From Petroclostridium xylanilyticum (GTDB taxonomy: Bacteria; Bacillota; Clostridia; SK-Y3), in assembly GCF_002252565.1 (NCBI RefSeq), contig NZ_NPML01000013.1:62001-126000 (forward strand): a stretch of DNA of 64,000 nt. The letters run 5' to 3'. Every line of letters starts with the position of its first letter. Positions within the stretch are counted from its first letter, which is position 1. The notes under the pieces were generated by a model. That model was not told the DNA's origin, ran no database searches, and worked only from the letters and a program-made list of their open reading frames with translations. Both the position numbers and the translations under genes were made by a program. Positions 1 to 64,000 of this stretch are shown here, one piece after another.

Positions 1-91
1 TTATTTTGCTATCTACAAATAAAAAGAGGATTTAATAAAAATTTGTCGAAATAAATAAAGAGACTATCAGTGAGATAAGGAGTTTAATACT

Positions 92-2011
92 ATGAAGTCA
101 AAGGATAGTAATGTAATGAACTCTAATGACTTAATCTTTGCTCTTGACATAGGAACCAGGACGGTTGTAGGAATTGCCGGTGTCCAGGAAAAAGACAAGT
201 TTAAAGTGCTTGCGGCAGAAATTATAGAGCATAAAAGCAGGGCCATGCTGGATGGCCAGGTTCATGATATAGAAAAAGTTGCTGATGTAGTAAGGGAAGT
301 TAAAGGTATTTTAGAAAAAAAAACAGGCATTAAACTCAATAAGGCTGCTATTGCCGCCGCCGGTAGAGTTCTTAAGACAAAACAGGTAAACATTCAGAAA
401 GACATAAACCCTGTAAAAGAAATTGATAGAGAATTAATAAAAAGTCTGGAAATGGAAGGCATTCAGCTTGCGCAGCTTCAACTGGATGAAGAACTGTTCA
501 ACGAAGAGAAGGTGCCGTATTATTGCGTGGGCTATGACGTTATTAATTACTATTTAAACAATTATGTCATATCATCGCTGGTGGGCCATAAAGGTAAGAC
601 AATTGGTGCCGATATCCTTGCCACTTTCCTCCCTCATACAGTGGTAGACAGCTTGTATACGGTAATGAACAGGGTGGGCCTCGAAGTTGAAAGCCTTACC
701 CTCGAACCTATTGCAGCAATAAATGTTGCTATTCCCAAGAATTTGAGGCTTTTAAACCTTGCGCTTGTAGACATCGGTGCAGGCACTTCTGATATTGCAA
801 TCACAAAAAATGGTTCGGTAGTGGCTTATGCTATGGTGCCGGTAGCAGGTGATGAAATTACAGAGCTTATTTGCCAGCACTATTTAATTGACTTTAATAC
901 CGGTGAAAAAATCAAGACAGCCCTGTCTTCTTCTTCAGGCAGCATCAGTTTTGTAGATATCATGGGTAATAAACAGACTAAAAAGATTGATGAAATAAAG
1001 GCGCTGATACAGCCGGCTATAGAGCATCTGGCTGACACCATTACACAAAAAATATTAGAATATAATCAAAAGGCCCCTAATGCAGTATTCCTGGTAGGAG
1101 GAGGAAGTCAGATTGGCGGACTTCCGCAGCTCATCGCCAGCCGTTTAAATCTGCCTCCTGAAAGGGTTGCTGTAAGAGGAAGAGATGTTATTCAAAATGT
1201 AAAAATAAGCGGCAAGAAACTTTCCGGGCCCGAAGCTATAACACCAATCGGTATTGCTGTGACCGCCCAAATACAGAAAGGTCATGATTTCCTGTATGTT
1301 ACGGTAAACGGAAAGAAAATAAGGCTTTTCAACTCAAGAAAGTTAATTGTGGCAGATGCTCTGATACTTGTCGGCTTCAACCCCGGAGACCTGATTGGTA
1401 AGACCGGTAAGCCGCTCAACTTTGAACTTAATGGAGAAAAGAAAACACTGAGGGGCGAGTATGGAAATTCTGCAGAAATCTATGTAAATGGTAAAATCGC
1501 AAATCTTGAGACGGCAATAATCACAGGCGACAACATTACTATAAAACCTGCAGAAGCGGGAAGGCCGGCCCAACTCAGTGTAAAAGAAATAATGGACTAC
1601 TATGCTGATGCTGACAGCGTTATAACAGTAAACGGACAGGTTGTGCCTGAAGATTATATGGTTCAGGACGGAGATAAAATTGAATTTGTAAAAAAAGTCC
1701 ATGAAGAAATGATTGAACCTCAACAAAAAACTGATGTGAATCAAGGCGTAGATAAAAATAAGGACCAAGATTTTTCTGTGTCAATAAACCAATTTTCATT
1801 TGTTCCAAACCAGTTAAAAGTAATGGTAAATGGCAGGGAAGTTATCATCAACGGAAATAAACAGGAATATATGTTTGTGGATATTTTTAATTTTATAGAT
1901 TTTGACCTGTCCAAGCCTCAGGGTAGTATAGTACTCAAGTTAAATGGAAAGCAGGCTGCATTTACCGATATTATTAAGCCTGGTGATGAGATTGAGATTG
2001 GGTGGGAATAA
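92..2011 (+). CDS. FtsA/PilM-like actin-fold ATPase with beta-grasp C-terminal tail
   Basis: A 639-residue protein of the FtsA/PilM/MreB actin-like superfamily. The phosphate-1 loop DIGTRT lies at about residue 19, the phosphate-2 loop DIGAGTSDIAI near 227 and the adenosine motif VGGGSQIGG near 340. After about residue 390 comes a 250-residue tail with repeated 'VNG ... GD.I' units that resemble beta-grasp (ubiquitin-like) modules, ending in PGDEIEI. Classical FtsA is only about 400-450 residues and ends in an amphipathic helix; none is visible here, so this is probably a clostridial FtsA paralogue rather than the divisome FtsA. An AAGGAG site precedes the first ATG; a second ATG nine codons in is less well placed. 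Role in division or surface assembly is inferred. Confidence 0.8.
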   Translation: MKSKDSNVMNSNDLIFALDIGTRTVVGIAGVQEKDKFKVLAAEIIEHKSRAMLDGQVHDIEKVADVVREVKGILEKKTGIKLNKAAIAAAGRVLKTKQVNIQKDINPVKEIDRELIKSLEMEGIQLAQLQLDEELFNEEKVPYYCVGYDVINYYLNNYVISSLVGHKGKTIGADILATFLPHTVVDSLYTVMNRVGLEVESLTLEPIAAINVAIPKNLRLLNLALVDIGAGTSDIAITKNGSVVAYAMVPVAGDEITELICQHYLIDFNTGEKIKTALSSSSGSISFVDIMGNKQTKKIDEIKALIQPAIEHLADTITQKILEYNQKAPNAVFLVGGGSQIGGLPQLIASRLNLPPERVAVRGRDVIQNVKISGKKLSGPEAITPIGIAVTAQIQKGHDFLYVTVNGKKIRLFNSRKLIVADALILVGFNPGDLIGKTGKPLNFELNGEKKTLRGEYGNSAEIYVNGKIANLETAIITGDNITIKPAEAGRPAQLSVKEIMDYYADADSVITVNGQVVPEDYMVQDGDKIEFVKKVHEEMIEPQQKTDVNQGVDKNKDQDFSVSINQFSFVPNQLKVMVNGREVIINGNKQEYMFVDIFNFIDFDLSKPQGSIVLKLNGKQAAFTDIIKPGDEIEIGWE

Positions 2012-2078
2012 TATTTTTTGAAAAGAATTTTGTAACAGAAACGGGAATCAGGATTGCGAGAGAAAGATATTTAAAATA

Positions 2079-2160
2079 AGTTTATAGTTCACGGTTTGCA
2101 GCAATTTTATAAACAGAGGTGTTTAAAAAAGATTTTAAATCTGTGAACCGTGAACCTTTT
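2079..2160. repeat. GTTCAC-type hairpin repeat, copy 1
   Basis: The left end reads TATAGTTCACGGTT and the right end TGTGAACCGTGAAC, forming an inverted repeat. A related copy at 19026-19112 shares both ends and the internal GCAGCAA. It lies between the convergent FtsA-like and AEC genes. Confidence 0.6.
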
Positions 2161-2268
2161 ATAATGAGCAAAGTTTAAAATTCAATATTTCCTTAATACA
2201 AACTTCGCGAATTTCATCGATAACTACATTAATTTATTTATAATTTTAAAGTGCGTTATCGATATAAT
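2158..2268 (-). repeat. Two-stem dispersed element, copy 1 (inverted)
   Basis: The reverse complement of this stretch is almost identical to 43899-44007 and shares its two-stem plan with 26157-26267 and 43797-43903. Stem 1 is ATCGATAAC/GTTATCGAT and stem 2 is GCGAAGTTT/AAACTTTGC (one G-U pair). It abuts the AEC stop codon. Function unknown. Confidence 0.75.
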
Positions 2269-2269
2269 T

Positions 2270-3193
2270 CTATTGAATAAAACTTGTAACCAAATAAATA
2301 ACCAGTGTAACAGTGAAAGCACTAAACACTGTTGCTGAAAATACAGCATGAGACGCGAATTCAGTTTCATTGTCAAATTCAATCGCCATTAAAGCAGTAT
2401 TAACCGCTGTAGGCGCAGCTGCAGATATAATCATTACCTGCGCAATAACACCATTCATTCCCATTATCAAAGTAATAATGTAAGCTATCATTGGACTCAA
2501 TACCAACCTAATTACATTGGATAAATACACTTTTGGAATTTTAAAATTAATTGATACATTCGCCAGTTGCACTCCCAGCGTAAATAATGCTAGCGGCACC
2601 AGTCCCTCTCCCAGGATACTGACTGTTGACAACAAGGGTCCCCACATATTAATTTTCATCGCTTTTAATAAAAGGGCTAGTGCAATGGCATAACCCATCG
2701 GCATTTTTAAAGTACTAACTAATGCCTGTATCTTGTTTTGATTTCCACTGCTGGCATTAAAGATCCCTATGGTATTGGATGTAATATTTTGTGCCATTAT
2801 GATAATTACTTGTATGGATAGGGCAAAGGGATCATTATATAAAAGTTCTATAATAGGCAAGCAGTAGTTGCCACCGTTATAAAAGCATACTGAATTTATA
2901 AACGCTTTAGCAAGTGGCGCAGGATATTTATTAAGCTTCGTTACTAACCAACTGACAAGATATAATATACTAAATAAAATAAGGCTATATAGGATAATGG
3001 TAAAAATTATTTCCTTACTCAATTCTGTCTCATAGATTTTCACAAATAATAACGATGGCAAAAATGCATAAAATTGGATTTTTGTCAATGTCCCCACATT
3101 CAGATTAAATTTTTTATGTAATCCATAACCAAGTGCAATTTGTAGAAATACCGGTATAATAATATTGATAAATATAAATATAAAGTTCCCCAT
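2270..3193 (-). CDS. AEC family transporter (auxin efflux carrier type)
   Basis: A 307-residue polytopic membrane protein with about ten hydrophobic segments split into two halves of roughly five. This is the layout of AEC-family carriers (auxin efflux carrier/malate permease type). The central and C-terminal parts (for example LGEGLVPLALFTLGVQLAN and SAAAPTAVNTALMAIEF) match the pattern of that family, with the polar breaks expected in the crossover helices. An AAGGAG site precedes the ATG. The substrate cannot be read from sequence; organic acids are usual. It is a single gene, divergent from the FAD oxidoreductase. Confidence 0.8.
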   Translation of the reverse strand: MGNFIFIFINIIIPVFLQIALGYGLHKKFNLNVGTLTKIQFYAFLPSLLFVKIYETELSKEIIFTIILYSLILFSILYLVSWLVTKLNKYPAPLAKAFINSVCFYNGGNYCLPIIELLYNDPFALSIQVIIIMAQNITSNTIGIFNASSGNQNKIQALVSTLKMPMGYAIALALLLKAMKINMWGPLLSTVSILGEGLVPLALFTLGVQLANVSINFKIPKVYLSNVIRLVLSPMIAYIITLIMGMNGVIAQVMIISAAAPTAVNTALMAIEFDNETEFASHAVFSATVFSAFTVTLVIYLVTSFIQ

Positions 3194-3448
3194 TACTAGC
3201 TCCTTAGATAATCTAGAACTTATTTTCCAGATAAACGGATATAATCACATTATATATGAATATATTATATAAAACAATAGAAAAATAAACATGATATGAT
3301 AAATAAGGGATGAAAATATGCTTTAGATTTACAAACAAAAAGAGCCCATGATGATTTACGCTACAGCATTTTTTATTACCCGATGTTTCATGACAGCAAA
3401 AAATTGGTATAAAATTGTTAATTACAAACTTCATAAGGAGGTCTCTCT

Positions 3449-4675
3449 ATGCTCTCTCACGAAAATTTAATTAATAAGTCAAAAGATACCGCTGAAAAAA
3501 TTGTAATCATCGGAAATGGAATTGCAGGCCTTTCTGCTGCAGATGCAGCCAGAAAACAAAACAGCCAGGCATCTGTTACTATTATATCCAACGAAAGTTA
3601 TCTGACCTATTACCGCATCAGGCTCTGTGAGCTTATTAATAATAACCTGGAGGATGATTCTTTGCATATGCATTCCATGAACTGGTATAAAGAAAGAAAC
3701 CTGGATGTCGTGCTGAATAAGAATGTAACAATGATTAATCCCGTTGAAAAATATATCGTACTTGATGAAAAAGAAAAAATTCCTTATACAAAGCTTATTA
3801 TTGCCAGTGGAAGTCAAAGCTTCCTTCCACCTGTGCCCGGAATAAATAAAAAAGGAATATATACCCTGTGGACAATACGGGATGTAAAAACAATGAAAAA
3901 ACAATTAGAAAACTTAAGGCACGCAGTTATTGTAGGTGGAGGGCTGCTGGGCCTGGAGGCTGCATACCATATCAATAAGAGTGGAATTCAGACAACTGTT
4001 GTCGAACTACTGCCCCGCCTTTTACCTAACCAGTTAGATGAACAGGGAGCAAAGATTTTTAAAAATAAAGTAAACAGTTTAGGAATTGATGTTGTAACAG
4101 GATCCTCGATAGAATTATTAACCGGCGATGAACAGGTAGAAGAAATAAAATTAAGCAATGGTAGTACTATTGCTGCCAGCTTTGTTCTCTTCGCTGCCGG
4201 TGTACGTCCAAATTTGGACATAGTAGAAGGTACAGGTATTAAAGTAAACAAGAGAATCAATGTTAATCAATTCATGCAAACAAACCTGGATGATATTTAC
4301 GCTGCCGGAGATGTTGCTGAATTTGAGGGGAAATGGTACGGACTTTGGTCAATCGCTCTCAACCAGGGTAAAGTTGCCGGAACGAATGCCGCCGGAGGCC
4401 GTATAGCATACACCTCTGAAGTTCCTCCATATTTTTTAAGCACCATGGATACTAAAATTTCTTCACTGGGAGATATAGGCATGGATAAATCTGCTATATA
4501 TGAAACGGCAGAATTTATAGATGAACAAAATTATATATATCAAAAACTCTTCTTTAAAAACGGAACATTAGTAGGAAGCATTTTGATTGGAGATACGGCA
4601 AGTTCCAATAGAATTAATGCTGCAATAAAAAGCAGGATGAGCAAAGAAGATGCTTTGAGAGCAAACTTTATATAA
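3449..4675 (+). CDS. FAD/NAD(P)-dependent oxidoreductase (NADH:rubredoxin reductase / NirB-like)
   Basis: A 408-residue pyridine-nucleotide-disulphide-type flavoprotein. The FAD-binding GNGIAGLSAADAA lies near residue 22, the NAD-binding VGGGLLGLEAAYHI near 162 and the FAD-contact YAAGDVAEF near 285. The redox CxxxxC pair of glutathione reductases is absent, which places it with the rubredoxin-reductase / NirB N-terminal group. In anaerobes such enzymes often pass electrons from NADH to rubredoxin for oxygen or peroxide defence, but no rubredoxin gene lies nearby, so the partner is unknown. A strong AAGGAGG site sits eight bases before the ATG. Divergent from the AEC transporter. Confidence 0.85.
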   Translation: MLSHENLINKSKDTAEKIVIIGNGIAGLSAADAARKQNSQASVTIISNESYLTYYRIRLCELINNNLEDDSLHMHSMNWYKERNLDVVLNKNVTMINPVEKYIVLDEKEKIPYTKLIIASGSQSFLPPVPGINKKGIYTLWTIRDVKTMKKQLENLRHAVIVGGGLLGLEAAYHINKSGIQTTVVELLPRLLPNQLDEQGAKIFKNKVNSLGIDVVTGSSIELLTGDEQVEEIKLSNGSTIAASFVLFAAGVRPNLDIVEGTGIKVNKRINVNQFMQTNLDDIYAAGDVAEFEGKWYGLWSIALNQGKVAGTNAAGGRIAYTSEVPPYFLSTMDTKISSLGDIGMDKSAIYETAEFIDEQNYIYQKLFFKNGTLVGSILIGDTASSNRINAAIKSRMSKEDALRANFI

Positions 4676-4782
4676 GTTAATAGCTAAAACCCTTTCCTCA
4701 AGCAGCGGGAAACTTACGTTAACTGCAAACCATAATATTGGTACGCGGCCACGGCCCTTTTACCTGAAAGCAAGGCTGCGGT

Positions 4783-5622
4783 TTATATTACCCCGTGCAG
4801 TTTTTTAAAGTTTCCCGGGCTGACACCTTCTATTTTTTTGAAAACAGCACAAAAGTAACTCACATCATCATATCCAACTAATCTGGAAATATCGCCAATT
4901 TCAAGTTCAGGCTTACCCATCAGCAAATCCTTGCTCTTATTGATTCTTACATTATTGATATATTCAAAGGGCCTCATGTTCATTATTTTTTTAAACAGGA
5001 AGCAAAGATACTGCGGCGTTACATTGATGGCAGCGGCTAAATCATTCAGGGTGATGACTTTATAATAATTATTTTCAACATATTCAAATACCGGCTGGAG
5101 TCTGGAATACTGATGCTGCACAGAGTCGTCATGATTTTTTGAAATAAATTTAAATAAATCTATTAATAAATCATATACAATAGCAGAACATTCAAGTCCC
5201 TTTAAAGTGTTATCAGATTGTACCGTACTTAAGGCCTTCCTCATTTTCGACAGGATGCTGCCGCCGTTTACTACGGAATAAACTCCCGATTGGTGTATTC
5301 CCATGGTTCTTACAAAGCTTTCAACCTGAGACCCGCCAAAAGTAATCCAATCTACTTCCCATGGTTTTTTGACCGCATAATACTGGTGGGGTTCATTGGG
5401 ATATAAAAACATCCCCTGCTGTTCTTTGACAGTATAAGTTTTTCCTTCAAGCACTAATTCTCCCTCTCCCCGATGACACTGTATCCACTGAAAATTGGGA
5501 TACCCGTCCGAGCGTATCACATCCTCCTGGCTGTACCAGCACCCTACCCCTATCAGATAAAAAGGCAGTTTGCGCTCATTATCCGTCACTATGGGAAATG
5601 CCATGTTTGTAATGAGAATCAC
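4783..5622 (-). CDS. AraC family transcriptional regulator
   Basis: About 279 residues: an N-terminal cupin-like sensor (residues about 20-130, with NEPHQYYAVKKP typical of the sugar-binding jelly roll) and a C-terminal double helix-turn-helix (about 180-279, ITLNDLAAAINVTPQYLC and IGDISRLVGYDDVSYF). It probably senses a sugar or other small molecule, but no transporter is adjacent to name a target. The start is uncertain. The GTG that gives the longest frame overlaps the GGTGG ribosome site; an ATT nine bases after that site or an ATG six codons into the frame are alternatives (see findings). Confidence 0.85.
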   Translation of the reverse strand: MILITNMAFPIVTDNERKLPFYLIGVGCWYSQEDVIRSDGYPNFQWIQCHRGEGELVLEGKTYTVKEQQGMFLYPNEPHQYYAVKKPWEVDWITFGGSQVESFVRTMGIHQSGVYSVVNGGSILSKMRKALSTVQSDNTLKGLECSAIVYDLLIDLFKFISKNHDDSVQHQYSRLQPVFEYVENNYYKVITLNDLAAAINVTPQYLCFLFKKIMNMRPFEYINNVRINKSKDLLMGKPELEIGDISRLVGYDDVSYFCAVFKKIEGVSPGNFKKLHGVI

Positions 5623-5655
5623 CCACCTTAATACTTTTATATTTTAACAACAGTA

Positions 5656-5690
5656 TTTTATTGATTTAACTCATTGTGCCAGCTTAAATA
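5656..5690. repeat. Relic of the nested-hairpin element end
   Basis: The sequence TTTAACTCATTGTGCCAGCT, followed by TAAAT, closely matches the outer left end of the large hairpin at 25441-25652 (TTTAACGCATTGTGCTAGCT), including the unpaired spacer between its two outer stems. No matching right end was found, so this looks like a broken copy. Confidence 0.45.
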
Positions 5691-5805
5691 GGGTAATATT
5701 CTTCAAATATAAAATATACGCCCTCTAACAGAAAACATGGGTGCATTAATAGACGTACATGATAACCAGTTAAAAGTTATAGCTGAATAGCCTAACCCAT
5801 TTAGT

Positions 5806-5838
5806 AAAAAGGGCTAATTTTGGTGATTAGCCCTTTTT
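5806..5838 (-). terminator. Rho-independent terminator
   Basis: A perfect 12-bp stem AAAAAGGGCTAA/TTAGCCCTTTTT with a 9-nt loop, 20 bases after the stop of the glutamate-synthase-like gene. A/T runs on both sides would let it act in both directions. Confidence 0.85.
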
Positions 5839-5857
5839 GAGCTCGAAATTCTGAATC

Positions 5858-7309
5858 TTATTCCTCATATTCATATTCAAACGGTTCATAAACCATCGGT
5901 ATTCCACATGCTTTTGCAACCATTTCATCCAGCGCTACAAGGTCTTCCTTATTTACCTGACTTAGTTTTGTTTTCCCCAGAGCTTTGATTCCTTCCCCAA
6001 TTTCTTCTTTACAGGCATTAAGGAACTTTTTCAATGATTCTGCCGCTTCTTCTACATGAAGCTTGCTTTCACCCTTTGCATGGTGCCAAACCAATTGTGT
6101 AGGTGGTTCATAGGGCAATACCTTTAAAATCTGTGTGTGTGACATTGCAAAAAGAGCAATCGATCCTATATAAACTGCATCTGCTCCTAATGCGATAGCT
6201 TTTAACATATCTCCCGGCGTTCTTATCTTTCCGCTGGCAATCAAACTAACACTATTTTTAAAGTTGTTTTTATACAACCATTCAGCCGCACGGTTTATCG
6301 CAAAAATTGCAGGGATGCCAAAATCGTCCTGTAATATGGGAGGAGCTCCCTTTGTTGCTGCTTCGGCACCATCGAGGGAAATATAATCGATACCGCTGTT
6401 ACAAAGAATATCCAGGTCAGCTTCAAGATACTTGCCGGCACCTATTTTAGCACCGATGGGAACACCACCGCTAATCCTTTTTAACTTGTCTACCAATGTC
6501 GGAAGCTGCGATGGATGATTTACCTCCGGCTGTCTTGAATGGGCAACAATATCTTTTCCTGGCGGAAACCCATACGCTTCACGCATCTCATTGTCTATAT
6601 ATTTTGCATTAAAAACATGTCCTACTCCTGCGATTGCTCCTTGTCCAAATTGAATTTCAATGGCATCACAATTGGCAATATCTTCTTCCCTTTTTCCCCA
6701 GGTTCCTCTGTGATATTGATAAATATATTTTTTGGCTGCCTGTCTCTCCTCTTTAAGCACAGGCCCTTCCCCTGAACATATTGCTGTACCTGCCAGAGCA
6801 GCCCCTTTCGCCAGGGCAACCTTTGCTTTCTTACTGAGTGCTACACCATAGGCCATTGGTGCAATCATTATGGGCATTTCAATTTCAAGAGGTTTTTTAG
6901 CCATTTTACCAATTGTTACTTTCACATCTATTTCTTCTTCAAAAGGTGTAGGCATAACATATAATTGAGAGATAGAAAACATCAGGCTGTCCATGTTGGG
7001 AAACTTCTTTGGTGTGCCCATGGGTCTGGAAATTGCTTTACCTTCTGTAGCTCTAAGATGTGTCTCCATTACCTCTTTTATACCTATTCTGGAGGTAGAC
7101 GATACAAGTTCATATAAATTCTCATCATAGATGTCCGTCATAAGTATTCTTCCAATATGACTATTCGCGGACTGTATGGCTTTTCTCCCAAGCTGTTTTG
7201 CACCCCATAATCCTGCTACAGTACCTGCTGCACCTGCCCCATAGGTGATTATCTTTTTTGTATCTAGCTTTTTTATCTCTTTTTTTAGATTCATTTTTTT
7301 TAGTTTCAT
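5858..7309 (-). CDS. FMN-binding glutamate synthase family protein
   Basis: A 483-residue protein matching the FMN/alpha-subunit core of glutamate synthase (GltB synthase domain), with no N-terminal glutaminase domain and no C-terminal beta-helix. Recognisable segments are EIQFGQGAIAGVGHVF, PVGAKIGAGKYLEADL-like (PIGAKIGAGKYLEADLD), DYISLDGAEAATKGAPP and ASGKIRTPGDMLKAIALGADAV, all FMN/substrate-pocket elements. A basic N-terminus with a short glycine-rich hydrophobic stretch may touch the membrane. Stand-alone proteins of this type are common in clostridia and their reaction is poorly defined, so glutamate synthesis is not assured. AAGGAGG precedes the ATG. Single gene with its own terminator. 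Confidence 0.85.
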   Translation of the reverse strand: MKLKKMNLKKEIKKLDTKKIITYGAGAAGTVAGLWGAKQLGRKAIQSANSHIGRILMTDIYDENLYELVSSTSRIGIKEVMETHLRATEGKAISRPMGTPKKFPNMDSLMFSISQLYVMPTPFEEEIDVKVTIGKMAKKPLEIEMPIMIAPMAYGVALSKKAKVALAKGAALAGTAICSGEGPVLKEERQAAKKYIYQYHRGTWGKREEDIANCDAIEIQFGQGAIAGVGHVFNAKYIDNEMREAYGFPPGKDIVAHSRQPEVNHPSQLPTLVDKLKRISGGVPIGAKIGAGKYLEADLDILCNSGIDYISLDGAEAATKGAPPILQDDFGIPAIFAINRAAEWLYKNNFKNSVSLIASGKIRTPGDMLKAIALGADAVYIGSIALFAMSHTQILKVLPYEPPTQLVWHHAKGESKLHVEEAAESLKKFLNACKEEIGEGIKALGKTKLSQVNKEDLVALDEMVAKACGIPMVYEPFEYEYEE

Positions 7310-7406
7310 AAATAATGCCTCCTTATTAGATGAGAAACTTCCGGAAAAAGATTCACACCTATTAAGAGTATTATTTGCTCAAATTAAATTTTTAATAAAA
7401 TTATAT

Positions 7407-7510
7407 TCACTTTTTATTTTCGTTTTTGTCTCTATCGTTTTCATAACCACACTTTTCGCAAATATAAACTCTATCCCTAAGTTTCAAGTCTTTTATGAAT
7501 TTTCTGGATT
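7407..7510 (-). pseudogene. TnpB C-terminal zinc-ribbon remnant
   Basis: One frame reads RDRVYICEKCGYENDRDKNE then stop, which is the end of the TnpB/OrfB zinc ribbon (YxCxxCG...DRDxN). The rest of tnpB is missing. It lies just downstream of an IS607-type tnpA start, so both are leftovers of one element after an internal deletion. Confidence 0.7.
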
Positions 7511-7540
7511 TTTAGTATCTGTTTTTCTATATTCGCAGAT

Positions 7541-7627
7541 TTAGTGGCAGATTTTCCACCTCTCTTGTAATGTTTTTACTGACACTCCTATCATTTCAGC
7601 AAATTCTTGTGGTTTATAATTACTCAT
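7541..7627 (-). pseudogene. IS607-family tnpA N-terminal remnant
   Basis: ATG followed by SNYKPQEFAEMIGVSVKTLQ, then a divergent tail and stop after 28 residues. This is the MerR-like DNA-binding start of IS607 serine transposases. The resolvase domain is gone. Direct and inverted ATATGAGTA repeats upstream (about 7640-7667) may be the old element end. Confidence 0.75.
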
Positions 7628-7746
7628 ATGTTATACCTCATGAGTATATGTTAACACATATGAGTATTTTTGTCGATGTTTTGGTGAACTACCACCGAGA
7701 CAAGCAACGGTGGCTTCGTGAGAGGTTTGGTATTTAAGTTTCCACC

Positions 7747-9000
7747 TTAACAGGCAACCCTTACTCTCAACGGGAAGGACACTCTCCCTTTATCCCTCAT
7801 AGTTTTTACTATTTCGGGAATACATTTCTCTTCTTTTCTTAGTATATTTAAACTTCCATTAACATCTGCATTTACTAATCCAAAGTTTGATTTAAAAAGT
7901 CCTCTAACTACTCTACGAGTTTTGTTATAGTATTTTTTATTTATAGGTTCTAAATCGAAAGCACTGCATCCACTTGTATAACTCTCTTCCTTAAATTTAA
8001 CCTCAATCCCTTGTAATTTAGCCTTATACTTAATTAGTTCTACTAATTTTTGTATAGGTATTTGAACAAACGATTTATTATAATTCATATTTAGTTTAAG
8101 TCCTTCAATTTTGCCTATAACAATTTTGTAAACATTATGCTCTATTGCTTTATCTATAATATTTTTACTTACTTTATGAAGATAATCATTGATATAATTT
8201 TCTCTGTATCTTCTTAATGAATTAATCATTTTAGTATTTTTGAATTTATCAGAACCTATTTTTTTCATTTCAATACTTTGATAATAAGAAATTTTCTTAT
8301 TTACAAAAGCATTTATACTTTTAAGTTTTTTACCACAAAACAAGTAACTTTGATTACCTTCTTTAAATGTTAACGTTGCAAGATTATCTAAACCTAAATC
8401 TATAGCCATAACATTAGTTTCTTTTGCTTTTTCTAATTCTTGCTTATTGTAAATTATAATTAAATACCATTGTTTTAAAGAATTATCCCACTTAATTCTT
8501 ACTTGTTGTATCTCATCCCAATTTATAAGGCTTTGAAGTTTATCTGAAACCTCAAAATTTAAACTCTCTACCTCAAATTTTTTCTGAACTGTTTTGGAAA
8601 GAGATAACATTAGCCTATTTTCTTTAAATCTTATAGCAAGATTGGTAAATATAATCTCATTCTTTCTTTTATCTGTATTTTTAAATTTTGGAGGTTTTGG
8701 AACTCCATTATATTTACTTTTATTCTCCTTATAATCTTTAATACTTGCAAAATAAGATTCCCAATTTTGCTCTACCACTTTAAAACAATGTTGTCTTGTA
8801 TGGCTATGTAAATAATCACAGTGCCAATTATTTTTATATATCTTTTCAATTTCAACATAAGGCTTAAATCCATTTTCTCTTAAATCATAATTAACTATGT
8901 TATAGAGTTTTGTTGTATGAAATGATAATTCTTCTATAATCTTTAATTGTTCTTCGTTTAATTTAGGTTTAAATTTGAATGCTAATTTCACTTTTTTCAC
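7747..9000 (-). CDS. tnpB: TnpB RNA-guided nuclease of IS200/IS605 element, copy 1
   Basis: A 417-residue TnpB/OrfB. RuvC-like motifs are visible: the first Asp in AIDLGLDNLATL (about residue 200), the Glu in IVIGKIEGLKLN (about 298) and the last Asp in GLVNADVNGSLN (about 380). The usual four-cysteine zinc ribbon is not present; the equivalent stretch is YTSGCSAFDLEPINKKYY with one cysteine. TnpB proteins are RNA-guided DNA nucleases that help the element persist, using a guide RNA from the element end. Identical to copy 2 except for one residue near the C-terminus (Phe versus Ser). The second GTG, eight bases after GGAGG, is the better start. Confidence 0.9.
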   Translation of the reverse strand: MKKVKLAFKFKPKLNEEQLKIIEELSFHTTKLYNIVNYDLRENGFKPYVEIEKIYKNNWHCDYLHSHTRQHCFKVVEQNWESYFASIKDYKENKSKYNGVPKPPKFKNTDKRKNEIIFTNLAIRFKENRLMLSLSKTVQKKFEVESLNFEVSDKLQSLINWDEIQQVRIKWDNSLKQWYLIIIYNKQELEKAKETNVMAIDLGLDNLATLTFKEGNQSYLFCGKKLKSINAFVNKKISYYQSIEMKKIGSDKFKNTKMINSLRRYRENYINDYLHKVSKNIIDKAIEHNVYKIVIGKIEGLKLNMNYNKSFVQIPIQKLVELIKYKAKLQGIEVKFKEESYTSGCSAFDLEPINKKYYNKTRRVVRGLFKSNFGLVNADVNGSLNILRKEEKCIPEIVKTMRDKGRVSFPLRVRVAC

Positions 9001-9099
9001 CTCCTTTACATTTTTATCTATGTATTTATTTTAACATGTCATTGATACATGGTCAACTATGTGGTAAAATTAATTTATACTATTTAGGAGGTGCTTAAA

Positions 9100-9252
9100 A
9101 TGGCAAGAAAAAATATTAATACAACAATAGATGAAGATTTATATACTGAAATTAAAATATTGGCTATTAAATTAAAAGTCAATGCTAACGACTTAATCGA
9201 AGAAGGTATGAAATATGTCATTGAAAAATACACAAGAATGTTTAATTTTTAG
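9100..9252 (+). CDS. Ribbon-helix-helix protein of the IS element, copy 1 (altered end)
   Basis: Fifty residues starting MARKNINTTIDEDLYTEIKI, a CopG/Arc-type ribbon-helix-helix (strand, then two helices). An AGGAGGTG site stands eight bases before the ATG. The last residues (RMFNF) come from sequence that lies behind tnpA in copy 2, so the 386-bp deletion changed its C-terminus. It probably binds the divergent tnpB/tnpA control region (inference). Confidence 0.7.
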   Translation: MARKNINTTIDEDLYTEIKILAIKLKVNANDLIEEGMKYVIEKYTRMFNF

Positions 9253-9420
9253 GCATTTAACCTAAAAATTAAAGGCACAATTCATCCTCCGAGATAAACA
9301 ACGGAGGTTTTCTTGTGCCAATATTATAAATTATTATGTTCTTCCTAAAAGTTTTGTTCTGCATGTATATAAATAGATGATAAACACATTTTTACTCGGA
9401 TAATCTTTTTATTAGGATAA

Positions 9421-9527
9421 TTCAGATTCCACCTCGCGATGGACACCCTTGCCTTCGTCTAATGGTTGGTGCTATCAGCCCCCGTAACGGATTTTCACCG
9501 TCAAGGTCGAGCGTATGCCGCGCACAC
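9421..9527 (-). ncRNA. Group IIC intron, 5' fragment of domain I
   Basis: Read on the minus strand it begins GTGTGCGCGGCA, the GUGYG 5' splice consensus, and continues through GCAAGGGTGTCC and GGTGGAATCTGAA. It follows the layout of the domain I start of bacterial class C introns such as the Oceanobacillus iheyensis intron. It stops abruptly after about 107 nt and no reverse transcriptase follows. The intron start lies directly behind the T-tract of a terminator, which is the known target preference of class C introns. Confidence 0.82.
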
Positions 9528-9562
9528 AAAAAAAATAGTCGGAATACCGTTTTTATCCGGCT
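9528..9562 (-). terminator. Terminator of the Zn alcohol dehydrogenase gene
   Basis: Imperfect stem GCCGGATA/TATTCCGAC followed on the minus strand by TATTTTTTTT, about 75 bases after the dehydrogenase stop. The group II intron fragment begins at the end of its T-tract. Confidence 0.7.
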
Positions 9563-9635
9563 TTCGGCTTGTTAGTTACATTGGTCTTTTTGCTTTAAGT
9601 CAGAAAACCGTGCCCTAACTCATATCTAATTCAGA

Positions 9636-10664
9636 TCAAGGATTTATAAGGACTTTCAGACTCTGTTTCCCCGACATTACAGTTTCAAGTCCTTTACTGT
9701 ACTCATCAAGACTAAACCTATGTGAAACAAGTTTATCAACCTTCACTATACCCTTTTCGAGAGCATTGACTGCCCGGTCAAAACAGTGTGTCTGGGCAAA
9801 TGATCCAATAATTTTATATTCATTTGAAAAAATTTCGTATGGACTTATAGTGATCCGGTCAGCATCGTTACATACGCCATAAATTACAATTTTTGATCCT
9901 TTTTTAGCATATTTGAAACATTGCTGGGTTACAGTTGAAGCCCCTGTTGCATCAATAATGATGTCAAACCCCCTTGGATACATGCTTTTAATTTTCTTTT
10001 CATGGACACTTTCATCCTGCCTGTCCATGACCACAGTCTCACCTATACCAAGTTCTTCTATTATGTCAAGTTTGAACTTGGATGGTGCTGCAACTACAAG
10101 ATTACCTGCACCCCCATATTTAAGCAGCTGAGCAAGTATGATTCCAGTAGGGCCTGCTCCAAAAATCAGTATATTATCACCGTTTTGAACATCTATCATG
10201 TCCATTCCATGGATTGCGCAGGCTGTCGGCTCTGCAAATGCAGCTTGATCAAAGCTCAAATTATCACTTATCTTAAAGACCTTATCCTGGTTTACAACTA
10301 CGTATTCCGCAAACCCGCCAGGTCCTGTACATCCCAGGGAATAGAAATTCTCACAATATAAGGGCTGGTTCCTCCTGCAATAGTAGCATTCACCACATAG
10401 AATGGTGTTGTCAGCAACAACTCTGTCACCCTTTTTAAAAGCAGTAACTTTAGACCCTACGAATTCGACGACACCTGTAAATTCATGACCTGGTGTAAGC
10501 GGAAATTGAGATATAAATTCTCCGTTGTGTATATGGACATCCGTCTTGCAGATGCCGCAGGTAACAACCTTGATTAAAACCTGGTTTTCCTTGCATTTTG
10601 GTGTCTCGGCCTCTATAATGTTAAATTTCCTAGGCTCTGTATATACCAAAGCTTTTATAATCAA
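9636..10664 (-). CDS. Zinc-dependent alcohol/polyol dehydrogenase
   Basis: A 342-residue medium-chain dehydrogenase. Catalytic zinc ligands are Cys39 (CGICKTDVH) and His60-Glu61 (GHEFTG). The structural zinc loop is CGECYYCRRNQPLYC, and the Rossmann motif GAGPTGIILAQLL lies near 170. It would oxidise a sugar alcohol or related alcohol with NAD(P). It is the last gene of the minus-strand sugar/polyol locus, after a sorbitol-type dehydrogenase and a xylulokinase stump. The start is TTG, four bases after AAGGAGTGA. Exact substrate unknown; threonine- or erythritol-type dehydrogenases have the same plan. Confidence 0.85.
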   Translation of the reverse strand: MIIKALVYTEPRKFNIIEAETPKCKENQVLIKVVTCGICKTDVHIHNGEFISQFPLTPGHEFTGVVEFVGSKVTAFKKGDRVVADNTILCGECYYCRRNQPLYCENFYSLGCTGPGGFAEYVVVNQDKVFKISDNLSFDQAAFAEPTACAIHGMDMIDVQNGDNILIFGAGPTGIILAQLLKYGGAGNLVVAAPSKFKLDIIEELGIGETVVMDRQDESVHEKKIKSMYPRGFDIIIDATGASTVTQQCFKYAKKGSKIVIYGVCNDADRITISPYEIFSNEYKIIGSFAQTHCFDRAVNALEKGIVKVDKLVSHRFSLDEYSKGLETVMSGKQSLKVLINP

Positions 10665-10819
10665 TCACTCCTTTGCATTGAATGCAATATTCAAAATAAC
10701 AATTTATAACCCCTCTCACCATCTACGAATGAAAAGGTTGTGGGGTCGACCCCCACCGGGCACGATAATTGAAAAGTCTTTAATAATTAAGGGTTTTATT
10801 TAGTTTTTTATCTCAAAAA

Positions 10820-10878
10820 ATATATGAAAAGGGACTCAACCCATAGTTTCATATTAGTTAGCCCCTCTCATATATTTA
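10820..10878 (-). terminator. Imperfect hairpin behind the xylulokinase stump
   Basis: TATATGAAAAGGGACT pairs imperfectly with GCCCCTCTCATATA. It lies in the 280-bp gap between the stump and the next dehydrogenase gene. The rest of that gap shows no gene. Confidence 0.35.
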
Positions 10879-10945
10879 ATTTTCTTCCATATAGCAAAAT
10901 CATTAAAACACCAGCCCATTCTGTTTATTTAATTAAAATAAACAG

Positions 10946-11173
10946 TTATTTCGGCAGTTTGGATAGATACTTAAAAGACTCCTGTAAGTCAGTGTACAAT
11001 TTCTTATAAAGTTCATAATATTCTTCATACTGCTTTCGTGCAGAAAGATTTGGGTACTGTATACTTTTCTTTCTGATCAAAGTGTCACAAGCATTTTCTA
11101 CAGAATCATAGATACCTGCCCCTACCCCTGCAAGTATTGCATTGTACACCCCCTGATTAATAATAGTCCACAA
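10946..11173 (-). pseudogene. Xylulokinase/FGGY kinase, C-terminal fragment
   Basis: Only about the last 65 residues of an FGGY-family sugar kinase remain (AILAGVGAGIYDSVENAC onward). They align with the end of the intact xylulokinase of this window (AILAGVGTGMYRDF). The N-terminal sugar- and ATP-binding halves are absent. The fragment begins 23 bases after the sorbitol-type dehydrogenase, so a deletion removed roughly 430 codons from a former dehydrogenase-kinase operon. Confidence 0.75.
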
Positions 11174-11195
11174 ATGTTTGTGCTATATAAGTTCC

Positions 11196-12236
11196 CTAGC
11201 CTATTTTTATAACTGCCTTAACTACATCTTGTTTATTGTTGATTACGAATTCAAACGCTTTTGCAACATCATCAAAAGCAAACTCATGAGTTACAATTCC
11301 AGATACATCAATAATGCCATTTGAAAGTGCTTTTATCGCTTGTGGATAGATATTCCTGTAACGAAATACTGATTTAATTTCCGCTTCTTTAGCCATAATT
11401 TTTGCAAAGTTATATTCAATAATATCTTGAGGTGCTAAGCCAACAAGAACTATACACCCACCATTTTTTACAAGATAAGGGGTATGAGCAATAGTTTTGG
11501 CAGATCCTGCAGTCTCTATTACAACATCAACACCTTTTCTATTCGTAAGTTTATCAATTTCAGCTAAAACATCCGTTTCATCTGCATTTATGACTGTTGT
11601 AGCCCCCAGTTTTTTAGCATATTCAAGTCTTTTTGGAATAATATCTACAACTGTAATATCAGTTGCACCAAAAGCTTTGCAAGCAAGAAGTGTTACTAGC
11701 CCGATACAACCTGAACCAAGAATGACAACTGAATCTCCCAATTTAACGTTACCTTGCTTTGCCGCATGCATGCCAACTGCCAATGGTTCAACGAGGGCTC
11801 CCTCTTTTGTAGAAATTTTATCTGGCAACTTAAATGCCATATTTTCCGGAAATGCAATATAATTCATTAAACAGCCGTGATAGGGTGGAGTGGCTAGAAA
11901 CTCCACATCCGGGCATAAATTATATCTGCCAGTCTTGCAGAATTCACACTGACCGCAGGTGCACCCTGGTTCTAATGCAACTTTATCTCCAACCTTTAGA
12001 TTTTTTACGCCTGGTCCAACAGCAGCTACAGTTCCTGCACATTCGTGTCCCAGTATAAAATCACCATTGACAATAAAATCACCTATCTTTCCATGCTCCA
12101 AATAGTGCACGTCAGAACCACAAATTCCTACATATTCAAGCTTTACAAGTACTTGTTTCTCTTTTGGTACGGGGACTTCGATTTCCCTTATTTCCATTTT
12201 GTTGAGACCAGTCATGTACGCTGCTCTATTTTTCAT
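11196..12236 (-). CDS. Zinc-dependent L-iditol/sorbitol (xylitol) dehydrogenase
   Basis: A 346-residue medium-chain dehydrogenase with catalytic zinc ligands Cys39 (GICGSDVHY) and His64-Glu65 (GHECAG), structural zinc cysteines in CTCGQCEFCKTGRYNLC, and Rossmann motif GSGCIGLVTLLA near 174. ALVEPLAVGMHA and the overall layout match sorbitol/xylitol dehydrogenases, which oxidise polyols to ketoses with NAD. It follows the ABC sugar transporter genes and precedes a xylulokinase remnant, a typical polyol to ketose to ketose-5-phosphate order. GGGAGG precedes the ATG. Exact polyol is inferred only. Confidence 0.85.
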   Translation of the reverse strand: MKNRAAYMTGLNKMEIREIEVPVPKEKQVLVKLEYVGICGSDVHYLEHGKIGDFIVNGDFILGHECAGTVAAVGPGVKNLKVGDKVALEPGCTCGQCEFCKTGRYNLCPDVEFLATPPYHGCLMNYIAFPENMAFKLPDKISTKEGALVEPLAVGMHAAKQGNVKLGDSVVILGSGCIGLVTLLACKAFGATDITVVDIIPKRLEYAKKLGATTVINADETDVLAEIDKLTNRKGVDVVIETAGSAKTIAHTPYLVKNGGCIVLVGLAPQDIIEYNFAKIMAKEAEIKSVFRYRNIYPQAIKALSNGIIDVSGIVTHEFAFDDVAKAFEFVINNKQDVVKAVIKIG

Positions 12237-12389
12237 TTAATAACCCTCCCTAATGAAAGGGTAGTGTCAAACGCCACCCTTTTTTGTATCATTTCGCTCG
12301 ATAACTTATTAACAATATTATTTTTTATTCCATGTATTACCTTGCCTTCTATTCTTTAGCACAAATACTGCATAGTAGGTAACGTTAAG

Positions 12390-12427
12390 TTAAAAATATG
12401 CGTGAACACATTGTGCTCACGCATATT
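12390..12427 (-). terminator. Terminator after the RbsB-like gene
   Basis: Perfect 11-bp stem AATATGCGTGA/TCACGCATATT followed by TTTTTA on the minus strand, about 60 bases after the binding-protein stop. It separates the highly expressed binding protein from the dehydrogenase genes. Confidence 0.8.
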
Positions 12428-12484
12428 GGCTGCTTATATGAAAACATAATGTGATTATACTTTTTTAATTCCTGCTAAAGAGTA

Positions 12485-13492
12485 TTATTTAATTGCTCCA
12501 GCTTTTTTAAGCAAATCAATATATTGATCAACATTATCCTTGGTAATTAGCGGGTTGCCAATATCTATATCTATTTGCTTTTCTTGGCCTGTTAAAAGCT
12601 TATTGCTAGTATCCAGTATTTTCTCAGCAAGCTCAAAAGCATTTTGCAGGCATGTGGAAGTCATCCTGCCTTCTTTTATAAGTAGAAGCGCTTCAGCAGT
12701 CCCGTCAACACCATATGCAAGCATGTCTTTATATTTGGGATTATCTTTTACAACTTCAAGTGCTCCTGCAGCCATGTTATCATTCATCGAAATAACAGCA
12801 TCAATTTTGTCATTAGCCTGTACCCAGTCTTCCATATACTTCATAGCTTCATCTTTGTTCCAGTTGGCAATTTGCTCACCAACAATTTTTACATCAGGGC
12901 GTTTGTCAAAGAACTCTTTCTGCCAGCTTTTACGCCTTTCATCCGCATGGAAGTTGCCAGGAGGTCCGTTTAATACAACTACTTTTGCATTCTGCGGAAT
13001 TTGTTGCACAGCTGCACGTGCATTAACTGCTGCCTGTTCATAAGGATTAGCATCTACCGAAGACGCGCCTTGAATGCCGGAAATACGTGCGTTTGTTGTA
13101 ATGGCGAATATACCGGCTTTAACAACCTTTTCTACGTATGGTCTCTGAGCTTCACCGTTGTTTGGCTGTACGATAATTAAGTCATATTTGCTGGCTATGG
13201 CGTTCTCAATCATGGAGTTCTCTTTATCATCATTAGCTTGCCCATCGAAAACATCAAGTTTAATGTTTGGATACTTCTTCGCTTCGTCTTTTATTGCATT
13301 TGCAAGCCAGGCAGCAAATGAGTCGGCTTGAGCACGAGCTACATACGCAACTCTATACACTTTCTCTCCGCCACCCTTGCCACTTTGATCAGATGATGTT
13401 GATGCAGGAGGTGTTGTCGCAGTTGACCCGCATCCAGCCAGTAAAACCAGTACTAGCAACATTGAAAACACGCTTAAAATTGTTCTTCTCAT
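12485..13492 (-). CDS. Sugar ABC transporter substrate-binding lipoprotein (RbsB/type 1 periplasmic fold)
   Basis: 335 residues with a lipoprotein signal (LLAGCGS, lipidated Cys21) and a low-complexity linker, then a type 1 periplasmic-binding fold (VAYVARAQADSFAAWLANAI, LIIVQPNNGEAQRPYVEKV, ISMNDNMAAGALEVVK). It captures a sugar or polyol outside the cell for the RbsC/RbsA-like permease and ATPase encoded just upstream. GGGAG precedes the ATG. It is third in the ATPase-permease-binding protein operon and is followed by a strong hairpin. The ligand cannot be assigned; neighbouring dehydrogenases and the kinase stump point to a pentitol/hexitol or pentose. Confidence 0.9.
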   Translation of the reverse strand: MRRTILSVFSMLLVLVLLAGCGSTATTPPASTSSDQSGKGGGEKVYRVAYVARAQADSFAAWLANAIKDEAKKYPNIKLDVFDGQANDDKENSMIENAIASKYDLIIVQPNNGEAQRPYVEKVVKAGIFAITTNARISGIQGASSVDANPYEQAAVNARAAVQQIPQNAKVVVLNGPPGNFHADERRKSWQKEFFDKRPDVKIVGEQIANWNKDEAMKYMEDWVQANDKIDAVISMNDNMAAGALEVVKDNPKYKDMLAYGVDGTAEALLLIKEGRMTSTCLQNAFELAEKILDTSNKLLTGQEKQIDIDIGNPLITKDNVDQYIDLLKKAGAIK

Positions 13493-13609
13493 CTTTCTCC
13501 CATCCTTTTTTTAGTTTATTTTAAACAGCCAAGCTGTTTAATCCAGTTGTTAGTAAAAATAACAAGAGTTTACAATTAATTTCTACTCATTATTAGCCTT
13601 ATCTAATAT

Positions 13610-14605
13610 TTATGCTTTTTTATCAACGCCCTTATCCTCTATTCTGCCTAACATACTCTTTGTTCTGCGGTTCTTTGAACGGATATCGTAGATTACAGCA
13701 AGTGCAATAATTGCGCCACGAATTATTTGCTGCATATAGGAATCTACATTTGTCAGGTTCATTATATTATCTAGAAAACCAACAATGAACGCACCGGCAA
13801 GTGTACCACCAGCAGTACCAACACCACCAGAAAAGCTTGTTCCACCAATAATTGCTGCTGTAAGAGCAGTAAACTCATAATTGATAGCACCATTTGGAAG
13901 ACCTGCATTTACACGGGACATAAATATAACACCTGCAAGTCCTACAAAAATGCCATTTATAATAAATGCGGTATATTTAACCTTATGAACGTTGATCCCT
14001 GAGGCAATTGACGCTTCTTCGTTGCCTCCGACAGCATATAGAGAACGTCCAAATCTTGTATGATTTAATATATACCACGTAAGAATTGCAAATGCCACTA
14101 GAAAAATTACAGGAATAGGAATTATCCCAATTGACCCTTGTCCTAATACTACAAAATCTCCTAGTTGGAGGATATTCTGTCCTTTAGTGAAAAGGAGTGC
14201 GACACCACGAGCCATTGTCATCATTGACAATGTGGCAATAAAAGGTGGTGCTTTAAAAGTACTAATCATGAAGGCATTTATTACATTACATATAAGCCCG
14301 GTCAAAATACCTACTAAAATTGCTACTAACAATGACCCCGTCGATTTATAAACAGATACTGCAAACACTCCTGAGAGGGCAAGTACAGAACCAGCTGACA
14401 AGTCAAGCATTCCACATATTATAAGCATAGTTTCGCTGAATGCCAGAATAGTTGTTACTGACAACTGCCTTGAAATGTTTGTCAAGTTGTTTACTGATAA
14501 AAAGTTAGGATTTGCAAGCGAACAAATAATAAACAAAGCTGTTAGAACCATATAAATGCTGTACTTCTTTTTTGCTGTACTCCAAAAATTATTTCTTAAA
14601 TCCAT
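13610..14605 (-). CDS. Sugar ABC transporter permease (RbsC-like)
   Basis: 331 residues with about eight to ten hydrophobic segments and the branched-chain-amino-acid/ribose permease signature (VGGNEEASIASGINVHKVKY, GLAGVIFMSRVNAGLPNG, AAIIGGTSFSGGVG). It forms the membrane channel for the RbsB-like lipoprotein and pairs with the tandem ATPase just upstream (one-base gap, so probably translationally coupled). GAGGTGA lies nine bases before the ATG. Confidence 0.92.
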   Translation of the reverse strand: MDLRNNFWSTAKKKYSIYMVLTALFIICSLANPNFLSVNNLTNISRQLSVTTILAFSETMLIICGMLDLSAGSVLALSGVFAVSVYKSTGSLLVAILVGILTGLICNVINAFMISTFKAPPFIATLSMMTMARGVALLFTKGQNILQLGDFVVLGQGSIGIIPIPVIFLVAFAILTWYILNHTRFGRSLYAVGGNEEASIASGINVHKVKYTAFIINGIFVGLAGVIFMSRVNAGLPNGAINYEFTALTAAIIGGTSFSGGVGTAGGTLAGAFIVGFLDNIMNLTNVDSYMQQIIRGAIIALAVIYDIRSKNRRTKSMLGRIEDKGVDKKA

Positions 14606-14606
14606 T

Positions 14607-16118
14607 TTATTTCACCTCATTAGATGTTAAAGTTCCAGTAGCATATTTCATAATGAGCTCCTGTGAAAAATCTTCTCGATTAATCTCGCCTGTGATAGTG
14701 CCTTTGGCCATTACATAAATCCTATCACACATACCTATTAACTCAGGAAGTTCAGAAGAAACCATGATAACAACTTTACCTTCTTTGACCAGATCAGTCA
14801 TGAGCTTATATATCTCAAATTTGGCGCCCACATCGATACCCCGGGTAGGTTCATCTAAAATCAAAATATCCGGATTTCTTATCAGCCATTTGGACAAAAC
14901 TACTTTTTGCTGGTTACCACCGCTCAATGATGCTATAACTGTATCAAGTGTGAGTGTTTTCACTCTCAATCTATTAAATATATCAGAGACAATATTTTGC
15001 TCAACTTTCTTATGGCGTCTGAAACCATAAAAGACTTTTTTCAGGTAGGATATAGTTGTATTTTCCATAACAGACCGCATTGGAATTATACCGTATCTCC
15101 GCCTATCCTCAGAAAGCATTACCATACCGTTATCTATACTCTGTCTGACGTTTTTAATATTAACTTCCTTACCCTTAATTTTTATAATACCGGATGTTCT
15201 AGGATCCAGTCCAAACAGAGAACGCATAACCTCGGTTCGTCCAGCTCCCACCAGTCCTGCAAATCCAACAATTTCACCTTTTCTGGCATGAAAGTTAATA
15301 TTATGGAACACGTTAGTACAATTCAGGTTTTCAACTTGGAGCAAATCCTCTCCAATTTCAACTTGTTCCTTTGGATATGTGTTGGTAAGTTTACGTCCTA
15401 CCATCAGGGAGATAATCCTTTCGATGTCCAGTTCTTCTTTAGGGTGGCTCTCTACAACAGTTCCGTCTCTAAGCACCGTTATCCCATCGGCTATCTGGAA
15501 AATTTCATCTAACTTATGAGATATGTAGATTACACTTACTCCTCTAGCTTTAAGTTCTCTTATTTTTACGAATAGTTTTTCTACTTCCTTAAGTGTGATT
15601 GCAGAGGTCGGCTCATCCATTATGATAATATCGGACTTGTAAGAAATAGCCTTAATAATCTCCAGCATTTGGATATCAGATACGGTTAAATCCTTAAGCA
15701 ATGTAGTAGGAGCATAAGGTAAATTTTCTGCTTTTAATAACTCTTTTGTACGCTGTCTTACCTCCTTCCAGTTAACTTTACCAAATTTGTTCACGGGGAG
15801 ATTCCCAAGAAAAATATTCTCTTCTACCGTCATCTCCGGAACATAATTCAACTCTTGAAATATCATTGAGATGCCTAAATTCCTCGCTTGCATGGGACTG
15901 TTTATTTTGACAGGTTTTTCATCAATGTAGATCTGCCCTTTATCCGGTTGATAAATTCCATTAATAATTTTCATTAATGTTGATTTCCCTGCCCCGTTTT
16001 CTCCGCACAAAACATGCACAGAACCCTTTTTAACAGCAAAATCAATCTTATCAAGAGCTTTAACCCCCGGAAAGGATTTTTCAATTTGAGATACCCTTAG
16101 TTTAATATTTTCTTTCAT
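14607..16118 (-). CDS. Sugar ABC transporter ATP-binding protein (RbsA/XylG-like)
   Basis: 503 residues with two nucleotide-binding domains. The N-terminal half has Walker A GENGAGKST (about residue 38) and Walker B IIIMDEPTSA. The C-terminal half has the degenerate GLVGAGRTEVMRSLFG loop, signature SLSGGNQQKVVLSKWL and Walker B ILILDEPTRG. This tandem arrangement is typical of RbsA/XylG/AraG. It energises import of a sugar or polyol through the RbsC-like permease. First gene of the transporter operon; GGGGGAAG precedes the ATG. Confidence 0.92.
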   Translation of the reverse strand: MKENIKLRVSQIEKSFPGVKALDKIDFAVKKGSVHVLCGENGAGKSTLMKIINGIYQPDKGQIYIDEKPVKINSPMQARNLGISMIFQELNYVPEMTVEENIFLGNLPVNKFGKVNWKEVRQRTKELLKAENLPYAPTTLLKDLTVSDIQMLEIIKAISYKSDIIIMDEPTSAITLKEVEKLFVKIRELKARGVSVIYISHKLDEIFQIADGITVLRDGTVVESHPKEELDIERIISLMVGRKLTNTYPKEQVEIGEDLLQVENLNCTNVFHNINFHARKGEIVGFAGLVGAGRTEVMRSLFGLDPRTSGIIKIKGKEVNIKNVRQSIDNGMVMLSEDRRRYGIIPMRSVMENTTISYLKKVFYGFRRHKKVEQNIVSDIFNRLRVKTLTLDTVIASLSGGNQQKVVLSKWLIRNPDILILDEPTRGIDVGAKFEIYKLMTDLVKEGKVVIMVSSELPELIGMCDRIYVMAKGTITGEINREDFSQELIMKYATGTLTSNEVK

Positions 16119-16624
16119 TTTCTTCCCCCATAAGATTCTCTTGTTTAAAAATTTCTCAATCTAATCCTTAAATCAGACTGGAACCTCACATTATGAGATC
16201 TCACTCATAACATTTTTCAGCTAAACCACTGCAGGTATTCCATCTTAATTTATGTGATTTTAATAACACTTTTGTAAAACGTCTTTAATAATATTATACA
16301 ATTTTTTGTATAAAGTCAACATATTTTAAATAAAAATATATACTTCTTTAGTATATTTGTTTAAAATTCACCATGAAAATTTATGCATAAAAAGCATAGC
16401 AATGTAAAAAGTTATGGCAACGCAAGGCGTAAAGGGTCAATTCGCCCATTATATAAAATTATTGCCGGAATTATTAAGGTCAAGCATAAACCCTGATAAA
16501 ACCGGCAATAATCATTATTGAAATACAATATTTACTTGAAATTTTTGGGGCTGAACTTCTTACCGGAAACACAGTATTCGGTTCCCATACACAAAATTAA
16601 TATCAGCCCCCTAGAAACTGTAAA
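16119..16624. other. Intergenic region with two hairpins
   Basis: No gene seen. TTATTGCCGG/CCGGCAATAA (16459-16511) and GGGGCTGA/TCAGCCCC (16547-16610) form two stems between the ROK gene and the transporter operon. The second lies 15 bases behind the ROK stop and may terminate it, though it lacks a clear T-tract. The operon promoter must lie in the rest; no confident -35/-10 pair was chosen. Confidence 0.5.
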
Positions 16625-17773
16625 CTAAACATTATTAATAAAATTTTCAACATGTTGTAAGGCCGCACCAACAGCTGTAGCCTCCAATTTATATTTACAA
16701 ACATGTAGATATGTTCCATCAACTTCAAATGTATTTCTTTTAGATACTAATTCTCTTATATGCTCAATGTATTCATCCAAGTACGCTCCAACATATCCAC
16801 CTAGAATAACATTGCAATCGTAGAGCATTCTCAAATTATTAATAGTGACAACTAAATGCTTAAGATATTCTTCCCATAGAGCCTTTTGAGGCTCACTATT
16901 TAATCTTAAAAGCCTAAAAAACTCAGCAATACTTCCATTTGTGCTGTCTGATAAAACTTTAGCTGAACAGTATGCATCAACACAACCTTTTTGTCCACAG
17001 TAACAAGTACGGCCGTCTGGAACAATTGTCATATGTCCAAATTCACCGCTGCGTTGATTTTCCCCTGTATATATATTTTTACCTATTATAATAGCTCCAC
17101 CAACACTATTATTAAGAGAAAGATATACAACATTTTGTATATTTCCTTCGACCCACAGTTCTGCCAAACCTGCAGCATTAGCATCGTTACTCAAAATGCA
17201 CGGATATGGTATAAATTCAGAAAAACTCTTTACGCTTCCGCCCTTAAAATCAATAACTGTAGCGTAACTTACCGTTTGTTTATCATCTGATAATATCGCA
17301 GGTAAAGCAATACCAACTCCTAAAATTTTACTACTTTCAATTTTACAATCATCGATAAAGTGTTTTACTAAGTTACCAACTCCTTCAAAATACTCTTTAG
17401 AGTTTACAAATGGATACTGCTTTCTTTCATTTTTAATCACCTTGCCGCTTAAATCAATTAATACAATTCCAATGTGATTTCGAGTAATATCTAATCCAAC
17501 AGCAAATTTTGCAGCACTATTATATGCAATTGCCTTTGCTTTTCTTCCCCCTGTAGATTCAAACAAACCTGTTTCAATCACTAAATCTCTTTCTTGTAAT
17601 TCTTTAATATTTTGTGTAACAGTGGGCAAACTCATATTTAGAGTATAAGCAATTTCTTGTATAGAAATAGGATCATGCTTATATAAAAATTTATATATAG
17701 CATTTCGATTAATCTTTTTTACTTCGATGCTATTCGCTCTCTTAGTTGCCAATTTTCTGACCCCAACTTTCAT
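16625..17773 (-). CDS. ROK family transcriptional regulator (XylR/NagC-like)
   Basis: 382 residues. An N-terminal winged helix (NRNAIYKFLYKHDPISIQEIAYTLNMS begins it; recognition region about 20-65) is followed by a ROK sugar-kinase-like domain with GLDITRNHIGIVLIDLSG and the zinc-binding GHMTIVPDG...CYCGQKGCVDAYCS (about 240-265). ROK repressors bind a sugar and release DNA. Its position upstream of, and codirectional with, the sugar/polyol transporter operon makes it the likely regulator of that locus. A palindrome (17834-17849) sits 60 bases upstream of its start. Confidence 0.9.
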   Translation of the reverse strand: MKVGVRKLATKRANSIEVKKINRNAIYKFLYKHDPISIQEIAYTLNMSLPTVTQNIKELQERDLVIETGLFESTGGRKAKAIAYNSAAKFAVGLDITRNHIGIVLIDLSGKVIKNERKQYPFVNSKEYFEGVGNLVKHFIDDCKIESSKILGVGIALPAILSDDKQTVSYATVIDFKGGSVKSFSEFIPYPCILSNDANAAGLAELWVEGNIQNVVYLSLNNSVGGAIIIGKNIYTGENQRSGEFGHMTIVPDGRTCYCGQKGCVDAYCSAKVLSDSTNGSIAEFFRLLRLNSEPQKALWEEYLKHLVVTINNLRMLYDCNVILGGYVGAYLDEYIEHIRELVSKRNTFEVDGTYLHVCKYKLEATAVGAALQHVENFINNV

Positions 17774-17833
17774 AAAAGTCTTTTTACAATGTATTTATTT
17801 TACTACATTTTAATTGCTTTTGCAATGACCTTG

Positions 17834-17849
17834 TTTCGAAATTTCGAAA
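17834..17849. promoter_or_regulatory. Palindrome, possible operator upstream of ROK gene
   Basis: TTTCGAAATTTCGAAA is a perfect 16-bp palindrome placed in the leader of the ROK regulator gene. It could be an operator, but the nearby transposase stump means it could also be part of an old element end. Confidence 0.35.
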
Positions 17850-17903
17850 TATCATGGTAAATTCATGAACCCATTTCCTACCAAAACCTTTTTACAAGGC
17901 TTT

Positions 17904-18083
17904 TTAAAAAATGCCATTTGGAAGTTCGAGATATTTCCTTAGCCACTCTTCTTTTTTCTTAGCCCAGACTTCCATCTCCTCCCATTCGTTAAACCCGCAA
18001 ACCGATGCAACTACTGCTATAAATAATACATCAATCAATTTATGCCAAACTTTACCTGTCTGTCTTGGATCAAATCTTATCAT
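17904..18083 (-). pseudogene. ISAs1-family transposase N-terminal stump
   Basis: 59 codons starting MIRFDPRQTGKVWHKLIDVL and ending EEWLRKYLELPNGIF then stop. This is the N-terminal accessory domain of ISAs1 transposases, which normally continues for 300 more residues with the DDE domain. Everything after PNGI is missing, so the element is dead. Confidence 0.8.
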
Positions 18084-18248
18084 AAAATGTTAAAAAAGCT
18101 CCCTTTATATTTTTTATTGACCATCGATATCCCCAATCTAATTTATATCTCTAGTCAATATCTTACTATAAAAGGATTTACTTTTTTACAGGTAATTTAT
18201 TCATTGGCTAAATGTTCCTTCATGAATTTGCCGTGATAAAATTCTGTT

Positions 18249-18977
18249 CTAAACAGATTGCACATTACACCACTGCTCTAAAACCACAGGAATTTCCCGG
18301 TCTAAAACAATTTGTCTGCTGTCAATAATACATCTATATGCCCATAAATTGACACCTGCCTGACAAGCCTTTCTTAAGGCTATTCCAAAATCCTTATCCG
18401 TCCTGTCATTAGGCATGATAGCATCAGCATCTTCCCTTTGAATAATAAATATAACACCTGTTCCCTTTCCTTCTAACTTTAACTGTGTTAATTCTTCCAG
18501 GTGTTTTGTACCTCTTGCAGTAGGAGCATCAGGGAAGTATGCCTTTCTAGCCTCCACAAGCGTGACGCCTTTTACCTCTATGTAATACTCTTTGTCTTGT
18601 GAAAAAAGTCCAAAATCAAACCGGCTATTTCCTACAGACACTTCCTTTTTTATTTGTTTATATTCACTAAACTGGCTAAATTTTTTCTGTTTTAACATTT
18701 CAAATACAATCCTGTTGGGAACATTGGCCGAATCAATAGATACCCATACTCCGTCTTTTTTTACTAACAACAGGCCAAATTGTGTTTTGCGATTCGAATT
18801 ATTAAACTTTCTCACAAGTACTGCAGCATCATCCACCAAAAGCTCTTTTAGTCTGCCTGTATTGGGCACATGAACCAGGTTATCCACTCCATCTATATTC
18901 ACAATTGCTTCAAATCTATTCAACCTTTTTCTGAATTTACCTTCTACAAGCTGCCCTTCAATCTGCAAAATCATCAC
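18249..18977 (-). CDS. sfsA: SfsA family DNA/RNA nuclease (sugar fermentation stimulation protein)
   Basis: About 240 residues matching SfsA along the whole length: LVEGKFRKRLNRF at the start (OB-like domain), then the nuclease-like core RFDFGLFSQDKEYYIEVKGVTLV, with the acidic/EVKG residues of the PD-(D/E)XK type, and FPDAPTARGTKHLEEL. Named from a sugar-fermentation phenotype in E. coli; related proteins cut nucleic acid. The first GTG/ATG codons overlap the GGGGTGAT ribosome site; the TTG at 18968, eight bases later, gives the family-typical N-terminus and is the likeliest start. Confidence 0.9.
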   Translation of the reverse strand: MMILQIEGQLVEGKFRKRLNRFEAIVNIDGVDNLVHVPNTGRLKELLVDDAAVLVRKFNNSNRKTQFGLLLVKKDGVWVSIDSANVPNRIVFEMLKQKKFSQFSEYKQIKKEVSVGNSRFDFGLFSQDKEYYIEVKGVTLVEARKAYFPDAPTARGTKHLEELTQLKLEGKGTGVIFIIQREDADAIMPNDRTDKDFGIALRKACQAGVNLWAYRCIIDSRQIVLDREIPVVLEQWCNVQSV

Positions 18978-19025
18978 CCCAAAAAAGCATAAGTTATGAA
19001 TCTTTTAAAGTCTACATCTATGTTC

Positions 19026-19112
19026 TATATAGTTCACAGTTAACAGTTCTTGGTTCACAGCAGCAAACGATTTAATAGCTTTTACTGTGAACTGTGAACC
19101 GTAAACTGTGAA
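19026..19112. repeat. GTTCAC-type hairpin repeat, copy 2
   Basis: Starts TATAGTTCACAGTT and ends with repeated CTGTGAAC/CCGTAAAC units, forming inverted repeats. It shares ends and GCAGCAA with 2079-2160. It lies between sfsA and thiC. Confidence 0.6.
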
Positions 19113-19173
19113 CTTATTTACTTTATCTGCCATGTGAAATCATTATCAGTAAATATATAATAAAATATTAATA

Positions 19174-19235
19174 CCCAAAAACTGCGTTAGTCTTTCAAGA
19201 AAACTAATTACTTTCTAGTTAACGCAGTTTTTGGG
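19174..19235 (-). terminator. Terminator behind the thiamine operon
   Basis: Arms CCCAAAAACTGCGTTA and TAACGCAGTTTTTGGG pair perfectly over 16 bp with a loop of about 30 nt. It lies 36 bases after the thiC stop, where the operon should end. There is no long T-tract outside the stem. Confidence 0.7.
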
Positions 19236-19270
19236 CTATCTTAATCTCAATCTGAATCTAAGTCTTAATT

Positions 19271-20581
19271 TTAATCTCTCAAAATATTAATATCTTCCCC
19301 GCTAAGCACCTTCTTCATATTTCTCATGGAACACATCTTTCCACACATGGTGCAGCTATCTTCATGCTCAGGAGTAGATTCCGCCCTGTACCTTCTCGCC
19401 TTTTCAGGGTCCATAGCCAATTCAAACATCCTGTTCCAGTCAAGGTTTGCCCGGGCTTCACTCATCTGGTTATCCCATTCCCTTGCTCCCTTGATGCCTT
19501 TTGCGATATCTGCAGCATGGGCAGCTATTCTTGCTGCAATGATACCTTCTTTCATATCTTCCAACGTAGGTAGCCGAAGATGTTCTGCAGGAGTCACATA
19601 GCAGAGGAAGTCAGCTCCGTTCGCAGCTGCAATGGCCCCTCCGATTGCACTGGTAATATGGTCATAGCCGGGGGCTACATCCGTTACGATGGGTCCTAGT
19701 ACATAGAAGGGTGCGCCGTGGCATAGTCTCTTTTCCAGCATCATATTTCCTGCAATTTCATTTAAAGCCATATGTCCCGGACCTTCTATCATAACCTGCA
19801 CATTTCTTTCCCATGCTCTTTTGGTAAGCTCGCCTAATACAATCAACTCCTCTATCTGTGATGCATCGGTTGAGTCATGTATGCTGCCCGGTCTGCAAGC
19901 ATCTCCCAAACTGAGTGTAACATCATATTTTTCACATATGTCTAGGATTTTATCAAAATATTCGTAAAATGGGTTTTCCTTTTTGTTTAGCTCCATCCAG
20001 GCAAACATTAAAGAACCTCCGCGGGATACAATGTTTGTAAGCCTTTTATTCTTTTTAAACCTTTCAGCTGTAGCCCTATTAATTCCGGCATGGATGGTCA
20101 TAAAATCAACACCGTCCTGGGCATGTTTTTCTACTACATCCAGGAACTCCTGCTCCGTAATATCTTTTAACTCTTTGTCATAAAATCCTACAGCATCGTA
20201 AATTGGTACCGTACCGATCATTGCCCGGGAAATATTTATCAATTTCTGTCGAAACTCTTGCGTTTTACCATAGGAACTTAAGTCCATAATCGCTTCTGCC
20301 TTTAACTCTAACGCCTTTTTTACTTTTTCTATCTCTACATCTATGTTGCAGCAGTCTTTTGATATGCCTAAGTTTACATTAATTTTTGTCCTTAAGCCTT
20401 CCCCTACGCCCTCAGGGTCTAGATTAGTGTGATTTTTATTTGCTGGAATGACTACTTTCCCCTGTGCAACCAATTCTCTTAAAAGGTTAACATCCATTTT
20501 CTCTTTCTGGGCAACAATATTCATTTCCCTTGTAATAATACCTTTTCTGGCTGCATCCATTTGAGTCGTATATGCCATCAT
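19271..20581 (-). CDS. thiC: Phosphomethylpyrimidine synthase ThiC
   Basis: 436 residues, the short non-plant form. ThiC is a radical-SAM enzyme that rearranges aminoimidazole ribotide into HMP phosphate. The 4Fe-4S cysteines sit in the C-terminal [11 protein letters not shown] (C-x2-C-x3-C). Core motifs [29 protein letters not shown] and [14 protein letters not shown] are present. Last gene of the riboswitch-controlled thi operon, 64 bases after the ThiD2-ThiE gene. GAGGAG precedes tandem ATG codons. Start could be either of the two adjacent ATGs. Confidence 0.97.
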
Positions 20582-20644
20582 ATTCCATCGCTCCTCATAT
20601 TAAAAATAGAACTTAATCTCAACCTCACTCTTAATTCTCCATTA

Positions 20645-21706
20645 TCAATTCTCACTTCTGCATTGCTTAATTATGTTTCTTATACTCTCTACCTTCTGTT
20701 TTATATCGTCTGCTCCGACAATTTCAGTAACCATTGCAATACATTTTGCTCCACGTTTTGCAACTTCAGCAACATTATTCTCCTTTATTCCTCCGATTGC
20801 TACAAAAGGGATATTTACGCTTTTTACTGCATATTCCAGATATTCCAGGCCAACAGGATCGCATACATCCTTTTTGGTAAAGGTTCTAAATATTGGTCCT
20901 ACCCCGATATAGTCTGCTCCCCTGGCTATGGCATCTTGGGCTTGTAGAGGGGAATGAGTGGAAAGCCCGATAATCATCTCGTCTCCCACCAACTCCCTTA
21001 CTTTCTCAATAGGCAAATCTTCCTGCCCGATATGTACCCCGTCTGCTTTTACAAGCAGCGCTATGTCAATATCATCATTCACGATAAAGGTAACTCCCGC
21101 CTGCCTGGTTAATTCTCTTATTTTTTTACACTCTTCATATTTATACAGCATCTTTTTGTCCTTCTCACGGTATTGTATTATTTTTACTCCTGCTTCAATC
21201 ATCTGCTGTACTACTTCAATGTTATTCCTGCCTCTCGAATATTCTTCTGCTGTAAGACAATACAAGTCAGTGTCCAGTAAATTCTTTTTAATAATTTTAT
21301 TAACTTTAGAAAAATACAATTTCTCAACTGTATAGGAATCATATCTGCAGGCTTCATAAACTTTTGATACTTCATAGTGCCCGGCGATTTTAAAGTTTTC
21401 TTCTATAACTCTTAACCCTTCCTGTACCCGCTTGAAATTACCCATGATTAATTCTTTTATATTTACTTTATTATCCAAATCATTTTTCTGCGAGATTTCA
21501 AGTCCCAGGTCATTTATCGAATCCCTATGGTCTAAAAAATCGGAGTAAAAGTTATTTGCTGATTTTCTCACTCGGTGCCGTATTTTTTTTATTTCTTCCG
21601 TAAGCTGTGGTTCTTCATAATAGAAACGGGCCAGATCCTCTAATACTCTTAACCCTTCAGCTACGCGGTTTATGTTAGCATCAATAATCCGGTAAATCTT
21701 ATCCAC
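20645..21706 (-). CDS. thiE: ThiD2-ThiE fusion: HMP-phosphate kinase and thiamine-phosphate synthase
   Basis: 353 residues. The C-terminal part (about 145-353) is ThiE, the TIM-barrel that joins HMP-PP and thiazole phosphate; IQYREKDKKMLY, VNDDIDIALLVKADGVHIGQEDLP, GLSTHSPLQA and GADYIGVGPIF are its motifs. The N-terminal 140 residues (YRIIDANINRVAEGLRVLED, IKKIRHRVRK) match the ThiD2 domain, an HMP-phosphate kinase unrelated to classical ThiD. The fusion thus covers the missing kinase step of this operon. GTG start after GGAAG. Between thiH and thiC. Confidence 0.9.
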   Translation of the reverse strand: MDKIYRIIDANINRVAEGLRVLEDLARFYYEEPQLTEEIKKIRHRVRKSANNFYSDFLDHRDSINDLGLEISQKNDLDNKVNIKELIMGNFKRVQEGLRVIEENFKIAGHYEVSKVYEACRYDSYTVEKLYFSKVNKIIKKNLLDTDLYCLTAEEYSRGRNNIEVVQQMIEAGVKIIQYREKDKKMLYKYEECKKIRELTRQAGVTFIVNDDIDIALLVKADGVHIGQEDLPIEKVRELVGDEMIIGLSTHSPLQAQDAIARGADYIGVGPIFRTFTKKDVCDPVGLEYLEYAVKSVNIPFVAIGGIKENNVAEVAKRGAKCIAMVTEIVGADDIKQKVESIRNIIKQCRSEN

Positions 21707-21725
21707 TTTTTCACTTCCTTTCTAT

Positions 21726-21870
21726 CGAAACTGCTGAAAAAGTGCTTGATCGGTCAGGGCTTCGACATGGGGACAGTTCCTCAGTCGCATGAAAACCGCA
21801 TGCGACAGACGAACCGTCCCCAAGCCGCCTCCCTTCTTACTATGCAAACATGACTTTTTCAGCAGTTTCG
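21726..21870. repeat. MITE-like nested hairpin inside the thi operon
   Basis: Outer arms CGAAACTGCTGAAAAAGT and ACTTTTTCAGCAGTTTCG pair perfectly over 18 bp. Inside are GGGGACAGTTC/GAACCGTCCCC and TCGCATG/CATGCGA stems. It occupies the 270-bp gap between thiH and the ThiD2-ThiE gene; a second, degenerate outer-arm motif follows at about 21910. Confidence 0.7.
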
Positions 21871-21933
21871 AACCGTACCCAAGCCGCATTCCTTCTCACT
21901 GCTAAACCAGACTTTTTTAGCGGTTTTGGTTTT

Positions 21934-21958
21934 ACTCCTCACTGTCCACTCCCCACTA
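21934..21958. repeat. CACTCCCCACT repeat unit, single arm
   Basis: A 25-bp stretch (CACTGTCCACTCCCCACT within it) that is shared, in either orientation, with the hairpin at 47888-47962. Confidence 0.5.
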
Positions 21959-21977
21959 TTTTCTATTAATCTGAATC

Positions 21978-23084
21978 TTAAATGGTTTGCCAGTCTTTAA
22001 ATACAGGCTGGTAACCCAACCGTAAAATTGCTTCTCTCATTTCCTGAACGCTTCGCTCATCAGATATATCAAACTGTCCTGTATTTTCTTCCTGCTGCGT
22101 ATGCCCTCCCACTGCCGTGCTGGAACCGGCAGACATTTTTGTTACACCCAACCGGATAATATTATCTCTAAATTGTGCATTTTCTCTCGTAGAGATGGTA
22201 ATTCCTGCCCTGGGCATAAACAACCGGAAAGCTAACATTATCTGGACCATATTTTTATCACTGACAATACAATTAGGCTGAAAACCTCCCACATGTGGCC
22301 TTATTCTAGGTAAAGACAGGCTAATCTCTGTTTCCATATAGCGATTTTGAAGATAATTAGCATGTAAGCCTGTAAAAAAAGCTTCCCTTCGCCACTCTTT
22401 GTCCAACCCCAGGAGTGCACCTATATTTACTGAACGCATAAAAGCTTTACACGCCCTCTCAGGAGCATCCAATCTGAATCTATAGTCTTTTTTGGGGCCC
22501 TTCAAATGAAGCTGGTCGTATAGTCCTTCATTGTACGTCTCTTGATATATAGTGAATGAATCTACGCCTGCTTTTATGAGCCGCGCATATTCCTCTTCCT
22601 CCAGCGCGTAAATTTCTATCGCTATGGAAGTAAAATATTTTCTTAATATCTCAATACAATCTTCGAGATATTCCAGAGAAGCTATTTTTTTTGCATCTCC
22701 CGTAAGAATCAGGATGTGCTTTAATCCTGTAGCAGCAATTGCTTTTGCTTCAGCTTCAACTTCATCCAGTGTGAGCTGCTTTCTTTGTATTTTGTTTTTA
22801 GTATTAAATCCGCAATACAGGCACTGGTTAGTACAATAATTAGACAAATATAAAGGCGTATATAGCAAAATGGTCTTACCGAAGTTATGTATTGTAAGCG
22901 TATGCGCTTTTTGTGCCATCTCTTCGAGATATTTTTCAGCCCTTGGAGATAGTAAAGCCAAAAAATCCAATACTGTCAGTTTATCTTTGTTTATAGCACT
23001 TTGCACCTGGTAGTCAGTAACACTTTTAAAAAAATCATTAAATTTAAAATCTTTATATGCTAAATATTCATTGTAAAAGCTCAT
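21978..23084 (-). CDS. thiH: 2-iminoacetate synthase ThiH
   Basis: 368 residues, a radical-SAM enzyme that cleaves tyrosine to give dehydroglycine for the thiazole ring; this is the oxygen-independent route, fitting an anaerobe (ThiO would be the aerobic alternative). The cluster motif CTNQCLYC (CxxxCxxC) lies near residue 88. [30 protein letters not shown] and [11 protein letters not shown] are characteristic. AAGGA is seven bases before the ATG. It follows thiG by 30 bases. Confidence 0.95.
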
Positions 23085-23114
23085 TCGTCATTCCTTCTTT
23101 TTATGCATTAATAT

Positions 23115-23885
23115 CTACTCGTGTAGAAATCCCGTCAGTGGAGATGAGGCCCTCGCATAATCCGCTGTAGCACCTAAGCCGGCTAAATACGCCTGTCTGC
23201 CTGCACTTACTGCTTTACCAAAGGCTTCGGCCATCAGGACAGGATTGCTTGCGCTGGCTATTGCCGTATTCAATAGACATGCTGCCGCTCCCATTTCCAT
23301 CGCTTCACATGCATCTGAAGGTTTACCAATACCTGCATCTACAACGATGGGAAGCGGAATTTCGTCAATTAGAATCCTGATCAGCTCTTTTGTTTTCAAC
23401 CCTCTATTGGTACCGATGGGGGCACCCAAAGGCATTACAGCTGCTGCTCCTGCTTCTACCAGCTTCTTTGCTACCATGAGGTCGGGACTGATATAAGGAA
23501 GTACTACAAATCCTTCAGCTGCCAGTACTTCTGTAGCTTTAATCGTTTCATAACCATCGGGAAGAAGATATTTATTATCTGAAATGACTTCAATTTTAAT
23601 CCAGTTACCACAACCGGCCGCCCTGGCAAGTCTTGCAATTCTTATTGCTTCCTGGGCATTTCTTGCCCCGGATGTGTTGGGAAGCAACTGAATGTCTTTT
23701 GGTATGTAATTTAAAACATTATCTGTTTCTGAATCAAAATCTATTCTTCTAAGAGCGACAGTGATTACCTGGGCTCCAGACTTTTTTAAAATCTCGGGAA
23801 TAAGTGCATCAGAAGAATATTTGCCTGTTCCAACGAACAAACGGCTGTCCAATTCTTTCCCGCCAATGACCAGTTTATCATTCAT
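23115..23885 (-). CDS. thiG: Thiazole synthase ThiG
   Basis: 256 residues, full length. ThiG is a TIM-barrel that condenses DXP, ThiS thiocarboxylate and dehydroglycine. Motifs seen: [55 protein letters not shown] (with the lysine of the active-site region), [10 protein letters not shown] and [19 protein letters not shown]. The start lies two bases after the thiS stop, consistent with coupling to its partner protein. Confidence 0.97.
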
Positions 23886-23889
23886 ATCG

Positions 23890-24090
23890 TCAACCCCCTC
23901 CTACAAACCTTAAAACTTCCAGGACATCGTTTTCTTTTAACATAATGTTGCCCCAGTTTTCTTTTCCGATAATATCATAATTATGTTCTACAACGACAGT
24001 GTTAGGATCGATTCCTTTTGATTTCAGCAAATCAAGCAGGCTCATTTCATTTTCCAATGTTTCCTTTTTACCATTAAGCGTTATAACCAT
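23890..24090 (-). CDS. thiS: Sulfur carrier protein ThiS
   Basis: 66 residues with the ubiquitin-like beta-grasp pattern ([37 protein letters not shown]). The C-terminal Gly-Gly is adenylated and thiolated to deliver sulfur to ThiG. First gene behind the TPP riboswitch; GGGGGGAGAGG precedes the ATG. The adenylating enzyme ThiF is not in this operon, so it must be encoded elsewhere or be replaced by a MoeB-type enzyme. Confidence 0.93.
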
Positions 24091-24103
24091 TTTTCCTCTC
24101 CCC

Positions 24104-24141
24104 CCAATACAAAAAATTAAAGCTTACCCGAAGGTAAGCCT
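24104..24141 (-). terminator. Riboswitch expression-platform terminator
   Basis: Stem GCTTACC/GGGTAAGC around a TTC loop, followed by TTTAATTTTTT on the minus strand. It stands between the TPP aptamer and thiS, so ligand binding would end transcription. Confidence 0.85.
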
Positions 24142-24162
24142 TATTATCAATTATCAACTCAT

Positions 24163-24245
24163 ATGCTTGCTTCCCTACGGTGGTACTAACCACATCAGGT
24201 TCAGAGGGTTAGGATTTCTCCTTCTCAGCCATATGGCACCCCTAG
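24163..24245 (-). ncRNA. TPP riboswitch (THI element) aptamer
   Basis: On the minus strand it shows the invariant parts GGGGTGCC, GGCTGAGA, ACCCTCTGAACCTGAT, a GTGGTTAGTACCAC arm and CGTAGGGAAGC, in the right order. It senses thiamine pyrophosphate and controls the downstream thiS-G-H-D2E-C operon, almost certainly by premature termination at the adjacent hairpin. Confidence 0.97.
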
Positions 24246-24281
24246 CTGCCATTATTTAATTTTCATTGCTCTTTATCAATA

Positions 24282-24310
24282 AGTATACTCCAATATTTTC
24301 AATTTGTAAA
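24282..24310 (-). promoter_or_regulatory. Sigma-A-type promoter of the thiamine operon
   Basis: TTTACA (-35) and TATACT (-10) are separated by exactly 17 bases, with the -10 some 37 bases upstream of the aptamer. The remaining DNA up to 24482 shows no gene. Confidence 0.75.
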
Positions 24311-24482
24311 GCATTTTGTATACAAATTTGTTTACCTTCACAATAAAACTAAACAAACGGTTAAACTGGCCGCCGTCTTAAACTTCGGATAGCAACTTCG
24401 TGTTCACCTAAAATTTCACATTATACACTAATTCCAGGATGTCGAAAATATCTCTTATCTTTTTTCTTTCATGCAAGGTCTC

Positions 24483-25334
24483 TTACTGTGCCATCCTGTC
24501 CTGTTGCTGATAAACAGCAAAGTTAGATTTACTTTGTGCTATTCTTTTCCATTCCGGCTTCCGGTTGTTAAATACAGTAATGTATTCAAAACCTGCTTCT
24601 CTTGCAATTTCAATTCCTTCTTCAATTCCTTTGCCTACATCAGCAGCAGAATGGGCATCAGAGCCTACGGTTATTACCTCACCACCCATATACCTGTACA
24701 ATTTTACAATATCTAACGAAGGCAGGCAGGATTTCGAATGCTGTCTTAACCCTGACGTATTGATTTCTATTCCTTTACCATTCTGTATTAATATTTTAAA
24801 TATTTCTTCCAGGTCTTCCCTGTATTCCATCAGAGAAATGACAATTCCATGGATTGCAGCATAACGTTTTGGTAAGTCCAGGTGCCCGATACAATCAAAC
24901 CTGTTCCACTGTGCAAGTTTTTTTAACTGTCTTAAGTATTGTTTGCAGTAATATCTTACATCTGCATTTTTATAATCTATCTCCCCTACATCTATATCTC
25001 CGGGTATTTTATGTGCCGAAGCCAGTACATAATCATAGGGATAGCTCTCTATCAGCCTGGTACTATACTCAGGGTACATGTGGGGCTGCCCCAGTTCCAC
25101 TCCCGTTTTTATCTTTAGTTTATTCTTATAAACTGCCCGTGCCTTCATAACATCAAATATATAATATTCAGGATTATATTGTTTATATTCCTCATTCCCC
25201 TCAACAGGCTCAAAATGATCTGTAATCGCAATTTCATTCAAACCTATTTCTGCTGCTTTTTGGCACATCTCTATGACGGAATTTTTTCCGTCAGTTGAAT
25301 TACTCGAATGCATGTGATAGTCACAGAAATACAT
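24483..25334 (-). CDS. PHP-domain histidinol-phosphatase
   Basis: 283 residues from the chosen ATG (MYFCDYHMHSSN). GGGGAG sits six bases before it, whereas the upstream start at 25349 has no such site. The metal ligands of the PHP phosphoesterase fold are visible: DYHMHSS near residue 5, ITDHFEP near 37, LASAHKIPG near 100, and the C-terminal SDAHSAADVG near 230. Length and motifs fit HisK-type histidinol phosphatase, which removes phosphate in the second-last step of histidine synthesis. No his genes are adjacent, so a related phosphoesterase role is possible. Confidence 0.85.
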   Translation of the reverse strand: MYFCDYHMHSSNSTDGKNSVIEMCQKAAEIGLNEIAITDHFEPVEGNEEYKQYNPEYYIFDVMKARAVYKNKLKIKTGVELGQPHMYPEYSTRLIESYPYDYVLASAHKIPGDIDVGEIDYKNADVRYYCKQYLRQLKKLAQWNRFDCIGHLDLPKRYAAIHGIVISLMEYREDLEEIFKILIQNGKGIEINTSGLRQHSKSCLPSLDIVKLYRYMGGEVITVGSDAHSAADVGKGIEEGIEIAREAGFEYITVFNNRKPEWKRIAQSKSNFAVYQQQDRMAQ

Positions 25335-25440
25335 TGTTACTCCCCTCATTATATAATGTAAAAATTTAATGTAAAAGTTTTTGGTACTTATGACTTTCCA
25401 ATACTATATTACCATGTTTTTGTAAATAATATATTAAATT

Positions 25441-25652
25441 TTTATTAAATTTAACGCATTGTGCTAGCTAAATTATATTCCAATCACTGAGTTTCAAGGC
25501 TAAGAGTCTGTAAATTTGCTCCGGGTCGCATCAAACTCGCTATCGCTCAAACAGGTGATGCGACTTCTCCTCCGCTGCATTAACAGACTCTAAGCCTTTT
25601 CACAACGTTCTTTCCATATAATTTAGCTAGCACAAAAAGTTAAATTTAATGT
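25441..25652. repeat. Large nested inverted-repeat element
   Basis: Four stems nest inside each other: TTAAATTTAAC/GTTAAATTTAA, GTGCTAGCTAAATTATAT/ATATAATTTAGCTAGCAC (18 bp, perfect), GGCTAAGAGTCTGT/ACAGACTCTAAGCC (one mismatch) and GTCGCATC/GATGCGAC. The whole 212 bp folds into one rod. It fills the gap between the phosphatase and the next gene, overlapping the latter's stop. A broken end copy lies at 5656. Confidence 0.75.
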
Positions 25653-25978
25653 TCCAGAGTGTTAAATTCATCCAGATTCATTACATTGACAGGCGTAGGG
25701 TGCTCAATTTCATCCCTGGCAATAAGGAATATTTCTGATAATTTCGCTCCATCGGACAGTGCCTCTACAACCTCATCAATAATTTCCAGGGATTTCTCTT
25801 CGTCTTTATATTTATAAATCAGATTACGTATATTATTATATACCTCTTGCTCGTCAGTTGCATCTATTTCATTCTTTAGCATGTCTGTAAACGTATTGCT
25901 TAACTTGTTTTCACCGTCTTCATACTTTTCCACTTCTTTTATAACCGAATAAAGATTTATATTTTCTATCTCGTCCAT
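25646..25978 (-). CDS. Hypothetical acidic protein
   Basis: 110 residues, rich in Asp/Glu, with no signal peptide, membrane segment or recognised motif. It is predicted to be largely helical (IKEVEKYEDGENKLSNTFTDMLKNEI, YKDEEKSLEIIDEVVEALSDGAKLSEI). A clear AAGGAG site nine bases before the ATG, and coding-like composition, support it being real. Its last codons lie in the outer arm of the nested hairpin element, so the element may have supplied the stop. The function is not recognised; no operon partner is evident. Confidence 0.65.
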   Translation of the reverse strand: MDEIENINLYSVIKEVEKYEDGENKLSNTFTDMLKNEIDATDEQEVYNNIRNLIYKYKDEEKSLEIIDEVVEALSDGAKLSEIFLIARDEIEHPTPVNVMNLDEFNTLEH

Positions 25979-26156
25979 AAAAATACACTCCTTTTTATAA
26001 GTTTTTTTATTATTAGCATTACCAAATAAAGCAGGTAATTTTCATGGAGATTGTTGGCTAAAAACAAAAGAGCTGCCAGCCTTTTAGTCACGTAAATAAT
26101 ACACATTTAAATACATTGTTTTGTACTGAAGGGCTGGTTGTAAAATTTGTTTTATG

Positions 26157-26267
26157 ATATTATATCAATAACCAGTATAAAATTAAAAAATAAATTAATG
26201 CAGTTATTGATGAAATTAAGCAACTTTAAATCATAATATTTACTTTAAAGTTGCTTAATTATAAACT
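26157..26267 (+). repeat. Two-stem dispersed element, copy 2
   Basis: Stem 1 ATCAATAAC/GTTATTGAT and stem 2 AAGCAACTTTAAA/TTTAAAGTTGCTT, with the conserved AAATAAATTAATG between the arms of stem 1. Both stems carry paired changes relative to the other copies. It lies about 75 bases upstream of the NAD synthetase start, in the same direction. Confidence 0.75.
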
Positions 26268-26343
26268 ATATTTAGTCAAACAATATTATAATAATAGGGT
26301 ATATATTTTATGCTATTTCCGTTTAACAGGAGTTGAAAAAAAT

Positions 26344-28278
26344 ATGGATTATGGATATATTCGAGTAGCAGCGGCTGTTCCTGACCTTAAAGTAGCAGAT
26401 TGCAAATATAATGCCGGGAGAATTATTTATCTGGTTAACGAAGCTGTAAAAAACAATGTGCAGGTAATTGCATTCCCCGAGCTTTCCATCACAGGTTATA
26501 CTTGTGCAGATCTGTTCCACCAGCACTTGCTGCTGGATAATGCAGAACAACAGCTTGGTGAAATTCTTAATATTACTCAGAACACCCAGATTATTATTAT
26601 TATTGGTTTACCTGTTAGAGCTGACAGCCAACTCTTTAACTGTGCAGTTGTTTTACAAGCTGGAAAGATTTTAGGTGCAATTCCTAAAACTTACATACCA
26701 AACTATAGTGAATTTTATGAAGAAAGATGGTTTGCATCTTCTGTGAATGCAATAAGTGATTCCATCGTCTTTTGCAACCAGAATGTGCCCTTTGGTCCAA
26801 ACATACTTTTTAAAGACGGAAAATTCTGCTTTGGAGTGGAAATATGCGAAGACCTCTGGGTCCCTATTCCTCCCAGCAGCTTTCACTGCCTGCATGGTGC
26901 AAATGTAATATTTAATCCTTCGGCTAGTAACGAAGTAATTGTTAAAAATGAATATAGAAAAGAGCTGGTAAAGCAGCAATCAGCACGCTGTATGGCAGGT
27001 TATGTCTACGTTTCAGCCGGCGGCGGGGAATCTACTACAGATGTCGTCTTTGCCGGTCATGCAATTATTGCTGAAAATGGCTCTGTCCTCTCGGAATCAA
27101 AGCGTTTTTGTGAATCAGAACAGCTTATTATTAATGAAATTGATATAGACCGTTTAGCCTCTGACAGGCAGAAAGCTACCAGCTTTATGGGACTTATGGG
27201 AAGCAATATTAATCTGAATAGAAACTATAAGGTAGTGAACTGTCATTTAAAGAATGCCGACATTCGTTCTCTTCACAGAAAAGTAGATCCTCATCCCTTT
27301 GTCCCTCGAGGTAATTCTGAAAGAGACCAAAGGTGCGAAGAGATATTCTCCATTCAGGTAGGAGGACTGGCAAAGCGTATCAGCCATACCGGGTCCGAGA
27401 CTGCCGTCATCGGAATTTCAGGCGGTCTGGACTCTACCCTGGCACTTTTGGTAACCGTAAAAACCTTTGATAGGTTGAATATGGATAGAAAAAATATTAT
27501 AGGTATCACGATGCCTGGTTTTGGAACTACAGGGCGTACTTATCATAATGCCCTTAATCTTATGAAGTCCTTGGGGGTAACAGTTAGAGAAATTAATATA
27601 AAGGATGCATGTATGCAGCATTTTAAGGATATCGGCCATGATCCCGGAATATGTGACGTAACTTATGAAAATACTCAGGCAAGGGAGCGTACACAAATTC
27701 TCATGGATATTGCCAACAAGGAAAAGGGACTGGTAATAGGTACCGGTGACCTGTCAGAACTGGCTTTAGGCTGGGCTACCTATAATGGCGACCATATGTC
27801 CATGTATGCAGTGAATTCAGGAATCCCAAAAACTCTTGTACGCTTCCTGGTACAATGGGTTGCTGAAAACCTGGTTGACGAGAGTTCCAGGGAAACTTTA
27901 CTGGATATACTGGATACTCCTGTAAGTCCTGAACTGCTGCCTGCAAATGAGAAGGGGGAAATTGACCAAAAAACTGAAGACATCGTGGGTCCTTATGAAC
28001 TTCATGACTTTTTCCTTTACCAGGTTGTAAGATTCGGATTCAAACCTGCCAAGGTCTTATTTCTGGCTGAGATTGCATTTAAAGATAAATATTCAACGAA
28101 AATAATAAAGAAATGGTTGAAAGTATTCTACCGCCGTTTCTTTACGCAGCAGTTTAAAAGGTCCTGCCTCCCGGACGGACCTAAAGTAGGTTCCATCAAC
28201 CTCTCACCGAGAGGTGACTGGCGTATGCCGAGCGATGCGAGCTATAGGCTGTGGATGGATGAGTTGGAGAATATTTAA
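26344..28278 (+). CDS. nadE: Glutamine-dependent NAD+ synthetase
   Basis: 644 residues from the ATG at MDYGYIRVAAAVPDL, which follows AGGAG; the frame stays open 31 codons further upstream but without a ribosome site. The N-terminal nitrilase-type amidase (1-290) has its triad: Glu in FPELSITGY, Lys in PKTYIPNY, Cys in GVEICEDLW. It frees ammonia from glutamine. The C-terminal synthetase has the PP-loop GISGGLDST (about 356) and GTGDLSELALGWATYNGDHMSMY, and amidates NaAD to NAD. Single gene. Confidence 0.95.
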   Translation: MDYGYIRVAAAVPDLKVADCKYNAGRIIYLVNEAVKNNVQVIAFPELSITGYTCADLFHQHLLLDNAEQQLGEILNITQNTQIIIIIGLPVRADSQLFNCAVVLQAGKILGAIPKTYIPNYSEFYEERWFASSVNAISDSIVFCNQNVPFGPNILFKDGKFCFGVEICEDLWVPIPPSSFHCLHGANVIFNPSASNEVIVKNEYRKELVKQQSARCMAGYVYVSAGGGESTTDVVFAGHAIIAENGSVLSESKRFCESEQLIINEIDIDRLASDRQKATSFMGLMGSNINLNRNYKVVNCHLKNADIRSLHRKVDPHPFVPRGNSERDQRCEEIFSIQVGGLAKRISHTGSETAVIGISGGLDSTLALLVTVKTFDRLNMDRKNIIGITMPGFGTTGRTYHNALNLMKSLGVTVREINIKDACMQHFKDIGHDPGICDVTYENTQARERTQILMDIANKEKGLVIGTGDLSELALGWATYNGDHMSMYAVNSGIPKTLVRFLVQWVAENLVDESSRETLLDILDTPVSPELLPANEKGEIDQKTEDIVGPYELHDFFLYQVVRFGFKPAKVLFLAEIAFKDKYSTKIIKKWLKVFYRRFFTQQFKRSCLPDGPKVGSINLSPRGDWRMPSDASYRLWMDELENI

Positions 28279-28358
28279 CCCTTCATAAATCCCTTAACTT
28301 TCACCACTGAGCTGTCACCCATACAGGCGCACAATTATGAAAAGGGATGACTGCCACA

Positions 28359-29198
28359 TCATCCCTTCACCGCTCCTGCTGTCATTCCCTGTATTATCTT
28401 TTTATAGAATAAAAGGTAAATAATAATAACTGGCAGGACAGCGATCACCAGTGCTGCCATTAGCTGAGTATAATTGACTGAATATTGACCGTTGAAATTG
28501 GTCAATCCTACCGGGAGTGTCTTTAATTTCTGACTTTTTACAAGGATAAGTGCAAAAGGAAATTCATTCCATGCATTTAAAAATGACAAAATCAATACTG
28601 TTGAGATAACAGGACGGCATATGGGCAAAATAATTCTCATAAGGGTGGTAAAAATGGGGCTGCCGTCTATTACTGCTGCCTCTTCAATTTCTACAGGAAT
28701 GGATTTTATAAAGCTCTCCAGCAAAAACACCGCCATAGGAAGTCCAAAAGCTATATACGGCAATATAAGCGTAAACCGTTTATCCAGAAACCCAAGCCAC
28801 TTAAACTGGATGAAAACCGGAATAAGAAGGCTGTGGATTGGTATCAGCATTCCGGATAAAAAAAACACGTATAAAAAATTGCGCCCCCTAAACTGATACC
28901 GTGATAAAAAATATCCGGTAATAAATGCAATGATTATAATGCCTATTACTGAAATAATACTGATGAACAAGCTGTTAAAGAAGTAAATCTGCATTTTACC
29001 TACTTTAATCGCTTGAATATAGTTATCAAATTGAGGTTTTAATGGCATTGAAATGATATTTAATGAAAATTCCTTTTGCGTCTTAAGGGATGAATACATC
29101 ATCCATATTAATGGAAAAATACATGTAAAAGAAAACAACATCATCACTATATTTAATAAAAAGCCTAATATTTTTTTTATTATCAAGCTATGCTTCAT
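28359..29198 (-). CDS. Carbohydrate ABC transporter permease (MalG-like)
   Basis: 279 residues with six hydrophobic segments and the EAA loop EEAAVIDGSPIFTTLMRIILPI (about residue 180) that contacts the ATPase. It ends in GMTAGAVKG, the usual MalG-type terminus. It overlaps the MalF-like gene by 11 bp, so the two are coupled. With the binding protein it imports an oligosaccharide, probably a beta-mannoside or beta-glucoside given the glycosidases downstream (inference). No ATPase gene is in the locus; a shared MsmX-type ATPase elsewhere would be needed. Confidence 0.92.
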   Translation of the reverse strand: MKHSLIIKKILGFLLNIVMMLFSFTCIFPLIWMMYSSLKTQKEFSLNIISMPLKPQFDNYIQAIKVGKMQIYFFNSLFISIISVIGIIIIAFITGYFLSRYQFRGRNFLYVFFLSGMLIPIHSLLIPVFIQFKWLGFLDKRFTLILPYIAFGLPMAVFLLESFIKSIPVEIEEAAVIDGSPIFTTLMRIILPICRPVISTVLILSFLNAWNEFPFALILVKSQKLKTLPVGLTNFNGQYSVNYTQLMAALVIAVLPVIIIYLLFYKKIIQGMTAGAVKG

Positions 29199-30078
29199 TC
29201 TTGTTACCTCCCATTATCTTTCTACTCAAAAGGATGAGGGTAAGACTTAGAAACAAAATGCCAATGGAAATTGTGCTTCCATACCCAAGCTTAAACATGA
29301 TAAGCGAATTATTATAGGCATGCTGTGCCATTACCATGGAGCTTTTCCCGGGACCTCCACCGGTCATGATATAAATATGGTCAAATACCTTCATATTTCC
29401 CGAAATGCACAGCATAATTGCTACTTTCAATGTATCATATAGGAGCGGGAGAGTAATATACAAGGACTTCTTTATTCCAGTAGCACCGTCAATATCGGCT
29501 ACTTCAAAGATATCCTTTGGGATACTCTGTATGGCAGCCATAAAAATGATTAAATAAAAACCGATATACTGCCAGATAATAGGGATGGTAACTGTATAAA
29601 TAACATAACGAGGATCGTCAAGCCATGGTAATATTAGAGATTCCAGGTGAAGAGCTTTTAAAAACCAGTTTAATAAACCCAAATCCTTATTATAAATAAT
29701 TGTCCAAAGAAAACCTACTACTACAGCAGATATAACAACAGGCAAGAAAATAACGGTTCTATGGAATTCTTTAAACTTTAATAACTTAGACATTAATAGT
29801 GCAGAAATAATAAATGCAATACCTATCTGTCCAATAATACTTAAGACTGTAATAATTATATTATTTTTGAATGCAAACCAAAAATCTATATCTTTGAGCA
29901 AAGTCATGTAATTTTGCAGTCCGACAAACTTCATATTTGCCCCGCCGGACCAGTCAAACAAACTATATCTAAAAGATAAAAACAGCGGAAAAATAACAAT
30001 AAAGGAATATATAAGTATACCTGGTAATAAAAATGCTATTAAAATGTGTGCTTTTGGTCTAATTAATCTACTATTCAT
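29188..30078 (-). CDS. Carbohydrate ABC transporter permease (MalF-like)
   Basis: 296 residues with six transmembrane segments, an N-terminal cytoplasmic basic stretch, and the EAA loop EVADIDGATGIKKSLYITLPLL (about residue 195). MTGGGPGKSSMVMAQHAYNNSL is the classic MalF-family segment. It forms the heterodimeric channel with the overlapping MalG-like gene. It lies 135 bases after the binding-protein gene in the same operon. Confidence 0.92.
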   Translation of the reverse strand: MNSRLIRPKAHILIAFLLPGILIYSFIVIFPLFLSFRYSLFDWSGGANMKFVGLQNYMTLLKDIDFWFAFKNNIIITVLSIIGQIGIAFIISALLMSKLLKFKEFHRTVIFLPVVISAVVVGFLWTIIYNKDLGLLNWFLKALHLESLILPWLDDPRYVIYTVTIPIIWQYIGFYLIIFMAAIQSIPKDIFEVADIDGATGIKKSLYITLPLLYDTLKVAIMLCISGNMKVFDHIYIMTGGGPGKSSMVMAQHAYNNSLIMFKLGYGSTISIGILFLSLTLILLSRKIMGGNKNEA

Positions 30079-30213
30079 TGCTAAAACTCCTTATTGAAAG
30101 TTCTCCGAGAGTAATCTCTCTCGGAGAACACTCTTATACATTAATTTTAAAATTTTTTAATCAGATTATTTAATTTTTAATTTTTCTCTACACTCATAGC
30201 ATATTTATTTATA

Positions 30214-31563
30214 TTACTGTTTCTCATACTCTGTCTGAATCTTTTTTGCAAGGTCTTCTGGAGATACAACATTAATAAGAAGTTCTTGTAATCCACTATT
30301 CATTACTTCAATTACAGGAGGTGTGAGCTGAACATCGTATACCGGCACTACTTTAGTATTTGAAATCAACTCGACGTATTTTACTGCCAGAGGAGATAAT
30401 TTACTTTTATCGTAGCTATCAGGGTTAACAGCAGGCATAGCATTATTTTCAACAGCAATTTTAGCAACATCCTTATTCATTAATGCTCTTAACAGAGCTT
30501 CTGCCGCTTCTTTTTTTACTCCATTTAATTTACTGTTCATATTGTATGCCCATCCGGCTCCTCCTGAAATAGCCTTCGAATCTCCTTTTCCACCTTTAAC
30601 AGCTGGAAGAATGGTTAACTCTGTTGCATCAATAACTTCTTTTGGGGCATCGGCAACCACTTGGCTAACAGCCCATCCACCCTCAAAAAACATGGCAGCT
30701 TTCCCATTATAATAAAGAGTCCTTTGCTGTTCATTGTCAATACTGTTCATATCCGTGTTAAAGGCACCCATTTTTGCAAGCTCTTGCAAAGCAGATAATG
30801 CATTTACAAATTCAGGATCTGTAAATTTTGCTCCTTGTTTTTCTTTTATGCTTAAAAACCAATCAGTACCTGTAAATCTATCACCCAAAGCACTTAAGAT
30901 ACAGGATTCTGCTACCCATTTTCCTTTATTCCCTAATGCTATTGGTACATAACCCTTTGCTTTTATTTTTGTAACTGCATCCTTAAATTCATCCCAGTCT
31001 TTTGGAAATGCTGTAAAACCAGCTTCTTCAAATATCTTTTTATTATAATAAATTGCATGTGTGCTCATCATCTGGAATGGAATACCATAAATCTTGTCAT
31101 CAATTGTAAAATCATCAAATACTCCTTCTTTAAAACTATTTTTCCATTCAGGATCTTTATCCAATAAATCATTTAGAGGATTTATAAGTTTATTTTCAAT
31201 AAAAGTAGAAAGCATTGATCCCTTCAATAAAAATAAATCCGGTAATTCGTTCGCTGCTGCTAATGTTTTAATTTTTGTTTCATAAGCATCAGGAGAAAGT
31301 ATTTCTTCTTCAATCGTAATATTAGGATTATCTGCCTTATATTTTTCCATTGCAGCTACAAATGCTTTACCATTGCCAGCTAGATTGTCTCTAACGAAAT
31401 AGTTTATAAAGGTTAATTTTACAGGCTCTTTTTTCCCATCAACACTTTGCTTGCCAGATTCAGGTTCAGTTTTCTCTGATTTTTTTACGCCACAACCTGC
31501 AAAAGTCAGCAGCATTGATGACACAATAACAATAGATAAAAGCTTTAAAATATTTTTTTTCAT
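30214..31563 (-). CDS. Extracellular sugar-binding lipoprotein (MalE-like)
   Basis: 449 residues with a lipoprotein signal (LLTFAGCG, lipidated Cys24), a charged linker, and the family-1 solute-binding fold (VKLTFINYFVRDNL, DLFLLKGSMLSTFIEN, GIPFQMMSTHAIYYNKKIFEEAGF, AAMFFEGGWAVSQV). It binds an oligosaccharide for the two permeases that follow. GAGGAGG precedes the ATG. Divergent from the YesM/YesN two-component genes, which in this family usually activate such transporters. Confidence 0.92.
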   Translation of the reverse strand: MKKNILKLLSIVIVSSMLLTFAGCGVKKSEKTEPESGKQSVDGKKEPVKLTFINYFVRDNLAGNGKAFVAAMEKYKADNPNITIEEEILSPDAYETKIKTLAAANELPDLFLLKGSMLSTFIENKLINPLNDLLDKDPEWKNSFKEGVFDDFTIDDKIYGIPFQMMSTHAIYYNKKIFEEAGFTAFPKDWDEFKDAVTKIKAKGYVPIALGNKGKWVAESCILSALGDRFTGTDWFLSIKEKQGAKFTDPEFVNALSALQELAKMGAFNTDMNSIDNEQQRTLYYNGKAAMFFEGGWAVSQVVADAPKEVIDATELTILPAVKGGKGDSKAISGGAGWAYNMNSKLNGVKKEAAEALLRALMNKDVAKIAVENNAMPAVNPDSYDKSKLSPLAVKYVELISNTKVVPVYDVQLTPPVIEVMNSGLQELLINVVSPEDLAKKIQTEYEKQ

Positions 31564-31802
31564 GAATGTTCCTCCTCTGTTATATAATTTTTAATGATAG
31601 GGCCCTAAGTTTTTTATATACTTATTGTAAGTATTATAATACTAAATAGAAAGGGGATAATTCTATAAAAACATCAGAAATATTATACAATTTTTCTGTT
31701 TTTGAGAGCAATAATATTTTTTAACACATCTGGTACAATTATTATCTTTTTCTTTAATCGTCTATAATGTATAATATAAATAAATAAAAAAGTACTTATG
31801 AG

Positions 31803-33560
31803 GTGATAAGAATTTTACAAAAAAAATTCTTTAGTCTTCAATATAAGGTGGCAATATTTTCGCTTGTTTTAATAATAGTTCCGCTTTTGACGGTAGGAAG
31901 TATTTCTTATGTAAAATCATCAGAAATCCTCCAAAACAAAGTCAGTCTGTCAAACCTAAATACCGTTAGGCAGATCGCTAACAGTATTGAGCTCATTTTA
32001 CAAGATGTCAACGATACCTCTTTGCACTTACTGCAAAATGAGCAAATAAGGGATTTTTTAAAACTATCTGAAAATGAACCGCGTGAAAATATTCATAAGT
32101 ATAACATCAAAATTCAACAAACAGTAATGTACCTGCTTAATTCCAAAAAATATATACATTCAGTATATATAAAAGGCTTTAATGGTATTACCATTGATTC
32201 CAAAGGAATTAACTATCAGATGGATGAAAGCATTAAAAAACAAATTATTGAATTAAGAGGCGGACGTTTATGGATATCTGATGAAATCGTCAATTATGAT
32301 AACACTACAACAAACGTTTTTTCCCTCGTAAGAATAATGAATGATATCAACAATATATCTAATAAGCTTGCAATCATGAAAATCAACATTGACGAGGGAC
32401 AAATCTCAAATATATATAAAGACAAGATCATCGGTGAAAAAGGTGACTTTTTTATCATAGACGCTCAAGGTAAAATTATCTCCGCCTTAAATAAAGATGT
32501 ACTGGGGAATCTGCTTCAAAACGAGTTGGTCAATAATATGACAGACACTGCAAAAGATGGTTATTATAAAGTCAAATTGAATGATCAGGATTTTCTAGTC
32601 ACATATTATCATATCGATGTTACCGGCTGGACACTAATTAATCTCGTACCACTGGAAGAACTGCTCAAAGAAAATATTGTTATACAACGGGTTATGTTGC
32701 TTGGAATTATAACAAGCTTTATCATATGTCTTATATTCGTAATCATATTTACTATAAAAGTACTTGGCCCCTTAAAACAAGTCCGAATATTGATGGGCAG
32801 CTTGGAAAATGAAGACTTCGACGTCAGCATAGATATAAGCGGAAATGACGAAATTGCCCTGCTTGGCAGCAGCTTTAATAAGATGTCTAAGCGTCTTAAA
32901 GAACTTATGAATGTGGTGTATGTAGCGCAAATAAAGCAGAAAGAAGCAGAACTGAAAGCTCTCCAGGCACAGATTAACCCTCATTTTCTCTATAATACGC
33001 TGGATACCATATACTGGATGGGAAGAATGGAAAATGCTTTTGAAACTTCCAGACTGGTTGAAGCCCTCTCCAAGCTTTTCAGATTAAGCTTGAATAAGGG
33101 AAGTGAATTTACCACTGTTAAAAATGAAGTAGAACACCTTAAAAACTATATCATTATTCAGCAAAAAAGATATGAAGGCATGATAGACTTTTCTATCAAT
33201 GTATCGGAGGAAACTCTAGATTGTAGAGTAGTAAAATTAGTTATTCAACCTTTAGTAGAAAATGCAATCTATCATGGAATTGAAAAAAAGGGTGAATCAG
33301 GTAAGATTGATGTATCTATCCGAAGACATGGCGATAAATTATTATATATCATCACCGATGACGGAAACGGTGCTGATGAAAAAGAGATAAATGAATTGCT
33401 TCAAAAGGTTGAAGATAATAATCGCGGATTTGGAATAAAGAATGTAAATGATAGAATAAAACTTTACTTTGGTGAAGAATATGGCCTTAAGTTTTACACT
33501 ATTCCCAGTATGGGAACTAAGGTAGTTGTTACCCAGCCATATGTAAAAGGAGAAGGTTGA
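31803..33560 (+). CDS. Sensor histidine kinase, YesM family
   Basis: About 585 residues: membrane segment at about 15-37, extracellular sensor of some 250 residues, second membrane segment at about 300-320, HAMP linker, then the His_kinase domain with the phospho-acceptor His in INPHFLYNTLD (about 400) and an HATPase domain with VENAIYHGI and DDGNGA. It should report extracellular sugar or binding-protein state to the YesN-type regulator encoded one base downstream. The GTG giving this start lies inside the GAGGTGAT ribosome site; an ATT at 31812, eight bases after GAGG, is a better-spaced candidate. There is no early in-frame ATG. Confidence 0.9.
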   Translation: MIRILQKKFFSLQYKVAIFSLVLIIVPLLTVGSISYVKSSEILQNKVSLSNLNTVRQIANSIELILQDVNDTSLHLLQNEQIRDFLKLSENEPRENIHKYNIKIQQTVMYLLNSKKYIHSVYIKGFNGITIDSKGINYQMDESIKKQIIELRGGRLWISDEIVNYDNTTTNVFSLVRIMNDINNISNKLAIMKINIDEGQISNIYKDKIIGEKGDFFIIDAQGKIISALNKDVLGNLLQNELVNNMTDTAKDGYYKVKLNDQDFLVTYYHIDVTGWTLINLVPLEELLKENIVIQRVMLLGIITSFIICLIFVIIFTIKVLGPLKQVRILMGSLENEDFDVSIDISGNDEIALLGSSFNKMSKRLKELMNVVYVAQIKQKEAELKALQAQINPHFLYNTLDTIYWMGRMENAFETSRLVEALSKLFRLSLNKGSEFTTVKNEVEHLKNYIIIQQKRYEGMIDFSINVSEETLDCRVVKLVIQPLVENAIYHGIEKKGESGKIDVSIRRHGDKLLYIITDDGNGADEKEINELLQKVEDNNRGFGIKNVNDRIKLYFGEEYGLKFYTIPSMGTKVVVTQPYVKGEG

Positions 33561-33561
33561 A

Positions 33562-35169
33562 ATGATCAATATAATGATAGTAGATGATGAACCATTCATC
33601 AGGAAAGGTATTATTACTTCTATAGACTGGCAAGCATACGATATTGAAGTTGTCGGGGAAGCAAGTAATGGTAAGGAAGCCTTGACAAAAGCACTTGAAC
33701 TTAAGCCTCATATTGTGCTGACAGATATCCGCATGCCTATTATGGATGGATTGGAATTTTCAAAACTGTTAAAAGAACAACTGCCAGGCACAAGAGTAGT
33801 CATCCTGAGTGGTTATGATGATTTTGCCTATGCTCGGGAAGCTGTACGTCTCGGGGCTCGCGACTACCTTCTCAAACCGGCAGGCGCTCAGGAACTAATT
33901 AGTCTGGTTCTAAAATTAAAAGAAGAAATTGTTAAGGAGCAAGAAAGAAAAAGCAAAGAAATTACTAAAAACATAGCTTTTAATGCTAATTTTCAACTTA
34001 TCAAATCGAATTTTATGAATAGTATATTAAAAGGAGAATATAACAATTATAATACAATCATTCAAAAAGCAACTACATTGGAACTAGACCTATCCGGCCC
34101 GGAATATCAAATCGTTGTAATTGATATTGACGACTATGTGTTAATCACTGAGGATTTGCCGGCTAGAGACAAAGAAGCCATGAAATTTGCTGTTTTAAAT
34201 ATTTCGGAAGAAATATTTAAAGCAAAAGCTTCTGCACTTGTCTTCTATAGCGAATTCGATTACTTGATAGGCTTGATAAATATAAACAATCACAATAAAT
34301 TATGGACAATTGAGGCATGTAAGGAAATTCAATATCATGCAGCAAACCACCTTGACCTATCATTAACAATTGGGTTAGGAAATGCGTATAAAAGTCTCAC
34401 CAAAATTTCTGAGTCATATAAAGAAGCACTTATTGCTATGAGAAATAAAGCGTTTAGAGGAAAAGGAAGTATTATTCACATTAATACAGTTAATAGTAAT
34501 GCTTCCTCCATGCCTTTATTATACCCTACAGAGGAGGAAAAGGAATTATTAACCCAATTGAAATCACTAAATACCAGCAAGTTGGATGAAATAATCGATA
34601 AAATATTTTCCAGATTTATAAATTCTCCGGCAGGCTATAATGAAATTAAAAATATTTGCATACGGCTGATTATCATGTCCATAAGTACGTTAGAGGAAAT
34701 GGGCATTAATGTTGAAAAAAGCCTGAGTAATAATTTTTACCCCCATATTGAAATTGAAAAGTATGAGTTTATAGAAGATTTAAAAAGCTGGTTAAAAAAT
34801 CTTTTTGATAAATTTATATTTCTAATACAAGATAATAAAACCCAAAAATATAAGAATATCGTCTCAGTTGCAATACAGTATATTGAGCAGTATTACCATG
34901 AAAATATTGCACTCGCTGATATTGCTAAAGTGACTTATGTAACTCCTAATTATTTTAGTAGAGTTTTTAAGGAAGAAACAGGAGAAAATTTCACCGAATG
35001 GCTCAATCAGTTTAGAATTGAAAAGGCAAAGCTTTTGCTCAGGGATGTTAAAGCAAAAACATATGAAATTGCCGAAAAAGTAGGATATAACGACTACAAA
35101 TACTTTTTCTATAATTTTAAAAAGTATGCCGGCTGCAGTCCTAAGGAGTACAGGGAATTAAAAATATGA
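33562..35169 (+). CDS. Response regulator, YesN/AraC type
   Basis: 535 residues. The N-terminal receiver domain has the acidic pair VDDE (8-10), phospho-acceptor Asp55 (LTDIRMP) and the lysine in LLKPAG. A 250-residue middle region follows, then two AraC-type helix-turn-helices (IALADIAKVTYVTPNYFSRVFKEETG and TYEIAEKVGYNDYKYFFYNF). Partner of the YesM-like kinase, probably activating the divergent sugar transporter operon. Its terminator has been split by an IS256-family insertion 20 bases after the stop. Confidence 0.93.
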   Translation: MINIMIVDDEPFIRKGIITSIDWQAYDIEVVGEASNGKEALTKALELKPHIVLTDIRMPIMDGLEFSKLLKEQLPGTRVVILSGYDDFAYAREAVRLGARDYLLKPAGAQELISLVLKLKEEIVKEQERKSKEITKNIAFNANFQLIKSNFMNSILKGEYNNYNTIIQKATTLELDLSGPEYQIVVIDIDDYVLITEDLPARDKEAMKFAVLNISEEIFKAKASALVFYSEFDYLIGLININNHNKLWTIEACKEIQYHAANHLDLSLTIGLGNAYKSLTKISESYKEALIAMRNKAFRGKGSIIHINTVNSNASSMPLLYPTEEEKELLTQLKSLNTSKLDEIIDKIFSRFINSPAGYNEIKNICIRLIIMSISTLEEMGINVEKSLSNNFYPHIEIEKYEFIEDLKSWLKNLFDKFIFLIQDNKTQKYKNIVSVAIQYIEQYYHENIALADIAKVTYVTPNYFSRVFKEETGENFTEWLNQFRIEKAKLLLRDVKAKTYEIAEKVGYNDYKYFFYNFKKYAGCSPKEYRELKI

Positions 35170-35189
35170 TTCAAAAGGCATATAAAAAG

Positions 35190-36805
35190 GGAATGTAAAT
35201 AATTAAGTGTATTTGATTTATCTAAGTCCTTCTTAAGCAAGAGGTTTAGATATTCATTTAGTTTACAGAATATTACAAGTACATCTTTACATTAGATAGT
35301 ATTGCCAATTTTGTTCAAGTTTATGCATACATTTGAATAATTTTGGCAATAATTTTGTAAAATGGTGTATTTTATGTTCTTGTCAAAGATCAATTTTGTG
35401 AGGTCTAGCCCGTGCGGCAATGAGCACCGGTTTTCTTTGCTTCTTTCTTTTTTCGTGAAAAGAAAGAAGGGGCCCTTGGGGGCGGTGGGGGAACTGCTCT
35501 ACATGTAGTTTTCCAGCCGCCCCGGGAAGAGGATCAGTAGTTGGCTTAGTACTCTATCCCAATTCCTATAACGCTGTGTCCATTTTTGCATTACGTTCTT
35601 TGATGCAAGATACAGCATCTTTTCCAGCGAAGCATCTGACGGGAACATTGTCTTGGACTTTGTAACTTTTCTATATTGTCGATGCAAACCTTCTATAATA
35701 TTAGTCGTATAGATAATCTTGCGTACTTCATCAGGAAACTTATAAAATGGACTTAATACATCCCAGTTGTTTTCCCAACTGCGTATTGCAAAAGGATAGC
35801 TTTTTCCCCATTTGTCTTTAAGTTGATAGAGTTTCTCTAAAGCAGCTTCTTCATTGATAGCATTGTATACTCCTTTAAAGTCCTTACTAAATTCCTTAAG
35901 ATCTTTATAGGATACATATTTAAAGGAATTGCGCAGTTGATGAATAATACACCTTTGTACTTCTGCTTTGGGATAGGCAGCATTTATTGCTTCTTTTAGA
36001 CCTGTAAGACCATCTACACAAAACAGTAAAATATCCTGTACACCCCTGTTTTTAAGGTCATTCATTACACCCAACCAGAACTTAGAGGTTTCGTTTTCAC
36101 CTATCCATATACCTAAAATATCTTTAGTCCCGTCTACTGTTATACCTAGCACAACATAAGCTGCACGATTAAGAATACGTCCGTCATCACGAATCTTATA
36201 ATGGATGGCATCCATAAATATGAATGGATATATTGGTTCTAGGGGTCTTTGCTGCCACTCTCTGATCTCAGGCACAATCCTTTCGGTAATTTTACTTACC
36301 ATTTCGGCTGAAAGGTTAATACCATAGATTTCTCTAATTTGTTCTTCTATGTCCCTGGTTGACATACCTCTGGCATAAAGCGAGATAACCTTTTCCTCAA
36401 TGCCTGATACATTACGTTGATACTTAGGAATAATTTTAGGCTCAAACTCACCATTACGGTCTCTTGGTATCTGGATGGGTATCTCTCCAAATTCACTCTT
36501 TATCGTTTTTTGATTATATCCATTACGGCTATTATCAGTGGTTTTATTCTTGATATCATTCTTGGAATATCCTAATTGTGTTTCAATTTCAGCTTCAAGC
36601 ATTTCTTGAATAAGGTCCTTGAAGATATCTTTTAGATAGGAACTGATATCTCCTACATTTTGAAAGTTGTTCCCTTTGATAATATCTCTAACCTGTTCTT
36701 TTGTTAATGTTGACATAAAGAATCTCCTCCTTAGCTTTAATTATTTCTAATTCTTGCCAAGAAGGAGATATTTAATCATCTATACACTAAATTTTTTACA
36801 TCCTC
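35190..36805. mobile_element. IS256-family insertion sequence with 9-bp target duplication
   Basis: Flanked by the perfect direct repeat TATAAAAAG (35181-35189 and 36806-36814). The ends are imperfect inverted repeats: left GGAATGTAAATAATTAAGTG, right (inverted) GAGGATGTAAAAAATTTAGTG, with shared TCCTTCTT further in. It carries one intact transposase. The left 309 bp are non-coding and contain two G/C-rich hairpins. Confidence 0.92.
35499..36716 (-). CDS. IS256-family (mutator-type) transposase
   Basis: 405 residues, full length for the family. The catalytic DDE residues are visible: Asp in FIFMDAIHYKIRD (about 168), Asp in LLFCVDGLTGLKEA (about 234) and Glu in TTNIIEGLHRQYRK (about 345). 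The N-terminal part (SNRGYNQKTIKSEFGEIPIQIPRDRNG-like segment) is the DNA-binding region. It moves the element by copy-out/paste-in with 8-9 bp duplications. A GGAGGAGAT site precedes the ATG. No frameshift or stop, so the element may be active. Confidence 0.95.
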   Translation of the reverse strand: MSTLTKEQVRDIIKGNNFQNVGDISSYLKDIFKDLIQEMLEAEIETQLGYSKNDIKNKTTDNSRNGYNQKTIKSEFGEIPIQIPRDRNGEFEPKIIPKYQRNVSGIEEKVISLYARGMSTRDIEEQIREIYGINLSAEMVSKITERIVPEIREWQQRPLEPIYPFIFMDAIHYKIRDDGRILNRAAYVVLGITVDGTKDILGIWIGENETSKFWLGVMNDLKNRGVQDILLFCVDGLTGLKEAINAAYPKAEVQRCIIHQLRNSFKYVSYKDLKEFSKDFKGVYNAINEEAALEKLYQLKDKWGKSYPFAIRSWENNWDVLSPFYKFPDEVRKIIYTTNIIEGLHRQYRKVTKSKTMFPSDASLEKMLYLASKNVMQKWTQRYRNWDRVLSQLLILFPGRLENYM

Positions 36806-36846
36806 TATAAAAAGTGTGTGCGGATAACCGCACACACTTTTTATAT
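36806..36846. terminator. Bidirectional terminator hairpin, cut by the IS
   Basis: Arms TATAAAAAGTGTGTGCGG and CCGCACACACTTTTTATA pair over 18 bp with an ATAA loop. Removing the IS and one target copy restores GGCA on the left to pair with TGCC (36846-36849), giving a 22-bp perfect stem. It served the YesN gene on the plus strand and the mannosidase operon on the minus strand. Confidence 0.9.
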
Positions 36847-36861
36847 GCCTTATTTTATCTT

Positions 36862-37011
36862 CTACAACGACGTTTTCTTTAATGTAATATTTCGATTGGG
36901 TAAGTTTTGTGGCGACCATACAATCTTATACGCTGTGAGTAAAGAAACGAAACAAGCAAGCAAAACAAAAATGGCTACAGACTTTCTAACCTGAGTCTTT
37001 GACACAAACAT
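36862..37011 (-). CDS. Small single-span membrane protein
   Basis: 49 codons from ATG (47 from the GTG at 37005, which is better spaced from GGGGG). The sequence has a basic start, one hydrophobic span (VAIFVLLACFVSLLTAY) and a polar tail (IVWSPQNLPNRNITLKK). It lies 125 bases behind the mannosidase gene on the same strand and just before the shared terminator. No family recognised; it could equally be a secreted peptide. Existence rests on the ribosome site, position and hydrophobic pattern only. Confidence 0.4.
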   Translation of the reverse strand: MFVSKTQVRKSVAIFVLLACFVSLLTAYKIVWSPQNLPNRNITLKKTSL

Positions 37012-37135
37012 TCCCCCAACTTTTAAGTTTTTTATCTATTTTTATCTAGTATTATATATATTCTACATTTATTATAAAATTCCTTCTTTTGTTGGGGATT
37101 TTTTTGTTATTTTAACTAAAATATTTTTATATTTC

Positions 37136-39652
37136 TCAATTATTTCTCTTCGTACTATTTAGTGCTGCTACTTTTATGTTTAACTGCTCAATACTATTTT
37201 TTATACTTTCTATTATAATAACTTTCTCTTGTCCAGGCATAAGGTCAAAGTAATTGTCACTTACCTTCATGTCGTCGATAAGATATTGGATTTTAACAAA
37301 TTTCGCAAAATTGTCAGTCTTTATCTTTAATTCTTTTTTGTTATCTGATAGATTCCTAATCTCAGTATGCAAGGAACAAGGCGGCAAATTCAAATCCTTA
37401 TAGTCTTTAAAAAACATGATATTGGAATCAATACTATCATTATTAGGAGTTACATATAGGAATTCAAAATTCGTATACGTTACATTTAATCTATTTTTTG
37501 AGAATTCTTTCACTTTAACGGACACATTTGCTGGAACAACCACCGGTATCTGCTCATAATACTCAGTGTTTCCGAAGAAATCTTTGAGTCCAACCTCCAG
37601 CGTGTCTGCGTACTCATTTAATGTATCATTGGTAACCCATAATGAGACGATATCAGAACCCTCTTCTTTAAATGATAGCAAGATGGGTTTGAATACTCTC
37701 TTGGTGTAGTAGAATCCTGCTTTAGGTCTAAGATAGAAATCTACAATACTCCAGCTTAAAACAGGCCAACAATCATTAAGCTGCCATATCAGCGCGCCGC
37801 TGCATTCCGGCTTTCTTCTACGATAGTGCTCAATTCCGAATTTTAGTCCCTCTGCTTGCGCTAACATAGAATAGTCTATATATTCATTCAAATCAGAAGG
37901 TAAACCGGTGTAGTCCTCCATTAACAATATTCCTCTGTCCGGCCTCTTATCCCTGTTTCTATACCTCAGCTCAAAACTTCCATAATATAAATCTTTTTCA
38001 GGAATACAGTCTTTGAGTGTTTCAAGCACAGGGGCGGCATGCATACCGAACTCCGATATGAATTTACCCATATCTTGTGTGAACCTTTTAAATGAAATTC
38101 CCGATGGCGTATTATCCTGACGCATTGGTTCACCTTGCTTGTGTGGATATACTTGCCCCGCCCAAACCTGCCAATTATGCTTATCCCCTTCTTCATCACT
38201 ATTGGGGTCATTACCCCCAAATGGAGAACTCGGCCAATATAATCTTGTAGGATCAAGGCTGGACAATAACTCCGGCATGAGGTCATGGTATATCTTCTCT
38301 CCATACAGCCTCATATCTTTTAGTTCAGGCATTTTTTGGCCATGAATCCACTGTATCTCGTTATTGCCGCACCATATGGCAAGGCATGCATAATTTCTAA
38401 GAGCTTTTACTACGTATATAATTTCTTCTCGTACATTATTCATGAAGTCATGATCGAAATCCGGGTAGGATGAGCATGCAAACATAAAGTCCTGCCATAC
38501 TAGAATACCCTGCTTGTCACACTCCTGGTAGAATATATCTTTTTCATATATTCCCCCGCCCCATACTCTTAACATATTCATGTTACATTCTTTGGCAGTG
38601 TCTACCCATTTAACATAGGTTTCATTTTCTATCGCCCCTATGAAATTATGTGCGGGAATCCAATTAGCACCTTTTGCAAATAACTCCACTCCATTGAGTA
38701 CAAAAGTAAACCTGTTGTTTCCTTTACTATCTTTTTGCTTTACTTCTAATGTGCGAATACCAAATTTTGTAACGTATTCATCAATTACATCATTATGCTT
38801 TTTCAACCTGATAACAAGGTCATATAGGCAGGGGTCACCTAAATCGTGTGTCCACCACAGTTTAGGGTTTGTAACACTCAACTTTAAGGATGCACCATCA
38901 CTTATCGGTACAACTTCATTTATTTTCTCATTGCCATAAATTAGTTCAACTTCTGCTACGAGCTCTACATCCTCTTTAAACGCTTTTGCATTTATATCTA
39001 TCGAAACTTCAGCTATATTATTCTCTACTTTTTCTGTACGTACAAATACATCTTCTATTTTTGCTATATCATAGATATTCAATTCCACATCTTTCCATAT
39101 ACCGACCGTAATAATCCGTGGACCCCAATCCCATCTAAAATTCATCTGAGCTTTTCTTACCCAGGCCCTGTTACGGTTATAAGAATACCACATTTTATCG
39201 TAGTTTTTCCTGTTGGTTACGGAAATAGTTGAATCAAATTTAACAGCAATATAATTTGCTCCCTGTTTTAATTTTTCTGTAACATCAAAAACAGCAGGGG
39301 TAAACATGTTTTCATGTTTTCCAATCTTCTCTCCATTTAGATAAACAGTAGCAAAAGTATCCAATCCATTAAATTTAAGTTCAATAGTCTTATCGGCATA
39401 TTTATCTTTATCAAAAATGAACTCTTTGTGATACCACCATATTTTATCTTCTATCCACCGGCATTTTTCAACATTAGTAGAAAAAAATGGGTCTTCTATC
39501 TTTCCATGCTTTAGAAGCGTTGAATGCACGTCCCCGGGAACATCCACATCCAACCAACTGTCAGTATTCATATCGGTAGATACAATTTCATGGTCACAAG
39601 CTGAGTCTTCGAAGTATTGCAATTTCCAATGCTCATTTAGTAATACTTTCAT
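37136..39652 (-). CDS. Beta-mannosidase, glycoside hydrolase family 2
   Basis: 838 residues. The N-terminal sugar-binding beta-sandwich (1-200), immunoglobulin-like domain, TIM-barrel and C-terminal sandwich follow the GH2 order. The acid/base is Glu432 (WCGNNEIQW) and the nucleophile Glu534 (ISEFGMHA); the NNE form and RNRAWVRKAQMNFRWDWGPR are typical of beta-mannosidases rather than beta-galactosidases. No signal peptide, so it works on imported manno-oligosaccharides in the cytoplasm. It follows the GH1 gene by 18 bases with GGAGGG before the ATG. Confidence 0.93.
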   Translation of the reverse strand: MKVLLNEHWKLQYFEDSACDHEIVSTDMNTDSWLDVDVPGDVHSTLLKHGKIEDPFFSTNVEKCRWIEDKIWWYHKEFIFDKDKYADKTIELKFNGLDTFATVYLNGEKIGKHENMFTPAVFDVTEKLKQGANYIAVKFDSTISVTNRKNYDKMWYSYNRNRAWVRKAQMNFRWDWGPRIITVGIWKDVELNIYDIAKIEDVFVRTEKVENNIAEVSIDINAKAFKEDVELVAEVELIYGNEKINEVVPISDGASLKLSVTNPKLWWTHDLGDPCLYDLVIRLKKHNDVIDEYVTKFGIRTLEVKQKDSKGNNRFTFVLNGVELFAKGANWIPAHNFIGAIENETYVKWVDTAKECNMNMLRVWGGGIYEKDIFYQECDKQGILVWQDFMFACSSYPDFDHDFMNNVREEIIYVVKALRNYACLAIWCGNNEIQWIHGQKMPELKDMRLYGEKIYHDLMPELLSSLDPTRLYWPSSPFGGNDPNSDEEGDKHNWQVWAGQVYPHKQGEPMRQDNTPSGISFKRFTQDMGKFISEFGMHAAPVLETLKDCIPEKDLYYGSFELRYRNRDKRPDRGILLMEDYTGLPSDLNEYIDYSMLAQAEGLKFGIEHYRRRKPECSGALIWQLNDCWPVLSWSIVDFYLRPKAGFYYTKRVFKPILLSFKEEGSDIVSLWVTNDTLNEYADTLEVGLKDFFGNTEYYEQIPVVVPANVSVKVKEFSKNRLNVTYTNFEFLYVTPNNDSIDSNIMFFKDYKDLNLPPCSLHTEIRNLSDNKKELKIKTDNFAKFVKIQYLIDDMKVSDNYFDLMPGQEKVIIIESIKNSIEQLNIKVAALNSTKRNN

Positions 39653-39670
39653 TAATATTTCCCTCCAGCA

Positions 39671-41017
39671 TTAAAACCCGTTATTCTTTATAACATCTTT
39701 ATACCAAAGTGCACTTCTTTTCCATATCCTTTCCTGTGTTTCATAATCTATATAGATTAATCCGAATCTTTTGGTATATCCATGAGCCCACTCGAAATTA
39801 TCCATTAACGACCATACATAATAGCCTTGGACATTTACTCCTTCTTTTACTGCTTTAGCGGTTGTTTCAAAATGCTGTTTCAGGAAATTCAGCCTGTCTT
39901 GGTCCTCAACAATACCGTTAATCGGTTTACTGTCTTTGAAGGCTGCTCCATTTTCAGTAATATAGATTAGCGGATTATTATAATCCTTTTTAATTCTCAT
40001 CAATAGGTCATATAAGCCCTGTGGATACACTTCCCAGTTCATTTCGGTGTATTGGCCTTCAGGTTTAACTTCATCAAACAGAAGTACAGGGTCAATATTT
40101 CCCTTTCTTACTACTTTTCTGAAGTAATAATTAATTCCCAGGAATTCCGCCGGATTTGCGGCAATAATTTCCATATCACCCGGTTGTATAACAGGGGAAT
40201 TCAACTTTTCCTTGTAAAAATTCAACATATCTTGGGGATACTGCCCCTTAAACGCAGGGTCAAGGAACCACCGATTGTGATATCCGTCAACCAGCATGGC
40301 AGTTTCCGTATCTTCAAATGAATCAGAAGCTGGATAAATCGGATAGAGGTTAAGGGTTATACCGATCTTACCTGTTTTGCTGTTGAGTGCCTTATAGGCC
40401 TGGACAGCTTTCGCATGGGACAGCATCAAATGGTGGGATACCTGCACAGCTAACGAAAAATCGGTAAATCCCGGCGCATGCCTGCCCTGACGGTGTCCTG
40501 CAAAAGCAACGCACCAAGGTTCATTATGGGTAATCCATTTATTTACCCGGTCACCTAATACTTTAAATATGCTCTCAGCATATTCTGCAAAATAATCGGC
40601 AGTATCATGGTTTGACCAGCCTCCCGAATCCTGGAGAGCTTGCGGCAGATCCCAGTGGTAAAGCGTTACAGCCGGATCAATCCCGTTTTCCAGCAACTCA
40701 TTAATCAGCCTGTCATAAAAGTCAATCCCTTTTTGATTCATTTTGCCTTTACCTTCCGGAAATATTCTCGGCCATGCGATAGAAAATCTATAGCTTTGAA
40801 GCCCTATTTCCTTCATTATCTTTATATCTTGCTTATACCTGTGGTAATGGTCGCAGGCTACATCGCCAGTATCGCCATTTGTTACTTTACCGGGCGTATG
40901 GCTGAATCGGTCCCAGATGGATTCTCCTCTCCCATCTTCATTTACTGCGCCTTCAATTTGGTATGAGGCTGTCGCTGAACCCCATATGAAATCTTTTGGG
41001 AAAATGATTAGACTCAA
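39671..41017 (-). CDS. Beta-glucosidase-type enzyme, glycoside hydrolase family 1
   Basis: 448 residues, a complete GH1 TIM-barrel. The acid/base is Glu166 (THNEPW) and the nucleophile Glu355 (ITENGA). FIWGSATASYQIEGAVNEDGRGESIWD at the start, split over residues 10-36, and SLMDNFEWAHGYTKRFGL near the end are family hallmarks. No signal peptide, so cytoplasmic. It would cleave beta-glucosides, with possible beta-mannosidase or galactosidase side activity. TTG start seven bases after GGAGG. First intact gene of the glycosidase operon; a truncated permease lies 43 bases upstream. Confidence 0.93.
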   Translation of the reverse strand: MSLIIFPKDFIWGSATASYQIEGAVNEDGRGESIWDRFSHTPGKVTNGDTGDVACDHYHRYKQDIKIMKEIGLQSYRFSIAWPRIFPEGKGKMNQKGIDFYDRLINELLENGIDPAVTLYHWDLPQALQDSGGWSNHDTADYFAEYAESIFKVLGDRVNKWITHNEPWCVAFAGHRQGRHAPGFTDFSLAVQVSHHLMLSHAKAVQAYKALNSKTGKIGITLNLYPIYPASDSFEDTETAMLVDGYHNRWFLDPAFKGQYPQDMLNFYKEKLNSPVIQPGDMEIIAANPAEFLGINYYFRKVVRKGNIDPVLLFDEVKPEGQYTEMNWEVYPQGLYDLLMRIKKDYNNPLIYITENGAAFKDSKPINGIVEDQDRLNFLKQHFETTAKAVKEGVNVQGYYVWSLMDNFEWAHGYTKRFGLIYIDYETQERIWKRSALWYKDVIKNNGF

Positions 41018-41060
41018 GGTAGCACCTCCAATAAAATGTTAGTTATACAATGGAAATCAA

Positions 41061-41109
41061 TTAACCTTTTACAGCTCCGGCAGTCATTCCGTTTATTACC
41101 TGCTCCTGC
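41061..41109 (-). pseudogene. Sugar ABC permease C-terminal stump (MalG-like)
   Basis: The last 15 codons, QEQVINGMTAGAVKG then stop, match the end of MalG-type permeases and resemble the terminus of the permease gene at 28359. The gene is cut at the edge of the IS200/IS605 element, and what lies on the other side of the element is a different gene. Confidence 0.85.
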
Positions 41110-41172
41110 GTGAACTACCACCGAGACAAGCAACGGTGGCTTCGTGAGAGGTTTGGTATTTAAGTTTCCACC

Positions 41173-42426
41173 TTAACAGGCAACCCTTACTCTCAACGGG
41201 GAAGACACTCTCCCTTTATCCCTCATAGTTTTTACTATTTCGGGAATACATTTCTCTTCTTTTCTTAGTATATTTAAACTTCCATTAACATCTGCATTTA
41301 CTAATCCAAAGTTTGATTTAAAAAGTCCTCTAACTACTCTACGAGTTTTGTTATAGTATTTTTTATTTATAGGTTCTAAATCGAAAGCACTGCATCCACT
41401 TGTATAACTCTCTTCCTTAAATTTAACCTCAATCCCTTGTAATTTAGCCTTATACTTAATTAGTTCTACTAATTTTTGTATAGGTATTTGAACAAACGAT
41501 TTATTATAATTCATATTTAGTTTAAGTCCTTCAATTTTGCCTATAACAATTTTGTAAACATTATGCTCTATTGCTTTATCTATAATATTTTTACTTACTT
41601 TATGAAGATAATCATTGATATAATTTTCTCTGTATCTTCTTAATGAATTAATCATTTTAGTATTTTTGAATTTATCAGAACCTATTTTTTTCATTTCAAT
41701 ACTTTGATAATAAGAAATTTTCTTATTTACAAAAGCATTTATACTTTTAAGTTTTTTACCACAAAACAAGTAACTTTGATTACCTTCTTTAAATGTTAAC
41801 GTTGCAAGATTATCTAAACCTAAATCTATAGCCATAACATTAGTTTCTTTTGCTTTTTCTAATTCTTGCTTATTGTAAATTATAATTAAATACCATTGTT
41901 TTAAAGAATTATCCCACTTAATTCTTACTTGTTGTATCTCATCCCAATTTATAAGGCTTTGAAGTTTATCTGAAACCTCAAAATTTAAACTCTCTACCTC
42001 AAATTTTTTCTGAACTGTTTTGGAAAGAGATAACATTAGCCTATTTTCTTTAAATCTTATAGCAAGATTGGTAAATATAATCTCATTCTTTCTTTTATCT
42101 GTATTTTTAAATTTTGGAGGTTTTGGAACTCCATTATATTTACTTTTATTCTCCTTATAATCTTTAATACTTGCAAAATAAGATTCCCAATTTTGCTCTA
42201 CCACTTTAAAACAATGTTGTCTTGTATGGCTATGTAAATAATCACAGTGCCAATTATTTTTATATATCTTTTCAATTTCAACATAAGGCTTAAATCCATT
42301 TTCTCTTAAATCATAATTAACTATGTTATAGAGTTTTGTTGTATGAAATGATAATTCTTCTATAATCTTTAATTGTTCTTCGTTTAATTTAGGTTTAAAT
42401 TTGAATGCTAATTTCACTTTTTTCAC
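41173..42426 (-). CDS. tnpB: TnpB RNA-guided nuclease of IS200/IS605 element, copy 2
   Basis: 417 residues, identical to copy 1 except Ser in place of Phe near the C-terminus. The RuvC-like residues Asp (AIDLGLDN), Glu (VIGKIEGL) and Asp (NADVNGS) are intact, while the four-cysteine zinc ribbon is absent. The 63 bases between its stop and the element end, with the CCACCG/CGGTGG hairpin, are where the guide-RNA scaffold would lie; the guide would be read from flanking DNA. Better start is the GTG at 42417, eight bases after GGAGG. Confidence 0.92.
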   Translation of the reverse strand: MKKVKLAFKFKPKLNEEQLKIIEELSFHTTKLYNIVNYDLRENGFKPYVEIEKIYKNNWHCDYLHSHTRQHCFKVVEQNWESYFASIKDYKENKSKYNGVPKPPKFKNTDKRKNEIIFTNLAIRFKENRLMLSLSKTVQKKFEVESLNFEVSDKLQSLINWDEIQQVRIKWDNSLKQWYLIIIYNKQELEKAKETNVMAIDLGLDNLATLTFKEGNQSYLFCGKKLKSINAFVNKKISYYQSIEMKKIGSDKFKNTKMINSLRRYRENYINDYLHKVSKNIIDKAIEHNVYKIVIGKIEGLKLNMNYNKSFVQIPIQKLVELIKYKAKLQGIEVKFKEESYTSGCSAFDLEPINKKYYNKTRRVVRGLFKSNFGLVNADVNGSLNILRKEEKCIPEIVKTMRDKGRVSSPLRVRVAC

Positions 42427-42525
42427 CTCCTTTACATTTTTATCTATGTATTTATTTTAACATGTCATTGATACATGGTCAACTATGTGGTAAAATTAAT
42501 TTGTACTATTTAGGAGGTGCTTAAA

Positions 42526-42684
42526 ATGGCAAGAAAAAATATTAATACAACAATAGATGAAGATTTATATACTGAAATTAAAATATTGGCTATTAAATTA
42601 AAAGTCAATGCTAACGACTTAATCGAAGAAGGTATGAAATATGTCATTGAAAAATACACAAACCAAGACAACAAGCCACAGTAA
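42526..42684 (+). CDS. Ribbon-helix-helix protein overlapping tnpA, copy 2
   Basis: 52 residues (MARKNINTTIDEDLYTEIKI to YTNQDNKPQ), a CopG/Arc-type ribbon-helix-helix with AGGAGGTG eight bases before the ATG. It overlaps the tnpA start by 44 bases in another frame, so the two are probably translationally coupled. Its promoter region is shared with divergent tnpB. It may repress one or both transposon genes (inference). Such a gene is not a standard part of IS200/IS605 elements. Confidence 0.75.
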   Translation: MARKNINTTIDEDLYTEIKILAIKLKVNANDLIEEGMKYVIEKYTNQDNKPQ

Positions 42685-43057
42685 ATATAATATCAATTAC
42701 CATATTGTTTTCTGTCCTAAATATCGTCATAATATTTTTAGAAATGAATTAGAATATGAATTATCAAAATGTTTCAAAGTAATATGTCATTGCTATGGAT
42801 ACGAACTTATTGAACAAGAGATAATGCCTGACCATCTTCATCTTTTCATATCTGCTCCACCAACTGTTGCTCCAGTAGATATAGTTAGAAAACTAAAAAG
42901 CATATCTGCTAATGAAATATTTAAAGGCTTCCCAAAATTAAAACAATCCAAGTTTTGGGGAAGTGGATTATGGAGTAGAGGATATTATATTGGTACTGCT
43001 GGAACAGTATCTTCTGAAACAATCCAAAAGTATATACAAAACCAAAAGAATGTTTAA
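42641..43057 (+). CDS. tnpA: TnpA, Y1 HUH transposase of IS200/IS605
   Basis: 138 residues, full length for the family. The HUH metal motif is HLHLF (PDHLHLFISAPP, about residue 65) and the catalytic tyrosine lies in TIQKYIQNQ near the C-terminus. YHIVFCPKYRHNIF at the start and FWGSGLWSRGYYIGT are signatures. It cuts and rejoins single-stranded element ends. No ribosome site of its own is obvious; translation probably couples to the overlapping ribbon-helix-helix gene. The element's only transposase; copy 1 lost it. Confidence 0.95.
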   Translation: MSLKNTQTKTTSHSKYNINYHIVFCPKYRHNIFRNELEYELSKCFKVICHCYGYELIEQEIMPDHLHLFISAPPTVAPVDIVRKLKSISANEIFKGFPKLKQSKFWGSGLWSRGYYIGTAGTVSSETIQKYIQNQKNV

Positions 43058-43142
43058 TTTTTAGGCATTTAACCTAAAAATTAAAGGCACAATTCATCCT
43101 CCGAGATAAACAACGGAGGTTTTCTTGTGCCAATATTATAAA

Positions 43143-43282
43143 CAAGCAACCCTGGCTACATTTAACCCTTTCCCACCTGCTGTTGCCGTCATATCCCGCG
43201 GCCGAAAAACTTCTCCTACTTTAAAATCGTCTACTGCATAAACTTTATCAATGGCAGGGTTCATATTAATAGCTAAGATTAT
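43143..43282 (-). pseudogene. PfkB-family sugar kinase, N-terminal fragment cut by the IS
   Basis: Reads IILAINMNPAIDKVYAVDDF ... AGGKGLNVARVA and is then cut by the IS200/IS605 end. This is the start of a 1-phosphofructokinase/tagatose-6-phosphate kinase (normally about 310 residues; NPAIDK and GGKGxNVA are hallmarks). The expected first codon is ATA, six bases after AGGGGG; the first ATG is six codons later. It stands about 50 bases behind the fucU gene on the same strand. Confidence 0.85.
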
Positions 43283-43335
43283 TGTACTCCCCCTGTTCTA
43301 TTGAGAATCCATTGGATAACACACAAGTCTTAAGA

Positions 43336-43767
43336 TTATTCAACAACTACACCCTTCTTGATAATGATATTGGCATACAAAGCTTTCTCACCTGTTGCTA
43401 CAACTGCATAGGCATTTTTAGCCCTTTCATAGAAAGCAAACCTTTCAACAAATTCAATTTTATTGGTAACCGGTTCATGCTTTTTTACGATCTCCTTGTA
43501 AGTATCCCAAATTATAGGCTTAACAGTGTCCCCAGGTACAACTGCCATTAGCGCAACTGGCGCTTCCGCATAAGAATCCAGCGGAAAGAATTTCAGAACT
43601 GCATCAAGAAGTTCAGGGACATTATGTCCGTCACATCTTACAAGCCTTTTCGCAATGCTTGCAGCCGGAAAATTACCGTCTGCAATTACAAGCTCGTCTC
43701 CATGCCCCATTTCCATCAATATTTTTAAAAGTTCAGGTGATATAATTCCTGGTATTCCCTTAAGCAT
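43336..43767 (-). CDS. fucU: RbsD/FucU family sugar mutarotase
   Basis: 143 residues from the ATG at MLKGIPGIISPELLKIL, chosen because AGGAGA stands eight bases upstream; the frame extends further but has no site. MEMGHGDELVIADGNFPA with its histidine is the family core, and YANIIIKKGVV the C-terminus. FucU-type proteins interconvert alpha and beta anomers of L-fucose (RbsD: pyran/furan forms of ribose). Downstream is a PfkB-type kinase stump, so this was probably a sugar-phosphorylation operon. Confidence 0.85.
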   Translation of the reverse strand: MLKGIPGIISPELLKILMEMGHGDELVIADGNFPAASIAKRLVRCDGHNVPELLDAVLKFFPLDSYAEAPVALMAVVPGDTVKPIIWDTYKEIVKKHEPVTNKIEFVERFAFYERAKNAYAVVATGEKALYANIIIKKGVVVE

Positions 43768-43796
43768 ATAAATCTCTCCTTTTTTACTTAACTCGG

Positions 43797-43903
43797 TTAT
43801 ATCGATAACCAATATTAAAGTTAAAAATAAATTAATGTAGTTATCGATGAAATTAACCAACTTTAATATCTAAATATTTAGTTTTAAAGTTGGTTAATTA
43901 TAT
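43797..43903 (+). repeat. Two-stem dispersed element, copy 3
   Basis: Stem 1 ATCGATAAC/GTTATCGAT and stem 2 AACCAACTTTAA/TTAAAGTTGGTT. It starts 30 bases upstream of the fucU ATG, in the leader but on the opposite strand, and abuts copy 4 in tandem, sharing the TTATAT junction. Confidence 0.75.
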
Positions 43904-44007
43904 TGATAACGCACTTTAAAATTAGAAATAAATTAATGTAGTTATCAATGAAATTCGCGAAGTTTGTATTAAGGAAATATTGAATTTTAAACTTCGCTCA
44001 TTATAAA
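43899..44007 (+). repeat. Two-stem dispersed element, copy 4
   Basis: Stem 1 ATTGATAAC/GTTATCAAT and stem 2 GCGAAGTTT/AAACTTCGC. Almost identical to the inverted copy at 2158-2268 apart from a paired change in stem 1. With copy 3 it fills most of the gap between fucU and the aldo/keto reductase gene; 44008-44135 shows no gene. Confidence 0.75.
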
Positions 44008-44135
44008 GATTTACTCTAAACAATTGATTTTTTATTTGATTAAGTAATAGAACCCAGGTATATCTTTACTCATTATGTTACCTGGCATATTACTTCTTAT
44101 TTCTTCAACGAGAAGACTTTAGATGGAAGCGCCTA

Positions 44136-45173
44136 TTACGGAGGTGTAATCTCTCCATTAAGGTCCCACAGGTCTTCCCAGCTCTGGCCATCCTTCCACA
44201 AGAATACCTGTCCCTTGATAAGGCGGCAATTCTTGTCAATCCCCTCAATCTCTTTCATTTCTTCATCCGTAAGCGGGTCTGTCACTGTACACTGAAGGCT
44301 ACTCAGGTACTGATCACGGCGTATTGAAAATGGTATCGGTATCTGCCCGCGTTGAACCGCCCATTTAATGCAAACAACAGCCGGGTGGACATTCAACCTC
44401 TGGGCTATTTTGACAATGACAGGATCTTCAATGTCAACGGTGTCATTCTCTGTCTTATCACGGTCAGGACGGTTTGGTGAACCGATAGGGCAGAAGCCAA
44501 TGGGCTGTATACCGTTGTCGATACAGTATTTGAACAGTTCTGGCTGTTGGAAATGAGGATGCAACTCCATCTCATTGCATGCCGGCTTGATTTTAGCATC
44601 TCTCAGTAACAGTTTCAACTTTGGTATCGTCATATTGGATGTACCGATGTGCCTTACCAGCCCCATCTCCACCAGCCTCTCCATCTGGCGCCATGTCTTC
44701 ATATAATTCTCATGGATATATGGCTTAGCATCAGGACTGCGTGAGTCAACACTACATCCGGGTGCATGGTAGTTCGGAAATGGCCAGTGGATAAGATACA
44801 GGTCCAGGTAGTCCAACTTCAGGTCCTTGAGCGTTTTCGCACATGACAGGAGGACATCTCCTTCGCCGTGCATATCATTCCACACTTTTGAGGTAATCCA
44901 CAGCTCTTCGCGTTTGATACCGCCTTCCATGGCTTCTTTTAAAACAGGACCGATCAAATGCTCATTTCCATATACGGAAGCACAATCTATATGTCTGTAG
45001 CCAACGGAAATCGCACCTCTGACGGCTTCTGCAATTTGTTCCCCTGTGAAGCGGTCAGAACCAAACGTACCAAGCCCTACACCAGGGATTTTAGCTCCGG
45101 TATATAAGATTCTTTGGGGAACCTTGTTTGGGTCTACTCCATCACTAGCGATGGTGAATTTTTGTTTTTCCAT
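44136..45173 (-). CDS. Aldo/keto reductase
   Basis: 345 residues from the ATG at MEKQKFTIASDGV (AAGGAGAGG upstream); a longer open frame has no ribosome site. The catalytic tetrad is visible: Asp and Tyr in DCASVYGNEHL, Lys in TSKVW and His in LIHWP. GLVRHIGTSNMT, PACNEMELHPHFQQPEL and the C-terminal IPFSIRRDQY (cofactor site) are family motifs. It reduces a sugar or aldehyde with NAD(P)H. Third gene of the xylulokinase operon, about 100 bases after the Zn dehydrogenase. Exact substrate unknown. Confidence 0.9.
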   Translation of the reverse strand: MEKQKFTIASDGVDPNKVPQRILYTGAKIPGVGLGTFGSDRFTGEQIAEAVRGAISVGYRHIDCASVYGNEHLIGPVLKEAMEGGIKREELWITSKVWNDMHGEGDVLLSCAKTLKDLKLDYLDLYLIHWPFPNYHAPGCSVDSRSPDAKPYIHENYMKTWRQMERLVEMGLVRHIGTSNMTIPKLKLLLRDAKIKPACNEMELHPHFQQPELFKYCIDNGIQPIGFCPIGSPNRPDRDKTENDTVDIEDPVIVKIAQRLNVHPAVVCIKWAVQRGQIPIPFSIRRDQYLSSLQCTVTDPLTDEEMKEIEGIDKNCRLIKGQVFLWKDGQSWEDLWDLNGEITPP

Positions 45174-45274
45174 TATAAACCTCTCCTTTACGTATTTAGT
45201 AGTATTGTAACTATTCAGCGGTTGATAAACCAATCCTAGAAATTGAAGCCGGAAAAATGCCATGGACGGCGTTT

Positions 45275-46324
45275 TTAGGCATCATTTAATAGCAAAATTT
45301 TTCCCTTTACCGTTCCCGGTGTTTTATACATGTCAAATGCCGCTTTAATCTCACTTAATGGCATTTTTTTAAAGATCAAGCTTTCATCAAATTTTAGTGC
45401 ACCAGTGGCAAAAAAGTGTGCTGTAAGCTCCCATTCCTTACCCGGGAACGGAGCACTGTATGACATCCATGAACCTGTAAGGTAAAATTCCTTTCTATTC
45501 ATGTTTTCAAACAATCTTGGCGTAAAAATTAAATCCTTAGTAGGTGTGCCTATGAAACATAAGCTTGACCGATTACCTGCCAGTTCAAAAGCCAGTTTCA
45601 TGGTTGCATCCACACCAGCCGTTTCAAAAACAAAACCAAAACCTTTCTTATTGGTATAATCCATTGCAATCTCATAAAAATTGCTATCCAGCGTATTAAT
45701 GGTTACATCGGCTCCAAGCTTTTTCGCCAGGGCAAGCCTGTCATTATCAATATCAAAAACAAATACTCTTTTTGCCCCATAGATTTTTGCCCACTGCGCA
45801 GTAAAAAGACCGATGGTGCCGCCTCCTAGTATTGCTACATCTTCACCACCATGATAATTGGCGCGGTTTAAGCCATGAAGTGCTACGGTGGATGGTTCAA
45901 AAAACGCTCCCTGCTCAAAAGAAACACTTGTATCAAACTTTACTGCATTTCTTTCAGGTAATTTTACATATTCCGCAAAACTTCCCTGCGTCCTTGAGCC
46001 AATAAAGCTGTAAAACTTACATTGGGAATAGCTGCCCCTTTGACAATCCTCACATTTAAAACAAGGTAAAAGAGGGGCTCCTGCTACCCGGTCACCGACT
46101 TTAATGGTTGTAATCTCTTTTCCTACTTCCACAACCTCACCAGAAAACTCGTGTCCCAGTACTATCGGATAGTAGTGGGCACCGTTTCTCAGTACACGAG
46201 GTATATCCGAGCCGCATATTCCCGTTGCTTTGATTTTTACCAGTACTTCTCCATCATTGATTCGAGGGGTCGGATATTCCTCATATCTTAAATCATCATT
46301 TGCATGTAACACAGCTGCTTTCAT
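45275..46324 (-). CDS. Zinc alcohol dehydrogenase, galactitol-1-phosphate 5-dehydrogenase-like
   Basis: 349 residues. Catalytic zinc ligands are Cys37 (GICGSDIPR) and His58-Glu59 (GHEFSG); structural zinc cysteines are in CFKCEDCQRGSYSQC; the Rossmann motif GGGTIGLFTAQW lies near 170. The ICGSDIPRV...GAHYYPIVLGHEF and SFIGSRTQGSFAEYVKLP segments resemble GatD-type polyol-phosphate dehydrogenases. It overlaps the xylulokinase stop by one base (ATGA). A polyol or polyol-phosphate substrate is inferred; no PTS genes are in view. Confidence 0.85.
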   Translation of the reverse strand: MKAAVLHANDDLRYEEYPTPRINDGEVLVKIKATGICGSDIPRVLRNGAHYYPIVLGHEFSGEVVEVGKEITTIKVGDRVAGAPLLPCFKCEDCQRGSYSQCKFYSFIGSRTQGSFAEYVKLPERNAVKFDTSVSFEQGAFFEPSTVALHGLNRANYHGGEDVAILGGGTIGLFTAQWAKIYGAKRVFVFDIDNDRLALAKKLGADVTINTLDSNFYEIAMDYTNKKGFGFVFETAGVDATMKLAFELAGNRSSLCFIGTPTKDLIFTPRLFENMNRKEFYLTGSWMSYSAPFPGKEWELTAHFFATGALKFDESLIFKKMPLSEIKAAFDMYKTPGTVKGKILLLNDA

Positions 46325-47844
46325 TATCCCACCTCACTTTTTATAAAAGTATCCTTTAGTCTTTCATAGATCTCCAGATAGATTTCATAGTATTTTTTAT
46401 AGGTTTCATGTACTTTCATATCCGGTTCATGTACCCTTGTAATGTGAATAGTTCTATTTACTGCTTCTTTAAAATCACGGTACATGCCGGTTCCAACCCC
46501 GGCAAGAATTGCAGCACCCAGAGTCGTTGCCGTATCAGATGTCGGCACCTTAATAACCTTTCCGGTTACATCGGATTTGATCTGCGTCCACAGCCTGCTG
46601 TTTGCAGCCCCTCCCATGGCAACCAATTCATCCACCTTTACGCCTGCTTCTTCTGCAGTCTTTAAGTTGTGCCGAAGTGCATAGGCACATCCTTCCAGTG
46701 TAGCACGTATCATATGAGCCCTTGTCTTGCTGTAATCAAGTCCGAAATAAACGCCCTTTGCATGTTTGTCCCATATGGGCGATCTTTCTCCTGCCATGTA
46801 GGGTAAGAATATTAGTCCGTCTGAACCGGCTTTGACCTGAGAAGCTTCATCATCCATTATCTTAAATGAATTGATACCGGTTAATTGTTCCTTCTGTATT
46901 TCATAAGCTCCCAATTCCTGCCTGAACCACTTTAAGGTTCCTCCGCCACCAATGGTACCACCTTGCAGCAGCCATAAATCAGGAACCACGTGAAAGCTTA
47001 AGATTAATTTGGGATGGGCCAGGGCCTGACCTACACATATACTCATGCCTCCTGCCTGGCCTCCCTGTTCCTGAGTCTGTCCAATTTCAATAACACCGGC
47101 TCCAAGGGTACCACATGCTGCATCCAACCCTCCTGCCACAACAGGAGTTCCTACTGCCAACCCTGTCGCTCCCGCTGCCTCTTGGGTTACTTCACCAACT
47201 ACCTGATGGCAGGCAAATATTTCAGGGAGTTTTTCCAATGGAATCTCCAGTTCATCACAAAAATCCTCTTCCCATTTTCCTGTTTTCATGTCAAATACGT
47301 GGAGACCATACCCCTGGCAAATATCCTGCGTCATCATACCAGTGAGCTTAAAAACGATATAACTGTTACTCTGCAGGAACTTAAAGGCTTTCTTATAAAC
47401 GTCAGGTTCGTATTCTTTAAACCAGAGGATTTTAGGCGTGGAATAGGTCGGCTCAAAAGGGTTTCCACTGATTTCAAAAATCCTATCGTGTCCATACTTC
47501 TCAAGTACTTTTCTGGATATTTCCGACGCTCTTGTATCCATCCATATGGGCGTATTGTACAGTACATTGCCCTCTTTATCCACAGGAATTGCTGACCAGC
47601 TCTGTCCATCTACTCCTATGCCTGCTATTTGCTTCGGGTCAATCTTCGCCGTGTTAATTGCCTCACGGACTGCATCACAAATTCCTTTCCACCATTCCTG
47701 CGGATTTTGTTCTACATATCCAGGTGCCGGATAGTAGACAGGATATTCCTTTGTGGATTGGGCAATGACTTTACCTTCAAGATCAAAGAGCGCTACCTTA
47801 CAGGCTGAGGTTCCAATATCAATTCCCAATAAAAGTTTCTCCAT
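46324..47844 (-). CDS. xylB: Xylulokinase (FGGY family)
   Basis: 506 residues from the ATG at MEKLLLGIDIG (GGAGAG seven bases upstream); an ATG five codons earlier overlaps that site. The FGGY fold shows LGIDIGTSACKVALFD, GVDGQSW, IWMDTRASE (substrate Asp), AGGLDAACGTLGAGVIE and GGAANSRLWTQIKSDVTG. It phosphorylates D-xylulose to the 5-phosphate, or a related ketose or deoxy-sugar. First gene of an operon with a Zn dehydrogenase and an aldo/keto reductase. A LacI-type operator lies about 230 bases upstream. Confidence 0.9.
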   Translation of the reverse strand: MEKLLLGIDIGTSACKVALFDLEGKVIAQSTKEYPVYYPAPGYVEQNPQEWWKGICDAVREAINTAKIDPKQIAGIGVDGQSWSAIPVDKEGNVLYNTPIWMDTRASEISRKVLEKYGHDRIFEISGNPFEPTYSTPKILWFKEYEPDVYKKAFKFLQSNSYIVFKLTGMMTQDICQGYGLHVFDMKTGKWEEDFCDELEIPLEKLPEIFACHQVVGEVTQEAAGATGLAVGTPVVAGGLDAACGTLGAGVIEIGQTQEQGGQAGGMSICVGQALAHPKLILSFHVVPDLWLLQGGTIGGGGTLKWFRQELGAYEIQKEQLTGINSFKIMDDEASQVKAGSDGLIFLPYMAGERSPIWDKHAKGVYFGLDYSKTRAHMIRATLEGCAYALRHNLKTAEEAGVKVDELVAMGGAANSRLWTQIKSDVTGKVIKVPTSDTATTLGAAILAGVGTGMYRDFKEAVNRTIHITRVHEPDMKVHETYKKYYEIYLEIYERLKDTFIKSEVG

Positions 47845-47887
47845 AACATTACTCTCCATTATTACAACTTGTAATTATGATGTGTCA

Positions 47888-47962
47888 TAGTGGGGAGTGG
47901 ACAGTGGGGAGTGTTTTTTGAACTTGATCGGTAATTTACTCCCCACTCCTCACTCCCCACTA
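47888..47962. repeat. CACTCCCCACT hairpin
   Basis: Two arms containing AGTGGGGAGTG and CACTCCCCACT twice each pair over about 25 bp, with a 25-nt loop. It sits between the xylulokinase start and its upstream operator. A single arm recurs at 21934-21958. Confidence 0.65.
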
Positions 47963-48075
47963 CTTCGCACTTTAAATATAAAATGACGCAGGTAACAGAT
48001 TAATCAAAAAATTTATTGCCTATTGCCTGCTATAATTGATTATTAACGTTAAATATAGTATCTTTTCTTTATAGC

Positions 48076-48086
48076 TAAACGTTTCG
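48076..48086. promoter_or_regulatory. LacI-type operator upstream of the xylulokinase operon
   Basis: TAAACGTTTCG, the same 11-mer as at 49016 and (inverted) at 50070. AAACGTTT is its palindromic core with the central CG of LacI-family sites. It lies 20 bases behind the aldolase stop and about 230 bases before xylB. Confidence 0.65.
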
Positions 48087-48105
48087 TTTTAAGCCGTAAA
48101 GAAAA

Positions 48106-48978
48106 TTACACACCCCTGATTTCATCTGCTAGTCCACTACAGCTACAAAGACGAATTTTCTCCCTCACTACTTTCTTTACAGCTTCCTTTGCTGCCCCCA
48201 TATATTTTCTTGGGTCGTTTTCCTTGGGATTACTTCTAAAACACTCCTGTATCGCTTGAGCCATAGGAAGCTTAAGCTCTGTCGCAATATTTATTTTACA
48301 GATTCCTCTTTTAACAGCCTCTTTGATGCTGTCATCCGGAACTCCTGATGCTCCATGGAGAACCAGAGGTAAATCTACAAGATTTCTTATAGCAGATAAT
48401 CTTTCAAAATCCAGTTTCGGCTCTCCCTTATATACGCCATGGGCAGTACCAATGGCAATTGCCAGCGTATCGATACCTGTAGCTTCTACGAAATCCTTGG
48501 CTTCTTCGGGTACGGTAAAGGTAGCTTCCCGCTCATCCACCGTCATATCGTCCTCGGTACCGCCAATCCTCCCCAATTCTCCCTCAACAGCTACTCCGGC
48601 AAAATGAGCCATCTCAACCACTTTTTTTACCAGAGCAACATTCTCTTGATAGGGAAGCTCTGCACCATCAATCATTACGGAAGTGTAACCATTTTGAATA
48701 CACTGGACAATCATTTTATAAGATGGACAATGGTCTACATGAAGAGCAACAGGAACATCATAGATTTTTGCTGCCTCTTTTACACAAGCTGCTACAAAAG
48801 GAATTCCGGCATGTTTTAAAGTACCCGGAGTCGTCTGAATGATAACAGGTGCCCTTTCTTCTGCCGCCCCCTCTACTACAGCCTGGATCGTCTCCATGTT
48901 ATGGACATTAAAAGCGGCAATCGCTACACCTTTTTCTTGTGCCTTTCGTATAAAAGACAATGGGTTTATCAGTGACAT
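48106..48978 (-). CDS. Class II fructose/tagatose-bisphosphate aldolase
   Basis: 290 residues. Zinc ligands are visible in VALHVDHCPSY, GTAHGVYKGEP and LVLHGASG; the catalytic Asp is in the HVDH motif. AAFNVHNMETIQAVVEGA at the start and VKRGICKINIATELK are family segments. It splits fructose- or tagatose-1,6-bisphosphate, or a related ketose phosphate, into two trioses. It stands between its LacI regulator and the xylulokinase operon. GGGGGGA precedes the ATG. Sequence alone cannot separate GatY/KbaY/Fba specificity. Confidence 0.92.
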   Translation of the reverse strand: MSLINPLSFIRKAQEKGVAIAAFNVHNMETIQAVVEGAAEERAPVIIQTTPGTLKHAGIPFVAACVKEAAKIYDVPVALHVDHCPSYKMIVQCIQNGYTSVMIDGAELPYQENVALVKKVVEMAHFAGVAVEGELGRIGGTEDDMTVDEREATFTVPEEAKDFVEATGIDTLAIAIGTAHGVYKGEPKLDFERLSAIRNLVDLPLVLHGASGVPDDSIKEAVKRGICKINIATELKLPMAQAIQECFRSNPKENDPRKYMGAAKEAVKKVVREKIRLCSCSGLADEIRGV

Positions 48979-49015
48979 ATGATATCAATCCCCCCTCTAA
49001 GCTTATATATAACTT

Positions 49016-49026
49016 TAAACGTTTCG
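49016..49026. promoter_or_regulatory. LacI-type operator in the aldolase promoter
   Basis: TAAACGTTTCG, followed by C as at the third site, 38 bases upstream of the aldolase ATG and just behind the LacI stop. Confidence 0.7.
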
Positions 49027-49047
49027 CATTGCAGTTAAAAAAATTTT

Positions 49048-50061
49048 TTATCCTGTAAGCTTACTAACTGACTCTTTTAGCAGAATCTCGGTCTTTAGCC
49101 GATAAATTGCAGGAAAATTGCTTCGATCTCCTTTTAGCCTTTTTAATAAAACCTCTGCAGCAGTTTCACCAATTTGCTGCATTGGCTGGACAACAATGGA
49201 AAGAGGCGGCTTAACGATCTTGGCCATTTGTATATTATCAAATCCAATGATAGACAGCTCCTCAGGAACCTTTATGTCCCTTTCATTAATTGCCATGATA
49301 GCGCCTAGGGTCATCTCATAGTTGGTAACAAATACAGCCGTAGGCCGGGGATTATTATCTATTAATTCTAAAAGAAGCTTATACCCGCTTTCTATTTTAT
49401 AATCACCATATTTAATCAGACTGCGGTCAACTTCCATTGCATAATCTTCATGCACCCTTAAATACCCTTTTAGTCTCTCCTGCGCAGTGTAAATATTCTC
49501 AGGACCGCTAATAATGCCTATTTTTTTATGCCCCCTCATAATAAACTGCTCCGCTGCATCATAAGCCGCATTAAGATTGTCGGTTAATACTACGTCACAG
49601 CTAATGCCTTTTAACATCCTATCTATCAGCACAATGGGAATATTTTTTTCAATAGCTCCTTTTATGCATTCAATGTTTTTGCCGGAGGGGACCATGACAA
49701 TACCATCTACCAGCTTATTGATAAGAAAATCGAATTTTTCCTTTTCCAGCTTTTCATCTTCACGATAATCACAAAGGATGGCACTATATCCATTTTGTAT
49801 AAGTATGTTTTCAATGTTGGATACTATACTTGTAAAAAATATGTTTTCCAGACTCGGGATCAGAATTCCTACCGTCATGGTACGGTTAGTCTTCAGCCCC
49901 CGGGCGATTTCATTAATCTTATAATCCAGAACCTTTATCGCTTCTTCAATCAGTTCCTTATTTTGCTCCAGGACATTACCGCCATTTAGATATTTTGAAA
50001 TGGTTGCAATAGAAAGTCCTGTATATTTAGCTACATCTCTTATTGTTGCTATTTTTCTCAC
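49048..50061 (-). CDS. LacI family transcriptional regulator
   Basis: About 337 residues: helix-turn-helix at the N-terminus (ATIRDVAKYTGLSIATISKYLN), hinge helix, then a type 1 periplasmic-binding effector domain (TVGILIPSLENIFFTSIVSNIE, DGIVMVPSGK, VLTDNLNAAYDAAEQFI, ISIIGFDNIQMAKIVKPPLS-like end). It probably represses the aldolase and xylulokinase genes; identical operator motifs lie before both and before itself. The GTG start overlaps the GAGGTGA ribosome site. The ATA nine bases on gives the canonical M-ATI-RDVA start and has normal spacing (see findings). Confidence 0.93.
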   Translation of the reverse strand: MRKIATIRDVAKYTGLSIATISKYLNGGNVLEQNKELIEEAIKVLDYKINEIARGLKTNRTMTVGILIPSLENIFFTSIVSNIENILIQNGYSAILCDYREDEKLEKEKFDFLINKLVDGIVMVPSGKNIECIKGAIEKNIPIVLIDRMLKGISCDVVLTDNLNAAYDAAEQFIMRGHKKIGIISGPENIYTAQERLKGYLRVHEDYAMEVDRSLIKYGDYKIESGYKLLLELIDNNPRPTAVFVTNYEMTLGAIMAINERDIKVPEELSIIGFDNIQMAKIVKPPLSIVVQPMQQIGETAAEVLLKRLKGDRSNFPAIYRLKTEILLKESVSKLTG

Positions 50062-50069
50062 CTCTATCG

Positions 50070-50080
50070 CGAAACGTTTA
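50070..50080. promoter_or_regulatory. LacI-type operator overlapping the lacI-family leader
   Basis: CGAAACGTTTA, the reverse complement of the other two sites, nine bases upstream of the GTG. Binding here would give autoregulation. Confidence 0.7.
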
Positions 50081-50155
50081 GTTCTGATTTTATTTTATCA
50101 GTAATTTATTTTTTCGTCAATTATTTTTTTGATGGTGGCGGACATGTCAAGGGGG

Positions 50156-50247
50156 CGTGTCAAGGGGACGGGGGGCGTGTCAAGGGGACGGGGTTATTGA
50201 CAACCTATAGATTAGGAGGTGTTGTCAACAACCCCGTCCCCTTGACA
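50156..50247. repeat. GTCAAGGGGACGGGG repeat with long hairpin
   Basis: Two to three head-to-tail copies of a GTGTCAAGGGG(A/G)CG unit are followed by an inverted copy. The arms TGTCAAGGGGACGGGGTT and AACCCCGTCCCCTTGACA, extended by TTGACAAC/GTTGTCAA, give a 26-bp stem with one mismatch. Confidence 0.7.
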
Positions 50248-50563
50248 GTCCAAGTATTTCGGTTACTATTAATGCCTGTTCAGGCTTTACAACCGGTTCT
50301 GTATCATTTAATATGCACTCAATCCAAAGTCTAGCTTCCATATCGGCGGCACTTTCCTCACTGCCATCATAGAAATCAACACCCTTGGCGTCCAACGAAG
50401 GAGTGGTGGTATACAGTCTGCCAAATTCAACTCCGTTGATGCGCAGTCCATCCATCATGTCCGCTCCGGCTTTGGTCCCACATAAGGTTGTTCTGGCCTC
50501 TCCAGTCTGCAGTGTATTAAGCGCCCAACTGGATTCTAGTATAATGGTTGCGCCATTTTCCAT
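50225..50563 (-). pseudogene. Gfo/Idh/MocA oxidoreductase, C-terminal fragment
   Basis: About 105 residues of the C-terminal beta-sheet half of a sugar oxidoreductase (ENGATIILESSWALN, TLCGTKAGADMMDGLRING, VVKPEQALIVTEIL). The NAD-binding half is missing. The last residues run into the CAAGGGGACGGGG repeat, so the natural C-terminus is gone too. Broken at both ends; no function expected. Confidence 0.75.
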
Positions 50564-50567
50564 TGTA

Positions 50568-50622
50568 ATAAATAAAAGACGGTTTTCAAACCCGCCAAAA
50601 CCAGCGAATAGAAAACCGTCTC
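50568..50622 (-). terminator. Terminator after the lone pstB
   Basis: Arms AGACGGTTTTC and GAAAACCGTCT pair perfectly over 11 bp and are followed on the minus strand by TTTTATTTATT. It lies 65 bases behind the pstB stop. Confidence 0.85.
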
Positions 50623-50685
50623 CAGATTTTTATTTGATTATCCTAAATACATATTGCACCTATTTTTAGTTCTCAATTGTTTTTA

Positions 50686-51441
50686 TCATCCAAACCTACC
50701 CGTAATGTAGTCCTCCGTACGTTTATCATCAGGATTGCTGAAAATCTTAACCGTCGGGTTATACTCTACCACTTCTCCATGTAAGAAAAATGCTGTATTG
50801 TCCGATATACGCCCTGCCTGCTGCATGTTGTGAGTAACAATTATAATGGTATACTGCTCTTTAAGTTCTGTAGCCAGGTCTTCTATTTTTAATGTAGAAA
50901 TAGGGTCAAGGGCTGATGTAGGTTCATCCATTAGCAACACTTCCGGTTCTACCGCCAAAGCTCTTGCAATACAAACCCTTTGCTGCTGTCCTCCTGACAA
51001 TCCTAAGGCATTCTTTTTTAAATGGTCTTTTACTTCATCCCATATTGCTGCTGCCCTTAAGCTCTTTTCTACAATTTCATCTAATACGGCTTTCTGGGAA
51101 ATACCATGGATCCTTGGACCATAGGCTATATTATCATATATACTCATTGGAAATGGATTGGGCTTTTGAAATACTAATCCCACCTTTTTTCTTAGCTGAA
51201 TTACATCTACATCTTCATATATATTCTGACCGTCCAGTCTTACTTCTCCTGTAATTTTACACCCTTCCACCAGATCATTCATACGATTTAAAGTTTTCAG
51301 GAAAGTGGATTTTCCACATCCGGAAGGACCAATAAATGCCGTGATTTGCCTTTCAGGAATTTCCATATTAATTGATTTTAATGCTTGAAAATCTCCATAA
51401 AACAGGTTCAGATCCTTAATCGAAAATTTCGTATTACTCAT
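50686..51441 (-). CDS. pstB: Phosphate ABC transporter ATP-binding protein PstB, lone copy
   Basis: 251 residues: Walker [10 protein letters not shown] (about residue 33), Q-loop [18 protein letters not shown], signature LSGGQQQR and Walker [14 protein letters not shown], then the switch histidine in [15 protein letters not shown] and [12 protein letters not shown]-like end ([12 protein letters not shown]) are PstB hallmarks. It energises phosphate uptake through PstC/PstA. It stands alone on the minus strand, divergent from pstSCAB, which carries its own pstB; the two differ clearly, so this is an old duplicate. Confidence 0.95.
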
Positions 51442-51962
51442 ATTTACACTCCTTTTGCTTTTCCTATATTATATTCAATCAACCATTTATTCCTAAATAT
51501 ATTCAATTGCATCAAAAATTCACCTTATCAATTATATTACATATCACTTTTTGGATTTCATTATAAGTTCATTAAAATGTGCATGCAATTTTCAATAATT
51601 TTAAAATACTGCAAATAGATCGCTGCACTTTCATTTAATAAGCACATAAGACTTTATAATATGTCCAATACTTAAAATAACTACTGCTAAATGTGGGAAA
51701 TCTCTTAGGTCAATACAATGTTTTACCAATCCTTATGTGAAAATTATGCTCCTAAATCTAATTTCATATAGTATGTATTATCCACATCAGGTGGTTCCGA
51801 CAAAATAAATATATAACTTCCGCTTATATCAACGTAATTATACTTCAATATTGTATACTTGTAAAGTTTTTTAATACTACTTCCCTCATTATTCTTATAT
51901 GGGTTGTAGTGCCAAATATTCAAATATTTAAATGCTCATCTTTATATATCGTCTGTTTAAAT
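51442..51962. other. Long divergent spacer between pstB and pstS
   Basis: AT-rich DNA with no open frame of coding character. It should hold the promoter of the lone pstB; no confident -35/-10 pair or second PhoP-type box was recognised. Confidence 0.5.
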
Positions 51963-52001
51963 TTAACATAAACTTAACAAACTATTAATACACACTTAAA
52001 A
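51963..52001 (+). promoter_or_regulatory. PhoP box (four 11-bp-spaced TTAACA repeats) upstream of pstS
   Basis: TTAACA, TTAACA, TTAATA and TTAAAA start at exactly 11-base intervals, the pattern bound by PhoP dimers in Bacillus-type bacteria. A TATTAT-like -10 follows at about 52010, and pstS starts 70 bases downstream. Confidence 0.82.
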
Positions 52002-52071
52002 AAGGACAACTATTATTATGTTTGTCCAATTACTTCAAAAATTAATTTAAAAAATTTAGGAGGTTAATACC

Positions 52072-53019
52072 ATGAATTTAAGAAAATCCGCATTGATTCT
52101 TTTAACTCTTGTCGTGGCAATTTCCTTGGTATTTGCAGGTTGCTCTTCAAATGCTACAAAGACAGAACCAGAAAAAACCGGACCAGCAAAAACAGAGGCT
52201 CCACAGAAAGAAGAACCTAAAAAAGAAGAAATTAGCGGCTCTATCGTATCTCTTGGTTCAACTGCAATGCAGCCGTTGGTAGAAGAAGCTGCAAAGCAAT
52301 TCATGTCTAAGAATCCAAAAGCTCAAATCCAGGTTCAAGGCGGCGGTAGTGGTACCGGATTAAGTCAGGTAAGCTCCGGCGGTGCAAACATCGGCAACTC
52401 CGACGTATTTGCTGAGGAAAAGATAAAAGAAAAAGAAGTGGTTGCTTCATTAGTAGACCATAAAATTGCTGTAGTAGGTATGGCTGCAGTTGCCCATAAA
52501 GATGTTGGTGTTGATAACTTAACAAAACAACAATTAATTGATATTTTCACCGGTAAGATTACCAACTGGAAAGACGTTGGTGGAAAAGACCTTAAGATCA
52601 CTCTGGTTAACAGACCTAAGAGCTCCGGTACAAGAGCAACCTTCAAAAAATATGCTCTTGACGGTGCTGAAGAAGCTGAAGGCATCACTGAAGAATCTTC
52701 CGGAACAGTTAGAAAAATTATTAGTGAAACTCCTGGTGCTATCGGTTATCTTGCCTTCTCCTATTTTGATGATTCAGTAAAGCCTTTAAAATTAGATGGC
52801 GTTGAACCAACAGAAGAAAATGTTATTACCGGTAAATTCCCTATCTGGGCATATCAACACAGCTATACTAAAGGTAAGCCAGAAGGTTTAACTAAAGCAT
52901 TCCTTGACTTTATGATGAGTGCCGAGGTTCAAGAAACAATTATTCCAAAACTCGGATATATTTCTGCCACAAAAATGAAGGTTGAGAGAGACGCAAGTGG
53001 CAAGATTACAAATAAATAA
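52072..53019 (+). CDS. pstS: Phosphate-binding lipoprotein PstS
   Basis: 315 residues with a lipoprotein signal (LVFAGCSS, lipidated Cys24), an Lys/Glu/Pro-rich linker (about 28-55) and a type 2 periplasmic fold. Phosphate-pocket motifs are SLGSTAMQPLVEEAA, QGGGSGTGLSQV and NRPKSSGTRATF, the last with the Ser-Gly-Thr-Arg cluster. GGAGG is ten bases before the ATG. First gene of pstSCAB, directly behind the PhoP box. A partial hairpin after the stop (about 53060-53100) may lower expression of the distal genes. Confidence 0.96.
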   Translation: MNLRKSALILLTLVVAISLVFAGCSSNATKTEPEKTGPAKTEAPQKEEPKKEEISGSIVSLGSTAMQPLVEEAAKQFMSKNPKAQIQVQGGGSGTGLSQVSSGGANIGNSDVFAEEKIKEKEVVASLVDHKIAVVGMAAVAHKDVGVDNLTKQQLIDIFTGKITNWKDVGGKDLKITLVNRPKSSGTRATFKKYALDGAEEAEGITEESSGTVRKIISETPGAIGYLAFSYFDDSVKPLKLDGVEPTEENVITGKFPIWAYQHSYTKGKPEGLTKAFLDFMMSAEVQETIIPKLGYISATKMKVERDASGKITNK

Positions 53020-53169
53020 TCGATTTTAGTACTTAATATTCATATCATAATTGGACTGTACTAAAAGGGGGGCAAATTCAAAATTTTTGCTCCTCTTTAG
53101 TGCTGTCTAAATGGTGGATGTATATTACTTATATACTATAATTATCCACATAAAATAAAATGTGAAGGA

Positions 53170-54132
53170 ATGATTATATTGATTAGAACAACGAGAGAAA
53201 ACGATAAGGTAAAAGATGTTTCGTCTTTAAACGCCAAATATTATGACACTAAAAATAAAATTGTTGCAAGCATAGGTAAATATTACACTTACTCCTGCAT
53301 TTTTTTTAGTATTATGATTATTACTTTCCTTACCTATTTTATTGCTTCCAAAGGCCTATCGACTTTTTTGAAAGATGGAGTAAGTTTATTTGATTTTTTA
53401 TTAGGAACTGAATGGAAACCGGAACATGAGAATACTCCAAAATTTGGAGCCTTTGCATTTATTTTTGGTTCCTTTGCAGTAACTCTACTGTCTGTATCTC
53501 TCAGTACTCCCTTAAGTGTCGGTGCGGCAATTTTTATGGCAGAAATAAGTCCTAAATCAGGATCTAGGTTTCTACAACCGGTTATTGAGTTATTAGTGGG
53601 AATACCTTCTGTTGTCTACGGCTTTATTGGTTTATCTGTTATTGTTCCATTTATGAGAAATACCTTTGGTGGAACCGGTTTTTGCCTGGCATCCGGGACA
53701 CTTGTTTTGACAATCATGATCTTACCCACTATTACAAGTGTTTCCTATGATTCGCTAAAAGCGCTGCCCGGTGGCCTTAAAGATGCCTCTTATGCCCTTG
53801 GAGCAACAAGGTGGCAAACCATTTACCGAGTCTTAATTCCAACCGCTTTGCCCAGCATATTGACTGGGGTTGTTCTTGGGATGGCACGTGCTTTTGGAGA
53901 AGCACTCGCAGTACAAATGGTTATAGGAAACGTGCAAAGACTGCCAAATTCTATTTTTGACTCAATAAGCACACTTACCAGCATTCTTACTTTGGAAATG
54001 AGTAATACAATCGCAGGGACAACATATAATAATGCATTGTGGTCCATGGCTCTTATACTGCTTCTGATGTCATTCATCTTTATCTTTATCATAAGAATTT
54101 TAGGGAAAGGAAGTAAGTTAAATGAACGTTAA
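53170..54132 (+). CDS. pstC: Phosphate ABC transporter permease PstC
   Basis: About 317-320 residues, six membrane segments, with the PstC pattern FGAFAFIFGSFAVTLLSVSLSTPLS, spread over residues 95-120, and the ATPase-contact loop DASYALGATRWQTIYRVLIPTA. It builds the phosphate channel with PstA. The ATG overlaps the AAGGA ribosome site, so the TTG at 53179 is the more likely start. Ends overlapping pstA by 11 bases. Confidence 0.95.
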   Translation: MIILIRTTRENDKVKDVSSLNAKYYDTKNKIVASIGKYYTYSCIFFSIMIITFLTYFIASKGLSTFLKDGVSLFDFLLGTEWKPEHENTPKFGAFAFIFGSFAVTLLSVSLSTPLSVGAAIFMAEISPKSGSRFLQPVIELLVGIPSVVYGFIGLSVIVPFMRNTFGGTGFCLASGTLVLTIMILPTITSVSYDSLKALPGGLKDASYALGATRWQTIYRVLIPTALPSILTGVVLGMARAFGEALAVQMVIGNVQRLPNSIFDSISTLTSILTLEMSNTIAGTTYNNALWSMALILLLMSFIFIFIIRILGKGSKLNER

Positions 54133-55006
54133 GGTAACCGATAAAATTGCTACAATAATATTCTATACAATTGCAATCGTTATTACGTTAATATTAGTTG
54201 GCTTATTGAGTTTTATCCTTGTAAAGGGTTTGTCCGGCATATCATGGGGTTTTCTGACAAAACCGCCCGAAAATATGAAAGCTGGCGGTGGAGTTGGCCC
54301 ACAAATATTTAATTCATTTTTCCTGCTTTTTCTTACCATGCTCTTTACTGTTCCGGTTGGTATTGGCGGTGGAATATATATGGCCGAATATTCGAAACCA
54401 AATATTGTTACTAATATAGCAAGACTTGTTATTGAAGTTTTATCTTCTCTTCCTTCAATTGTGGTAGGGTTATTTGGTTTACTGATTTTTGTTCAAAAGA
54501 TGGGGATGGGATTCTCTTTATTTTCCGGGGCCTTAGCCCTAATGATATTCAATCTCCCTTTAATGGTCCGTATTACCGAACAATCTTTGAGGGCGGTACC
54601 GGTAGAACAAAAGGAAGCAAGTCTTGCAATGGGTATTTCCCACTGGAAAACAATTGTATCTATCATGCTCCCTATAGCCCTTCCAGGGATCATCACGGGA
54701 ACAATATTAACAGCCGGAAGAGCATTTGGTGAAGCTGCTGCACTAATGTTTACTGCAGGAATGAGCTCCCCACCTCTGGATTTTACAAATTGGAACCCAC
54801 TATCAGCAAATTCACCTATAAACCCTTTTAGACCGGCTGCAACCCTTGCTGTTCATATCTGGAAGGTTAATAGTGAAGGTCTGACCCCCGACGCCAAACA
54901 AATCGCTGCCTCAGCTTCAGCAGTTCTTATTACATGTGTATTGTTTTTTAATTTATTATCACGATTGGTCGGAAAATTGATTTACAAGAAATTTACAGCT
55001 GCATAA
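54122..55006 (+). CDS. pstA: Phosphate ABC transporter permease PstA
   Basis: 294 residues with six membrane segments, GIGGGIYMAEYSKPN, the EAA-like loop KEASLAMGISHWKTIVSIMLPIALPGI and FGEAAALMFTAG, all PstA features. It pairs with PstC, whose gene it overlaps by 11 bases, implying coupled translation. pstB follows after 35 bases. Confidence 0.95.
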   Translation: MNVKVTDKIATIIFYTIAIVITLILVGLLSFILVKGLSGISWGFLTKPPENMKAGGGVGPQIFNSFFLLFLTMLFTVPVGIGGGIYMAEYSKPNIVTNIARLVIEVLSSLPSIVVGLFGLLIFVQKMGMGFSLFSGALALMIFNLPLMVRITEQSLRAVPVEQKEASLAMGISHWKTIVSIMLPIALPGIITGTILTAGRAFGEAAALMFTAGMSSPPLDFTNWNPLSANSPINPFRPAATLAVHIWKVNSEGLTPDAKQIAASASAVLITCVLFFNLLSRLVGKLIYKKFTAA

Positions 55007-55041
55007 CTTATTTTTATAGAGAGTATTCTTAGGAGGATAAT

Positions 55042-55830
55042 ATGGTTACTCATAATAATATTTCATTTGCTGAAAAGGATATTGCTATTGAAACACGGAA
55101 TCTAAATATATACTATGGTGCCAAGCATGCAATTAAAAACCTTAGCATGCAAATTAAAAAGTTAGATATTACGGCCTTTATTGGTCCTTCAGGATGTGGA
55201 AAATCCACCTATCTGCGTGCCCTGAATAGAATGAATGATTTAATACCGATTGCTAAAACTACAGGAGAAATTTTATTTGATGGACAAAATATTTGTGACA
55301 AAAATATAGACCTTGCAAAAATCCGGCAAAAAATTGGGATGGTATGGCAAAAACCCAATCCATTTAATAAGTCAATTTACGAAAACATCGTATTTGCACT
55401 TAAGTATTATGGAATCAAACAAAAACACGTACTAGATGAAATTGTTGAAGATAGTTTGAAAAAAGTAGCTTTGTGGGATGAAGTCAAGGACCGACTGCAT
55501 AAATCCGCATTGGCATTATCCGGCGGGCAGCAGCAAAGGCTTTGTATTGCCCGTGCAATCGCTACCAAGCCTGAGATTTTGCTTCTGGACGAACCTACTT
55601 CTGCTCTAGACCCCATTTCATCTGCAAAAATTGAAGAACTGCTTTTTGAGTTAAAAAAAGATTATACAATTATTATAGTTACCCATAATATGCAACAAGC
55701 CGGAAGAATCTCCTCTTATACCGCTTTCTTTTTAATGGGGGACCTTATTGAGTATAATGAAACAAATGTGATATTTACCAACCCAGTTATAGATAAGACC
55801 AATGATTATATTATGGGACGATTCGGCTGA
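55042..55830 (+). CDS. pstB: Phosphate ABC transporter ATP-binding protein PstB, operon copy
   Basis: 262 residues: Walker [10 protein letters not shown] (about residue 45), Q-loop [18 protein letters not shown], signature ALSGGQQQR, Walker [14 protein letters not shown] and switch histidine VTHNMQQ. It has a 12-residue N-terminal extension compared with the lone copy. AGGAGG precedes the ATG. Fourth gene of pstSCAB; a stem (AAGTCACCC/GGGTGGCTT, about 55838-55870) follows and may end the transcript. Confidence 0.95.
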
Positions 55831-55942
55831 TATCTGAAAAGTCACCCTCTCCTTCTTAATGGGTGGCTTAAAAAATATACATGTAAATTTTTTAGGTTAT
55901 ATTTTCCAACTGTTATTCTTTTTACAAAGGAGACTCGTGATA

Positions 55943-58033
55943 ATGCGCATAAGAAAATACTTTCCAAATATCATAAGATTTACAAACAAATTAAAAGAAC
56001 GGCATACTAAAATTTTACCTAAAAAGGGTACTGATATCATTAAACTTGAAGGCATTATAAAGTTTCTAAATAATTTTAAACTGAAGAATCTTTTATTGTC
56101 TTGTTTTCTATTAATTTTAATTATTCCTCTTACCCTGATACTCTCTTTTTCGTTTGTAGAAAACCGGAGTATTCTGGCAGGTGAACTATCGAAAGCACTT
56201 TCTGATACTAATAAATTAACTGCTCAACTAATCGGCAGCAATATTAAAGATATCAATGCAATCATTACTGAGATATTAACAGATACTGAATTTGAACAAA
56301 ATATATCTGAACTGAACCAAGATAAGACAAATATGAAAGCTCATAACTGGGTTTTGAGCAGAATGCGTTCATTCAGAGCTAAGGCTATCAGCACAGGAAT
56401 TGAAACAATCATTGTTACTACAAACGATGGTGAAAAGCATTATGGAGAACTATTAAAATCCCCATTTTATGATAAACCATTTAAAGGGTCTGAAATTGAA
56501 AGAAAGCTTAGTCAAATACCAGCCGAAAAATTAATCTTCCCTTTTGAATATAATAATGAAAAATATTTGGTTTTGGGTATAAAAACTCCTGTAATGTACA
56601 TACATATTTACAAAAAATTAGATAATATTAGAAATTTATATAATAACATAGATTTTAAAAATGGAGAAACAGCTATTATCGCCGACGATTATACTTACAT
56701 TATTCCACCTTCTAAAATTAATCTGGACCATCTGATGAAGTTTGTACTAACAGAAGGAACGGGATATTTTATTGATAAATTAAACAACGGCGATTATGTA
56801 GTCTCCTACAATCAAATTCCTGATACTAAATTTTATTTTATTTCTACCGTACCGCTTAACAATGTTTATAAAAAATCCAATGAAGTGACAATAACACTTT
56901 TATGGGTATGCGGCATATCAGTTGCTGTTGCTTTTTTAATCGCTTACTTAATATCCAATTTAATCGCCAAACCGGTGTTTAATTTGCAGAAACTAATGCA
57001 GATGGCTGAAAAAGGTGACCTAAACATCCAGGTAGAGTTGTCTGGAAAAAGCGAACTTGCAATTTTAAGTAAAAGTTTTATGAAAATGTTAGAAGAATTT
57101 GTAGAGCTCATCAAAGAAATTAGTAATGATGCAAATATCTTAAATGAGCATGCTGTAAAAATGGAAAGCATCGCAAATAACGCTCGAACAATTTCTGAGC
57201 AAACGGCTATTGCTTATAATGAACTTGCAATAAGTACTCAAAAACAAGCAGATGATGCGCTCCAGTGTTTTGAAAATGGCAGAATATTGGAAGAAAAAAT
57301 AACAAATGTAATTAACTTTACTTCTACGATTAAACAAGATATATATAACATGGTAAATATGATTAATAATGGCCATACAAATATGGAGCTGCTTGTAAAT
57401 TCATCCAATAACACCATAGAATCATCTAATAAAGTATTGAATAGTATTTCAATGCTAAAGAATAATACAACCCAAATCAATAAAATTACCAAGTTAATAA
57501 AAAATGCTGCCGAACAATCCAATCTTCTGGCACTCAATGCAGCTATTGAAGCCGCAAGAGCTGGTGAGCACGGCAGGGGCTTCGCTATTGTAGCAGATGA
57601 AATGAGAAAACTATCTTTAGATATTCAGGGTTCCACTAAAGAAATTGAAAACATTTTAAACTATATTTTGGATAACGTTCAACAAGTACATGATTACTCC
57701 AAAACTTCCAACCAGATTATTCATGAACAAATTACGCTGATTAAAACTTCAAATGAATTATTTAAACAAATAAACAATTTATCTACTATTACTATCAATC
57801 ATGTATCAGGAATCGACCAGATGATGGAAGAAATGAGCTCCAGCAATAGTAACACTTATCATGCCATTAAAAATATTAGTACTTTTGCGGAAGAAAACGC
57901 CGGAACTACACAGCATCTTTCAGCAAGCATAAGTGATTTTACCAATTTTATCAATGAATTATACAATCATGCAAAAGAACTTGAAAATCTGTCTATGACA
58001 TTACTACATTCTGTTAATCAGTTTAAAATTTAA
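55943..58033 (+). CDS. Methyl-accepting chemotaxis protein
   Basis: 696 residues from the ATG after AAAGGAGA; the frame is open further upstream without a ribosome site. Membrane segment at about 45-70 ([18 protein letters not shown]), extracellular sensor of about 240 residues, second segment near 315-335 ([17 protein letters not shown]), HAMP domain, and a long signalling coiled coil with the hairpin tip [26 protein letters not shown]. It reports a stimulus to CheA/CheW. It stands directly behind pstSCAB, so a link with phosphate is possible but unproven. Confidence 0.93.
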
Positions 58034-58104
58034 AATACAATTATAATAGTTTTGAATAAACGTCTTCTTAACCCTGATGTGGCTTTTCCTATACAGAGAT
58101 GTTT

Positions 58105-58138
58105 TACGACCGGCTTTAAATGAGAAAGCCGGCCTTGT
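58105..58138. terminator. Hairpin behind the chemoreceptor gene
   Basis: CCGGCTTT/AAAGCCGG with a seven-base loop, between convergent genes. No T-tract, so termination is uncertain. Confidence 0.5.
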
Positions 58139-58156
58139 ATATCTGCTCTTGAGATA

Positions 58157-59512
58157 CTATACTGCCCTTTGCCGGCGGAACTGGCTGTTGTAAAGGTGAT
58201 GGTAAAACCCTCTTTTATTCAGCAGTTCATGATGGTTACCCCTTTCAATGATCTCTCCGCCGTTAATGACCAGAATTTGATCCGCATTCTGGATGGTACT
58301 CAACCGATGGGCAATGACAAAACTGGTCCGCCCTTTCATCAACTGCTGCATCGCCTGCTGGATGTGCATCTCGGTACGGGTGTCCACATTGCTGGTTGCT
58401 TCATCCAGGATAAGAATGGCCGGGTCGCTGAGAATTGCCCTTGCAATGGTTTGACCCGGCTTTGCTTTCAGGTTGACATTTTTTAAAACAGGAACACCCT
58501 TTTCATATCCAAAATCAACATCCTTGAAAACCACTTCTCCTGATACGTTTTTCATCACTGCAGCATCAGGTACATCATCCAATTCTGGCTTCTGATCCAT
58601 CACTTCAAATACCCGTTCTGCTCCTGCCAGTGCCGACTGGACCATGTTAAACTGATTTGCAATATCGTTGATAGGCCGCGTGAACTGCTTAGCGTAGTTT
58701 AAAAAACCGGCAATCATGCCGACTGTCATCGTTCCCTTCACAGCCATCAGGCCCCCGGCAGCGGCACCCAGTACAAAACTGATGTTGCCCAGGCAGTTCA
58801 TGAGCGGCGGAATGATACCGGACAAGATTTGTGCACGTATCCCTGCTTCATTCAGCCGCCGGTTTACGATTTCAAATTTGCTGATAGCTTCTGCCTCCCT
58901 GCAATATGCTTTTACTACACGCTGTCCCGATATGGTTTCTTCAATATATCCGTTTAATTCTCCCAATTGCTTTTGCTGGGCTGAAAAGTATTTTTTTGTG
59001 ATACGTGCAATCCTTTTCGATAAGAACAGTCCTGCAAGAGTAAAAATCAGAATGAACAGGGTAAGCAAAGGGCTGATCCAGAGCATCATTCCCAGTGATC
59101 CGATAAGTGAAATAATGCTGGAAATCAACTGGGTTGTGCTTTGCGTCAGAACATTGTTTATGTTTTCCACATCGTTGGTCAGGCGGCTCATCAGCTCTCC
59201 GTGCGGACGACTGTCAAAAAAGTGCAGTGAGAGCGTCTGTACTTTGCTGAATAAATCTTTTCTGAGATTTCGTACCGTGTTCTGCGAAATCCCGATCATC
59301 ATATAAGTTTGGATCCATACGGTCAGCGCGCTGATTGCATATACAACCATCAGCACCCCTACATCCGCAGCCAGTTTTGCAAAATCAACATTTCCCTTTC
59401 CCACCATCGTGTCCACTGCAAGTCCAATCAGGTAGGGTCCTGCCAGGGATAGTCCCGTCCCTGTCAACACCATAATAAAAACGACAGCCAATTGCCTCTT
59501 TTGTCCGCCCAA
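58157..59512 (-). pseudogene. ABC exporter half-transporter 2, Walker A to signature deleted
   Basis: An open frame of 451 residues covering the six-span membrane domain (QNTVRNLRKDLFSKVQTLSLHFFD) and part of the ATPase. After KPGQTIA it jumps directly to RAILSDPAILILDEATSNVD: the Walker A, Q-loop and LSGGQ signature (about 120-130 residues) are missing in frame. Walker B, D-loop and the switch His (IAHRLSTI) remain. It cannot bind ATP normally. The true N-terminus was also lost; the frame continues upstream (GGKANNTKETLKRLWHYL) into half-transporter 1. Probably a decayed multidrug/lipid exporter subunit. Confidence 0.85.
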
Positions 59513-59529
59513 ATAGTGCCAAAGCCGTT

Positions 59530-61014
59530 TCAGCGTTTCTTTTGTATTGTTAGCCTTTCCACCTTGTCCATGGACAATCTCTGCTTCTGCCCGCCCGAAA
59601 GGTTTACACCCCGCTGTCCCAGTACTGTGTCGTAGCCATGGGGAAACCCCATGATAAAATCATGGGCCTGTGCTGCTTTGGCGGCCTCTACCACTTCCTC
59701 TTCCGTCGCGTCCTTGCGCCCCCACCGGATATTATCCCGGATGGTTCCCGAAAAAAGGATGGATTCCTGCAAGACCACACTGATGATGCTGCGCAAGTAC
59801 TGAGGTTCCATATCCCGTACGTCCACTCCATCAATGAGTATCCTTCCTTCGGTTGCATCGTAAAATCTGGGTATCAGGTTTATCAGCGTGGATTTACCGG
59901 CCCCGGTAGCACCCAGGATAGCAATGGTCTCGCCTGGATTGGCTGTGAAAGAAACATCCTGGAGTACATCCGCTCCACTTGTACCTTCATAGCGGAATGA
60001 TACATGCTTAAACTCCACTCGTCCTGCTCTGACGACATTTCTGCAAGCTTCTGAATCATTCCCGATATCCAATTCCATATCCAGCACTTCAATGATACGA
60101 TCTGCCGAAGCCTTTGCCCTGGTAGCCGACATCAGCATCATGGTTGACATCATAAGGGCAAACAAGATTTGCATAATATAATTAATTAATGCGATAACAT
60201 GCCCCACCTGTATATTCCCGGAATTGACGCGATAACCTCCAAGCCATGTGACAGCCACCACACCGGTATTCATCAGCAGCATAATGATGGGCATGGTCAT
60301 ACCCACAAACCGGGAGGCTTTTACAGTGATTTCCATCAGTTCATCATTCGCTTTGCCAAACCGGCTGATTTCATAATCGGAACGGACAAAAGCCTTTACT
60401 ACCCTGACTCCCGTCAGGTTTTCCCGCATCACTCTGTTGACCCTGTCCAACTTTTCCTGTACTGCAGCAAACAGCGGAAAACTTTTCGTGATTACAAAAG
60501 CCAATATCCCTATCATCACCGGGATTACCGCCAATGATATGCATGCAAGGACGGGATTGATTGCAACCGCCATCATAATTCCGCCAACAAACAGTAGAGG
60601 TGCGCGGACCAAGATACGCAGCATCATCAGCACAACATGCTGCACCTGCATTACATCATTGGTCAGCCGGGTAATCAGCGATTCGGTTTTTAACTTGTCC
60701 AGATTGGCAAAGGAAAATGACTGAATTTTCTGAAACAGGTCGGCCCTGAGGTCGGTACCGAAATTCTGGGAGGCTATCACGGCAAATATTGTACATCCTA
60801 TACCTCCTGCCATTCCAAGCAAGGCAATCCCCAGCATAAGTGTTCCTGTCTTGATAATATAGCCGGCATCTCGGCTGCCCACACCAATGTTGACAATGCG
60901 GGACATCAGGGTTGGCTGAAGCAAGTCGCAGACTACTTCCACAAGCATCAGAAGCGGAGCCAGCAGCACAGCGGCCCAGTATGGTTTTAAATATAAGGCT
61001 AATCTTTTCATCAA
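59530..61014 (-). pseudogene. ABC exporter half-transporter 1, truncated after the signature
   Basis: 494 residues: six-span exporter domain (ASQNFGTDLRADLFQKIQSFSFAN) and an ATPase with Walker A LGATGAGKST (about 365), Q-loop VVLQESILFSGTI and signature NLSGGQKQRLS. There the homology ends and a 13-residue foreign tail follows, so Walker B, D-loop and switch His are gone. The missing DNA includes its own end and the start of half-transporter 2. Second gene after MarR; the bases are visibly richer in G/C than the pst and chemoreceptor genes beside it. Confidence 0.85.
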
Positions 61015-61030
61015 ACCTATCCTCCAATTA

Positions 61031-61045
61031 ATTCGATATCTAAAT
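61031..61045. promoter_or_regulatory. Second MarR-type site, degenerate
   Basis: ATTCGATATCTAAAT, a one-base-shorter relative of the palindrome upstream of marR, between the MarR and exporter genes. Confidence 0.4.
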
Positions 61046-61055
61046 ATATCTTTAA

Positions 61056-61499
61056 TTAATCTTCCTTGCAGGTCTTCTTCAGGTTTTCCTCCATCTGCAG
61101 AAAAAAACGTCTGATCAGTGCCTTTTCTGTTGTTGTAAAGTTTTTAAAAGTTTCATTTTCCAACTGCTTTAGCTTCATTTCAACAGAAAGCCGGACGTTT
61201 TTTCCTTTTTCTGTAAGATAAACCCTGGATACGCGGGAATCTTCCGGATCCGTCCTTCTCATGATCCAACCGGCCTTCTCCATCCTCTTTAACGTTGCCG
61301 TAATAGTCGCAGGCGTCAATTTACGCCGTTGTGCCAATTCTGTTTGTGTCAGTCCGTCCCTTTCCCATAAGGCAAATAAAACAGGCGGCTGGCCGTAATA
61401 CAGTTCCAATTCTTCCAACAACTCCACTACACGGCGGTGATGCAAACGCGTTACTTTTACAAACAAATCATTCAGGGAATCTTCATCAAACTGTTCCAT
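61056..61499 (-). CDS. MarR family transcriptional regulator
   Basis: 147 residues with the winged-helix core (DGLTQTELAQRRKLTPATITATLKRMEKAGWIMR is the region, recognition helix at about 62-75) and the wing residues DPEDSRVSRVYLTEKG. Helical dimerisation segments lie at both ends. It heads the exporter operon and probably represses it until a toxic ligand binds. A 16-bp palindrome lies 15 bases upstream of its ATG, fitting autoregulation. Intact, although the exporter genes it controls are broken. Confidence 0.92.
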   Translation of the reverse strand: MEQFDEDSLNDLFVKVTRLHHRRVVELLEELELYYGQPPVLFALWERDGLTQTELAQRRKLTPATITATLKRMEKAGWIMRRTDPEDSRVSRVYLTEKGKNVRLSVEMKLKQLENETFKNFTTTEKALIRRFFLQMEENLKKTCKED

Positions 61500-61514
61500 A
61501 TTCCACCTCCAATT

Positions 61515-61530
61515 ATTTAGATATCTAAAT
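61515..61530. promoter_or_regulatory. MarR operator, perfect palindrome
   Basis: ATTTAGATATCTAAAT is a perfect 16-bp inverted repeat just upstream of the marR ribosome site (GGAGG); a related site recurs at 61031. Confidence 0.7.
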
Positions 61531-61592
61531 ATATTTTCATAATAGCACTATAAAAAATCCAAGTCAAGTAATTTATTTCAAACTGCATTTTC

Positions 61593-61913
61593 AGGCATTT
61601 ATATGAAGATATCCGGCTTTCAAATCTATCCAGGCATGTAAATATGAACGCCAATTATCTTTCAGAGTTATTTAAGAAGGAAGTAGGTATCTCCACCAGC
61701 GAATACATTCAAAGTGAAAAGATCGAAGAAGCAAAAAAATTATTAGCTTTCACCAATTATTTGCTGTTGGATATTTCCCTCTGGCTGAACTTCCATGACC
61801 AAAGCCATTTTACCAGGGTCTTTAAGAAAATAACAGGCTTGACACCAAAACAGTACCGGGATAAAAATAGCGCTTTATTAGGTTTCAATATTTATTTGTT
61901 AAATCTATGTTAA
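61593..61913 (+). pseudogene. AraC family regulator, C-terminal HTH fragment
   Basis: The homology starts before the first ATG (HLYEDIRLSNLSRHVNMNANYL) and runs through both AraC helix-turn-helices to GLTPKQYRDKNS. An in-frame stop lies just upstream at 61569, and the sensor domain is missing. No ribosome site. It is the end of a larger regulator, cut when the region was rearranged. Confidence 0.75.
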
Positions 61914-62026
61914 ATCTATGTTTATTAACAAAAAACAGTATAAATTTGGTATTAAATGTGCTAATATTATTAATATTAATATTGTATATGCATACTATTT
62001 TTTTATTTCGAAGGAGGTAAAATACT

Positions 62027-62698
62027 ATGGTAACAAGACACCACTTTGATATGGAACTGGAAAACCTGCATCAAGATCTAATAGACATGGGCAATAAAAT
62101 ACAGGAATCTATCGATAATGCAATTATCGCATTAAAAGATCAAAATATTGAATTAGCAAGGCAGGTATTGAAAAATGATGATGTAATCGATGAATTAGAA
62201 CATAAAATTGAGAGAAAGTGTATCAACCTTATTGCAAGGCAGCAGCCATTGGCAAAAGATTTACGGACAATCAGCACTGCGCTTAAAATTATTACAGATA
62301 TGGAAAGAATTGCAGATCATTCTGCTGATATCTGTGATTTAACCATAAAAATGGCAGACCAAAAATACATTAAACCATTGATTGATATTCCCAAAATGGC
62401 CGAAGCAGCAAAAGCAATGGTTAATCATGCAATCAATGCTTATGTTACCCAGGATGTAGAGCTGGCAAAGAAAGTTTGTAATGATGATGACGAGGTAGAT
62501 AATTATTTTGTTAAAATAGTAGATGAACTTAGAGAAATCATTCGTCAAAATCCAGACACTGTCTATCAAGCTACTAACTTCATTCTAGTTGCAAAATACC
62601 TGGAACGTATGGGCGACCATGCAACCAATATCGGTGAATGGGTAATATACAATGTAACAGGTGTCCATAAAGATCTTAACCATGGAGAAGTGAGATAG
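62027..62698 (+). CDS. phoU: Phosphate signalling regulator PhoU
   Basis: 223 residues, two tandem three-helix PhoU repeats (about 10-100 and 115-210). Metal-site segments E.LEHKIERKC, DMERIADHSADI and YLERMGDHATNI are present. PhoU restrains PstB and the PhoR kinase when phosphate is ample. Usually the last gene of the pst operon, here it is about 6 kb away, behind a chemoreceptor and the broken exporter cluster. AAGGAGG is nine bases before the ATG. Confidence 0.96.
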   Translation: MVTRHHFDMELENLHQDLIDMGNKIQESIDNAIIALKDQNIELARQVLKNDDVIDELEHKIERKCINLIARQQPLAKDLRTISTALKIITDMERIADHSADICDLTIKMADQKYIKPLIDIPKMAEAAKAMVNHAINAYVTQDVELAKKVCNDDDEVDNYFVKIVDELREIIRQNPDTVYQATNFILVAKYLERMGDHATNIGEWVIYNVTGVHKDLNHGEVR

Positions 62699-62707
62699 AA
62701 AATAAAT

Positions 62708-62753
62708 AAAAAAATATACGATACGACGATACGTGGTATCGTATATTTTTTTA
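62708..62753. terminator. Bidirectional terminator between phoU and the DUF378 gene
   Basis: Arms AAAAAATATACGATAC and GTATCGTATATTTTTT pair over 16 bp; T-tracts are present in both directions. Confidence 0.9.
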
Positions 62754-62754
62754 T

Positions 62755-62958
62755 TTAATGATTTCTTGCCGGAACTCTCTCTCTAAATAATAAACTAACT
62801 GTCCAGAGCCCTGCCAAACCTACAATCGTATATACAATTCTACTGAGCATTGCATTTTGTCCACCGAAGATACTTGCTACCAAGTCAATCCCAAATAAAC
62901 CTATTAATCCCCAGTTCAACGCCCCGATGATTACTAAAATTAAAGCCAATCTATCCAT
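62755..62958 (-). CDS. DUF378 family small membrane protein
   Basis: 67 residues with two membrane spans (LALILVIIGALNWGLIGLF and IVYTIVGLAGLWTVSLLF). ALNWGLIGLFGIDLVASIFG is the DUF378 signature. Function unknown. AAGGAG precedes the ATG. Single gene convergent with phoU. Confidence 0.9.
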   Translation of the reverse strand: MDRLALILVIIGALNWGLIGLFGIDLVASIFGGQNAMLSRIVYTIVGLAGLWTVSLLFRERVPARNH

Positions 62959-63033
62959 TTGATCAACTCCTTATAGCTTTTAATTTTAGTATTTCTTAAA
63001 TTTTAATATTAATACATATGAAAAATTTTTATA

Positions 63034-63648
63034 TCAACTTTTTGTACTTTTAATTATTTTTAACCGTGTAAATTCTTCTCTTTCCTTTTCCTCTAATGCA
63101 TTTTGAATATTGGATGTAATTTGCTCGTATCTGGGGATCATAATATTTTTTAGAGCATTCGCCCTCTTTTGTGTCCTTTTAATGTTATTAGCAAGCCTGT
63201 AAACTGCATTTTCAATTTCCGCGAGGTCAACTGTCAGCTTTTTAACCTTATCAAATTTTTTATATGCTTCGTCCAGTGCAGCATTGGTCCGGAAGAAACC
63301 ATACCTGGGTTGAATTTCTTTTTCTTCCATGGTGACCATAGGAATTTCCACTCCCATAATACTCCTGAATTTGATATCAATACCATCTTCGACAGGAATC
63401 GCATGTCCTATCTGCTCGACCGTACTAATTCCTATGGTAATATTGGCAACTTGCAGCGCTTCATAGGCTTCACGGAATGTAACATCTATCTGGGATTGAA
63501 TTTCTTCAGCTTTATCAATCAGCAGCATCATCTCCCGGATGAGTATATTTCTTTTTTTATCCAACAGCTCATATCCCTGTCTTGAAAGCCGCAAAGTATT
63601 ACGTGCCTGTATAAGATTCCCTTTGGTAGGAAATAAGGCGACATCCAT
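63034..63648 (-). CDS. atpD: V-type ATP synthase subunit D
   Basis: 204 residues, a long helical hairpin typical of the central rotor shaft: LFPTKGNLIQARNTLRLSRQGYELLDKKRNILIREM in the N-terminal helix (residues 5-41) and VYRLANNIKRTQKRANALKNIMIPRYE in the C-terminal helix. It links the catalytic A/B head to the membrane ring. Its ATG overlaps the stop of subunit B (TAATG), so translation is coupled. The operon continues past the window edge. Confidence 0.95.
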   Translation of the reverse strand: MDVALFPTKGNLIQARNTLRLSRQGYELLDKKRNILIREMMLLIDKAEEIQSQIDVTFREAYEALQVANITIGISTVEQIGHAIPVEDGIDIKFRSIMGVEIPMVTMEEKEIQPRYGFFRTNAALDEAYKKFDKVKKLTVDLAEIENAVYRLANNIKRTQKRANALKNIMIPRYEQITSNIQNALEEKEREEFTRLKIIKSTKS

Positions 63649-64000
63649 TATAACTCACTCCTTGTGCTGCTGTAAGGCCTGTAGTATTTATCAAGTATTT
63701 TTACATCCACCCTATCCAGTTCTTCTTTAGGTAATATACCAAGCAGCCTCCAACCTAAATCCAAGGTATTATCCATAGACCTGTTTTCTTCCTTGTTCTG
63801 GGAGATAAACTCTCTTTCAAAAGCTTTTCCAAACTCTATATATTTTTTATCAATTTCACTTAACTCATCTTCCCCTATAACCGAAGCCAACGCTCTCACT
63901 TCCTGTACATGGGCATAGGAGGCAAAAAGCTGGTTTGCAATAGCAGGATGGTCTTCCCGGGTAAAACCTTCCCCGATCCCATCCTTCATCAGTCTTGAGA
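63648..64000 (-). CDS. atpB: V-type ATP synthase subunit B (C-terminal part)
   Basis: The last about 117 residues of the regulatory B subunit: SRLMKDGIGEGFTREDH, LFASYAHVQEVRALASVIGEDELSEIDK and ILPKEELDRV. The gene continues beyond position 64000. B alternates with catalytic A in the V1 head. Overlaps the start of subunit D. Confidence 0.95.
   Translation of the reverse strand, partial: SRLMKDGIGEGFTREDHPAIANQLFASYAHVQEVRALASVIGEDELSEIDKKYIEFGKAFEREFISQNKEENRSMDNTLDLGWRLLGILPKEELDRVDVKILDKYYRPYSSTRSEL

Follow-up and report, generated by a model that had tools for sequence, protein, structure and literature searches.

Formation of an ATP site in ABC transporters requires the Walker A, the Walker B and the switch residue of one nucleotide-binding domain (NBD) together with the signature of the other NBD. 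The heterodimeric multidrug exporter YheI/YheH, also known as BmrCD, is composed of two half-transporters and has one degenerate ATP site. Two half-transporters with one degenerate ATP site likewise make up TmrAB, as in the pair of genes considered here, and overexpression of TM287/288 leads to daunomycin resistance, though its natural substrate is not established (PMC7756269). The similarity of YheI/YheH and TmrAB to this pair is lower than that of TM287/TM288 from Thermotoga maritima (PDB 3qf4, 4q4a, 6qv0).

The window, a stretch of 64,000 nucleotides from Petroclostridium xylanilyticum, carries on its minus strand a marR gene followed by half 1 and then half 2 of such an exporter (Table 1). 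A search for members of the family led to contig G003:C76, on which both genes are whole, with ORFs of 576 and 612 aa; its half 1 protein shares 99% identity with that of the window. The intact subunits align individually and end to end with those of the Thermotoga system, half 1 matching TM287 (3qf4_A, E 2e-186) and half 2 matching TM288 (3qf4_B, E 2e-189), and the asymmetry of TM287/TM288 is also reproduced. Thus, intact half 1 has Asp for Glu after the Walker B and Gln for the switch His (IMDDSTS, an MDD Walker B, and IIAQRI), while intact half 2 combines an odd LSQGQ signature (LSQGQRQLL) with a canonical DEATS and switch His (LDEATS and VIAHRL). Most homologues in the 80 loci that were fetched share these degenerate-site motifs, and the pieces that mark the degenerate site in the intact allele are absent from that of the window. 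By these matches the pair is a TM287/TM288-type heterodimeric exporter with one degenerate ATP site, for which ATP-driven drug export is predicted.

Unlike TM287/TM288, half 1 in the window lacks everything from the Walker B onward and half 2 lacks the region from the Walker A to the signature; the complete NBD present on each half in the C76 allele is found on neither half here. The ABC_membrane domain (PF00664) is recovered in both halves (Pfam, 2e-60 and 1e-46), the ABC_tran profile is matched in half 1 over positions 1-119 of 137, and half 2 gives no Pfam match to ABC_tran at all. Half 1 retains a Q-loop between GATGAGKS and LSGGQKQRLS, after which its C-terminus reads MDKVERLTIQKKR*. In half 2 the reading across the gap is ...KAKPGQTIARAILSDPAILILDEATSNVD..., with KPGQ passing directly into TIARAILSDP, and the retained motifs are LILDEATSNVD and VIAHRL. 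A preliminary description of the locus had held that half 1 keeps the Walker A, Q-loop and signature and ends after SGGQKQRLS, with which the ORF and the partial ABC_tran match agree, and that half 2 keeps the Walker B and switch His and has lost the region from Walker A to signature, which the 354 bp missing relative to C76 confirm. The alignment with an intact homologue that it had proposed for defining the deletion ends was made with the C76 copy as reference, and gives deletions of 359 bp and 354 bp.

Table 1. Features of the truncated exporter locus, in window coordinates
Feature	Position	Strand	Remarks
Half 1, TM287-like subunit, truncated	59530..61014	-	TMD and NBD from Walker A to signature; intact allele 576 aa
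Half 2, TM288-like subunit, internally deleted	58157..59512	-	TMD and NBD from IARA to the end; intact allele 612 aa
Walker A GATGAGKS, present in half 1	59890..59913	-	
ABC signature LSGGQ, present in half 1	59587..59601	-	
Walker B LILDEATS, present in half 2	58391..58414	-	
Switch histidine VIAHR, present in half 2	58304..58318	-	
Deletion 1 junction	59569..59570	-	359 bp absent relative to G003:C76
14-bp perfect palindrome TTGTCCATGGACAA, formed by the deletion 1 join	59564..59577	.	about 1 in 1000 random joins
Deletion 2 junction, within the one surviving copy of the direct repeat ACCATTGC	58443..58450	-	354 bp absent relative to G003:C76
MarR-family regulator, intact, identical to the G003:C76 allele	61056..61499	-	
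Perfect 18-bp palindrome TATTTAGATATCTAAATA ahead of marR, a possible operator for MarR	61514..61531	.	
Additional, imperfect copy of the operator-like element, immediately before half 1	61028..61046	-	

Deletion 2 removes 118 codons in frame, and with them the part of half 2 from the Walker A to the signature. In the intact allele the missing segment is flanked by two copies of the 8-bp repeat ACCATTGC, one of which is left in the window; since both copies lie in the same codon phase (T-I-A), the frame of half 2 is kept. Homology of this kind of at least 8 bp accompanies 0.02% (2e-4) of random 300-420 bp deletions in the locus, and deletion 2 is a textbook case of slippage between direct repeats. 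Deletion 1 extends from between LSI and ARA of half 1 into the first codons of half 2, so that the stop of half 1 and the start of half 2 both lie inside it, and takes from half 1 everything from the Walker B through the stop. The loss of 359 bp, a number not divisible by three, shifts the frame, and half 1 acquires an out-of-frame tail of 13 foreign codons, which are half 2 sequence, before it reaches a stop. Half 2 is left without its native ATG and its initial residues. Its reading frame remains open in the upstream direction, but the sole start codon near the join is a TTG, for which no ribosome site is evident. At deletion 1, TTGTCCAT is fused to GGACAAGG; the exact microhomology amounts to 0 bp, and the join is one base away from a CAT/CAT match. 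The suggestion of two microhomology deletions is supported for half 2, with its 8-bp repeat, but not for half 1, and the short homology foreseen in half 2 is indeed a direct repeat at the join, although it is ACCATTGC rather than ATTGCA. Similarly, the claim that both frames stay open applies to half 2 but fails for half 1. The palindrome created by the deletion 1 join (Table 1) was considered as a mechanistic signature of this deletion and dropped, as about one in 1000 random joins match and several features had been inspected; it is probably due to chance.

The deletions could in principle have arisen in the library or the assembly, the genes of the source strain being whole and the gaps stemming from chimeric molecules or mis-assembly. 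Both gaps are close to 355 bp in size, at the protein level the NBDs are repetitive, and the genome is a draft of 41 contigs, all of which would fit such an origin. However, all exact direct repeats in the intact locus fall short of 13 bp, which leaves a k-mer assembler with no sequence that it could collapse at the gaps; the assembly collapse that the preliminary description had entertained thus finds no support in the repeat structure, and collapse at repeats was rejected as the main cause. Furthermore, the joins are clean, the surrounding 32 kb agrees with the other assembly save for ordinary SNPs and a few indels, and the missing pieces are on no leftover contig. A query with the intact locus, in which deletion 2 was represented by 284 of its 354 bp, revealed no second copy and no relocated lost segments elsewhere in the genome. 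An artefact is accordingly regarded as unlikely.

We consider it likely, instead, that a MarR-linked TM287/TM288-type exporter, intact until recently, has been inactivated here by the short deletions of 359 and 354 bp. The pair would have been whole in the recent past, in the form of the near-identical intact allele, and would have been broken by two independent deletions or by one multi-step event, deletion 2 arising by slippage or annealing between the 8-bp direct repeats and deletion 1 by the joining of ends that share little or no homology. The 33-kb contig C76 is colinear with the window contig, with 99.6-99.9% identity over about 32 kb, dropping to 99.0% in the 1.1-kb interval that separates the two deletions, and fewer than 1% of bases differ between the ABC genes of the window and the intact allele. 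Over the approximately 32 kb shared, contig ends aside, these two are the only deletions of more than 24 bp in the window genome relative to C76. Outside the window, at position 76690 on its scale, 280 bp replace 124 bp, and a 121-bp stretch at 51596-51716, single-copy in the window, is missing from C76. The higher SNP density in the pair (0.63% vs about 0.3% in the shared stretch) was discarded as a distinctive feature, as other stretches are similar. Substitutions between the alleles comprise 7 nonsynonymous and 11 synonymous changes in the pair, and 2 and 16, respectively, in its neighbours (Fisher p 0.12). No clear excess of amino-acid changes is thus seen in the pair, and the counts fit a recent loss without proving it. 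Of the two known alleles one is intact and near-identical and the other deleted, and the best reading is that the inactivation is still polymorphic among close strains.

The intact contig (L134, L136, L137) lies in the genome of another genus. The rest of that genome, G003, shows about 68-83% DNA identity to the window, short dispersed repeats aside (window 1-20000 and 46000-64000 searched), and has its own version of the neighborhood on contig C15, in which pstB is followed directly by phoU (C15:26857-29431 matching window 53279-55860 and C15:29499-30528 matching window 62012-63032). C76 is therefore either a stray contig from a strain of the window's species, which is the probable case, or possibly a recent transfer; with either origin its pair is a very close allele. 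Between pstB and phoU the window has a 6-kb block (55861-62011) with an MCP gene, the two ABC genes, marR and an AraC fragment, and since pstB and phoU adjoin in the related genome this block was either inserted in the window or lost there. The AraC fragment (61644-61913, +) encodes an 89-aa AraC-type DNA-binding domain without the remainder of an AraC regulator, and is probably a gene fragment. The ABC genes have a GC content of 0.47-0.49 and a GC3 of 0.52-0.54, against a GC content of 0.368 for the window and a GC3 of about 0.3 for the pst and phoU genes, which fits an acquired operon; the GC-rich exporter operon was thus probably imported. A search for plasmid carriage gave no match. Two TATTTAGATATC elements are present, the perfect 18-bp palindrome before marR and the other before half 1, and together with the upstream position of marR they suggest a self-regulated efflux operon with these elements as candidate operators.

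With half 1 devoid of the Walker B and switch, and half 2 of the Walker A and signature, no remaining half has both a Walker A and a Walker B, so that neither ATP site can form conventionally. The protein pair would hence be unable to hydrolyse ATP, and the genes are presumably under no remaining selection as a pump. Nevertheless, the retained parts are complementary, with an overlap of about two residues (LSI in half 1, TIARA in half 2): half 1 brings a Walker A, a Q-loop and a canonical LSGGQ and half 2 a canonical Walker B glutamate and switch His, the lost parts including the degenerate elements, namely the MDD Walker B and Gln switch of half 1 and the LSQGQ of half 2. This might imply that the fragments fold together as a single canonical NBD, functional in trans and split between two transmembrane subunits, which, if true, would be new ABC biochemistry. 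The evidence is strongly against it and we regard it as extremely improbable. The fragments reside on two different transmembrane subunits and would yield a single NBD per heterodimer, while it takes two NBDs to form ABC sites between them; the 13 residues of the half 1 tail are foreign, half 2, deprived of its start codon and initial residues, is left with a TTG start without an obvious ribosome site, and the arrangement occurs in no homologue among the fetched loci. The shared position of the breaks, too, is partly accounted for by the sequence CCATTGC (T/S-I-A), which occurs three times across the two genes together, each time at a breakpoint, and is thereby shared by three of the four breakpoints. 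The near-equal size of the deletions, their separation by 1.1 kb and their placement at the same aligned NBD position, which we count against the explanation by deletion, amount to a mild coincidence.

Another conceivable role for the truncated halves is an ATP-free one, for instance as a MarR-linked ligand sensor or a passive channel, for which they would have been retained. The transmembrane domains and marR are intact, as such a role would need, but nothing supports it positively, translation of half 2 is likely impaired and no lineage with such forms is seen among the fetched loci; it is very improbable. Homologues in the 80 loci are nearly all full length, and the few partial matches are, as far as seen, without the deletions of the window. 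In its small deletions, one of them between 8-bp repeats, and in the near-identical intact allele found elsewhere, the inactivated exporter resembles pseudogene decay at short repeats; unlike the usual cases of such decay, the two deletions strike complementary parts of two partner genes. This complementary placement looks like a coincidence helped by the shared T/S-I-A codons. Nothing specific was found in the literature on similar deletion pseudogenes of ABC transporters. The locus is most likely a case of ordinary gene decay, a pump that was broken recently rather than a new type of machine, in keeping with the earlier proposal of a relic on its way out: the ATPase domain of each half is crippled, the relatives are intact and the divergence from the intact allele is minimal. 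It offers a clean recent example of the loss of a probably imported efflux operon through two deletions of less than 400 bp, with a near-identical intact allele surviving. Annotation would give two ABC exporter proteins here, neither of which would work as an ATPase alone.

Elsewhere in the window, a 55-bp inverted repeat (62700-62760), 91% self-complementary, lies after phoU and resembles a terminator hairpin. An AT-rich repeat of about 113 bp at 2157-2269 (also at 43896-44007, 43797-43902 and 26159-26217) recurs across the genome, with 41 matches or more, is present in many copies in the related G003, and looks like a dispersed non-coding element. A TPP riboswitch (74.5 bits) is present at 24155-24253 on the minus strand.
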